The notes below the pieces were generated by a model. That model ran no database searches. It saw only the letters and a list, made by a program, of their open reading frames with translations, and was not told where the DNA came from. From positions 11,945 through 46,372 of the forward strand of contig PMTY01000185.1 in NCBI GenBank assembly GCA_003167155.1: a stretch of DNA of 34,428 nucleotides. Direction: 5' to 3'. Every line of letters starts with the position of its first letter. Within the stretch, counting starts at the first letter, position 1. Source of the DNA: Candidatus Cybelea tumulisoli (GTDB lineage Bacteria > Vulcanimicrobiota > Vulcanimicrobiia > Vulcanimicrobiales > Vulcanimicrobiaceae). The position numbers and the translations under genes are program-made. This document shows positions 1-34,428 of this stretch, one piece after another.

Positions 1-667
1 CTGCGACCGTTTCCAGCACGTGCTCGCAGTTATCGAGAATCAGCAGCACCGCTCTGTCCTTAAGATGAGCGACTAGCGTCTGGAGCAGGGAACGATTCTG
101 AACCTCTTGCACGCCTAACGCCGACGCTAGCGCCGTTACAACAAAAGAAGGAACGGCGATTGACGCGAGTCCGATAAAGTAGACGGCAGTCCCGCCGGCT
201 TCGCTCAGTGCGGTTGCGGCCCGCAACGCTGCCTGAGTCTTACCGATCCCTCCCGCCCCGGTTAGCGTGACCATCCGATGATCGCGCAGCATAGCGGCGA
301 TCTCGTCGAGTTCAACGCTGCGCCCGACAAAACGAGTCAGCGCCAGCGGGAAGCTTGCGCTCCCAGCGTTATGCCATGGATCAGCGGCGAGTGAGGTTTC
401 GGTTCGACTCCGCGGAGAGCGTAGGCGCGTAGCGGCCGCCTCGAATGCGCGGCGTTCCTCGACACTAAGTGCCAGCGCAACGGCCAGACGGCCAAGCGTT
501 TCTCGCTGTGGAGTGCGCCGGTAGCCGCGTTCGAGTGCGCTGATTCCATACGAACTAACTCCAGCGCGTTCGGCCAGCGCCTCTTGTGAGAGGCCCGCGG
601 CGAACCGGTAGCGCCGCAGCAGCGCTCCAAAGGCCGATAGGTCAGACTCCTGGGGCTCGTCCTGCAT
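1..667 (-). CDS. XRE-family HTH / NB-ARC-type ATPase transcriptional regulator, C-terminus beyond window edge
   Basis: Partial gene reading off the left edge; 222 N-terminal codons are visible. The N-terminus carries an XRE helix-turn-helix (about residues 25-45, LSQEALAERAGVSSYGISAL). It is followed by an NB-ARC/AfsR-like STAND ATPase with Walker A (TGAGGIGKT) and Walker B (LLILDNCEH). The missing part should hold the rest of the ATPase and TPR-like repeats, as in the full-length paralogue at 16927-19437, which has the same order and near-identical motifs. The ATG at 667 is preceded by AGTGGAG; an in-frame GTG two codons upstream is an alternative. Such proteins are single-component regulators whose ATPase gates DNA binding; the ligand is unknown. 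Confidence 0.85.
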   Translation of the reverse strand, partial: MQDEPQESDLSAFGALLRRYRFAAGLSQEALAERAGVSSYGISALERGYRRTPQRETLGRLAVALALSVEERRAFEAAATRLRSPRSRTETSLAADPWHNAGSASFPLALTRFVGRSVELDEIAAMLRDHRMVTLTGAGGIGKTQAALRAATALSEAGGTAVYFIGLASIAVPSFVVTALASALGVQEVQNRSLLQTLVAHLKDRAVLLILDNCEHVLETVA

Positions 668-1044
668 CTCCACTTGGCAGCTTCGGGGCGTCCGCAGATG
701 CCTCCTCAACCGTGCGGAATCGGTCAGGCAGTTCTTGCCGGCTACCCTCGACAACCGGTGACAACATGGCATCGCGGCATTTTCCTTACAACCGCCTATT
801 TTTGTCGTCGTCAGTTGTCTGGGGTTTCGCTACGGTACCGCTTTCGATTCCCGTTGGCGCTACGCGGTAGACGCTGCTCGTATACTGGCACAGGCCCGCT
901 CGTGTACCTTCCTATTTGGGCCCAGTGAAGGACCTTTCACCGGGATTCTCCTGAGTCAATCAGCGACTGTACGGTGGCGGAGATTTCGTCGTCGTGCGCG
1001 ATCGGACCGATCACCTCCCTGAAAAATCGCCTAACGGTGCCCCG
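668..1044. other. Intergenic stretch without a supported gene; contains a 16-bp near-palindrome
   Basis: No ORF here looks coding; the short ones on either strand have low-complexity, arginine-rich translations and no family resemblance. The stretch separates the crotonase stop (1045) from the start of the minus-strand ATPase regulator, so it should hold the regulator's promoter. The only clear structure is GTGAAGGACCTTTCAC at 925-940, a near-perfect dyad that could be an operator or a weak hairpin downstream of the crotonase gene. Confidence 0.4.
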
Positions 1045-1812
1045 CTATTTATCCGCTTGCATGCGGGCGACGTCGGCGGCGGAGATACCCTCCAATGCCT
1101 GACCGTAGCCGACGCTCTCATCGACGATGCGGCGGAGCTTCTGCGTCAACGCAACGCGGCTGTAACTAGCGGTCAACGGGGGGAGCTTGGCGATCCCTCC
1201 GGCAATCTCGCGTGCCCGGCGGAGCAGGTTCTCAGGTGGCACGATTTCGCTGATCACGCCGAGCCGCAGTGCCTCTTCGGCGTCGATCACTTGCTGCGTG
1301 AGAACGAAAGTGCGTCCACGAATTGATCCGATGACCTCCGGCCACAGCGAATGAATGCCATCGCCAGGGACAATGCCGAATGCAAAATGCGGCTTGTCTT
1401 GAAACACCGTGCTCGGCGTCGCGATGACGATGTCGCAGAGGAGCACAAACTCGGAGTGCACGGTCGTGGGACCATTGAGAGCGGCGATCATCGGCACGGG
1501 GATGTCCAAGAGATTGGCCAGGACCTTCTTTCCCTCGCGGTAGATTTTGTCATAACCGCGGGGCGTAAAAAAGTCGAACCCCTCCGCATCGATGTTGTCG
1601 ATGAACGCTGCGCCGGCGCCAGTCAAGATCACCACGCGATTGTCTACGTCTTGGCCGATTTGATGAAACAACTCAACGAACTCTTCGTGCACGTGGCCAT
1701 TGAAAACCAGCGTGCCACCATCTGTGTGTAGGGAAGCTTCTAAAACGCCCTCGGGCGAGCGAGTGAGTTTGGCGTGCGGGAATGCGTTGCAGTAGCTATT
1801 AAAACTCATCAT
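1045..1812 (-). CDS. Crotonase-superfamily C-C hydrolase, 6-oxocamphor hydrolase-like (annotated elsewhere as enoyl-CoA hydratase)
   Basis: A 255-residue protein of the enoyl-CoA hydratase/isomerase fold. It resembles 6-oxocamphor hydrolase (OCH), which cleaves cyclic beta-diketones by a retro-Claisen reaction without CoA. From memory, OCH catalysis uses His122, His145, Asp154 and Glu244; here His119 (VHSEF), His142 (QDKPHF), Asp151 (GIVPGDG) and Glu241 (QALEG) fall at a constant offset of three. The oxyanion-hole region VVILTGAGAAF and the block NGPTTVHSEF are also OCH-like. The first of two adjacent ATGs has GGAGG upstream. Transcription should start at the dyad promoter at 1824-1869. The true substrate is unknown; a standard enoyl-CoA hydratase role is less likely given the His/Asp set. 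Confidence 0.8.
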   Translation of the reverse strand: MMSFNSYCNAFPHAKLTRSPEGVLEASLHTDGGTLVFNGHVHEEFVELFHQIGQDVDNRVVILTGAGAAFIDNIDAEGFDFFTPRGYDKIYREGKKVLANLLDIPVPMIAALNGPTTVHSEFVLLCDIVIATPSTVFQDKPHFAFGIVPGDGIHSLWPEVIGSIRGRTFVLTQQVIDAEEALRLGVISEIVPPENLLRRAREIAGGIAKLPPLTASYSRVALTQKLRRIVDESVGYGQALEGISAADVARMQADK

Positions 1813-1823
1813 TTGTTGCCTCC

Positions 1824-1869
1824 ATTATAGCGGCTGTTGGCCCGGTGGTCTGCCGACAAGCACTCGGCA
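1824..1869 (-). promoter_or_regulatory. Dyad promoter A: 19-bp dyad plus -10 box, upstream of the crotonase
   Basis: The plus strand reads TGCCGA-CAAGCAC-TCGGCA at 1851-1869, a perfect 6-bp inverted repeat with a 7-bp centre. On the minus strand it is followed, after 21 bp, by TATAAT (1829-1824), then GGAGG and the crotonase ATG. The hexamer 17 bp from the -10 is CAGACC, not a TTGACA-like -35, so the dyad probably binds an activator. The dyad sits just outside the stop codon of the upstream flavoprotein gene. Confidence 0.7.
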
Positions 1870-1870
1870 T

Positions 1871-2629
1871 CTAGAGGCCGCCGTAGCGTTCGGTGTGGAT
1901 GAGCGCGGCCGCCATACCGGCTGCGACGGCGCCATCGGCGGCCGCATTCACGAAGGCGTTCGTGCCGCAAATGAACATCGCTTTCGGCGGCGTCGGCAAT
2001 TGTGAGAGAACTTCACGGATTATCGTACCGTCGATGCGGCGCATATAGTCGACCGGACGGCGCGACGGCTCGCGCGTAATCGCAAAGACCGCTTTGAAGG
2101 TCGGATCTCCCATCGCGTATTCCAGCAACTCATCGCGGAACGGGATATCGGCCCACGTTCGAGCAGATATGAGCGACAACGTTGAGACGCTCGACTGCTT
2201 CGCGCGGCGATGACGCAGCATCGACATCAAGGGTACCGTGCCGGAGCCGCCACCCACGAGAAAAAGCGGTCCCCCGTCGGACACGTCCCAGATAAAGTAG
2301 CCACCGATTGGCCCACGCAACTCGATCGTGTCCCCCACCATGGCGACGTCGTGGAAAAACGACGAAACCTCGCCGCCCTCAATCTTCTCGATCGAGAGTT
2401 CAAGCTCGCCGACATCTTCCGGCGCCGACGCGATCGAATAGCTGCGCTCTGCACGATAACCGTCTGGGGCTGTGAGACGGATGTCGACGTGTTGGCCCGC
2501 CCGAAGCGCAAACGGGTTCGACAGCTTAAAGAAAAAGTTCTTGATACGGGGCGTGTTCTCGTTGATTCGGCTGATGACGGCGTCCTGCCAGAGCAGTGGG
2601 GCAGGCGCCGTGCGCAGTCCCTCAATCAC
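1871..2629 (-). CDS. Ferredoxin-NADP reductase-like FAD/NAD(P)H oxidoreductase, partner of the molybdoenzyme
   Basis: FNR-superfamily flavoprotein of about 252 residues. The FAD domain has RSYS at 62-65 and GGEVSSFFHD near 85-94. The NAD(P) domain has GGGSGTVP at 126-133, then MFICG, and it ends in the family-typical HTERYGG. No 2Fe-2S domain follows, so electrons probably pass directly to or from a partner. I start it at GTG 2629, which overlaps the molybdoenzyme stop by 8 bp (GTGATTGA) with AGAGGA upstream. The open frame extends to 2785, but that extension lies inside the upstream gene and has no FNR character. The overlap implies translational coupling with the sulfite-oxidase-like protein, a pairing familiar from other bacteria. 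Confidence 0.85.
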   Translation of the reverse strand: MIEGLRTAPAPLLWQDAVISRINENTPRIKNFFFKLSNPFALRAGQHVDIRLTAPDGYRAERSYSIASAPEDVGELELSIEKIEGGEVSSFFHDVAMVGDTIELRGPIGGYFIWDVSDGGPLFLVGGGSGTVPLMSMLRHRRAKQSSVSTLSLISARTWADIPFRDELLEYAMGDPTFKAVFAITREPSRRPVDYMRRIDGTIIREVLSQLPTPPKAMFICGTNAFVNAAADGAVAAGMAAALIHTERYGGL

Positions 2630-3224
2630 CCTGGTAACGTTCCTCTTTCCACGGGTCACCGTGATCGTTGTATCCGCGCAATTCCCAAAAACCGGGCGTG
2701 TTATCGGGAATAAATTGGATTGCGTTGACCCACTTCGCCGACTTCCAAAAATAGAGATGCGGTACGAGCAGCCGCGCGGGACCACCGTGATCGGGCGGTA
2801 TCGGCATGTCGTTGTATTTCAGGGCGACCAAAGCTTTGCCGTTGCGCACGTCACTGGTTGCCAGATTGGTCGAGTAGCCGTCGCACGAATGCGCCAGCAG
2901 AAAAGGCGGCGGATCGGTCAATGCGGCGTCGCGCAGCAGATCGTCAATGTCCACACCTTCCCACTTCGTGTTGAATTTGCTCCACGTCGTGACGCAGTGG
3001 ATGTCGCGAATCACGCTCGTCTGCGGCAGCGCGTTAAACTCCGCCCACGTCCAGGTCTTGACCGGTCTCGGGCCAAGGCGAAGCGCAAAGTTCCAATTGT
3101 CGAGCTGAATCCTCGGCGTCGGGCCGAACGAGAGCACCGGAAAGTCTTCCGTGAGGTGTTGACCGGGAGGGAGCCGCCCCCCCGAATCGGCCGGGCGCCG
3201 GCCGACGAAACCACGTGTTGGCAT
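2622..3224 (-). CDS. Sulfite oxidase-like molybdopterin-dependent oxidoreductase (YuiH-like)
   Basis: A 200-residue single-domain member of the sulfite oxidase/MsrP molybdopterin fold. Cys77 in RDIHCVTTWS is the expected molybdenum-ligating cysteine. The blocks LAHSCDGYSTNL, PPDHGGPARLLVPHLYFWKSA and the C-terminal GFWELRGYNDHGDPWKEERY are typical of this short family. There is no signal peptide, dimerisation domain or haem domain, so it is predicted cytoplasmic and must use an external redox partner, most plausibly the FNR-like protein encoded directly after it. The ATG at 3224 is preceded by GGGAGG seven bases away. It lies about 100 nt downstream of the dyad promoter at 3330-3375. The substrate is not evident; sulfite is only one option. 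Confidence 0.85.
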   Translation of the reverse strand: MPTRGFVGRRPADSGGRLPPGQHLTEDFPVLSFGPTPRIQLDNWNFALRLGPRPVKTWTWAEFNALPQTSVIRDIHCVTTWSKFNTKWEGVDIDDLLRDAALTDPPPFLLAHSCDGYSTNLATSDVRNGKALVALKYNDMPIPPDHGGPARLLVPHLYFWKSAKWVNAIQFIPDNTPGFWELRGYNDHGDPWKEERYQGD

Positions 3225-3329
3225 CTACTGACCTCCCATCTAGGAGATGGACCGAGAATCATCCCCACCTGCATCGTGAACCAATACGCCGGCTCAACGG
3301 ATTCGTGTGCGGGTGGAACGGCACAAAAT

Positions 3330-3375
3330 ATCATAGTGTCCGCTGAGCCGGTGGTCTGCCGACAGGCAGTTGGCA
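3330..3375 (-). promoter_or_regulatory. Dyad promoter B upstream of the sulfite oxidase-like gene
   Basis: Dyad TGCCGA-CAGGCAG-TTGGCA at 3357-3375 (one mismatch between arms), followed on the minus strand after exactly 21 bp by TATGAT (3335-3330). The 11 bases on the gene side of the dyad, GACCACCGG and neighbours, match promoter A closely. It lies between the DUF3034 stop (3402) and the molybdoenzyme start (3224), giving a leader of about 100 nt. Confidence 0.7.
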
Positions 3376-3401
3376 TCTTCGATCGCACGGGGACGCCGGC
3401 G

Positions 3402-4262
3402 TTAAAACGTCCCTTGGGCTTGTAGGTAGAGCCCCTGCTGATTCGGCGTCATATTCGGCAGCCTCGGGCCCACTTGACCGAGGTTAAGATAGGCCGCCGT
3501 AAGGGCGAAGTGCGAGTTAAGGAACAGCGCGGCGAAGATGTCCCATTTCGATTGTTCTTGAATGCCGGCAACGGCGCTGCTGATGTTATTGGGCGAATAG
3601 CGGTATTCGCCGCCGATCGCGACGTTGGCCGCGACAAAAGCGCCGGCTGAAAACTCTGGCTCCAGTTGGTACGCGTTGTGCCCGTTGGAGCCGCCGCCAA
3701 AGCCGAGAAGTCCGAATTGGTCCGCCTTTGTTGCGCGAAACGTGCTGTCGAGCACCACCGGGACGGAGCCGAGTTTTACCGTTTTCGTCGCCGCGAGATA
3801 GAAGTCGACTCCCGACGTGCTGCTAATTGCTCCCGCGTGTTTGAGGTACTGTACGATTTGACCGTAAGCGTTCTTAGCCTGCACGCCGGCGGCGATCGAC
3901 GGAACCGCATTGTGCGGATTCGCCTCGACTAGTAAGTACTTCGCCCCGATGATCGACTGTCCGAGGTGACTGTTGAGAGCAAGCGCGTTGCCAACCGCGG
4001 GAGCATTGATCCACTGTTGAGCGTAGCTAAGCTCGAGTCGCTTGAACGCGGTACCACTGATGCCGCCAACTTGCAGCAAATAATCCTGTGTACCAACATA
4101 CCAAAACGAAAACTGCGGGCTGTTCGGCGCAGTAAAGGCCCATGCGGCCAAGCCGCCTCCGGCTGCACCTTCAACTTCTGTGGGTGCCGCGACTGCTGAA
4201 CCAAAGGTGGCGAGGAGCGACGCTAGGCAAACCCCTGCGACGACGAGAGCTGAACGAAACAT
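3402..4262 (-). CDS. DUF3034 family outer-membrane beta-barrel protein
   Basis: A 286-residue secreted protein with an N-terminal signal peptide (hydrophobic 5-25, then SAVAAPTEVEG). It matches DUF3034 end to end: VEGAAGGGLAAWA near the mature start, GTQDYLLQVGG, KRLELSYAQQ, ATKTVKLGS, the central FRATKADQFGLLGFGG, YQLEPEFSAG, GGEYRYSPNN and LTAAYLNLGQVG before QQGLYLQAQGTF. Alternating hydrophobic strands and a C-terminal Phe fit an outer-membrane barrel. AGGAG lies seven bases before the ATG. Function in the family is unknown; a channel for a small solute is possible. It sits between the urease operon and the molybdoenzyme pair, but no dyad promoter precedes it. Confidence 0.8.
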   Translation of the reverse strand: MFRSALVVAGVCLASLLATFGSAVAAPTEVEGAAGGGLAAWAFTAPNSPQFSFWYVGTQDYLLQVGGISGTAFKRLELSYAQQWINAPAVGNALALNSHLGQSIIGAKYLLVEANPHNAVPSIAAGVQAKNAYGQIVQYLKHAGAISSTSGVDFYLAATKTVKLGSVPVVLDSTFRATKADQFGLLGFGGGSNGHNAYQLEPEFSAGAFVAANVAIGGEYRYSPNNISSAVAGIQEQSKWDIFAALFLNSHFALTAAYLNLGQVGPRLPNMTPNQQGLYLQAQGTF

Positions 4263-4523
4263 GAGACTCTCCTACATTTTCCTCGCCCACGATGATGTCG
4301 GCGATGTCGACGGTGGTCGGAGTATTCGTCAGCGCTTCAACAGATAGCGAGGCGAATGATAGACGGCGACTCCGACAAAGCCAAGCGGTGATTCCCCGCC
4401 TGCGTCGTCGGCCTGATTTGGTCTTTGTGCCTCGACAATTTGTCTCACGTTGTCGGGTTATGATAGAACTCGAGAGCTGCGACGTCAGCCTAGCAGCAGT
4501 CAGCAGCCATCTCAAAATCGCTG

Positions 4524-5189
4524 TTAGGAGGGCGGCCGAACCTCTAAACCGCCTTTCTCGATCAGAACCTTTGCGATTTGCGCAACGCCTTCCCCGTTTT
4601 TCAAATTAGTGAAGATGAACGGTCGGGCTCCGCGCATTTTGAGGGCATCCGCTTCCATCACTTCGAGGCTTGCCCCAACGAGCGAAGCCAAATCGATCTT
4701 GTTTATCACGAGGAGGTCGGAGCGCGTAATGCCAGGGCCGCCTTTGCGCGGAATTTTTTCGCCTCCTGAAACGTCAATCACGTATACCGTTAGGTCCGCC
4801 AGCTCGGGGCTGAAGGTTGCGGCAAGATTGTCGCCACCCGACTCGATGAAGCACAGCTCCGTGTCGGGAAACCGGCCATTCATTTCTTCAATGGCTGCAA
4901 GGTTGATTGACGCATCCTCTCTGATCGCCGTGTGAGGGCAGCCGCCTGTTTCGACTCCCATGATGCGCTGAGCCGGCAGTGCGTTGGCTCGTGTGAGAAT
5001 GAGCTGATCTTCCTTGGTGTAAATGTCGTTCGTGATAACGTACATTTTATAGACATCTCGAAGCCGTTTGCATAGGGCTTCAATGAGCGCTGTCTTGCCT
5101 GAACCGACCGGTCCACCTATGCCGATGCGTAAGGGACCATGATGCCGTGCCTCTGTACCGGCGGAGTCATCTTGAGCAAAAACTCTCAT
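4524..5189 (-). CDS. ureG: Urease accessory GTPase UreG
   Basis: SIMIBI-class GTPase of 221 residues that couples GTP hydrolysis to nickel delivery into apo-urease, acting with UreE, UreF and UreD. The P-loop GGPVGSGKT is at residues 25-33. The metal-binding Cys-Pro-His of the family is present ([10 protein letters not shown]), followed by [13 protein letters not shown] and the guanine-specificity motif NKIDL. The length is normal and there is no N-terminal His-rich extension. Its ATG overlaps the ureF stop as ATGA, so it is translationally coupled and is the last gene of the operon. No strong terminator was seen in the 260 bp before the DUF3034 gene. Confidence 0.97.
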
Positions 5190-5896
5190 GAGCGAAATAA
5201 CCTCGTGTATTGCGTTTCGTGCGCCATTGAGGCGAGATCCAGAGTGAATGCGGCGGACCCGAGGTCATCAACGGAAGTCGTTTCGGCCTCCGTGCTTGCC
5301 GACAAGACCGCCTTTTCAAGTGCAGCGATGGCGAACTGACCGTCAGTTTGGCCCAAGGGAATCAGCCGAACTCCCGCGATCACCAAGTTGGCGATGTAAC
5401 TTTGCAGAAATGCCGGCAAGACGAGGCTAACGGGAAGATGCTGCGTTGCCCCGCGTACACCAAGAACAACAGCCAACACGGGTTGAATATCGCGTTCGCA
5501 GAGCACTTGCGAAAGCCAGCCCAAGGTCTCGTCTGGCCAGACCGCCTGTAAGGTCCCCAGACACGCTGCGGCTTGCTGCCACGACTCGCGCGCGAACTCA
5601 GAAGTCGCGCGAAAGGCTGCTGCCAGCTCTGCAATCTCGAGGAGCTTCGCGCGATCGTTCCTTATCGTGCAGCACCAAGCCTCATAGAAAAAGAACGCTT
5701 CATTGCGAGCAGAGCCGTAGCTAAGATCTGCTTCGAGCCAATCGACAAGACTTTGGCGATCGCTTACGTGGCCCGCTTCGACAGCCCATTCCAGGCCATG
5801 GGAGTAACTGAAAGAACCGATCGGAAACGCCGGCGACAGCCAGGCCTGCAACCTTATTTGAGAGAGCGGCGCTAAGCACCGCTCATGACTCATCAT
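5186..5896 (-). CDS. ureF: Urease accessory protein UreF
   Basis: All-helical chaperone that, with UreD and UreG, forms the pre-activation complex on urease and acts on the UreG GTPase. The diagnostic [17 protein letters not shown] lies near the N-terminus, and the family C-terminal tail is present ([11 protein letters not shown]). I start it at the paired ATGs 5896/5893, preceded by GAGG, giving about 236 residues. The open frame continues to 5983, but that part overlaps ureE and has no UreF character. The chosen start overlaps the ureE stop by about a dozen bases, consistent with coupled translation. Confidence 0.93.
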
Positions 5897-6353
5897 GCTC
5901 ATCCTCGCGGCGGACGTTTTGGCCGTCATAAGCGCCACCCTCAGGCTGGAACGCTCTTTGCACCTTGGCGAGATTAGCGCCAAACCCGCGCAGCATATCC
6001 TCGATCACGTGATCCGGTCGGATATAGAGACACTCCGCTTGAACTTCCGTCGGCAAGTGTCGATTTCCCAGATGCCAAGCAAGGCGTACGAGTTGATTCG
6101 GCATCTCGTGCCTCACTTCTATAATCGGTTCCGAGGCGGCTTGAACCTTTAGCCATCTTCCATCTTCTAGTTGTAAGCCGTCTCCGTCTGCCATCGCAAC
6201 CGCCTTTGGAAGCTCGAGAAGGACGTCTTCGCCATCATCCACACCCAAGAGAATGCGGCGGCGATGGCGCTCGTCGAAATCGAGCGTAACTGTGCCGGCA
6301 GCTTTTTCTTTTGGCCAACAACCTGCCCGTCGATGAATTAAGCTATATAGCAT
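5883..6353 (-). CDS. ureE: Urease nickel metallochaperone UreE
   Basis: A 156-residue UreE with an N-terminal peptide-binding-like domain and a C-terminal metal-binding domain. The latter has LAWHLGNRHLPTEV and IRPDHVIEDMLRGFGA, whose histidines bind Ni2+ in the dimer. The tail ([16 protein letters not shown]) contains one His and several acidic residues rather than the His-rich tail of the Klebsiella protein, so nickel storage capacity is probably low. The ATG lies a few bases after the ureC stop, with only a weak purine stretch (GAAAGA) as ribosome-binding site. Confidence 0.95.
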   Translation of the reverse strand: MLYSLIHRRAGCWPKEKAAGTVTLDFDERHRRRILLGVDDGEDVLLELPKAVAMADGDGLQLEDGRWLKVQAASEPIIEVRHEMPNQLVRLAWHLGNRHLPTEVQAECLYIRPDHVIEDMLRGFGANLAKVQRAFQPEGGAYDGQNVRREDEHDES

Positions 6354-6362
6354 GGAAATCTT

Positions 6363-8066
6363 TCAGTACATAAAATAGCGTTGCGCCATTGGAAGCACTT
6401 TCGCTGGATTGCAGGTAAGAAGCCGGCCATCGGCGCGCACCTCATATGTTTCAGGGTTGACATCGATGTGAGGCATGGCGCTGTTCAACACCATGGACTG
6501 CTTGCCGATTTTGCGCGTGTTCGTCACGGGCAACAGCTTCTTGGCAAGTCCGTATCCCGCGGCGTTTGCTCGTCCGGCCTGGCTGACGAATATGACGGAG
6601 CTTTCCGTTAAGGAGCGGCCGAAGGCGCCAAACATCGGGCGATAGTATTCCGGCTGCGGGCTCGGAATAGAAGCGTTCGGGTCTCCCATAACTGCAGCAG
6701 CGATCGTTCCGCATTTCAGCACCATATCGGGCTTTATCCCGAAAAATTTCGGTTGCCAGATACAGAGATCGGCAAGCTTTCCAACTTCGATAGAACCAAC
6801 GTACGTAGAAATGCCCTGAGCTATCGCGGGATTGATCGTGTATTTCGCAATATATCGGCGCACGCGGAAATTGTCGTTGTCGCCCGTCTCCTCGGAAAGT
6901 TGCCCGAATTGTTTTTTCATTTTGTCGGCGGTCTGCCAAGTACGAAGTATCACTTCGCCCACGCGGCCCATCGCCTGGCTGTCGGACGACATAATTGAAA
7001 GCGCACCCATATCGTGCAGCAGATCCTCCGCCGCTATCGTTTCTCGGCGAATGCGGCTTTCGGCGAAGGCGACATCCTCTGGAACGCGACGATCGAGATG
7101 ATGCGTCACCAAGACCATATCGAACGCTTCATCGGTCGTATCTACGGTGTACGGCCGTGTCGGAGTCGTCGAAGCCGGAAGCACATTTGCCTCACTGCAG
7201 ATTTTTATAATGTCTGGCGAGTGTCCGCCGCCGGCCCCCTCCGTGTGGAAGCTGTGAATCGTTCTTCCCTTGAACGCAGCAATAGTGCTTTCGACGAAGC
7301 CGCTTTCGTTTAAGGAATCGGTGTGAATAGCAACCTGCACGTCCATGTCATCTGCTACTGAGAGGCAACAATCGATGGCGGCGGGTGTCGTACCCCAGTC
7401 TTCATGGAGCTTGAGGCCACACGCTCCGGCCTCAATCTGCTCCACGAGACTCGGCGGCAGGCTCGCATTTCCTTTTCCAAAGAGACCGATGTTCACGGGG
7501 AACGCCTCGGCCGCTTGAAGCATTCTTTGAATGTGCCAAGGCCCCGGCGTGCACGTCGTAGCGGCCGTTCCGACAGCCGGACCGGTCCCACCGCCCATCA
7601 TGGTGGTCAGGCCCGAATACAGTGCCTCCTCGACCTGCTGCGGACAGATGAAGTGAACGTGGGTGTCGATGCCACCTGCGGTGACGATGGTACCTTCCCC
7701 GGCGATTACCTCAGTTCCGGGACCGATGATGATATCCACGTTCGGCTGCACATCTGGATTGCCGGCTTTGCCGATAGCGTCAATGCGTCCATCCTTGATG
7801 CCGAGATCGGCCTTGACGATTCCCGTGGAATCGAGAATCAACGCATTTGTAATGACGGTATCAACTGCGCCTTCACTCCGGGATCGCTGCGACTGGCCCA
7901 TGCCGTCGCGAATGACCTTCCCGCCGCCGAATTTGACCTCCTCACCATAGGTGGTGAGGTCCTTCTCAACTTCGATGATGAGATCGGTGTCCGCTAGGCG
8001 AACTTTATCACCCACCGTTGGGCCAAACATCTGCGCATATGCGGCACGACTCATTTTGGTCGTCAT
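6363..8066 (-). CDS. ureC: Urease alpha subunit, active-site flap Thr variant
   Basis: Catalytic subunit (567 residues) hydrolysing urea to ammonia and carbamate at a dinuclear nickel centre. All metal ligands are visible at an offset of two from Klebsiella numbering: His136 and His138 (THVHF), Lys219 to be carbamylated (GLKLHEDWG), His248, His274 (HSFHTEG) and Asp362 (SSDSQAMGR). The flap general acid His322 is present. The flap residue usually Cys319 is Thr321 here (LVTHHLD instead of the usual MVCHHLD); the codon is ACG at 7106-7104, so this is not a translation error. Its ATG overlaps the ureB stop (ATGA). Subunits are separate, as in most proteobacterial-type operons. Confidence 0.98.
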
Positions 8067-8371
8067 GGCAATGCTCCCATAACCGCTTGACGAAATCCGA
8101 ACACCATGCGTGCCCCTTCATAGGGAATCAACATAACATCACGCGCCTGCCCCGGCTCGAAGCGTACAGCCGTTCCCGCTGGTATGTCCAAGCGATGTCC
8201 CACGGTAACTTGTCGATCGAACGCGAGAGCCGGGTTGGTTTCAGCGAAATGGTAGTGACTGCCGACCTGGATCGGCCTGTCGCCTGTGTTCGCAACGTTG
8301 AGAGAAATTGCCGGCCTCTCTTGGTTGAGGACAATGTCGCCCGAACCCGGAAAGATTTCGCCCGGTATCAT
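8063..8371 (-). CDS. ureB: Urease beta subunit
   Basis: A 102-residue structural subunit of the (alpha-beta-gamma)3 urease. The family blocks are clear: MIPGEIFP at the start, [43 protein letters not shown] and [10 protein letters not shown]. Start ATG is preceded by AAGGAGG, the strongest ribosome-binding site within the operon. It overlaps ureC by four bases and follows ureA by a short gap. Confidence 0.97.
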
Positions 8372-8386
8372 GTCAATATCGCCTCC

Positions 8387-8689
8387 TTAGCGAATAGGAT
8401 CGTGAACGGCAACGAGCTTCGTGCCATCGGGAAACGTGGCTTCAACTTGCATCTCATCGAGCATTTCCGGAATGCCTTCCATCACTTGATCGCGAGTCAG
8501 CACCGTTCCGCTTTCCGACATCAGCTCGGCGACGGATTTGCCGTCTCGCGCAGCCTCCAAAATAAAATCCGTTATGATCGCGACACTCTCCGGATAGTTT
8601 AGTTTAACGCCCCTTGTAAGACGTGCCCGAGCGACTAGCGCAGCGAGCGAGATCATGAGCTTGTCTTTTTCACGCGGCATAAAATTCAT
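8387..8689 (-). CDS. ureA: Urease gamma subunit
   Basis: A 100-residue gamma subunit. It has the typical start [20 protein letters not shown], then [26 protein letters not shown] and the C-terminal [22 protein letters not shown] region ending in VHDPIR. Length and sequence match free-standing UreA, so gamma and beta are not fused here. The ATG is preceded by AGGGA. It lies 28 bp downstream of ureD in the same operon. Confidence 0.97.
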
Positions 8690-8717
8690 AATGTCCCTGC
8701 TTCTGCTGGTGTGTGGT

Positions 8718-9578
8718 CTAACACGACCACATCTTAGGCACTCTGAAAGGACCGGAGCACGGCTCGAGGCTCACGTTCTCGAGAAAGGCGCGTAAAGCGC
8801 ACCGCAAGTCGAACGCTGACCGCGCTGCAAAGCGTATAATGATGAGGCCGCCAATCAATGTAGCGCCGCAGTGGTATCCCGATGAAGGAAGGATGTCCCG
8901 GAAGTGGCCCAGACTCGATTCGAGATGGGGTCCATAATAGATCAGCGTTGCAACGGCGATGCAGTTACCAAGGAGTGCGTTTCGGCGAATGTTGGGAAAT
9001 CCTGAATCGCTGATTCGAAAGCTGTCCGCCCAGATCAGCCGACCGTCTTTCCTGACCCGCCAGCTGTCTGTGATATGTCCCCAGATGACTTTCTCGCCGT
9101 TCAAGGCACGCCCAAGCACGAGCCACTCGAGGGCAAGCACTTCCCCTCCCGACGAAACCTCGATTTCCATTTTGCGAGTCAGCCGGCCACCATTGAATAA
9201 GATTGTTTCCTGTGGTAGCCACGCAAGTTTTGCCGCATTGGCCACTTTCAGGTTTGTGGTAATACGCGCGGGTTGACTCAGGGCGCGGTAGACCTTTTCA
9301 GCCGCCTGCGTCGTCACGTTGATGGATGCATCTGTTAGTACGGTAACCTGGACTCCGAGCTTATCTCCGCCGGCAATACCGCCCGCGGTATTTATCAGAA
9401 CGGCCTCCTCGACTTCGGCGCCGACCCGCGGGAACATGACACGCAGTGGCGAGCGTTCAAAGACGTCCATGACGCGCGTGCCCCGATCGGAGCCGCTCAG
9501 AAGGATGCGGGCGGAACCTTCCGCCCGCTGCATATCCTCATCCGACGCCACCAACCCGATCGTTTTCGATGGAGTCAA
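8718..9578 (-). CDS. ureD: Urease accessory protein UreD
   Basis: UreD (UreH) scaffold for urease activation. Recognisable blocks are [62 protein letters not shown] and the C-terminal FRVPKMWSC, giving 286 residues if translated from TTG 9578. That TTG overlaps the propeller stop codon as TTGA, suggesting coupled translation. GTG 9551 and ATG 9533 are in-frame alternatives, the ATG having GAGG very close upstream. The C-terminal third is more diverged than the core. It is the first true urease gene of the transcript. Confidence 0.92.
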
Positions 9579-10843
9579 AATCCAACTAACCCTTGGGGGC
9601 TATTGTAGGGGATAGGGGCCCTACTGATTTCGCTAAGCGAACCGTCGGGCTGAATGGCATATCCTACGAGCGTCGAGGCATTGCCGTAGATCTGGTAGAG
9701 ATGGCGGCCGTCCGGTGAAACCCAACTGTCGCTCGGACCGCTGCTTACCGTTCCGTTGAGAGCTCGCCACGCGCCGTCGCCCGGAACCTTGGGGCACGCC
9801 GGATCGGACGCGACGCGGATAACATCGCCGTCTACGACAAAGCTGGTAACGTAACCGTAACCGAAATTCGTAGCGAAGATGAATCTATCGTCAGGCGATA
9901 TCGAAACCCAGCATAACTCGCTCGGTCTTCCCCCGCTCGTGTCAACCGGCACGATCGGGCCTAGCTCGATCTTTCCATCCGAATCGATACGCCCCATGGC
10001 CACGCCGTCGCCGACCGCGTATCCGACGACAAAGTGGTCGGGTCGATGGTGCAAGAACTGTGGGTTCCACGGTGAGCCGCCGCCCCCGTCATAGAACGTG
10101 GGCCCGATGAGCGAGCCGTCTCCGTTCAGGCGAAACACAGCCAGCCCGTCGGGATCCGGCGCGTTGGAAGCGATCGAATGGGGTTCACCATTTTTCCCGT
10201 TGACCCAAAGAATTGGCGAACCGTCTGGATTAGCCATGGCAGGCTGGTCGAACGTGGTACCAACGATGAGAAAACGCTCGTCCGCCGATAGCGCCGCCGT
10301 GGTGGCGATGCGATGGGGCTTGTTTATCGTATTCATCGTGTAGCCCTCCGGACGCGGGTACAGTCGTCCTTCCTTGTCAACCGTCATAAGACGGATATGG
10401 TCGGGACCAAACGAATGCAAGACGTAGAGAGTGCCGCACGAAGGTGAATAAGTCAGCGACTTAGCGCTGCCGCTCCGCCCATTGACTTGGCCAAAGCGCC
10501 CGGTCAATACGTTTCCCGTCCGTTTGACGTCTATCGGCGTCAGTCGGCCATCGTCGCCGACACCAAAGCTCGAGACGGAGTTGTCGCCGCCGTTGGTCGC
10601 AAACAGAAACCGTCCATCCGGCGTAAGAATGACGCTGGCGGCGCCTTCGAACGCATTAGGAGCACTGGGCTCGTCGCTTACCGGCTTGTATGTGCCCGAA
10701 CCCGCGCCACCGGTAGGGATGCGTTCGTGCTCGGAGATCGTACCGTCCGGAGCCCGTAGATAGCGAATTATGCAGTTCCGAATCTCGTTTGTCTGCATGT
10801 AGAGATGTCCGCCGCGGTTCATCTGCATGCTCGAATCGTGCAC
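9575..10843 (-). CDS. Lactonase-like seven-bladed beta-propeller protein heading the urease operon
   Basis: About 422 residues with repeated blade signatures such as VILTPDGRFLFATNGGDNSVSSF, LTYSPSCGTLYVLH, LSADERFLIVG, VSISPDDRFIFATNFGYGYV and VSPDGRHLYQIYGN. The pattern is that of the 6-phosphogluconolactonase / 3-carboxymuconate cyclase-like propellers. No signal peptide, so probably cytoplasmic. The start is GTG 10843 because AAAGGAGG lies seven bases upstream; the open frame runs to 10966, but that would cross the promoter. It directly follows dyad promoter C, and its stop overlaps the ureD start (TTGA). Enzyme activity is not proven by the sequence; a lactonase or a binding role is possible. 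Confidence 0.8.
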   Translation of the reverse strand: MHDSSMQMNRGGHLYMQTNEIRNCIIRYLRAPDGTISEHERIPTGGAGSGTYKPVSDEPSAPNAFEGAASVILTPDGRFLFATNGGDNSVSSFGVGDDGRLTPIDVKRTGNVLTGRFGQVNGRSGSAKSLTYSPSCGTLYVLHSFGPDHIRLMTVDKEGRLYPRPEGYTMNTINKPHRIATTAALSADERFLIVGTTFDQPAMANPDGSPILWVNGKNGEPHSIASNAPDPDGLAVFRLNGDGSLIGPTFYDGGGGSPWNPQFLHHRPDHFVVGYAVGDGVAMGRIDSDGKIELGPIVPVDTSGGRPSELCWVSISPDDRFIFATNFGYGYVTSFVVDGDVIRVASDPACPKVPGDGAWRALNGTVSSGPSDSWVSPDGRHLYQIYGNASTLVGYAIQPDGSLSEISRAPIPYNSPQGLVGF

Positions 10844-10901
10844 TATTGTTCCTCCTTTGAAATACCTTGTAGTACGGGTGATAACAGACCTTATGCGCCT
10901 A

Positions 10902-10947
10902 AATATAGGGCGCACTGCAGTAAATGTATGCCGACAGGCAGTCAACA
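10902..10947 (-). promoter_or_regulatory. Dyad promoter C driving the propeller-urease operon
   Basis: Dyad TGCCGA-CAGGCAG-TCAACA at 10929-10947; on the minus strand, after exactly 21 bp, TATATT at 10907-10902. The left arm and centre are identical to promoter B. It lies in the short gap between the nickel permease stop (10956) and the propeller gene, about 60 nt before the AAAGGAGG ribosome-binding site. It is the only visible promoter for the eight-gene propeller-ureDABCEFG run. Confidence 0.7.
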
Positions 10948-10955
10948 TTTTCGCG

Positions 10956-12035
10956 TCACCACGCATCCGCGGGCCATGCCCTCGACCGGTGAATCAGAGC
11001 CGAAACAATCCAACTCGCGAAGAAGAGTCCAACGACCGCGCAACCGAGCGTCCCCAAGTTTCCGTTTACGGCGTCGACGGCCGACCAGATTCCGCCGTTA
11101 AACCCTAGGCGATTGCCGAGCAGGTTCAACGCCTCGATGCCGCCGACGAGCAGTGCCGCAAAGATGGACACCGGCGTGACGATCGTGTTGTAGAACAGCT
11201 TGCGGTCAGGTCGCACAAAGGCCCACCCATAAGCCCCGAGCATCAGGATGCCGTCGGTCGTGTCGAGCAGCGACATTCCGGCCGCAAACAGCAACGGAAA
11301 CACCATAATCGTTGCGACGGGGAGCGCGTTGCCGGCCTCGATCGCAGCAATCCCCAGCAAAGCGACTTCCGTCGCCGTGTCGAAGCCCAAGCCAAAGACT
11401 ACGCCAAGCGGATACATCTTCCAACTTGCGTCTACCATCGCGAGAACCGGGCGGAAGAGGCGCCCGAGAAACCCGCCTTGCATTATCGGCGGGTCTAGAG
11501 CGTTGTCATCGTGGGCCTGGCCGCGATGCGCGCGCCCGTGGGCCCTCAGAACGTCAAACAGTACGCCGGCGTTGACGGTCGCGATCGCGAGCAGAAATAG
11601 CGCCGAGATTGCGGTACCGGCGACGCCGCCACCGACTCGCAAAAGCGGGACGCAATCCCGCACCGCGTTTGCGGCGACCGCGATCGCGACGGTCAGTAAG
11701 ACAACGACGGTCGAGTGGCCAAGAGAGAAGTATAGCCCAACTGTCACGGGTCTGGATCCGTCGTGCATTAGCTTGCGCGTCACGCTATCGATCGCAACAA
11801 TGTGGTCGGCGTCTACGGCGTGGCGCAAGCCAAACGTGTAGGCCAGGAGTGCCGTTCCGAGCAGCACCGGATGCGAACGAAACGCGGCAAACGCCGCCAA
11901 CCAGGCCCCCGCGTTGAACGCGAACAGGAAGACGTACGTCCAGGCGATTTTCCCAAGCGCGGGCGCGAAGACGCTTAGGATGCCTCCTCCCTCATCGCCG
12001 CGTTGGAGGGTCCTAAGCCCTATCGACGTCGCCAC
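10956..12035 (-). CDS. nixA: NiCoT family nickel/cobalt permease
   Basis: Integral-membrane Ni2+ (Co2+) transporter of 359 residues with about eight hydrophobic segments. The NiCoT signature RHAVDADHI is at residues 71-79, and the other family blocks are YFSLGHSTVV, GLGFDTATE (215-223) and LFAAGMSLLDTTDG. A hydrophilic histidine-containing loop (AHGRAHRGQAHDD, about 165-177) separates the two halves. The start is GTG 12035 with GGAGGA upstream. It precedes the urease operon on the same strand, so its job is almost certainly supplying nickel to urease. A dyad (F) lies about 105-125 bp upstream. Confidence 0.92.
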   Translation of the reverse strand: MATSIGLRTLQRGDEGGGILSVFAPALGKIAWTYVFLFAFNAGAWLAAFAAFRSHPVLLGTALLAYTFGLRHAVDADHIVAIDSVTRKLMHDGSRPVTVGLYFSLGHSTVVVLLTVAIAVAANAVRDCVPLLRVGGGVAGTAISALFLLAIATVNAGVLFDVLRAHGRAHRGQAHDDNALDPPIMQGGFLGRLFRPVLAMVDASWKMYPLGVVFGLGFDTATEVALLGIAAIEAGNALPVATIMVFPLLFAAGMSLLDTTDGILMLGAYGWAFVRPDRKLFYNTIVTPVSIFAALLVGGIEALNLLGNRLGFNGGIWSAVDAVNGNLGTLGCAVVGLFFASWIVSALIHRSRAWPADAW

Positions 12036-12140
12036 GCGCGTACTTCCTCCGCCCTAAATCGACGCCAGGAGCTTGGCCAGTTCAGGATTGCTCGTTGGCG
12101 CGTATGCTGTTGAGCGTATCCCAGTAGCGACTCTTGTGTC

Positions 12141-12159
12141 TGCCAAGTAATACTCCGCA
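12141..12159 (-). promoter_or_regulatory. Dyad F upstream of the nickel permease
   Basis: Plus strand TGCCAA-GTAATAC-TCCGCA, the same 6-7-6 architecture, with GTCTGCC at its gene-proximal end as in dyads A, B and D. The expected -10 position on the minus strand holds only a weak match (TACGCT, 22 bp away), so this promoter would be strongly activator-dependent or the site may act differently. It is divergent from dyad E 53 bp away. Confidence 0.5.
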
Positions 12160-12211
12160 CTCTGAAAGCGCACCGCGAAGGCGCCAAGTCGATTGCTGTA
12201 TTTGGAGCCGC

Positions 12212-12257
12212 TGCGCACTTGTAGTCCGCAGACGCAGATCGGCAGATAGATTATGAT
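12212..12257 (+). promoter_or_regulatory. Dyad promoter E upstream of the VOC gene
   Basis: Plus-strand dyad TGCGCA-CTTGTAG-TCCGCA at 12212-12230 is followed by GAC and, after exactly 21 bp, by TATGAT at 12252-12257. The element has the same geometry as A to C but faces right, toward the VOC gene. The arms deviate more from TGCCRA than the other copies. The predicted transcript start is near 12264. Confidence 0.6.
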
Positions 12258-12336
12258 CCACCGGGCATTTTGAAGGCGGAACGTGGACGACGGAGTTCAA
12301 CAGGGTACGCCTTGGTCGAGTAGGAGTGAAGCCTTA

Positions 12337-12771
12337 ATGAAACAAACGCAAACTGAGTCAAAGCGATACGAGATCCCGCCTCGCGAAGGAATTACGGTTA
12401 CGCACGCCCTGATTGTGGCTGACCTCGAACCGTCGGTGGCGTTTTACGAGGGCGTTCTGGGAGGACGCATCCTACGGAAAGGTTCGCCGACGGTCATCGA
12501 GCTTGCGAACGCGTGGGTTGTTGTCGACATAGGAGGGCCGCCTACGGATGATAAGCCGACGGTAACGTTGCAGCCGCCGGGAGATTTCAACCAAGTCAGC
12601 AGCTTCATGAATATTCGCGTCGCCGACATTCAAGCGTGCTACGAGGAATGGCGCAAGCGAGGCGCCCAGTTCCTCACCGAGCCCAAGGATCTTGGATACG
12701 AAATACGCTGTTATATGCGCGATCCTGGTGGGCACCTCATCGAGGTAGGACAGTCAAAAGAGGATCGCTGA
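12337..12771 (+). CDS. VOC (glyoxalase/bleomycin-resistance/dioxygenase) superfamily protein
   Basis: A 144-residue single VOC module with two beta-alpha-beta-beta-beta repeats. THALIVADLEPSVAFYEGVLGG opens the first and MNIRVADIQACYEEWRKRGAQF opens the second, ending in MRDPGGHLIEVGQ. Candidate metal ligands are His27 (VTHALIV) and the C-terminal Glu in LIEVG; His in GGHLIEV is family-typical. ATG 12337 has AGGAG ten bases upstream; an in-frame GTG at 12283 with AAGGCGG upstream would add 18 residues. The substrate cannot be read from the sequence. It is convergent with the HTH-GAF regulator and controlled from dyad E. Confidence 0.8.
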   Translation: MKQTQTESKRYEIPPREGITVTHALIVADLEPSVAFYEGVLGGRILRKGSPTVIELANAWVVVDIGGPPTDDKPTVTLQPPGDFNQVSSFMNIRVADIQACYEEWRKRGAQFLTEPKDLGYEIRCYMRDPGGHLIEVGQSKEDR

Positions 12772-12804
12772 CTGCCGAAATAGGACGTCGCATAAAGAAG
12801 AACT

Positions 12805-13671
12805 TCAAGCGCCGGCTGAGAGGGCGTGCGATACGAGCGCAGCGACCGTGCTCAAGTGCTCCCGCTCGACTTCGTCATACTGATGAGGGGTCACGTGGAC
12901 GGCCCCGAGGCTCGCGACGAAGCCGAGCCTCGATCGCACTCTAGCGGTAATAAAATCGTAGTCATTCAGGCCGGCGAAGTCGAGCGCAGAGGCAAACGAC
13001 TCCGCGAATGGATATCGTAGGTCTGATCGCGCGAGGACGTCACCCGGTTGAACGAGGATTGTGGCGTGTTGCATTTCATCGATGTGCACCGAGTCATAGT
13101 TCGCCCTCGCGAACGAATCGAATGTCGCATGTAGCTTTAGCGGTGCCGGCTTCCCGATCGCGATATGGTCGTCCCAGCCACCTGTATCGCGGCGCGCCCG
13201 ACTCGCAAATAGATCGGATGTAAAGTGCCTCGTGCCGTACTCGCGAACGAGAGTCAGCGCTTCCACTTCGGTCGTCGCTGTCCAAAGCTTTTGACCGAGC
13301 GAACGTAACGATCGAAATGCTTCGAGAACCTCGCCTGCGGCGGGCGTGAGTATCGTCGCGCGGAGTTCCGGGACAGCCAGTTCAAATATAACCACGCGTT
13401 CGGAAGCACTCAGCATCAACACGTCGGCAATGCGACCGAGTAGCGTGGGAGAGACGCGCAGTCCTTTTTTGGTCTCTAACATCTGGTACCAGTTCCGACT
13501 GATACCGACGGCCTCCGCGACCTCTTCCTGGGTAACGGCCTTACCGACGCGTGTAGGAAAGCGAAGGCTCTGGCCCAGCGACCGAGTCTCCGAATGAATG
13601 CGGCGGCGCGCCCTTTTGAGCAGGCCTGCCAGGCCCAGGGCTTCTCGCTCGCTGAAAGCGCTACGCTGCAT
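12805..13671 (-). CDS. XRE-type HTH regulator with C-terminal GAF/PAS-like domain; candidate regulator of the dyad sites
   Basis: A 288-residue protein. The HTH lies at about 48-67 (TQEEVAEAVGISRNWYQMLE) and is followed by the usual XRE helices to 100. Residues 110-285 look like a GAF- or PAS-like ligand domain, ending in EREHLSTVAALVSHAL. The layout resembles MmyB-like regulators, which from memory bind small ligands and often sit divergently beside SDR genes, exactly the arrangement here. The HTH region aligns closely with that of the peroxiredoxin fusion at 15635-16657. No ribosome-binding site precedes the ATG, and TTGACG near 13712-13717 with TGAAAT closer in could give a nearly leaderless transcript. 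Dyad D lies 118 bp upstream. Confidence 0.8.
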   Translation of the reverse strand: MQRSAFSEREALGLAGLLKRARRRIHSETRSLGQSLRFPTRVGKAVTQEEVAEAVGISRNWYQMLETKKGLRVSPTLLGRIADVLMLSASERVVIFELAVPELRATILTPAAGEVLEAFRSLRSLGQKLWTATTEVEALTLVREYGTRHFTSDLFASRARRDTGGWDDHIAIGKPAPLKLHATFDSFARANYDSVHIDEMQHATILVQPGDVLARSDLRYPFAESFASALDFAGLNDYDFITARVRSRLGFVASLGAVHVTPHQYDEVEREHLSTVAALVSHALSAGA

Positions 13672-13788
13672 AAGTGCTAAACAAAATCGATTTCACGCGA
13701 TAATTCCGTTACGTCAAGGGCGCGGCAGCTCCCATTCGGGATGAGCCGCCAACGTTCTTCCTCCGTACCACGGCGACGTCGCGGCGTC

Positions 13789-13807
13789 TGCCAACAGGCA
13801 CTCTACA
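13789..13807. promoter_or_regulatory. Dyad D between the HTH-GAF regulator and the SDR gene
   Basis: TGCCAA-CAGGCAC-TCTACA, flanked symmetrically by GTC on the left and GAC on the right, so GTCTG and CAGAC form an outer dyad. Rightward, TATCCT lies 22 bp away in front of the SDR ATG (13845). Leftward, TACGGA lies 21 bp away toward the regulator. Both -10 matches are weak. The site is positioned to control one or both divergent genes, and is the reason to link the neighbouring regulator to the other five copies. Confidence 0.6.
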
Positions 13808-13844
13808 GACTATTTGTGCGAATCCGAGTTATCCTGAAGCCGTC

Positions 13845-14552
13845 ATGGAAGACCCGAACGCGCGAGAGCGGCCAACCTGCGTTATTGTCGGCGCCGGCCC
13901 CCGACTCGGTCTTGCAATTGCCGAGCGTTACGCGCGCGAGGGCTTCTCCGCATACATGCTGCTGCGTAACCCGCAGCGTCTAGAACGTCAAATTGCTTGG
14001 GCGCGTGCGCGTAACCTGTGCGTGATCCCCTTGGTGTGTGATGTCAGCAGCTCAACGTCGGTAAGGCGCACAGTCGACTATATCAAAGATTACACGCCCA
14101 ACTGCGACGTCTTAATCTACAACGCCTTCGCCCCCTCGGCGGGCCCCGTATCGTCGTTAGACCCTGAGTGCTTGCTCTCCGAGTTTCGCGTTAACGTAGC
14201 AGGCGCGCTCTCGTTCGTAAAGCTCTTCTCCGACGACATGAGAACGAGATCGAGCGGGACCATACTTTTTTCCGGGTGTGGTCTCGCACACGCGCCCTCT
14301 GCCGCGTGGTCCTCACTTAGCGTCTCCAAAGCAGCATTACGAGCCCTGGTCGACTGCGTAGCAGAAGAGGCGCAAGCGGATGGCGTTCGAGTCGGTATGG
14401 TGACAATCAACGGAATGATGCCAAGCACTGCCGCCGCGCTGAAGATGATCGCGGATTTATACTGGCAACTCTTCGTGCGGAGCGATCAGGATCACCAGCG
14501 TGAGCTGTGGTTCAATAACGAGGACACCGTTCTCCCGGTGAAGGCTGATTAG
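13845..14552 (+). CDS. Atypical short-chain dehydrogenase/reductase lacking the catalytic tyrosine
   Basis: A 235-residue Rossmann-fold SDR. The nucleotide loop is GAGPRLG at 16-22, Asp66 is in VCDVSSS, and NAFAPSAG (93-100) replaces the usual NNAG. The serine region is LFSGCGLA. Lys162 of the YxxxK motif is kept, but the tyrosine position is Leu158 (SLSVSKAAL). Without that Tyr, classical hydride-transfer catalysis is unlikely; a binding or regulatory role or a different acid is possible. ATG 13845 is the first in frame, with no strong ribosome-binding site. It is divergent from the HTH-GAF regulator, and its stop overlaps that of the convergent propeller by three bases. Confidence 0.75.
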   Translation: MEDPNARERPTCVIVGAGPRLGLAIAERYAREGFSAYMLLRNPQRLERQIAWARARNLCVIPLVCDVSSSTSVRRTVDYIKDYTPNCDVLIYNAFAPSAGPVSSLDPECLLSEFRVNVAGALSFVKLFSDDMRTRSSGTILFSGCGLAHAPSAAWSSLSVSKAALRALVDCVAEEAQADGVRVGMVTINGMMPSTAAALKMIADLYWQLFVRSDQDHQRELWFNNEDTVLPVKAD

Positions 14553-15589
14553 AGAAGGAATGGAGTTCCCACGACTCCGCCTATGCGGATGGTTTCCACA
14601 ACCTGAAGCGAGCTGGTGTCGATGACTTGGAGCCCAGTCTCAACGCTCGCGTAGAGATACTTACCGTTCGGATCCGGGGTGATGTATCCGTTCAACGTTG
14701 GCTTCGACTCAAGCGCAATCGTTCTCACCACCTCCAAAGTGGCTGTGTCTACGACGACGACCTTCGCATCCTCGGACCCAAAGAAGAAGTTGTACTTTCC
14801 GTCGGGCGTGAATTCGTCCCACACCGCGAGGAAGTCCAGCGGGATGCTCTTGATGACCGATCGCGCGCCCAGGTCCACGAAACTGATCGAGAACCCCTTC
14901 CCCGTTGGGACTGCCGGAGGACCGAGGTGATGGTATCCCGCACCGTGATGACCGCTGCACTCGACGGACGCGGCGTGGTTGTCTGGCCGGATCGTGACCA
15001 TGAAGGGTCCGGTCCCTTCGCCGGTAGGAACCGTACCAATCACTTTCCACGTCTGCGGGTCGATTATCGTGAGCGTGTCGGAGTCCATGTTGGGCACGCA
15101 GCAGTACTTTCCATCGGCGCTCACCATCATGTCCCAAGGATGGGCGCCGACGTTTATCGTGGCGACCTCCTCAAAGGTATTCGTGTCGTAGACGTGGAGC
15201 TTGTTCTCTGAGGAGACTGGCACAACCGCAAACTTGCGATCCGGCGTGAGACCCGGGGTGTGGGCAACGTTCTGGCCAAGAGAGATCGTTTTGGCGTTGG
15301 TGAGGGTCTTGGGGTCCACCACGTGGACGCCGGCTAGTGCAGAACCGTCTTCCTCGGCCGAGGCAACGCTCCAGACGCGACCTAAGCGATCGGGATAGTG
15401 ATTGTCGAAAATGAGATCGTGCGTTCCGGGGGGGATCCTAGGAGCAGTGACAATAACCCGCCAGTTCGAAGGGTCGATGATCGCCGTGCCGTTTGCCCCG
15501 ACGACATAGAGGTAGGGATGGTTAACCGATTCCGTCATCTTGGCGGCCTTCGACGATTTCATCTCTGCGCTCATATCACTGCCTTTCAT
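14549..15589 (-). CDS. YVTN-type beta-propeller protein with a Cys/His-rich loop
   Basis: A 346-residue cytoplasmic-looking propeller (no signal peptide) with repeats of the YVTN/nitrite-reductase-like type: GVHVVDPKTLTNAKTISLG, LHVYDTNTFEEVATINVG, LTIIDPQTWKVIGTVPTG, VVVVDTATLEVVRTIAL and LQVIDTSSLQVVETIRIG. Between blades, residues 209-222 form ECSGHHGAGYHHL, a possible metal site (Cys211, His214, His215, His220, His221), and adjacent cysteines lie at 163-164. ATG 15589 has GAGG eight bases upstream; an internal ATG five codons on is an alternative. Function is unknown. It lies downstream of, and on the same strand as, the peroxiredoxin-HTH fusion. Confidence 0.75.
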   Translation of the reverse strand: MKGSDMSAEMKSSKAAKMTESVNHPYLYVVGANGTAIIDPSNWRVIVTAPRIPPGTHDLIFDNHYPDRLGRVWSVASAEEDGSALAGVHVVDPKTLTNAKTISLGQNVAHTPGLTPDRKFAVVPVSSENKLHVYDTNTFEEVATINVGAHPWDMMVSADGKYCCVPNMDSDTLTIIDPQTWKVIGTVPTGEGTGPFMVTIRPDNHAASVECSGHHGAGYHHLGPPAVPTGKGFSISFVDLGARSVIKSIPLDFLAVWDEFTPDGKYNFFFGSEDAKVVVVDTATLEVVRTIALESKPTLNGYITPDPNGKYLYASVETGLQVIDTSSLQVVETIRIGGVVGTPFLL

Positions 15590-15634
15590 TCGTGGTCCTC
15601 TGAAATAAGAACATGCGGTTTTCCAACTCGCCGG

Positions 15635-16657
15635 CTAACTCGCCCTCGTGGATACCTGAGTTAAAATGGATGCTTCGAGGGCGGCTCCCCGACCCAACTT
15701 GACAGCTCGCCTCGCAAACGCGGGCAGGCTAAGCTCAAAAAGCGTCAAGCGCTGGCGTTCGTGCAGCACGAGGGCGTCGCATATGCGCTCGAGCAACTCG
15801 ACAGACGGCCGAATGGGTCGACCGATTTCTAGAAATCCATACCACGATCGACTGATGCCGATAGCTTCGGCAAACTCTTCCTGGCTGACCGCCTTGCCCA
15901 CCCGGTTTGACAGGCGAGTAAAAGGGCCCAACGCTTTCGTTTCGACGGGGATTGCCAGACGACAGCGCCTTAAGACGTCGCCAAAAAACCTCCGCCTTTC
16001 ATCTTCGTTCACGTGGCCGTGGTCGCGCAGTGCGTTCGGCGACGCCGCCTCGACTGACGTCAAGACGGTAACCATTGCGTTACTCGTGCGAGCATTTTCG
16101 TCAGCCGGCGCGTCTAAGATCGTACCGTCCTTTGCAATCACGAAGTGAGCCGGAATCCGTAGGCACCATGAGGTTCGAGTGTCTCCCGGTACTGCGATCA
16201 TAGGGAACGCCTTCTCGTAGGGTTCTGGAAGATGTCCCGGCATTTTATACGCCACGCCGAAGGAACGCTCGACCACGAAATCGGGGTCGACGAGGATTGG
16301 AAATGGGACATGACGCTCACCAGGATATGCTCGCGCTTTTGTTGTCGCCAGCTGTGGAGTCACCGCAACAACTTCGGTCCCCTCCTCGCGGATCTCTCGA
16401 TACGCCTTCGCGAGCGCCGCAAGGTCCTCGTTGCAATACGGGCACCACGCTCCACGAAAGAATGCCACGATCAGCGGCCCGCGCGCAAGGATGTCGGACG
16501 ACCGCACGACGTTACCGTGCTGATCCGTGAGCGCAAAGAACGGCGCCTGCTGACCCGGCTTGAGAGGCTGTACAACACTACCGTCAGCAATACGGGCACT
16601 TTGTTTTAAGGCGTGCCTTTCAAGCACTGCGGCAAGACGATCGGGGAGAGTCAACAT
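15635..16657 (-). CDS. Peroxiredoxin-like (AhpC/TSA) domain fused to a C-terminal XRE HTH domain
   Basis: A 340-residue fusion in one uninterrupted frame. Residues 30-200 are a thioredoxin-fold redoxin of the peroxiredoxin-like family: PGQQAPFFALTD, FFRGAWCPYCNEDLAAL with Cys72 and Cys75, FPILVDPDF and IPAHFVIAKDG, with further cysteines at 165 and 232. Residues 225-315 form an XRE DNA-binding domain (HTH about 258-277, SQEEFAEAIGISRSWYGFLE) closely similar to that of the regulator at 12805-13671. The usual C-terminal GAF-like sensor is absent. AAGGAG lies seven bases before the ATG. The natural reading is a thiol-redox-sensing regulator; which genes it controls is not shown. Confidence 0.85.
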   Translation of the reverse strand: MLTLPDRLAAVLERHALKQSARIADGSVVQPLKPGQQAPFFALTDQHGNVVRSSDILARGPLIVAFFRGAWCPYCNEDLAALAKAYREIREEGTEVVAVTPQLATTKARAYPGERHVPFPILVDPDFVVERSFGVAYKMPGHLPEPYEKAFPMIAVPGDTRTSWCLRIPAHFVIAKDGTILDAPADENARTSNAMVTVLTSVEAASPNALRDHGHVNEDERRRFFGDVLRRCRLAIPVETKALGPFTRLSNRVGKAVSQEEFAEAIGISRSWYGFLEIGRPIRPSVELLERICDALVLHERQRLTLFELSLPAFARRAVKLGRGAALEASILTQVSTRAS

Positions 16658-16926
16658 TAACGACTCCTTGGCAGCCTATATTTTCTTCTCGAACATAACG
16701 AAACGGGTAAGCGATCACTCTGACTAGAATATTTAAGGAGAGCTCACGAAATGTCGACCAAGTGACAGTTGGTAATGCGCTACGGACGAACTCCTCCCAT
16801 TAACGACCTGCGCAGCCGAGACTTGCGTTGCCCTAGGCCCATCACCAGTCTAGCCTTGCCGGCCGGCCCTCGAACAGCGACAGTTCATACAGTTCGTCAA
16901 CAGTTGCAAGGGGTCGGCTAGGGCTC

Positions 16927-19437
16927 ATGGCGCACGCCGCCGAAGGCCAAACGCCCTTGCAGCATGGGTTTGGCAATTTGAACGGACAACCGGACGTGCT
17001 TCGATTCGGAGACCTGCTTCGAGAGTACCGTTTGCGAGCCGACCTTTCGCAAGAAGTCCTCGCCGAAAGGGCGCACCTCAGCGCTGCGGCGGTGAGTTTA
17101 CTGGAACGCGGAGTGCGGCGCGCGCCATATCGGCACAACGTGCTTGCACTCGCCAAGGCCCTCGGATTGAACGAGCGTGAAAGCGCGACGTTGGAGGCCG
17201 CACGTGCAGCAGCGAAGGAAATCGACCTAGCGTTTCACCTCCCGGCGGAAATCACGTCCTTCGTGGATCGAGAGAGAGAGGTGCCCGAGATCAAGGAACT
17301 GCTTCGGTCGCATCGGCTCGTCACGTTGGCCGGAACGGGTGGCAGCGGGAAGACGCGTTGCGCGATTCATGTCGCTTGGGACCTGCTCGACAGCTCGAGC
17401 GATGGCGTATGGCTTGTCGAACTCGCACCGATTTCCGATCCGACACTGGTTGCCGCAATCATTGCTCGCACACTAGCTTTACAAGAGGCGGCGAATCGTC
17501 CGATTCTCAATACCTTACTTGCCTATCTCAAGCGCAAGCGCTTGCTTCTTGTTCTCGATAACTGCGAGCACGTGATTGAGGAAGCGCGCCGTCTGACCGC
17601 TGCAATCCTAAATGATTGTCCTAGCGTTCGCATCTTGGCTACCAGTAGAGAGGGCCTTCATATCGCAGGCGAGCAGGTGTACCGCATGCCGTCTCTTCCC
17701 GTGCCGTCAACCTTAGAGTCTTTCTCTACGGAGGAGTTGTTGAAGTTCGGCGCCGTACGACTCTTCAGCGACCGGGCAGCCTCGGCCGACAATCGCTTTA
17801 CCTTGACCGTTGAGTGCGCGCCACATGTTGCGGACATTTGCCGGCGACTCGATGGAATACCGCTTGCCATTGAACTTGCTGCAGCGCGAGTGAACGTACT
17901 CTCACCTCGTGAGCTCGCGCAGAAATTGGACGAGCGCTTTCGCATACTCACCGCGGGGGATCGCGGCGCGTTGCCGCGCCACCAGACGATGCGTGCGCTG
18001 ATTGACTGGAGCTATGACCTCCTCTCCGACGAGGAGCGCATGCTCTTTCGGAGCCTTTCTATCTTTGCCGCGGGCTTCACCCTGGAAACTGCTGCCGCTG
18101 TGTGCAATGCGAGCGAGGTGGATGAGATCTCGGTGCTCGATCTGCTCTCCTCGCTCGTCGACAAGTCCCTCGTCCAAGCGGACTTGATGGGAAGCGATAC
18201 GCGCTATCGGCTCTTAGAATCGACGCGGCAGTACGCGCGGGAGAAACTCCGGGGCGCTGGGGAGGAAGAGACGACGGCGCGCGCGCATGCACGCGCGTTT
18301 CTGAGGCTGGCAGAGCAGCTCTTCGATGCCTGGGAGATCACACCGGATCGCGCCTGGCATGCGCACGCCGAGCCTGAACTGGAAAATTTTAGAGCGGCGC
18401 TGTGCTGGGCGATTGGCGCGCGCGGTGACGTGCTGCTCGGACAACAGCTCGCGGGACTGCTGCGTCGAGTTTGGAATTCGTTCGGTCCTGCTGAAGGGCG
18501 GCGCTGGACACACGCAGCGCAGCAGCGCGCCTCGGCGGACACGCCGGATACGGTTCTCGCGCTGCTCGATCTCGCCGAAGCCGGGCTTTCTGGGGTGCTC
18601 GGTCAATACACGGCGAGCCTAGCATCGGCGGCGTGCGCGCTGGCGCGCTACCGTGAGCTTGCCGATCCCCGTGGCGTCGCCGGGGCGCTGGGGCAGATGG
18701 GCCGGGCGCAGCTGTTCCTAGGCGAGATTGCGGAGGGTGAGAAGCTGCTGGAGCAAGCCTTGGAGACACATCGGTCGCTAGGCGCGCGGAGATCGGTCAT
18801 GGTTGCGCTGGAGAGTTTGGCGTATGCGCGTCGGGCCGCCGGAGATCTCACCGGAGCGAAACCGCTTTATAGTGAGGCATCAACAGCCGCGCGTGCCGTC
18901 GGCGCAGAGCGATACGCCGCAACGACACTTCTAAGTCTGGCTGAGGCGGAGTTTCAAGGGGGAGATGCGGCCGCGGCGCTGCCGCTCGCCACCGAAGGCC
19001 TTACGGCTCTCCGTGCGCTCCGCCTGACTCATCTTGTTGCGATTGCCGAGACCAACATCACAGCGTATCTGGTGGCGCTCCGCCGGTACGATGAGGCGCG
19101 CACGGCGGCAGGAGAAGCGCTCTCGGCCGCGCGCGACGCGCAATATTCTGCAGGTGTTGCATGGGCGCTACAGCATTTCGCGGCAATTGCCGCGTTGCGT
19201 CCGCACGACGATGCGCCGGTCGCTGAAGACCGTCGCCGTGCTGCGCGCATCCTTGGGTACGTTGACGCACAGCTTGCGGGGCTTGTAGCCTTTCGCGAAT
19301 ACACCGAGCAGCAAGAGTACGATGTGATTGTTACCGCACTCCGCGATGCACTCGATAAAGATGAGCTATCGAAGCTCCTGTCCGAGGGCAGCGCCTGGAA
19401 AGAAGACCAAGCCGTTGCCGAAGCGATGTCGATTTGA
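16927..19437 (+). CDS. XRE-family HTH / NB-ARC-type ATPase regulator with TPR-like C-terminus
   Basis: An 836-residue STAND-type regulator. The XRE HTH lies at about 40-60 (LSQEVLAERAHLSAAAVSLL). The ATPase has Walker A GTGGSGKT at 136-143 and Walker B LLLVLDNCEH at 206-215, then ILATSREGLHIAGE (sensor 1) and GIPLAIELAAARV (the GxP motif of the winged-helix region). The second half is alanine-rich helical repeats (TPR-like), including ARAHARAFLRLAEQLF and LGQMGRAQLFLGEIAEGEKLLEQAL. It is a full-length paralogue of the partial gene at 1-667. The start ATG has only a weak GGG upstream. It is divergent from the peroxiredoxin-HTH gene across about 270 bp. Ligand and targets are unknown. Confidence 0.88.
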   Translation: MAHAAEGQTPLQHGFGNLNGQPDVLRFGDLLREYRLRADLSQEVLAERAHLSAAAVSLLERGVRRAPYRHNVLALAKALGLNERESATLEAARAAAKEIDLAFHLPAEITSFVDREREVPEIKELLRSHRLVTLAGTGGSGKTRCAIHVAWDLLDSSSDGVWLVELAPISDPTLVAAIIARTLALQEAANRPILNTLLAYLKRKRLLLVLDNCEHVIEEARRLTAAILNDCPSVRILATSREGLHIAGEQVYRMPSLPVPSTLESFSTEELLKFGAVRLFSDRAASADNRFTLTVECAPHVADICRRLDGIPLAIELAAARVNVLSPRELAQKLDERFRILTAGDRGALPRHQTMRALIDWSYDLLSDEERMLFRSLSIFAAGFTLETAAAVCNASEVDEISVLDLLSSLVDKSLVQADLMGSDTRYRLLESTRQYAREKLRGAGEEETTARAHARAFLRLAEQLFDAWEITPDRAWHAHAEPELENFRAALCWAIGARGDVLLGQQLAGLLRRVWNSFGPAEGRRWTHAAQQRASADTPDTVLALLDLAEAGLSGVLGQYTASLASAACALARYRELADPRGVAGALGQMGRAQLFLGEIAEGEKLLEQALETHRSLGARRSVMVALESLAYARRAAGDLTGAKPLYSEASTAARAVGAERYAATTLLSLAEAEFQGGDAAAALPLATEGLTALRALRLTHLVAIAETNITAYLVALRRYDEARTAAGEALSAARDAQYSAGVAWALQHFAAIAALRPHDDAPVAEDRRRAARILGYVDAQLAGLVAFREYTEQQEYDVIVTALRDALDKDELSKLLSEGSAWKEDQAVAEAMSI

Positions 19438-19521
19438 AAGTTCGGTATTGCGACTCCCAAGCCAGATCTTGCTTTGTTTGAGCGGCGCCTCGCCAGAGTT
19501 CCTTACCAAAGTCGGCCGACG

Positions 19522-19536
19522 CACCTCGTCGAGGTG
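19522..19536. repeat. 15-bp perfect inverted repeat between convergent genes
   Basis: CACCTCG-T-CGAGGTG lies between the 3' ends of the ATPase regulator and the minus-strand reductase. It could fold into a short hairpin acting as a bidirectional terminator, but no T-tract follows on either strand. Confidence 0.3.
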
Positions 19537-19556
19537 ACTTGCCGTCGCTCATACCC

Positions 19557-20504
19557 TTAGGCTTGCTTTTTCTCGTAGATCGAAAGCTGTGCGTATGCGG
19601 CCGACAGCAGCGGCACTTTCACGCCCGCAGCCTCGCCGCGGGCGCACATGTCTCCGATGATTGCATCCGCCTCGAGCGGCCGGCCATTCTGCAAATCCCG
19701 GTACATGGACGATGCTAGGTTGGAGTTTGCGTCGGTCAAGACGCTGAGCGCACGATCTGTGGCCTGAGGTCGTGGTGCGTAACCGGCGGCCAACGCTACG
19801 GCGATGCATTCGTCGAGCATCGCGATCGTGAGGTCACGTCCGCGCGGCGCGTGCTGCACCTCGCCGACAGTGCCTCGCAACAGACATGTGATGCCGCCCA
19901 GCGCGGCGATGAAAACCCACTTTTCCCACATTTCTAGCTCGACGCTCGACGAGAGCCGAGCGATAAATCCGGCGCCTTGCATCGTTCGATCGATCGCCCG
20001 GATGCGCTCCGATAGCGTACCATCCAGTTCTCCGTAGCTCAGCTCTTGCATCTCGCTGAGCTGCACGATGCGATCGTCGGCGTCCAGTGTCGTCGCGACG
20101 ATGCAAACGCCGCCCAAGACATGCGTTCCGCCGAACGCGGCGCGTAGCCGGTCGAGATGCCGCATACCGTTGAGCACGGGCAAGATCGCGCTGCTTTCCC
20201 CAATCGCGGGCGCGACGTCGGCAATTGCCGCGTCGAGTGCATACTGTTTCACGGCAAGCAGCACGAGATCAAACGGCTCCTTCAGCTCGGCCCTCGTCGT
20301 GATTTTGGGGTCGATCTTCGCGTCGCCGTGCGGGCTGAGGATCTCGAGTCCGCGCTGGCGCAACTGCTGCGCACGGAGGTCGCGCACGAGGAACGTCACG
20401 TCACGGCCGGCTTGGGCGAGCCGTCCCCCAAAATAACCTCCCACGGCGCCGGCTCCGACGATTAAAACGCGCGGCTGACTCATGCCGCCCAGAACCGCGG
20501 TCAC
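19557..20504 (-). CDS. Ketopantoate reductase family (ApbA/PanE-like) oxidoreductase
   Basis: A 315-residue two-domain reductase. The Rossmann motif VGAGAVGGYFGGRLA is near the N-terminus, then VLLAVKQYAL and LNGMRHLDRL. The helical C-terminal domain starts at ELEMWEKWVFIAALGGITCLLRG and includes SSMYRDLQNGRPLEADAIIGD. The lysine in MWEKW is kept, but the Asn found four residues later in E. coli PanE is not evident, so the true substrate may be another 2-oxo acid. Start GTG 20504 follows GCGAGG; ATG 20483 is an alternative. No pantothenate genes are nearby. Confidence 0.85.
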   Translation of the reverse strand: MTAVLGGMSQPRVLIVGAGAVGGYFGGRLAQAGRDVTFLVRDLRAQQLRQRGLEILSPHGDAKIDPKITTRAELKEPFDLVLLAVKQYALDAAIADVAPAIGESSAILPVLNGMRHLDRLRAAFGGTHVLGGVCIVATTLDADDRIVQLSEMQELSYGELDGTLSERIRAIDRTMQGAGFIARLSSSVELEMWEKWVFIAALGGITCLLRGTVGEVQHAPRGRDLTIAMLDECIAVALAAGYAPRPQATDRALSVLTDANSNLASSMYRDLQNGRPLEADAIIGDMCARGEAAGVKVPLLSAAYAQLSIYEKKQA

Positions 20505-20622
20505 GTTACCTCGCGTTGCGGCCGAGCGGCGAAATTTCCTGGGTAGTGAACACGATGTGAACGGCGCCGTCGCAAGGTCCGGCGATCCAACGCCTGCGGA
20601 CCGAGGTACCGTGCGAAGCGCA

Positions 20623-20650
20623 AGCCCTTCGACTTCGCTCAGGACAGGCT
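20623..20650. repeat. REP-like intergenic repeat unit (widespread AGCC...GGCT type)
   Basis: A 28-bp imperfect palindromic unit opening with AGCCCTTCGACTTCG and closing with AGGACAGGCT. I recognise this unit from intergenic regions of many environmental bacterial genomes. Only one copy is seen in this window, just upstream of the tnpB insertion. Confidence 0.4.
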
Positions 20651-20721
20651 CGCGGCGATCAGCACGAACGACGACTAGTTGACAAGCGGGGTGTGCCAGG
20701 CATCTGACACTGAGCCGGGTT

Positions 20722-22105
20722 ATGCTCGTCTACGTGAAACGCGTCGAGCGCAATCGGCTCTACCCAACAACGCGCCAAGGCTGCCGCACTGACGGTCATG
20801 CTCGACGTGACGCGCGAGCTGTATAACGCGCTGCTGCAGCAACGCCGTGACGCGTATCGTCTGCGCAAGGTCAGGGTAACGGCGAAGATGCAGTACGAAG
20901 AACTGACGAAGCTCCGCGCGGAGGATCCCCGAGTGCGAGCGGTTTTCCGCGAATGCGAAGACGCGGTGCTGCATCGGCTGGACCTGACGCTGGCGGCAGT
21001 CTCTCGCCGCTCCAAGCGCGGCGAGAAAGCGGGGTATCCCCGCTTTAAGAGGCGGCGGCGCTGGAAGCAGGTGGAGTTCCCGCACGGCGATCGCGCCCTA
21101 CGGTTCGACCAAGCACAGCAGCGCGTGACGATCCCCGGCGTCGGCGCCGTCAAGCTGCGCAAAGGTCGTCAGGTCCCGGCGAGCTATAAGCGCGCCTGGG
21201 TGGTGCGCAAGAACGACCGCTGGTACGCGTGCTTCGAGTGCGAACGCCCGGTACGGCCGCTGCCGGCAACCAACGAAGTGATCGGCGTCGATCGCGGTGT
21301 GCACGTGCTGGCGGCGCTCTCCGATGGCCGGCTGCTCGCCAATGCGGCAGTGGGAGAGAAGCGCAAAGCTGCGACCGCGCGGATGCAGCGTGAACTCGAC
21401 GCCGCCACGGTGCGCGATGGCAACAGGCGGGTCGTCAACGGCCGGGAGTATCGCCGCGTGAAAGCACGTAAACGCCTAGCCCGGGCCAAGGAACGAGAAG
21501 CCAATGCGCGGCGCGACTATGCCCATAAGGTCGCCCGGCAGCTGGTCAACGGTGCCGACGTGATTGCGCTCGAGAAATTGTCCCTGCGCGCCATGACCCG
21601 CAGCGCTAAAGGGAGCGTGGAACGCCCTGGGCGCAACGTGCGTGCCAAGGCGGGTTTGAACCGGGTGGTACTTGATAGCGGATTTGGCTTGCTTCGGCAG
21701 ATGATCGTGGCGAAAGCGGAGGAAGCTGCGCGCACGGTGGTCGAGGTAGCGGCAAGATTCTCGTCGCAGGAGTGCTCGCGCTGCGGGCATGTTGCGCGCG
21801 AGAGCCGTCGAAGAAGGCGTTTTTGTTGCGCTCGATGTGGTTATCGCAACCATGCCGACGTCAATGCAGCGCTGGTGATTCGGGGGCGAGCGCAGTTGGC
21901 GCTCAAGAGTGAGCTATACCCGGCCGAGGAAGCCGGTCGCCGCGGCCCGGATGCTGCTGCGTGGGCACACACAACGAATTCAACCGAAACGCGCCTGGGG
22001 TCGCGTGGAAGTCGAAGCCGAGTTGGTATATCGTTGCGACGAAGGACCGTACGGTCCAACCGGACTTGGAGCGCTTCGTTGCCAAACGGATGGGTGCGAC
22101 CGTAA
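20722..22105 (+). pseudogene. tnpB: tnpB of an IS200/IS605-type element, frameshifted near the N-terminus
   Basis: RNA-guided TnpB nuclease gene. From ATG 20798 the frame gives 435 residues with a complete RuvC triad: Asp165 (GVDRGV), Glu259 (IALEKLSL) and Asp354 (NHADVNAA). The zinc ribbon has C326-x2-C329 and C344-x2-C347. The family N-terminus lies just upstream in another frame: ATG 20722 or GTG 20734 gives VKRVERNRLYPTTRQ. Removing one G at 20779-20780 would join this to AALTVMLDVTREL, so there is a +1 frameshift or a sequencing error. The C-terminal 60 residues run beyond the family end into host sequence. No tnpA is present, so the element is tnpB-only and not self-mobile. Confidence 0.85.
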
Positions 22106-22182
22106 CGGAAGTCGAGTCCAGTCACGTAGTGATCCTTACCAAGCCAAGCGTCGTAACTGAAGTAATCCTCAACGCCGCCTAA
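21966..22182 (+). pseudogene. C-terminal remnant of an alpha/beta hydrolase next to the tnpB element
   Basis: About 70 codons translating to a hydrolase C-terminus: AWKSKPSWYIVATKDRTVQ, then RFVAKRMGATVTEVESSHVV, with the acid (KDRTV) and the catalytic histidine (SSHVV) region of the EstC-like alpha/beta hydrolases. No N-terminal half or nucleophile GxSxG is found upstream of tnpB, so the gene is broken and most is deleted. It lies in a different frame from tnpB, directly at the element's right side, which suggests the element inserted into or beside the hydrolase gene. Confidence 0.7.
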
Positions 22183-23150
22183 GGTGGGCTGATCGCGACT
22201 CCCTCGGAATAAAATAAGTTCGTGAGGCTCTTGAACGGCTCACCGCCTTTCGGATACCTCCAGAAATCGATCGACGTGCTGTTAGGATCGGAACCGACGA
22301 TAATCGGCGTCTTGATAGCGAGGGCGGAAACGTTGCCGCCGTCGAGCGGCGTGTAGCCGGCTTCTTTGGCTTTGTTGCCGACTATCGTCATCCGGTAGAT
22401 GCCGAACTTCTCTTCGCTCGTTGAATTGAACACCGCAAGGTATTCCCCATCCCACCCGAGGGGGCCGTCGGCACTGATTTCGCGTGGAAGTGCAATCTGA
22501 CGAACGGTATGGGCGCCTTTCTCCAGTTCGTCGAAGACGACTTCGCTCGCCGTGTCAAATCCGTTCAGGAAGAGATTGCCTTTGTCGTCGTAAGTGCAGT
22601 AGAGAGGCTCGAAGACCGGATACGGAAGGAGTATCGGTTTTCCCTTAGCGCGGCGGTAGATCGCGATCTTCGAGTTGTTGCCGTTCGATTGGGCGTAGAT
22701 CGGCACCGCGAGGTTGCCGGTTGTCGAATCGATTGCGCACTCCTGGAAGGTGAACTTGGTCCCGTAGTCAAGCACCCGAATCGGCTTGGATCCACCGTGG
22801 GTGTAACCGGTGATGTCGCCCGTGCCGGGGTCCGTCACCCAAACGTCTCCGTTGTCGTTACCACATAAGCCCTGGGCCTGAGCGAAGCCGCCCAGCTGAC
22901 CGACCTGTTTCGCCTGCGGGTAAGAATAGACGTCTACGTAAGCGTAACTAACGGACGCGTAGAGCAGATAGCTGCTCTTTGCCATCGGCGACATCCACGA
23001 CTTGCTCGCGCCCGGCGTACCGACTGGCGGTTGAATGTCACCCTGGGCGAGGCTGGGCGGAGTCGAAGCCGGTCGAAGAGCGCAACCGGTTAGAGATGCG
23101 ACGGCCAAGGAGAAATAAACGCCGAAAGAGCTGCGAACGAAACCTCTCAT
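22179..23150 (-). CDS. Beta-propeller lipoprotein of unknown function
   Basis: A 323-residue exported protein. The N-terminus is a lipoprotein signal (hydrophobic VYFSLAVAS followed by lipobox LTGC, Cys24). The mature part has propeller-type repeats: YVDVYSYPQAKQVGQL, GLCGNDNGDVWVTDPGTGDITGYTHG, ECAIDSTTGNLAVPIY and YCTYDDKGNLFLNGFDTAS. This style of SMP-30/NHL-like lipoprotein is abundant in Eremiobacterota-type genomes. It probably sits on a membrane facing the periplasm. No catalytic motif was recognised. Its stop overlaps the convergent hydrolase remnant. Confidence 0.75.
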   Translation of the reverse strand: MRGFVRSSFGVYFSLAVASLTGCALRPASTPPSLAQGDIQPPVGTPGASKSWMSPMAKSSYLLYASVSYAYVDVYSYPQAKQVGQLGGFAQAQGLCGNDNGDVWVTDPGTGDITGYTHGGSKPIRVLDYGTKFTFQECAIDSTTGNLAVPIYAQSNGNNSKIAIYRRAKGKPILLPYPVFEPLYCTYDDKGNLFLNGFDTASEVVFDELEKGAHTVRQIALPREISADGPLGWDGEYLAVFNSTSEEKFGIYRMTIVGNKAKEAGYTPLDGGNVSALAIKTPIIVGSDPNSTSIDFWRYPKGGEPFKSLTNLFYSEGVAISPP

Positions 23151-23417
23151 CGAAGGCCTCCCACAAGCGGAGCAGTCATTCGATAAGGTCTTCGTCGCGA
23201 GGGGTGCGGAACCCTAAGGCTGCTCGGCGACGTCGTTTATGGGGGGACGCGGCTATTGGGGGTATAGTTCAGCACCTGGCAGGAACGACCGATCTGCGCT
23301 AGCGTTGCCGGTGTAAGTCACCAGCTTCGACCGTTGGAAGATTGAGTGCTATCCAAGAATATCGAAGTCAGCGGCCAGCGCCGCGTTCGAATCTGAGCCC
23401 GTTGCAGTGGTAGCGCA

Positions 23418-25061
23418 TTGAGTCTCCTGCGTGCTGCCGTCGCCTTCGCTCTATCCGTCGTAGCGGCGCTCTTTTTTGCGCTCACGGCCGCCGGCGGATT
23501 GCAAGAACAAACCTTCGGCCTCACCACGGTTCCTGCATCGGGCGCCTGCGCGCTCCTAGTGACCCGCGTTTCAAATCCAGGTCAGCCAGGCAGCCTTCAC
23601 CCCGGCGATATGATCGACACGCGCGACCTTTCGACCCACGAACGGCTGCGCTTTATGGTCCCGCGGCAAAGCGACTACATGATGCTGCCGACTCATCGCA
23701 TGCACGAACCAGGCGGCATGGCGATGGTGATGGTCGTCCCTCATGCTCAGGCCCCAAGCGACGCCGCCTACCTGCGGTTGGCCGTTCTGCTGGTTCTGAT
23801 GCTCCTCGGACTCTACGTCATGTGGCGCGGTAAAGACGCCGCTTCACTCGGGCTTGGAATCTTTTTCACGATGATGCCGGCGTTTCTCGGATTGAGCCAT
23901 GCGTACCCAGGATTGCCGGATCAAGCGATCATCGCGGTGCTCTTTCTGGCGACGATGCTGAACTTGCTGGGTTACTTTGGGCTGTACTTCATGGTTGACG
24001 CGCTCGCCGGAGCCTCGCTGTTGCCGTCGGTCCGCGCGATCGCTCGTACCGTCGTGGTCGTGGCTCTCGTCGTGGCATGCACCATCCTGTTTTCCGCCAT
24101 CTACGGTCGCGTCTTCACCGGATGCCCGCCACCCGTTGGAGTGCCGATTGTGCTCGGATGTTATGCGACCGTGATCGGCGTCTGTTTCGTTATGCTCTGG
24201 CGCGGCATTGTGGCATCCAACCGGGGCGAGCGCGGAAGACTGCGCTGGCTCTTCTGGTCGACAATTATCGGTTATTCAGGTCCGTTGCTCACCTTTGCCT
24301 TGATCTCGAGCGGTCGCCCGATCCCGCTGCAAGGCGCGTTTAATCTCAGTTTTTTGGCGATTCCGATCGGGTACACGTATGCGGTCCTACGACATCGCGT
24401 CATCGATGTCGGCTTCGTCCTCACTCGAACGCTTTCGCTAACGATACTGACTACGGCCGTCGTTGCGGCTTTCATTCTCGTCGGAGCAGCGATCGAGCAT
24501 CTGGCCATCAATCGTGATGAGAGCATCGTGATCCAGCTCGGCTTCTCGCTTGGTCTGGGCATGCTGTTCAATGCTGCGAATTCGCGGCTGAACGCCTTGC
24601 TTGAACGTGTCCTCTTTCGCCGGCGGTACGCGATCGAAATGTCACTCGAGGGGATCGACGCGCAGGTCGGCACGTACCTGAGCGAGGGCGCACTCGTGCG
24701 TCAGGTCGCCGACCTGCTGACTGTAGAACTGGAGCTGGATGGTTGCGCCGTCTACCGTGAAGCGGAGCAGAGGCTCCTGCTGTCGGTCTCGGCTGGAAGC
24801 GCAAGCTTTCCAGCCGAGTTATTGAAGGCCAACGACCTCCCGGCGCGTCCCGCCGTGGATAACCAGCTATTTTTGCCATTGCGCGTCCACGGCCGAAGTT
24901 ACGGTGCGATCGTTTTGCAGCAGCGAGATGGTGCGGAGCTCCTTACGCCCGATGAGACCGTGCTGCTCGAGCGGTTGGCGGTGTGGCTAGCCGGCTCGAT
25001 CGCCTCAATACGCGCCGAACAATACGAACGGCTCCTCGGAACGTCGAAAGGCGGCGCCTAA
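23418..25061 (+). CDS. 7TM sensor protein with C-terminal GAF domain, no kinase domain
   Basis: A 547-residue membrane protein. One N-terminal helix (5-27) is followed by an external segment of about 85 residues with a degenerate PDZ-like stretch (VTRVSNPGQPGSLHPGDMID). A bundle of hydrophobic helices (119-360) comes next, ending in YAVLRHRVIDVGFVLTRTL, a signature of 7TM histidine-kinase sensor modules. Residues 411-535 are GAF-like (ADLLTVELELDGCAVYREAE to LLERLAVWLAGSIASI). It ends there: no HisKA or HATPase domain is present, and the next gene is convergent. The start is TTG 23418, since an in-frame stop lies only eight codons upstream; its ribosome-binding site is weak. Confidence 0.7.
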   Translation: MSLLRAAVAFALSVVAALFFALTAAGGLQEQTFGLTTVPASGACALLVTRVSNPGQPGSLHPGDMIDTRDLSTHERLRFMVPRQSDYMMLPTHRMHEPGGMAMVMVVPHAQAPSDAAYLRLAVLLVLMLLGLYVMWRGKDAASLGLGIFFTMMPAFLGLSHAYPGLPDQAIIAVLFLATMLNLLGYFGLYFMVDALAGASLLPSVRAIARTVVVVALVVACTILFSAIYGRVFTGCPPPVGVPIVLGCYATVIGVCFVMLWRGIVASNRGERGRLRWLFWSTIIGYSGPLLTFALISSGRPIPLQGAFNLSFLAIPIGYTYAVLRHRVIDVGFVLTRTLSLTILTTAVVAAFILVGAAIEHLAINRDESIVIQLGFSLGLGMLFNAANSRLNALLERVLFRRRYAIEMSLEGIDAQVGTYLSEGALVRQVADLLTVELELDGCAVYREAEQRLLLSVSAGSASFPAELLKANDLPARPAVDNQLFLPLRVHGRSYGAIVLQQRDGAELLTPDETVLLERLAVWLAGSIASIRAEQYERLLGTSKGGA

Positions 25062-25867
25062 TATCGCGACGCCAGCGTCAGGGCGAATATTTCGGCGATC
25101 AGGCCAAGGTGGAATTTTTCCCAGTCTGAGTACGGCTCGTTGCTCTGCTGGGTCACGTTGAGCGCGACGACGGACCTCTCGGTGTGAACTCCGACGGAAA
25201 TGTAGCGTCCGGTTCCAAACTTCCGTTGGCGGTCGCGCATGAGGGCGTGTTTCGTGCTCGGTATGTTGTTCTCAGAGAACACTTCGCCGCGGACCAAGAC
25301 CGGCTCCGCATCGTCAACCATTGAGAACGGTTGCGGGCTCGCGGGAAACCCTTCCACGCCCGGTGCCGTCCGTTGTGCCGTCGTCCAGAACTCTTGCCGC
25401 TCCAAGTCCGCGTGAATGATCTGGGCGATCTCGACGGGCCTGCACGTATCGTATAAAAAGTCAACCGTAAGCGCCTCGAGCTCCTGGGGACTAGACGCAG
25501 CGCGGGCGTGCTTCGTAAAATGCATCAGCGCAGCACGTTCGGCTGCACCGGATGTCGTCGTGTCGTGGTGAAGGACGGTGGGCATCTCATCAATGGCGAG
25601 AGAAAAAAGGTAGAGCTTTTCTTCATCGTTCAGTCTCAATACCGCCGCGACGCGGTCGAGCATGCGTGGTGAAACGCGAATAGCTCCGGTCTCAAACTGG
25701 GTGTACCAAGCGACGCTCACGCCGGCCAACATCGCCACTTCTTCACGCCGCAGACCCTCGACGCGACGCCGTCCATAGCGTGGCAGTCCAACGTCTTCTG
25801 GCCTAAGGCGAGCTCGATGCTCGATAACGAACGAGCGCAGCGCCAGTTTCCGAGCCTGGTTGCCCAT
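25058..25867 (-). CDS. MmyB-like XRE HTH regulator with GAF/PAS-like ligand domain
   Basis: A 269-residue regulator. The N-terminus RARLRPEDVGLPRYGRRRVEGLRREEVAMLAG is the hallmark of the MmyB-like HTH (HTH about 40-60), followed by VSVAWYTQFETG. After residue 100 comes the ligand domain, ending in a GAF-like block (YISVGVHTERSVVALNV ... EKFHLGLIAEIFAL). It has the same overall plan as the regulator at 12805-13671, with a clearly diverged HTH. It lies divergently to the DUF3237-like gene, its likely target. No copy of the 19-bp dyad was found in the shared 108-bp gap. Confidence 0.82.
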   Translation of the reverse strand: MGNQARKLALRSFVIEHRARLRPEDVGLPRYGRRRVEGLRREEVAMLAGVSVAWYTQFETGAIRVSPRMLDRVAAVLRLNDEEKLYLFSLAIDEMPTVLHHDTTTSGAAERAALMHFTKHARAASSPQELEALTVDFLYDTCRPVEIAQIIHADLERQEFWTTAQRTAPGVEGFPASPQPFSMVDDAEPVLVRGEVFSENNIPSTKHALMRDRQRKFGTGRYISVGVHTERSVVALNVTQQSNEPYSDWEKFHLGLIAEIFALTLASRY

Positions 25868-25975
25868 TTCCCAAGAATGGTAGCCTCGCGGCTGCGGATG
25901 TCAATACCTCGCGACTCGCGCAGACCCCCAAGTTTTACTAGGGTGGATAGTCCGACGTCTGGTTGGCGGTGGCGG

Positions 25976-26500
25976 ATGCTCGTAACATTCGTACAAATGG
26001 AGGCAAACGCTGGATCGTCGCGCGCGCTAGCGCACATCGGCTCAGGATTCATCGCATACGCGAAGACTCCGAAGTCGTTCGGTCCCTCGCCCGATGAGAT
26101 TGTTTTTCACTGCCAGGTCGAGCGCGGGTACTTTCTTTCGCATGGCTTCGAAGGCAGGCTACGCTCTGGCTTGGAGCGGTGCGCCGTGCGCGGCGACGGC
26201 ATCGTGGACGTTAACCTCGATTTCGCTCTGGATGATGCGAGCGGCCTACTCTTGCACGCCGCTTTCCACGCGATTTTCGACGTGGGGGAAGAGGGCTACG
26301 AAGAGGCCCTTAGTGGGAGGCTCCCTTCGACGATTGCACATGCGACGGGAGCCGCTCGCATCAATGGTGCGGCGCCCGCGCATAGGTGGTTGAATAAGAT
26401 GCAGTTCTTCGTCGTCGGGGAGCGCGATTTCCAACGGTTATCGTTCGCTTACGATTTATTTTGCTTAGACGAATGCCTGTTGGCGGAAGCCGAGCTATGA
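25976..26500 (+). CDS. DUF3237-like protein
   Basis: About 174 residues. Two blocks match DUF3237: HGFEGRLRSGLERCAVRGDGIVDVNLDFALDD, equivalent to the family's GTFEGPRLRG...DGVAELDARYTLETDDG, and the C-terminal RWLNKMQFFVVGERD, equivalent to WLNRTVFVGVGER. The start is uncertain: ATG 25976 has only GGTGG upstream, and the frame stays open to 25817, where it would overlap the regulator. DUF3237 proteins are small beta-barrel proteins of unknown enzymology. It is divergent from an MmyB-like regulator. Confidence 0.55.
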   Translation: MLVTFVQMEANAGSSRALAHIGSGFIAYAKTPKSFGPSPDEIVFHCQVERGYFLSHGFEGRLRSGLERCAVRGDGIVDVNLDFALDDASGLLLHAAFHAIFDVGEEGYEEALSGRLPSTIAHATGAARINGAAPAHRWLNKMQFFVVGERDFQRLSFAYDLFCLDECLLAEAEL

Positions 26501-26572
26501 GCACGGCTTGCGAGTTGGCTAAAGCTACAATCGAGATAAACTGCTATTTCTGGAACGTTTAGAGAGGATCTC

Positions 26573-27796
26573 ATGAACAAGAATCTATCGAAAACAAAAC
26601 TGGTGGGAGCGCTCGTTCTGCTCGCCGGGGTTGGAGCCATCTCGGCCGGCGTGCTGCCGTCCGTACGAAAAGCCTCCGCCGACATGCAGTACCTTCCTGA
26701 CGACCATCTTGTCCTCAAGAGCGCCCGCGACGTCGACCTCAAAGCGGGCACGGTGGTTATCCCAATCCACCGCGGCGTTGCGAACGGCGAGACCGTGTGG
26801 TACCTCATCACCGACGTTTCGGATTATGGGATCGCGCACGATCTTAACGCGCTCTATGCGCCCAAGCTCGCAAATATGGCAATCGACTGCCCTGAGTGCG
26901 TGCAGACGGTGACGCTTGGCAAACCAACCGGAAAGTTCAACAACGAAGCGATCGTGCATTTTCAGGGTGCGCCTGATTTTAGTCCGACGCGGGTGTACCG
27001 TCCTTCGGGAACCGGCTTTCCGCCGACCGCGGCGGCGCCGGGCGCCGTCGGCGACGCGCACTACTCGCCGTTCGTGCGGATTGCGGGATCGAACGTTATT
27101 TACAACATGCCGATCATCGCGACGGGCAACGGTCCGTTCGACGTGATCCATCACACCAACACGGCCGATCGCGTGCTCGCGATGGATACGGTGCAGGACG
27201 ACGACGGACCAGAAGCGACCATGCTGCTGGCGCGCGGGTTTGATTCCGGCCAGCCGATCGTTTATCTGAGCACGGAGGCCTCTGATCCCGGCGCAGCTGC
27301 GGTCGAGCGCGCCACTTACGTGCCGCTGTTGGCTCACGCTTCGTTTGCAAACGGCGACGACAATCTCGGCTCCGCGCGCGAACGAATCTTCGTGTTCGTC
27401 AACGGCGTCACGTCGCCCGACACCGGCCAAGGCCTGATGTTCCTGGGCTTGAACGGCAACCTGGGGAAAGATGCGACGCTTGCAAACGCGGCGACGCTGG
27501 GCTCGCCGATGAACGTCCAAGGCGATTTCCCATCGCTCGACGATCCGCGGCACGCGAACGCGTACAGCCCGCTGTGGGACGTCCAGCTCGGCGTATGGAA
27601 CGACGCAGCAGTCGCTGCCGGCAAGAATGTGCGGCAAACCGATGAGAATCAGATTCTCAATCTCGTTGGTGAGGGCGATATCACGGGACCCGGCGGCGCC
27701 GCGTATGGATCGGCCTTCGTCGTCAACTGCCCGCCCGTGGCATTCGTAGATCAGCGTCCTAGCGCGGATCTGGCGAAGAACGTCTTCAATCGATGA
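26573..27796 (+). CDS. Secreted protein of unknown function, first gene of the cupredoxin/TonB operon
   Basis: A 407-residue exported protein with a signal peptide (basic MNKNLSKTK, hydrophobic LVGALVLLAGVGAISAG, then ASA-DMQ). The mature part has no family I can name. It is beta-rich, with a CPEC pair near residue 105 and several histidines (VIHHTN, IVHFQG), which may be relevant next to a copper protein. GAGAGGA precedes the ATG by five bases. A possible promoter TTGGCT-16 bp-TAAACT lies at about 26515-26542. Its stop overlaps the cupredoxin start (ATGA), so the two proteins are likely made together. Confidence 0.7.
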   Translation: MNKNLSKTKLVGALVLLAGVGAISAGVLPSVRKASADMQYLPDDHLVLKSARDVDLKAGTVVIPIHRGVANGETVWYLITDVSDYGIAHDLNALYAPKLANMAIDCPECVQTVTLGKPTGKFNNEAIVHFQGAPDFSPTRVYRPSGTGFPPTAAAPGAVGDAHYSPFVRIAGSNVIYNMPIIATGNGPFDVIHHTNTADRVLAMDTVQDDDGPEATMLLARGFDSGQPIVYLSTEASDPGAAAVERATYVPLLAHASFANGDDNLGSARERIFVFVNGVTSPDTGQGLMFLGLNGNLGKDATLANAATLGSPMNVQGDFPSLDDPRHANAYSPLWDVQLGVWNDAAVAAGKNVRQTDENQILNLVGEGDITGPGGAAYGSAFVVNCPPVAFVDQRPSADLAKNVFNR

Positions 27797-28143
27797 GGAG
27801 GCGCGTCACGTTGCTCGGTCTGGTGTTGCTCCTCGGCTCAGCGTTGGCTCGAGGAGCGACCCTCCCGGCCGTCCACGTTGCAATCCGCGATCATACATTC
27901 GTCCCCGCCGTCGTGCACGTCAAACCTGGTCAGGCGATCGTCTGGCAAAATATGGATCAAGATCCGCACACCGTCACGAGCGGCGGCCATAACGTCGACG
28001 ACGGGCGTTGGACCAGTTCGCCGTTGATTCCGGACGGTCAAACCTTCACGCTTCGTCTCCAACAACCGGGCCGGTATCCGTATTATTGCAAGCCGCATCA
28101 ATACCAGGCCTCGATGCACGGCACGATCATAGTCGAGCCGTGA
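27793..28143 (+). CDS. Secreted cupredoxin (plastocyanin/pseudoazurin-like)
   Basis: A 116-residue exported blue-copper protein with a signal peptide (hydrophobic 5-18). The type 1 copper ligands are clear: His59 (DPHTVTS), Cys99, His102 (YCKPHQY) and Met108 (SMHG). The fold blocks VHVKPGQAIVWQNMDQDPHT and PGRYPYYCKPHQ are typical of plastocyanin-like proteins with the C-x2-H-x5-M ligand loop. It probably carries electrons or binds copper in the periplasm. It is the second gene of the operon, overlapping the upstream stop by four bases and followed three bases later by the TonB receptor. Confidence 0.9.
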   Translation: MRRRVTLLGLVLLLGSALARGATLPAVHVAIRDHTFVPAVVHVKPGQAIVWQNMDQDPHTVTSGGHNVDDGRWTSSPLIPDGQTFTLRLQQPGRYPYYCKPHQYQASMHGTIIVEP

Positions 28144-28146
28144 CGC

Positions 28147-30867
28147 ATGCCGGGATCGTCCGTGGTGCTGAGGCGGTTCGCGTTTTTCATTGCCGTCTTG
28201 CTTGCGGCACGCGCGCAGTTCGTGCGCGCGGCAGAGCTGACGACCGGCACCATTATCGGCAGCGTGCATACCATTGAAGGGCGAGCGGTTGCGGGCGCGC
28301 GCGTTTCGGCGCGATCTCCGTCCGACCGGTACGAGACGACGACGGACCCCGCGGGCCGCTTCATTATGGTGGGTGTCGCCGCGGATACGTATGTTGTAAC
28401 CGTGCAAGCAGAGGGCTATAACGCTGCCGAAGACGTTGTAATAGTTTTGCCGAGTGAGCGCGAGCAGATTTCGTTTCACCTCCAGCCGCAGCTCCGGGAG
28501 ATTGCACGGGTTGAAGCGAAGAGCGAGGCGTTTTCCGTCGGCAGCACGAGCGACACGTTTACCGTTATCGGCGACGCGGCGCGGGCGACTGCTCCCAACG
28601 AATTTTCGTCCGGCTTAGCCGCTTACACGCAGGGATCGGTGCAGGGCGCGATCGCGCAGGCACCGGGAGTTGGCTTCGATTCGTTCGCGAACGTCATTGT
28701 GCGCGGCGGCAAGGTGCAGGATACGGTCTTCGATTACGATTCGGTGCCGATCCCGCAAGGCTTGATCGCCGAACCGGGCGGCAACATCGTCGGCGCTCAG
28801 ATCGGCACGACCGGCGTCGCCGCAACGACGCTCGCGCTTGGCGGCTATACGGATCAAAGCCAGAATGCGCTGGGCGGCGTTGTGAACGAGATCCCCGCGA
28901 TGGGCACGTATCCCGCGCGTGCGGCGTTCGAAATTGCCGACGGCCTGGGTGCGCAGTACGGCGAGGTGAAGATCGGCGAGCAATGGGCAACGCCGGATCT
29001 TCGCTGGCGCTACGCGCTCTCTTCGGAGCAGGGTGAGGCGTATTTTGCGTACGGCAACGGCGTTTCGTTCTATCCCGCCGAGATTGGAACGTACGGCCTG
29101 GCGCTGCAGAGCAGGGCTCAGTCGTCGTGGGCGGGCGACGTGCATTTTCAGCCGAATCCGGCGAACGATTTTTCGGCGGTGCTGCTAACGGGCGTCGCAA
29201 CGTACGATCAGTACGATACGCCGTACGAGGGCGAGAGATGGGCGACCTTCGATTCGACCACGAGCTCGTTTCCCGGCGAGCCCGCTGACCCGTACGCGCA
29301 AGTCACGACGCCCTCGCGAGCGCGCGGCACCTATTTCTTGACGAAACTGCAGTGGCTGCACCGCTGGCGCCACGCGATCGGTCGCGCGTACGTCTATCGT
29401 TCGGAGACCGGCGCAACCGCGAATGGGCCGTTCTGGGACGATCTGTCGTTTCCCGATGGCGTTATTTCGCTCTTCTCACAGCAGAATCAAAGGCAAGACG
29501 GCCTGGGATACGATTTCGAGGATGAGGCCGGGAAGCACGACCTGCGCGCCGGCGTGCAGTACGGGCGCAACGCGAGCGATTTGAACGAAATCGTGCCGAC
29601 CGCGGACGAACTGATTACTTCAAATCCGAGGTTAAACCAGTACCTGGCGTACGCGGGCGATACCTGGGCGTTGGACGATCGTTTCTCGGCCACGGGTACG
29701 CTCCGCTTCGCCGGCGAGCACGTCTCGACCGGAACCGGTTTGGCCTATAATGTCTATGCGGTCGACCCGCATTTGGGCCTAGCCTATACGCTGCCGGGCG
29801 AGAGCGCGCTGCGCGCGACGTTCGATCACAACTCGGTTGCGCCGCTGCCCCTCGAGGTTGCGCGAACCGACTCGAGCGCGCCGGCGCCGCCCGTCGTTCT
29901 CGCGCCGGAGACCGCGGACGACTATACGCTGTCGTACGAGCGGGGGGGACCGACGCAGCTCCGCGTCACGTACTATGCGGATTTTGAGAAGAACCGAATC
30001 GACGTGCTGCCGTTTAACTTCCGCGCGACCTCGCAAAATCCCGATGCGGTCGGCGTGCCGACGAATGCCGGCCTGCTCCGTTCGCACGGGCTCGAGGCGT
30101 TCGTCAAGCACGGCGGGTTCGTTCTCAATGCCGACTATGGGCGGACGTTTACCTCGAGCGTGGATCAGTTCGCCTACAACGATCTCAATCCGGCAGCGAT
30201 TCTAGCGGGGCATCTCTATCCGGCTGGGTACGTTCCCGATTTCACCGCGACGCTCGGCTATGAGTTTGATTTCGTACGGCGGCGGGTTCGCATCACGCCG
30301 CTGCTCTCGTATGAGAGCGGGTATCCGTACGGGAACGGCACGATGGTATGGATCCTGAACCCGAAGACGGGCGCGCCCGAGCTCGTTCCCAACGACAACT
30401 ACGTGAACCCTGGGTACAACTATTACTTCTTAAAGAACCCGGCGCAGCGGTTCAATGCAGCGTCGAATCCGTATATCGGTTCGCTGGGGACGAACGAGGG
30501 TTCCGATCCCAATACGCTCCGCTCGCCAGTCCAGACGCTGGGCTCGATGCACGTCGAGTGGGATCTGGCGCCGCGCGTCACCGCGACTTTAGATGTCGTC
30601 AACCTGTTCGCAACGGACACTCCGACACAGTTGCAAGGCAATCCATATCTGATTGGCCCTCCTGGGTATACGGGCGGTAACCTCGGGTACGAACGCGCGT
30701 ACGGGTCGCAGTACTGCAAGGGATGTCTCTATACGCTCGGCAACGGCGTGCCGACCAATAACGGCACGGAACAGATCGTTCCGTGGCAATACGGCACCGC
30801 GGGGTACGTTCCGCAAGCATACCCACTCGCGAGAACCGCTCAGGTGCGGCTACGCTATAGGCTATGA
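28147..30867 (+). CDS. TonB-dependent receptor with N-terminal carboxypeptidase-regulatory-like domain
   Basis: A 906-residue outer-membrane receptor. A signal peptide (RFAFFIAVLLAARAQFVRAAE) is followed by a carboxypeptidase-regulatory-like Ig domain (GTIIGSVHTIEGRAVAGARV to about residue 120), seen in many oligomer or carbohydrate receptors. A plug domain (GAIAQAPGVGFDSFANVIVRGG ... GGVVNEIP) and a 22-strand barrel follow, ending in ARTAQVRLRYRL. Near the C-terminus a CKGC pair is predicted in an extracellular loop (QYCKGCLYTLGNG). It should import its substrate with TonB energy; the cupredoxin and phosphatase neighbours hint at a copper- or phosphate-containing ligand, which is inference. 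Its stop overlaps the PAP2 start. Confidence 0.88.
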   Translation: MPGSSVVLRRFAFFIAVLLAARAQFVRAAELTTGTIIGSVHTIEGRAVAGARVSARSPSDRYETTTDPAGRFIMVGVAADTYVVTVQAEGYNAAEDVVIVLPSEREQISFHLQPQLREIARVEAKSEAFSVGSTSDTFTVIGDAARATAPNEFSSGLAAYTQGSVQGAIAQAPGVGFDSFANVIVRGGKVQDTVFDYDSVPIPQGLIAEPGGNIVGAQIGTTGVAATTLALGGYTDQSQNALGGVVNEIPAMGTYPARAAFEIADGLGAQYGEVKIGEQWATPDLRWRYALSSEQGEAYFAYGNGVSFYPAEIGTYGLALQSRAQSSWAGDVHFQPNPANDFSAVLLTGVATYDQYDTPYEGERWATFDSTTSSFPGEPADPYAQVTTPSRARGTYFLTKLQWLHRWRHAIGRAYVYRSETGATANGPFWDDLSFPDGVISLFSQQNQRQDGLGYDFEDEAGKHDLRAGVQYGRNASDLNEIVPTADELITSNPRLNQYLAYAGDTWALDDRFSATGTLRFAGEHVSTGTGLAYNVYAVDPHLGLAYTLPGESALRATFDHNSVAPLPLEVARTDSSAPAPPVVLAPETADDYTLSYERGGPTQLRVTYYADFEKNRIDVLPFNFRATSQNPDAVGVPTNAGLLRSHGLEAFVKHGGFVLNADYGRTFTSSVDQFAYNDLNPAAILAGHLYPAGYVPDFTATLGYEFDFVRRRVRITPLLSYESGYPYGNGTMVWILNPKTGAPELVPNDNYVNPGYNYYFLKNPAQRFNAASNPYIGSLGTNEGSDPNTLRSPVQTLGSMHVEWDLAPRVTATLDVVNLFATDTPTQLQGNPYLIGPPGYTGGNLGYERAYGSQYCKGCLYTLGNGVPTNNGTEQIVPWQYGTAGYVPQAYPLARTAQVRLRYRL

Positions 30868-31568
30868 CGGAACCAGGGTTGAGGCGTTCTGGACGCGCGG
30901 CAGTGGCCGCCGTGTGCGTGCTCGTATTCGCGAGCTCCGCAGGTCTTGCCAAGATCGATACGCCGTATCACTATCTCGATTCGAGCGGAATCGACTTAGT
31001 CGATTTGCTGGCGCCGCCCCCGGACTCGGGGTCGCCAACCGAACAGCAAGACGAAAAGAAAGTGGCTTGCGCGGTTGCCGAACGAACGGCTGTTCAACTC
31101 CGCAATGCGCTCGACGAATCTAAACGCAGCGTGCTCTTCTTCGCGCCGTCGCTGGGTACAAGGTTCGCACCCGAGCGTTTGCCACTATTCGCTGCTTTTT
31201 TCGCGCGAGTGGAATCCGACGTCGAGAAACTCGTCGACGCGGCAAAGGTCCATTGGCAGCGCCCGCGCCCGCCGTACTCGCCCGAGAAGAACGGCTCCTA
31301 CCCAAGCGGTCACGCGGCCTTTGCAGCCTCGACGGCGATTATTCTTTCAGAAATGGTCCCTGAAAAGCGCGACGCCATTTTCACGCAAGCTCGGCTCTTC
31401 GCTGAGAACCGGATTATTCTGGCCGTGCATTATCCCAGCGATATCTCGGCCGGATGGATAGCGGGGACGCTCGCGGTGGCCGCAATGATGCGCGACAAGC
31501 GATACCAACGTGATTTTGCCGGCGCCAAGGCCGAACTCAGACGTCAACTCGCCGTACGATTGCCGTAA
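30864..31568 (+). CDS. Periplasmic PAP2 / class A acid phosphatase-like protein
   Basis: A 234-residue exported phosphatase with a signal peptide (hydrophobic 13-28). All three PAP2 motifs are intact: K128-x6-R135-P136 (KVHWQRPRP), PSGH at 147-150 and R183-x5-H189-x3-D193 (RIILAVHYPSD). His150 would be the acid and His189 the phosphorylated nucleophile. There are no further transmembrane helices, so it is a soluble periplasmic nonspecific acid phosphatase rather than a lipid phosphatase. It is last in the operon and coupled to the receptor by an ATGA overlap, suggesting that imported or surface-bound phosphate esters are hydrolysed. Confidence 0.9.
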   Translation: MTEPGLRRSGRAAVAAVCVLVFASSAGLAKIDTPYHYLDSSGIDLVDLLAPPPDSGSPTEQQDEKKVACAVAERTAVQLRNALDESKRSVLFFAPSLGTRFAPERLPLFAAFFARVESDVEKLVDAAKVHWQRPRPPYSPEKNGSYPSGHAAFAASTAIILSEMVPEKRDAIFTQARLFAENRIILAVHYPSDISAGWIAGTLAVAAMMRDKRYQRDFAGAKAELRRQLAVRLP

Positions 31569-31604
31569 ATGCGACGGATCGCTTCGCGCCGGCGCGCAGG
31601 CAAT

Positions 31605-32234
31605 CTAGTCGCGCTTCTTCATTAGCGATTCGATATGGTCGAGCATCGCGTCGACTGCAGCTTCAAGCGGTTTGGTGTTGCGGCGGATCTGCGTCAGCAA
31701 CAAGCCGCCCTGGACGGCCGCGAGCAGTGCCGTCGCGAGCCGATCGGGATCGGCATCTTTGCGCAACGCTCCGCGCGCGTGCATGGCGCGTAGGCCGCTG
31801 CGAATGCCGTCTTCCCAACGCGTGAACGCTCGATTGAGGTCGATTCGGAACTCCGGAACGATCTCGGCGATTTCACTTGAAAGCGTTCCCAAGGGACAGC
31901 CGCCCGCACAACGCAGTCCTCGCTGGATGCGTACGAGGAAATCGCGCCACCGCCGCAACGCCTGCATGCTATCGAGATGCCCGAGAAATTCGTCTTGCGC
32001 GCCGATGACCGCATCGGTCTGGTATGCGATCACCGCGCGAACGAGCGCCAACTTATCCTTGAAATAATGATAGAGCTGCGACGAGCTCACGTCGGCTGCG
32101 TCGCGCACTTCCTCGGTTGTGGTGCCGGCCACGCCGCGTTCGTGAATGAGGCGGGCCGCAGCTTCCACGATGCGTCCCCGCGTCGCAAGGCCCTTAGGCG
32201 TAAAGTTCCGCTCTTCGGCAGTCAGGGTCGTCAT
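31605..32234 (-). CDS. TetR/AcrR family transcriptional regulator
   Basis: A 209-residue repressor. The N-terminal HTH is clear: TRGRIVEAAARLIHERGVAGTTTEEVRDAADVSSSQLYHYFKDKLALV. The C-terminal ligand domain contains CAGGCPLGTLSSEIAE, typical of a common TetR subfamily. I start at ATG 32234; the frame is open to 32396 but that would cross the divergent promoter and lacks TetR features. It is divergent from an SDR gene and separated from it by an extended concentric palindrome, so it most likely represses both. Confidence 0.92.
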   Translation of the reverse strand: MTTLTAEERNFTPKGLATRGRIVEAAARLIHERGVAGTTTEEVRDAADVSSSQLYHYFKDKLALVRAVIAYQTDAVIGAQDEFLGHLDSMQALRRWRDFLVRIQRGLRCAGGCPLGTLSSEIAEIVPEFRIDLNRAFTRWEDGIRSGLRAMHARGALRKDADPDRLATALLAAVQGGLLLTQIRRNTKPLEAAVDAMLDHIESLMKKRD

Positions 32235-32253
32235 CGGCAGGAATACCACCTTT

Positions 32254-32304
32254 TTGGAGTTGATAATCCAATTTAGCACAGCTATATTGGATTTACCACT
32301 CCAA
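32254..32304. promoter_or_regulatory. Concentric palindromic operator and SDR promoter
   Basis: Two inverted repeats share one centre (32279): outer TTGGAGT (32254-32260) with ACTCCAA (32298-32304), and inner AATCCAAT (32265-32272) with ATTGGATT (32286-32293). The plus-strand promoter TTGATA-17 bp-TATATT (32260-32288) is embedded in it, in front of the SDR gene. TetR binding here would block the SDR promoter directly. Confidence 0.75.
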
Positions 32305-32319
32305 ATCTCGAGGAAGAGG

Positions 32320-33081
32320 ATGAATAATAAGAGCACCCATCTGGACCTTAACGGACGCACGGCCCTCATAACCGGGGCAACCAGCGGTATCGGCAAAGCG
32401 ACCGCGTTGGCGCTCGCTCGCCATGGTGCGCGTGTGCTCGTCTCCGGCCGCGACGCAATCCGCGGCGATTCCGTAGTGGCAGCGATCAGAGCCGAGGACG
32501 GAGTAGCCGATTTCTTGCAGGCAGACCTCGGCGACGCCGATTCAACGCGAAAGCTGGCCCGGCGCGCACTGGAAACTGCCGGTCATGTCGATATCCTGGT
32601 AAATAGCGCCGGCATCTTTCCGTTCGGGCCGACTGCTGAAACGCCGGTCGATACGTTTCAGGACGTGTACGCGACTAACGTTAGGGCGCCGTTTATTCTG
32701 GTTGGAGAGCTAGCCCCGAAAATGGCCGAGCGCGGCAAGGGCGCGATCGTCAACGTGAGCAGCATGGTCGGTGACTTCGGTATGGCCGGAATGGCGCTGT
32801 ACGGCTCCAGCAAAGCGGCGCTCAATTTGCTTACGAAAGCGTGGGCCGCCGAGTTCGGTCCTAAAGGCGTGCGTGTGAATGCCGTGAGCCCGGGTCCTAC
32901 GCGCACCGAAGGAACCGCCGGGATGGAAGACGGCCTCGCGCAGCTGGCCGCCGCAGCGCCCGCCGGCCATCCCGCGACGCCCGACGAGATCGCCGACGCC
33001 ATCGTCTATCTAGCTTCTGACAACGCAAGCTTCATTCACGGCGTCGTGCTGCCGGTCGACGGTGGCCGAGCGGCCGTATAA
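32320..33081 (+). CDS. Classical short-chain dehydrogenase/reductase
   Basis: A 253-residue SDR with every classical motif: TGATSGIG (nucleotide binding), the DLGD acidic motif, NSAG, the catalytic Ser in VNVSSM and the YGSSK pair, then PGPTRTEG and a typical end VLPVDGG. ATG 32320 follows GAGGAAGAGG; the longer open frame to 32146 crosses the operator. The sequence around 40-60 (VSGRDAIRGD) suggests NADP(H) preference. Substrate unknown. Predicted to be induced when the divergent TetR protein binds its ligand. Confidence 0.92.
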   Translation: MNNKSTHLDLNGRTALITGATSGIGKATALALARHGARVLVSGRDAIRGDSVVAAIRAEDGVADFLQADLGDADSTRKLARRALETAGHVDILVNSAGIFPFGPTAETPVDTFQDVYATNVRAPFILVGELAPKMAERGKGAIVNVSSMVGDFGMAGMALYGSSKAALNLLTKAWAAEFGPKGVRVNAVSPGPTRTEGTAGMEDGLAQLAAAAPAGHPATPDEIADAIVYLASDNASFIHGVVLPVDGGRAAV

Positions 33082-33124
33082 ATCATGCGGGATCGCGTTC
33101 TTGGAACCGAGCTAACGGGTCATG

Positions 33125-33141
33125 GCGGCTTACTGAGCCGC
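33125..33141 (+). terminator. Short hairpin downstream of the SDR gene
   Basis: GCGGCT-tactg-AGCCGC forms a 6-bp GC-rich stem with a 5-nt loop about 45 bp after the SDR stop. No T-run follows, so it is at best a weak or factor-assisted terminator. Confidence 0.3.
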
Positions 33142-33272
33142 AACGCCGTATCGAGGTACCGTGCGTTTCCAGGCGTGTAGGGCTCCACGAGGCGCCTTAT
33201 CGAAGATAAAACTGAGTGCGACGGGGGTGCATAGCTGACCGTCGATGCGTTCATGCTTAAGGAGCACAGCAC

Positions 33273-34238
33273 ATGAGAACTTCAGACTTTGGGCGCTACT
33301 CGGTTAGCATTTGCGTTGCCGTGGCAATGCTCGCAGGGTGCGGCGGTGGGGCCCAGTCACAACTAGCGCCGTCGGGCTCGTTTCAGCAGAGCACTGCGCA
33401 GACAGGCTATGTCGGCATTCTGGGGGGAGGGCCGGTTTACAAGCACATCTCGAAAAATATCGAGGAACTCAAGAATTCAGGGTTCAATGAACTGATCGTC
33501 TGGAGCGTCGAGGTCGGCAGCACGGGCGATTTGAACCTGAATGGCGAATTTCCGCTGACATCGGAGGGCGACTATATCGGGAATGAAACATACCCCGATT
33601 TCCCCGCCGATCTAAAGAAGATCAAGCGGGGCATGGTCAAGCGCGTCACTATTAGCATTGGGTCATCCAACTACGGCGACTGGGAGAATATAAAAGCGCT
33701 GGTCGATTCGCAGGGAACCGGACCAGACAGCATTCTCTACAAGGATTTCGCCGCGCTTGAGGCGGCGCTGCCGCTCAACGCGATCGATTTCGATGACGAG
33801 AACAGCTATGATTCGTCTTCAACGATCAAATTCGCGGTGATGCTGGGTAAGCTCGGCTACAAGGTCACCATGAACCCCTATACCAATTCCGGTTACTGGA
33901 CGTCGGTGGTGTCGCAAATTAACAAAAAGCGCGCCGGCACGGTGGATGGCATTCATTTGCAGACCTTTGCTGGGGGGGAAGGCAACAGTCCCTGCTCGGG
34001 ATCGGGGTCGATGAACTGGAATTTCGGCAGCGTGCCGGTTTATCCCGGCGTATCGGACCAACCCGCGGCGCCGCCCGATCTGACGCCGGCCGAGGCAAAG
34101 ACGGCGATGAAGAACTGGCATACGCAATGCGGCATCACCGGCGGCTGGCTGTGGATTTTCGATCAGATCGCGGGCACCAACCTGGTGCGGAAATACGCCC
34201 ATGCGATCACCAGCGGCGTCGGCGGAGCGGCACGGTAG
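33273..34238 (+). CDS. GH18-like (chitinase/endo-N-acetylglucosaminidase fold) lipoprotein
   Basis: A 321-residue lipoprotein with signal peptide and lipobox MLAGC (Cys23). The mature protein reads as a GH18-type TIM barrel: VTISIGSSN at about 125-133 (strand 3), AIDFDDE at 170-176 (strand 4), VTMNPYTNSGYW (strand 5), DGIHLQTFAGG (strand 6) and GGWLWIFDQI (strand 8). The GH18 motif DxxDxDxE appears as N169-x2-D172-x-D174-x-E176, so the general acid Glu is kept but the first Asp is Asn. AAGGAG lies eight bases before the ATG. Activity on N-acetylglucosamine-containing glycans is inferred, not shown. No neighbours suggest a pathway. Confidence 0.65.
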   Translation: MRTSDFGRYSVSICVAVAMLAGCGGGAQSQLAPSGSFQQSTAQTGYVGILGGGPVYKHISKNIEELKNSGFNELIVWSVEVGSTGDLNLNGEFPLTSEGDYIGNETYPDFPADLKKIKRGMVKRVTISIGSSNYGDWENIKALVDSQGTGPDSILYKDFAALEAALPLNAIDFDDENSYDSSSTIKFAVMLGKLGYKVTMNPYTNSGYWTSVVSQINKKRAGTVDGIHLQTFAGGEGNSPCSGSGSMNWNFGSVPVYPGVSDQPAAPPDLTPAEAKTAMKNWHTQCGITGGWLWIFDQIAGTNLVRKYAHAITSGVGGAAR

Positions 34239-34428
34239 TGGCGTTGCGGACCGGCGATTTCTGATTTTAGCGAATCTACGTCGGTAACGGCAACATCTCC
34301 ACCCAGAACATGCAAGTGCCGTGACGGCGGCAGATCTCCGCGCGGCGGCAAGGTCACATTTTGTCGAAGCCTACGCGTGGGTATCGCACTAACCGTCGCG
34401 CGCGCTCCCTTCCCGGCTGAGCCTTGTG

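Follow-up and report, generated by a model that had tools for sequence, protein, structure and literature searches.

Do the dyads that precede a set of metabolic genes in Candidatus Cybelea tumulisoli define a local regulon, and which protein would act on them? The window, the whole 34,428-nucleotide stretch analysed here (contig PMTY01000185.1, positions 11,945 to 46,372), carries a propeller-urease operon together with genes for a molybdopterin oxidoreductase and a nickel transporter. A preliminary description had listed six 19-bp dyads among these genes. All six 19-mers are present at the positions that it gave (Table 1), and the gap of 21 bp that it reported to TATAAT, TATGAT, TATATT and TATGAT is exact for sites A, B, C and E.

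Sites and promoter geometry

The description had assigned each of the six sites to one or more genes. For D, a full promoter is not supported: it shows CAGAC only in its minus-strand reading, in the direction of the nickel permease, and has no good -10. A seventh site, G, had been missed: among positions not used for training, the matrix scored it highest, although its -10 box lay outside the matrix columns. As G faces the DUF3034 gene, each of the seven predicted transcription units has a site. Towards the SDR gene, site F is followed by TTATCC at 21 bp or TATCCT at 22 bp (13830-13835). Overall, A, B and C are strong sites, F has a strong dyad, E has its -10 at exactly 21 bp and D is the weakest. 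All seven lie in non-coding DNA, where random placement would put each with a frequency of 7%, provided that the propeller gene starts at 10843; this likely start codon was set from the match limits of relatives (residue 42-53 in 20 of 24, 13-28 in the other four).

Table 1. Dyad sites and genes. Coordinates refer to the window except in the last row.
Feature	Position	Strand	Dyad and following bases	-10 box	Gene faced or remark
Site A	1851-1869	-	TGCCGAGTGCTTGTCGGCA + GAC	TATAAT 1824-1829	ECH/OCH-like gene
Site B	3357-3375	-	TGCCAACTGCCTGTCGGCA + GAC	TATGAT 3330-3335	Mo-oxidoreductase/FNR pair
Site G	4487-4505	-	TGCTGACTGCTGCTAGGCT + GAC	TATCAT 4460-4465, exactly 21 bp	DUF3034 gene
Site C	10929-10947	-	TGTTGACTGCCTGTCGGCA + TAC	TATATT 10902-10907	propeller-ureDABCEFG operon
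Site D	12141-12159	-	TGCGGAGTATTACTTGGCA + GAC, minus-strand reading	ATACGC at 21, TACGCT at 22	towards NicO gene
Site E	12212-12230	+	TGCGCACTTGTAGTCCGCA + GAC	TATGAT 12252-12257	VOC gene
Site F	13789-13807		GTC-TGCCAACAGGCACTCTACA-GAC		between divergent XRE and SDR genes
Enoyl-CoA hydratase/isomerase family (OCH-like)	1045-1812	-
Sulfite-oxidase-like molybdopterin protein (2622-3224) and FAD/NAD reductase (1871-2785)	1871-3224	-
DUF3034	3402-4262	-
Propeller and ureD A B C E F G	4524-10843	-			read as one operon
NicO nickel/cobalt transporter	10956-12035	-
VOC (glyoxalase superfamily)	12283-12771	+
P0002, candidate regulator	12805-13671	-			XRE HTH_31, 288 aa; C-terminal domain may be GAF-like
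SDR	13845-14552	+			divergent from XRE gene
AhpC-HTH_31 fusion	15635-16657
XRE-STAND	16927-19437
Second XRE gene	25058-25867
LuxR-type STAND	L098 3498-6272				same contig, left of window

The sequence TAT[AG][AT]T occurs in the contig at 0.00032 per position, and its presence at one position in four of six sites has a binomial probability of 1.6e-13, uncorrected for the distance having been picked after looking. Taking the -10 box as -12 to -7, the dyad is centred at about -43, a class II position, over a non-consensus -35. The class II geometry described earlier is supported, but the -35 reported as missing is present in degenerate form: CAGAC is conserved at the dyad edge, 17 bp from the -10. 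In five window promoters the -35 matches TTGACA at 3-4 of 6 positions, and none of the five carries a TGN extension of the -10; with so poor a -35 and no such extension, an activator is expected.

Distribution in the genome and in related clusters

Five of the sites first listed conform to the form TGCCRA-N7-TYNRCA, the exception being E, which reads TGCGCA. By itself that form discriminates weakly: the genome contains 13 matches on the forward and 7 on the reverse strand, whereas the reversed control gives 7 and 4, respectively. A symmetric consensus allowing up to two mismatches was also near background (96 vs 79). The set becomes distinctive once the motif is extended to TGCCRAC-N5-GTYGGCA-GAC and combined with the -10. 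Searched through the 3.7-Mb assembly with up to three mismatches, the 46-bp form matched only A, B, C and E (control 0). In the assembly, the promoter form was found only in one 12-kb stretch of the window, which supports the local regulon proposed in the preliminary description.

Leave-one-out tests were performed over the 46-kb contig (92,702 positions). Each held-out site was ranked by counting the untrained positions that equalled or exceeded its score, itself among them. With a 22-column matrix, A, B and C ranked 1, D and E 2 and F 4; with the 19-mer alone the ranks were A 1, B 1, C 3, D 8, E 7 and F 11. Two models, R1 and R2, were then run on the genome, scoring 150 of 809 and 150 of 161 first-look candidates, respectively. 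Both recovered the held-out site F genome-wide (E 0.26 and 0.61). For R2, which was trained on A, B and C alone, F was the only held-out site found at E<=10, E and G not being recovered, and it tied with one match elsewhere in the genome. Across 99 family genomes, the strict consensus with its -10 matched the window alone.

Relatives of the propeller gene were tried as a source of conserved sites. Among 24 loci (L041-L064) from Bradyrhizobium, acidobacterial MAGs and actinomycetes, urease genes lie beside the propeller in 16, and the Mo and FNR genes are both present in 13. The gene set overlaps with ours, but no locus of the 24 matched the promoter model at E<=10. Within the phylum, propeller orthologs at E<=1e-40 were found in only this genome of 149, with weak partial matches (E<=0.001) in 14 others, so that footprinting of the cluster near home is impossible. 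The literature titles among the matches listed named no regulon uniting these genes and gave no description of what the propeller-urease-Mo-oxidoreductase cluster does. The gene set is known in other phyla, and most of the genes belong to such a cluster, which makes it less surprising than the preliminary description held that they should be regulated jointly.

The candidate regulator and sites near its homologs

The preliminary description had pointed to an HTH-GAF regulator encoded at 12805-13671, our P0002. Its HTH_31 match of 31.5 bits against a curated cut-off of 27 places it in the XRE family, and all 12 aligned family members match HTH_31 at E<=1. The GAF assignment is weaker: GAF_2 was matched in 7 of the 12 members (best E 0.019), P0002 itself not among them. 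In the putative GAF-like region the AlphaFold model has a mean pLDDT of 42, too poor for a fold search, and a sequence search of the PDB gave nothing significant.

In order to look for the sites elsewhere, a matrix from the window's sites alone was applied to 35 loci with P0002 homologs outside this contig, and the best match per locus was kept. A TANNNT box stood exactly 21 bp after the best-match dyad in 9 of 35 homolog loci, and two more had it at 22 bp, vs 0 of 34 controls; the other 17 offsets scanned gave one occurrence in all. The TANNNT form was picked after matches near homologs had been seen; the stricter window form, TATNNT at 21 bp, gave 3/35 vs 0/34 (binomial 1.1e-5, Fisher 0.12). 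Matrix scores alone separated homolog loci from controls modestly (P 0.012), and model R1 found no match in the 35 loci at E<=10, so that the link emerged only when the looser matrix and pattern were used. The 36 controls comprised 18 loci drawn by TGCC patterns and 18 weak propeller matches, two of them too short for -10 scoring, and loci from the 46-bp-form genome search were omitted. The homolog loci overlap in part (e.g. L107/L119, L113/L125), with no best match counted twice.

Five loci (L109, L069, L114, L116 and L078) have the site no more than 450 bp upstream of the homolog and pointing away from it, the orientation that site F has towards the SDR gene. Of the 13 scored sites near homologs, however, only 5 were this close upstream of an XRE gene (P 0.045). 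A TGN extension was seen in 3 of 10 homolog-side promoters. A phylum search with a generalised pattern returned 35 places outside the window, 9 of them seen before. Among the other 26, a family gene was in the examined stretch only for two in L170 (3.2 and 10 kb away), leaving 24 of the 35 places without one. The pattern was derived from sites near homologs, and this search is therefore not independent. The preliminary description had proposed a scan of relatives: the architecture does recur near homologs of P0002 but was not found in the 24 loci of propeller relatives. This family association supports P0002 as the best candidate regulator of the sites.

Proposed mode of action, alternatives and known systems

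We give about an even chance to the reading that an XRE-family activator encoded within the cluster, most likely P0002, uses the sites as operators and acts from class II positions. A P0002 dimer would bind the 19-bp dyad, and the proximal half-site would run into CAGAC, so that contact with the activator on the DNA, rather than a good -35, would keep sigma region 4 in position. The C-terminal, perhaps GAF-like domain would perceive a signal and thereby turn on the cluster, co-activating seven units: hydratase, Mo-oxidoreductase/reductase, DUF3034, propeller-urease operon, nickel importer, VOC protein and SDR. Similar sites before all gene groups, with their putative regulator encoded in the same cluster, suggest that a laterally spread pathway is activated as a whole. 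More tentatively, and somewhat short of even chances, the lineage may possess a compact operator-promoter cassette, TGNNNA-N7-TNNNCAGAC-N18-TANNNT, whose operator edge is the weak -35 and which would serve XRE activators differing in the inner bases. Here one member would have captured an acquired urease/Mo/nickel cluster, with the cassette before all seven units, though related clusters in other phyla are without it. A regulator, operator and target set would thereby be predicted in a lineage whose genomes considered here are mostly draft assemblies, with an apparently acquired multi-operon pathway under one local switch. A recurring cassette would permit sequence-based prediction of the targets of this XRE family, and would give a handle on the signal, hence the substrate, of the propeller-urease-Mo-oxidoreductase cluster.

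The same operators might instead be bound by another local XRE-type protein (the AhpC-HTH_31 fusion, XRE-STAND or the second XRE gene product), which we consider unlikely, if the foremost of the alternatives. These proteins have the same HTH family, the aligned part of P0003 shows 41% identity to P0002, and the AhpC-HTH gene is preceded by a weak dyad. XRE-STAND homologs occur in three of the eight outside loci with both site and family gene (L178, L179, L182), but the other five gave no XRE-STAND match; moreover, site F occupies the P0002/SDR divergent region, and the sites of L109 and L114 have a full-length P0002-type gene as their divergent neighbour. The dyads could also be repressor operators, the protein covering the -35 region and a ligand derepressing the cluster. 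This reading, unlikely too and placed second, agrees with the overlap of dyad and -35 region and with the description of many XRE proteins as autoregulators on palindromes upstream of their own genes (PMC12565409). It accords less well with a -35 that is poor in the promoters examined, where no extended -10 compensates within the window, and with an operator position fixed relative to the -10 in other genomes as well, which a repressor would presumably not need.

It is improbable that the promoters answer to a regulator encoded elsewhere, of LuxR type or otherwise, and that the XRE genes are mere neighbours. A dyad centre near -43 also fits LuxR-type activators, the contig itself carries a LuxR-STAND gene and another is divergent from a site in L170, and the places without a family gene in the phylum search would be accounted for. 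But lux boxes have the form TG-N10-CA, unlike the TG-N15-CA dyad, and the architecture is found at homolog loci and absent from controls. LuxR-STAND is not supported as common regulator: of 31 outside loci searched with two LuxR-STAND queries, one gave a full-length homolog and one a 57-aa match. That the set arose by chance, or by recent copying of a single promoter fragment, is very improbable, and is disfavoured by the -10 spacing, the leave-one-out ranks and the genome-wide search with the 46-bp form. A and B have the following CACCGG in common, but the other sites have unrelated flanks and spacers while dyad, CAGAC and -10 are kept.

Class II activation of the kind proposed for P0002 is known from lambda CI at PRM, where, as with the C-proteins of restriction-modification systems, an XRE-type HTH dimer sits at about -42 over a poor -35. 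Those proteins act at one or two promoters of their own and on other operators, whereas here seven transcription units of a metabolic cluster are concerned. At class II CRP/FNR and LuxR promoters a dyad centred near -42 replaces the -35, but dyad spacing and HTH family are different. Among XRE proteins, the MmyB-like (MltR) regulators of actinomycetes differ from P0002 in that no MLTR_LBD (PF17765) match was found in P0002 or 11 homologs at E<=1, and in serving an antibiotic cluster rather than a urease/Mo/nickel one. Neither the TGNNNA-N7-TNNNCA dyad nor the divergent CAGAC/-10 form, which are forms defined in this analysis and not the published B-box sequence, occurred in 17 PF17765 loci (520 bp each) of one Kribbella genome. 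The published account of MltR describes an HTH with a C-terminal sensor and a gene divergent from an SDR/MDR gene, and suggests a pathway activator that recognises pseudo-palindromic B-boxes in one gene cluster (PMC3406030). P0002 resembles these regulators in its XRE HTH and C-terminal domain, a putative sensor that may be GAF-like, in the pseudo-palindromic boxes of a single cluster, and in the SDR gene divergent from its own, with site F between them.

Dyads and promoter form in the window

All six 19-bp dyads (A to F) of the preliminary description are present. Its short consensus was barely separable from control (the genome has 13 matches in forward and 7 in reverse orientation, versus 7 and 4 for the reversed pattern) and the symmetric consensus with two mismatches was near background genome-wide, but the set became distinct once GAC and the -10 box were included. 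In the 3.7-Mb assembly (92% complete), TGCCRAC-N5-GTYGGCAGAC-N18-TATNNT with up to three mismatches gave four matches (A, B, C and E) and the control none; the other 98 genomes of the family gave 14 matches versus 7. In leave-one-out scoring over all 46,372 bp of the contig, the held-out site was equalled or outscored by no more than three further untrained positions with a 22-column matrix, and by as many as ten when just the 19-mer was used.

The top new place for a matrix trained on A to F was a seventh site, G, with TATCAT at exactly 21 bp; the DUF3034 gene that it faces had previously been assigned no site. All seven sites lie in the non-coding DNA of 1045-14552, which makes up 8% of that stretch, and one inferred transcription unit can be assigned to each. 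Site C is outside the propeller gene if that gene starts at 10843; the match to propeller relatives begins at open-frame residue 42-53 in 20 of 24 and at 13-28 in four.

Sites, genes and domains in the window and its contig
Feature	Position	Strand	Gene faced or content
Site A	1851-1869		hydratase
Site B	3357-3375		Mo-oxidoreductase/FNR
Site G	4487-4505	minus	DUF3034
Site C	10929-10947		propeller-urease operon
Site D	12141-12159		NicO
Site E	12212-12230		VOC
P0002	12805-13671	minus	XRE HTH_31 protein, candidate regulator
Site F	13789-13807		SDR
SDR gene	13845-14552	plus	
AhpC-HTH gene	15635-16657		peroxiredoxin (AhpC/TSA) domain fused to XRE HTH_31 domain
Eighth dyad	16756-16774	minus	between AhpC-HTH and XRE-STAND genes
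IS605 OrfB/TnpB-like gene	20798-22105		
Second XRE-STAND gene	1-660 (left window edge) and 10295-12593 of L098, same contig		matches in two separate pieces

A model of A, B, C, G and E, which recovers its five training sites by construction, also recovered the untrained F at E 0.26 in the genome, with no further match at E <=10 among the 150 of 809 first-look candidates scored. With A, B and C only, F came up at E 0.61, alongside a single place on a different contig at E 0.60; neither E nor G was recovered from the genome, so that these two are supported by contig-scale rank and by the -10 box at 21 bp. Site D has its rank and CAGAC only. The weak eighth dyad (TACCAACTGTCACTTGGTC plus GAC) has no -10 at 21 bp.

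Loci of P0002 homologs and the phylum

The HTH_31 domain was found in P0002, and its C-terminal domain is at best GAF-like; 11 full-length homologs aligned at 33-44% identity. We searched 35 loci around P0002 homologs outside this contig with the window-trained dyad matrix, without any -10, keeping the best hit per locus. TANNNT followed at exactly 21 bp in nine of the 35 and at 22 bp in two, compared to 0/34 controls, and the other 17 offsets scanned held one such box in total. The TATNNT form of the window's own promoters stood at 21 bp in 3/35 versus 0/34. Matrix scores alone differed only modestly (P 0.012). At L109, TGTCCACTGTCGCTTGGCAGAC-N18-TAGAAT lies 50 bp from the HTH-coding start of the homolog and faces away; further examples are L120, L069, L114, L116 and L122, and in L122 a single dyad has a promoter on either side. 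Of the 13 sites scored, five sit no more than 450 bp upstream of an XRE gene, all of them pointing away from it, and eight are farther.

Across the phylum, TGNNNA-N7-TNNNCAGAC-N18-TANNNT was found at 38 places, spread over 21 of the 149 genomes examined (control, 6 places). All 35 places outside the window were examined with their surrounding stretches (31 loci). An HTH gene of the P0002 family was present in eight loci; 10 of the 35 places have one no more than 3.3 kb away and one more has it at about 10 kb, against a chance expectation of at most 0.08 within 8 kb. The pattern, however, was derived from sites already seen near homologs, and these account for nine of the 35. Among the 26 not seen before, the two in L170 alone were accompanied by such a gene. 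The 24 places that lack it in the fetched stretch include nine from outside the class, which are partly AT-rich; several within the class look genuine, and room must be left for other regulators or distantly related family members. L164 (7973-8595, on both sides of one dyad), L160 and L161 (both at 8001) carry convincing dyad promoters with the architecture described, and no XRE gene of the family in the stretch fetched. In L170 (10007-10106) a dyad promoter and the gene of a LuxR-type STAND regulator are immediate divergent neighbours.

Promoter geometry and the candidate regulator

With the -10 box taken as -12 to -7, the centre of the dyad falls near -43, and the conserved CAGAC at the proximal dyad edge was placed as the -35 with a 17-bp spacer. 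Here five window promoters agree with TTGACA at 3 or 4 of six positions, and ten homolog-side promoters at 2 to 4; a TGN extension occurs in 0/5 and 3/10, respectively. A class II activator would need a poor -35 and an operator at a fixed position, both present here, and lambda CI is an XRE-type HTH protein able to act in this way over a poor -35. We infer activation from these promoters.

The nearest kind described is the MmyB-like family of XRE activators, which have SDR genes divergent from them and for which pseudo-palindromic boxes have been suggested (PMC3406030). P0002 may work like these regulators; however, it failed the test for the family domain, and the dyad/promoter architecture was found at 0/17 MmyB-like genes of one Kribbella genome.

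Origin of the gene set and neighbouring genes

Twenty-four loci from actinomycetes, acidobacterial MAGs, Bradyrhizobium and relatives, Burkholderia, Paraburkholderia and sphingomonads carry relatives of the propeller protein, at 53-66% identity. Some loci are truncated by contig ends; urease genes are present in 16 and Mo and FNR genes together in 13. The genes for the propeller, the urease, the sulfite-oxidase-like Mo protein and the FNR reductase (1871-10843 in the window) co-occur across phyla. One acidobacterial MAG locus (L047) also has a hydratase gene, and two cytochrome P460 genes directly upstream of its propeller gene. The promoter model matched none of the 24 loci. Among 149 genomes of the phylum, which may be Eremiobacterota, this one alone has the propeller at E <=1e-40. 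Genomes from within the genus, family or class contain homologs of P0002, XRE-STAND and the XRE protein at 25058-25867, and the contig itself looks native. The gene cluster was probably acquired laterally, and its regulation would have been installed here or in an unsampled donor.

Judged by its domains, the AhpC-HTH protein is a candidate for an unusual redox sensor-regulator. The second XRE-STAND gene looks interrupted, because its match falls in two pieces.

Follow-up and report, generated by a model that had tools for sequence, protein, structure and literature searches.

A peroxiredoxin-like domain joined to an XRE-type helix-turn-helix domain in one bacterial reading frame

Introduction

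In Candidatus Cybelea tumulisoli, one open reading frame of contig PMTY01000185.1 carries a peroxiredoxin-like domain followed by a helix-turn-helix (HTH) domain of the XRE class, which raises the question of whether the frame is one genuine gene and, if so, whether its thiol domain could control its DNA-binding domain. A sequence-only reading of the window (the whole stretch of 34,428 nucleotides analyzed here) had proposed a redox switch built by swapping the sensor of a nearby regulator, and had held that such a fusion is not known to have been characterized. The latter point stands: searches of the open-access literature gave no characterized example and no description of a bacterial peroxiredoxin-HTH fusion, an absence that is weak evidence.

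Results

The frame and its join

The gene is continuous and encodes both domains, which are evident in sequence and predicted fold alike:

15635..16657, minus strand: fusion gene, 340 aa (P0001), peroxiredoxin-like + HTH_31/XRE (ORF, Pfam)
16091..16561, minus strand: peroxiredoxin-like domain, residues 33-189, with CPYC Cys72/Cys75 (Pfam, AlphaFold2, Foldseek)
16433..16444, minus strand: CPYC redox motif, codons 72-75 (sequence, alignment with relatives)
16019..16096, minus strand: flexible linker, residues 188-213 (AlphaFold2 pLDDT < 50; GC continuous)
15698..16015, minus strand: XRE/HTH_31 domain, residues 215-320, recognition helix region SRSWYGFLE (Pfam, AlphaFold2, conserved columns)

It runs from 16657 to 15635 as 340 codons with an ATG start and no internal stops, so that the coordinates, the residue numbering and the single frame for both domains given in the earlier reading are correct, the strand being added here. 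The start stands in the context AAGGAGTCGTTA-ATG, in which AAGGAG is a good Shine-Dalgarno sequence, and the internal starts close to the join lack ribosome-binding sites. That two genes were joined artificially during assembly is scarcely credible: the assembly is in 201 contigs (3.7 Mb, 92% complete) and the join is absent from all other genomes searched, but it is in frame and at the domain boundary, GC is even before, across and after it (0.578/0.615/0.583), the 301 bp that span it occur once in the genome (genome search), and the closest paralogues of the two halves in the genome, with 45% (HTH) and 33% (peroxiredoxin) identity, are too distant for repeat-driven mis-assembly. Checks for a frameshift, an internal start, a composition break and a repeat-driven assembly join found no sign of any. 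Judged by its sequence, the frame is a real single-ORF fusion, a rare architecture built of known parts.

AlphaFold2 predicts two confident domains, at residues 33-187 (pLDDT mostly 75-98) and 215-320 (mostly ~90), whose relative placement is not fixed by the model (pTM 0.56); the fold of residues 188-213 between them is weakly informed, since the last helix of the standalone peroxiredoxin rows is out of place in the mixed alignments (A3-A5). One row, from a plasmid record, was left out of the fold alignment. The tail that follows the HTH domain is predicted to be helical, with ~20 residues, and there is no C-terminal sensor domain.

The peroxiredoxin-like half

All Pfam matches of the protein exceed the curated cut-offs: AhpC-TSA (residues 34-180, 1.5e-23, 83.5 bits against a cut-off of 26) and Redoxin (residues 33-189, 3.3e-19) in the first domain, HTH_31 (residues 225-303, 2.8e-9) and HTH_3 (9.7e-7) in the second. 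The best NCBIfam matches, ResA and thiol peroxidase, are both sub-threshold, and the best Foldseek matches of the first domain are BcpB/PrxQ, AhpE, and ResA. The domain belongs with the Prx-like family (PF00578, cd02970-like, including UxxC relatives), with which it shares sequence, fold and the motif F(F/Y)RGxWCPYC, matching along the whole of residues 1-204. The relatives found here are single-domain proteins of 210-260 aa (for example L030, L031, and L051, 39-40% identity), from which the fusion protein differs by its added C-terminal HTH domain.

The CPYC motif noted earlier is confirmed at Cys72 and Cys75 in the translation, and all 13 columns that are invariant over 18 aligned peroxiredoxin rows are retained, including RG.WCP.C, which is present in 18/18 rows (the first Cys being read as Sec in 4). 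The protein also departs from its standalone relatives at three sites that are invariant in 17/17 of them, by the substitutions P167R, R192S, and P195M; the invariance holds among the relatives gathered here, and these residues are not known as a curated defining feature of the family. Further, Cys165 is peculiar to the fusion protein (Cys at that site in 0/17 relatives); it stands four residues ahead of the probable cis-proline 169 of the thioredoxin fold, as read from the motif, and thus on the active-site side.

Four of the standalone relatives have UPYC or UPFC in place of CPYC, with an in-frame TGA at the first motif Cys (translation and alignment):

L032 1447-2091, minus strand: TGA-bearing Prx-like relative
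L033 1393-2046, plus strand: TGA-bearing Prx-like relative
L060 1477-2163, minus strand: TGA-bearing Prx-like relative
L061 96-761, plus strand: TGA-bearing Prx-like relative

Two of the four belong to the phylum of the host. They are probably selenoproteins, and Prx-like PF00578 proteins with a UxxC motif are already known (PMC13188914, PMC9312934). The TGA at this position, being consistent with selenocysteine, points to the first Cys as the likely nucleophile, that is, the attacking residue. Within the phylum, a number of further Prx-like matches likewise have one TGA.

The HTH half and its nearest relative

The HTH domain retains 28/34 family-conserved columns and has a Cys of its own, Cys293, found at that site in 0/14 HTH relatives. 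The loss of P167, R192, and P195 together with the presence of Cys165 and Cys293 is a pattern consistent with an enzyme re-purposed as a sensor. Among the matches of the HTH family profile are SinR-type XRE domains and the MmyB-like MltR (3pxp). The nearest HTH relative in the genome lies in the window, next to a short-chain dehydrogenase gene:

12805..13671, minus strand: P0002, HTH_31 regulator with C-terminal GAF-like domain (Pfam, identity, AlphaFold2/Foldseek)
13845..14552, plus strand: short-chain dehydrogenase, divergent from P0002 (Pfam)

Residues 225-329 of the fusion protein are 45% identical to the HTH domain of this neighbor (E=7e-21), far above chance; the near-collinearity of the two domains had been illustrated by one match, which is exact as quoted, RVGKAVSQEEFAEAIGIS (fusion protein) against RVGKAVTQEEVAEAVGIS (neighbor). 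The C-terminal part of the neighbor has no Pfam call in the protein itself and a weak GAF call in 1/8 of its relatives, and its AlphaFold2 model resembles GAF and LuxR-type autoinducer-binding domains (Foldseek E ~3e-4 to 3e-3; single-domain matches with TMt ~0.5-0.68), so that its designation as HTH-GAF is reasonable. In the tree, the HTH domain of the fusion groups with HTH-GAF regulators of the same phylum, with support 87/96 and on a very long branch. The divergent pair of regulator and short-chain dehydrogenase (12805-14552) is an arrangement described for MmyB-family regulators, which SDR/MDR genes often adjoin (PMC3406030).

With regulators of this type, which couple HTH_31 to a C-terminal GAF/PAS-like sensor (the MmyB/MltR family, PDB 3pxp, PMC3406030), the fusion protein shares the long insertion between helices 1 and 2 and the core R..G..(S/T)QEE..AE..G(I/V)SR.WY. 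It differs from them in that its putative sensor is N-terminal and of peroxiredoxin fold, with no GAF/PAS domain and no sensor after the HTH. The GAF-like sensor is thus absent and a thiol domain stands on the other side, as had been proposed; an origin by a literal swap of sensors is not borne out, as a search of the C-terminal tail for a vestige of the GAF linker gave nothing (shuffle p = 0.41), and an HTH domain with ~45% identity makes the neighbor a relative and not a demonstrated parent.

Distribution

Searches of 60 relatives and of genome, plasmid, phage, and viral collections returned a match over both domains for the protein itself only; the fusion is rare and has been seen once. The genomes searched with the protein as query comprised 149 of the phylum, 388 across bacteria, 396 of another phylum, and 376 of a phylum that bears WhiB and is presumably actinobacterial, and no second copy was found in 17 genomes of the same genus. 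All other matches contain either the peroxiredoxin half, as a protein of ~210-260 aa, or the HTH half separately, as a protein of ~120 aa or within an HTH-GAF protein (L034, L036, L052, L056). The later searches were strict (1e-18 to 1e-30), at which remote fusions may escape, while fusions of both halves at the identity seen here should not. An exact-peptide-pattern scan of named genome contigs gave distant ResA-like Firmicute proteins only, which says little given the exactness of the patterns.

Two apparent exceptions were rejected: Rhizobium/Sinorhizobium plasmid matches covering 77% of the query, whose alignments overrun the stop codon into downstream sequence, and an actinobacterial match in a 716-aa frame, which is an ordinary single-domain protein of ~226 aa. 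No plasmid record covers 80% of the query, and phages and viral contigs hold no relatives. That relatives always encode two separate proteins, named beforehand as grounds for doubting the fusion, holds for every relative; as a refutation it fails, because the junction bears no sign of an artefact and the separation therefore reflects rarity, not error.

Neighborhood and control region

The surroundings of the fusion gene comprise the following:

14549..15589, minus strand: YVTN/YncE-type beta-propeller protein, 45 bp downstream of the fusion gene, same strand
16658..16926, no strand: divergent intergenic region, 269 bp, between the fusion gene and the STAND regulator
16757..16773, no strand: imperfect 17-bp palindrome ACCAAGTGACAGTTGGT, candidate operator, at chance level
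16927..19437, plus strand: HTH_31-NB-ARC-TPR (STAND) regulator, divergent from the fusion gene (Pfam)

The beta-propeller gene, on the same strand after a gap of 45 bp, is the probable operon partner of the fusion gene, and the divergent region 16658..16926 is likely to be the control region. A promoter-like site within it (16757-16728, minus strand) adjoins the palindrome; both were rejected as significant sites, being at chance level (~1.5 such repeats expected for the palindrome, by an arithmetic estimate). The surroundings hold no classical oxidative-stress gene, which counts against a redox regulator. In other genomes, the gene of a YncE-like propeller has an HTH-GAF gene as its divergent neighbor (G043), and a standalone peroxiredoxin gene adjoins a PanE/ApbA gene 32% related to that at 19557-20504 of the window (G126), a weak hint that genes of these kinds tend to keep similar neighbors.

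The genome contains ~12 HTH_31-bearing open frames of 815-900 aa, a marked expansion of paralogues that are probably of the same HTH-STAND-TPR type as 16927-19437. Elsewhere, the window holds a complete-looking urease cluster (4524-12035: UreG, UreF, UreE, UreC, UreB, UreA, UreD), accompanied by a lactonase-like propeller and a NicO nickel transporter, a gene for a TnpB/Cas12f-like RNA-guided nuclease (20798-22105), and, between this gene and that of a GAF-bearing protein, a 323-aa ORF without Pfam or NCBIfam matches (22179-23150).

Discussion

The presence of a redox-type Cys motif in a redox fold and of a DNA-binding HTH domain in one chain suggests, with about even confidence on our part, that the protein is a one-component, thiol-based transcription regulator of the XRE class with a peroxiredoxin-like sensor. 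The retention of the CPYC motif and the HTH core, the loss of three invariant residues and the two Cys residues peculiar to the protein all fit a regulator. Against it, the fused state is known from one fragmented assembly, which offers no conservation by which to demonstrate selection. Its redox sensing, the transfer of the signal, and its DNA target are what we infer, as follows. The N-terminal domain, of the Prx-like thiol:disulfide oxidoreductase type, would be oxidized by peroxide or disulfide stress; its state would change by formation of a disulfide between Cys72 and Cys75, or by transfer of a disulfide to Cys165 or Cys293; and this would shift how the C-terminal XRE domain dimerizes or is positioned, and thereby alter DNA binding. 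The likely target would be the protein's own promoter region (16658-16926), and thus the fusion gene and the beta-propeller gene, possibly also the divergent STAND regulator. That XRE regulators can be thiol-based is supported by MsrR of Corynebacterium glutamicum, which senses through oxidation of Cys62 and dimerization; it resembles the proposed regulator in operating by cysteine oxidation, and differs from it in that no peroxiredoxin domain is described in its abstract (PMC7532634).

Alternatively, the protein might be a bifunctional 'trigger' enzyme, in which the peroxiredoxin-like domain is an active peroxidase or disulfide reductase, while the HTH domain autoregulates or localizes it and binds DNA independently of redox control. 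The retained CPYC motif and enzyme core would suit this, as would the single-domain relatives, several of which are encoded beside genes for NAD(P) oxidoreductases (ApbA, SDR, ADH); the absence of three residues found in all 17 standalone relatives speaks against it, and we consider it rather unlikely. We also think it unlikely that the fusion is a recent accident with little or no coupled function and on its way to decay: it occurs in a single genome, with none in the 17 of the same genus, and the HTH branch is very long, but the frame has neither stop nor frameshift, and the cores of both halves are intact. XRE domains usually need a dimerizing partner domain, and peroxiredoxin folds commonly oligomerize; that the peroxiredoxin-like domain serves in this way, as a dimerization or protein-binding module and not as a redox sensor, is improbable, as it fully retains a redox motif for which a structural role has no need.

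If the protein is the thiol-based regulator that we favor, a distinctly unlikely, more specific form of it would be a cis-acting relay, in which the peroxiredoxin-like domain takes up oxidation from peroxide and hands it via Cys165 to Cys293 of its own XRE domain. Relays from a thiol peroxidase to a transcription factor operate between Orp1/Tsa1 and Yap1 in yeast. In Prx2-STAT3, too, oxidation reaches a DNA-binding protein by way of a thiol peroxidase (PMC7481202). In both systems the partners are separate and eukaryotic, whereas the fusion protein would hold the two in one chain and, if the relay is true, a whole peroxidase-to-transcription-factor relay inside one bacterial protein. A natural single-chain version from bacteria would offer a simple and testable model for the control of DNA binding by a thiol peroxidase domain, and a protein of this type would be a ready-made part for redox sensors. 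For the HTH_31 class, the fusion means that it can bear a redox domain in place of the usual small-molecule sensor.
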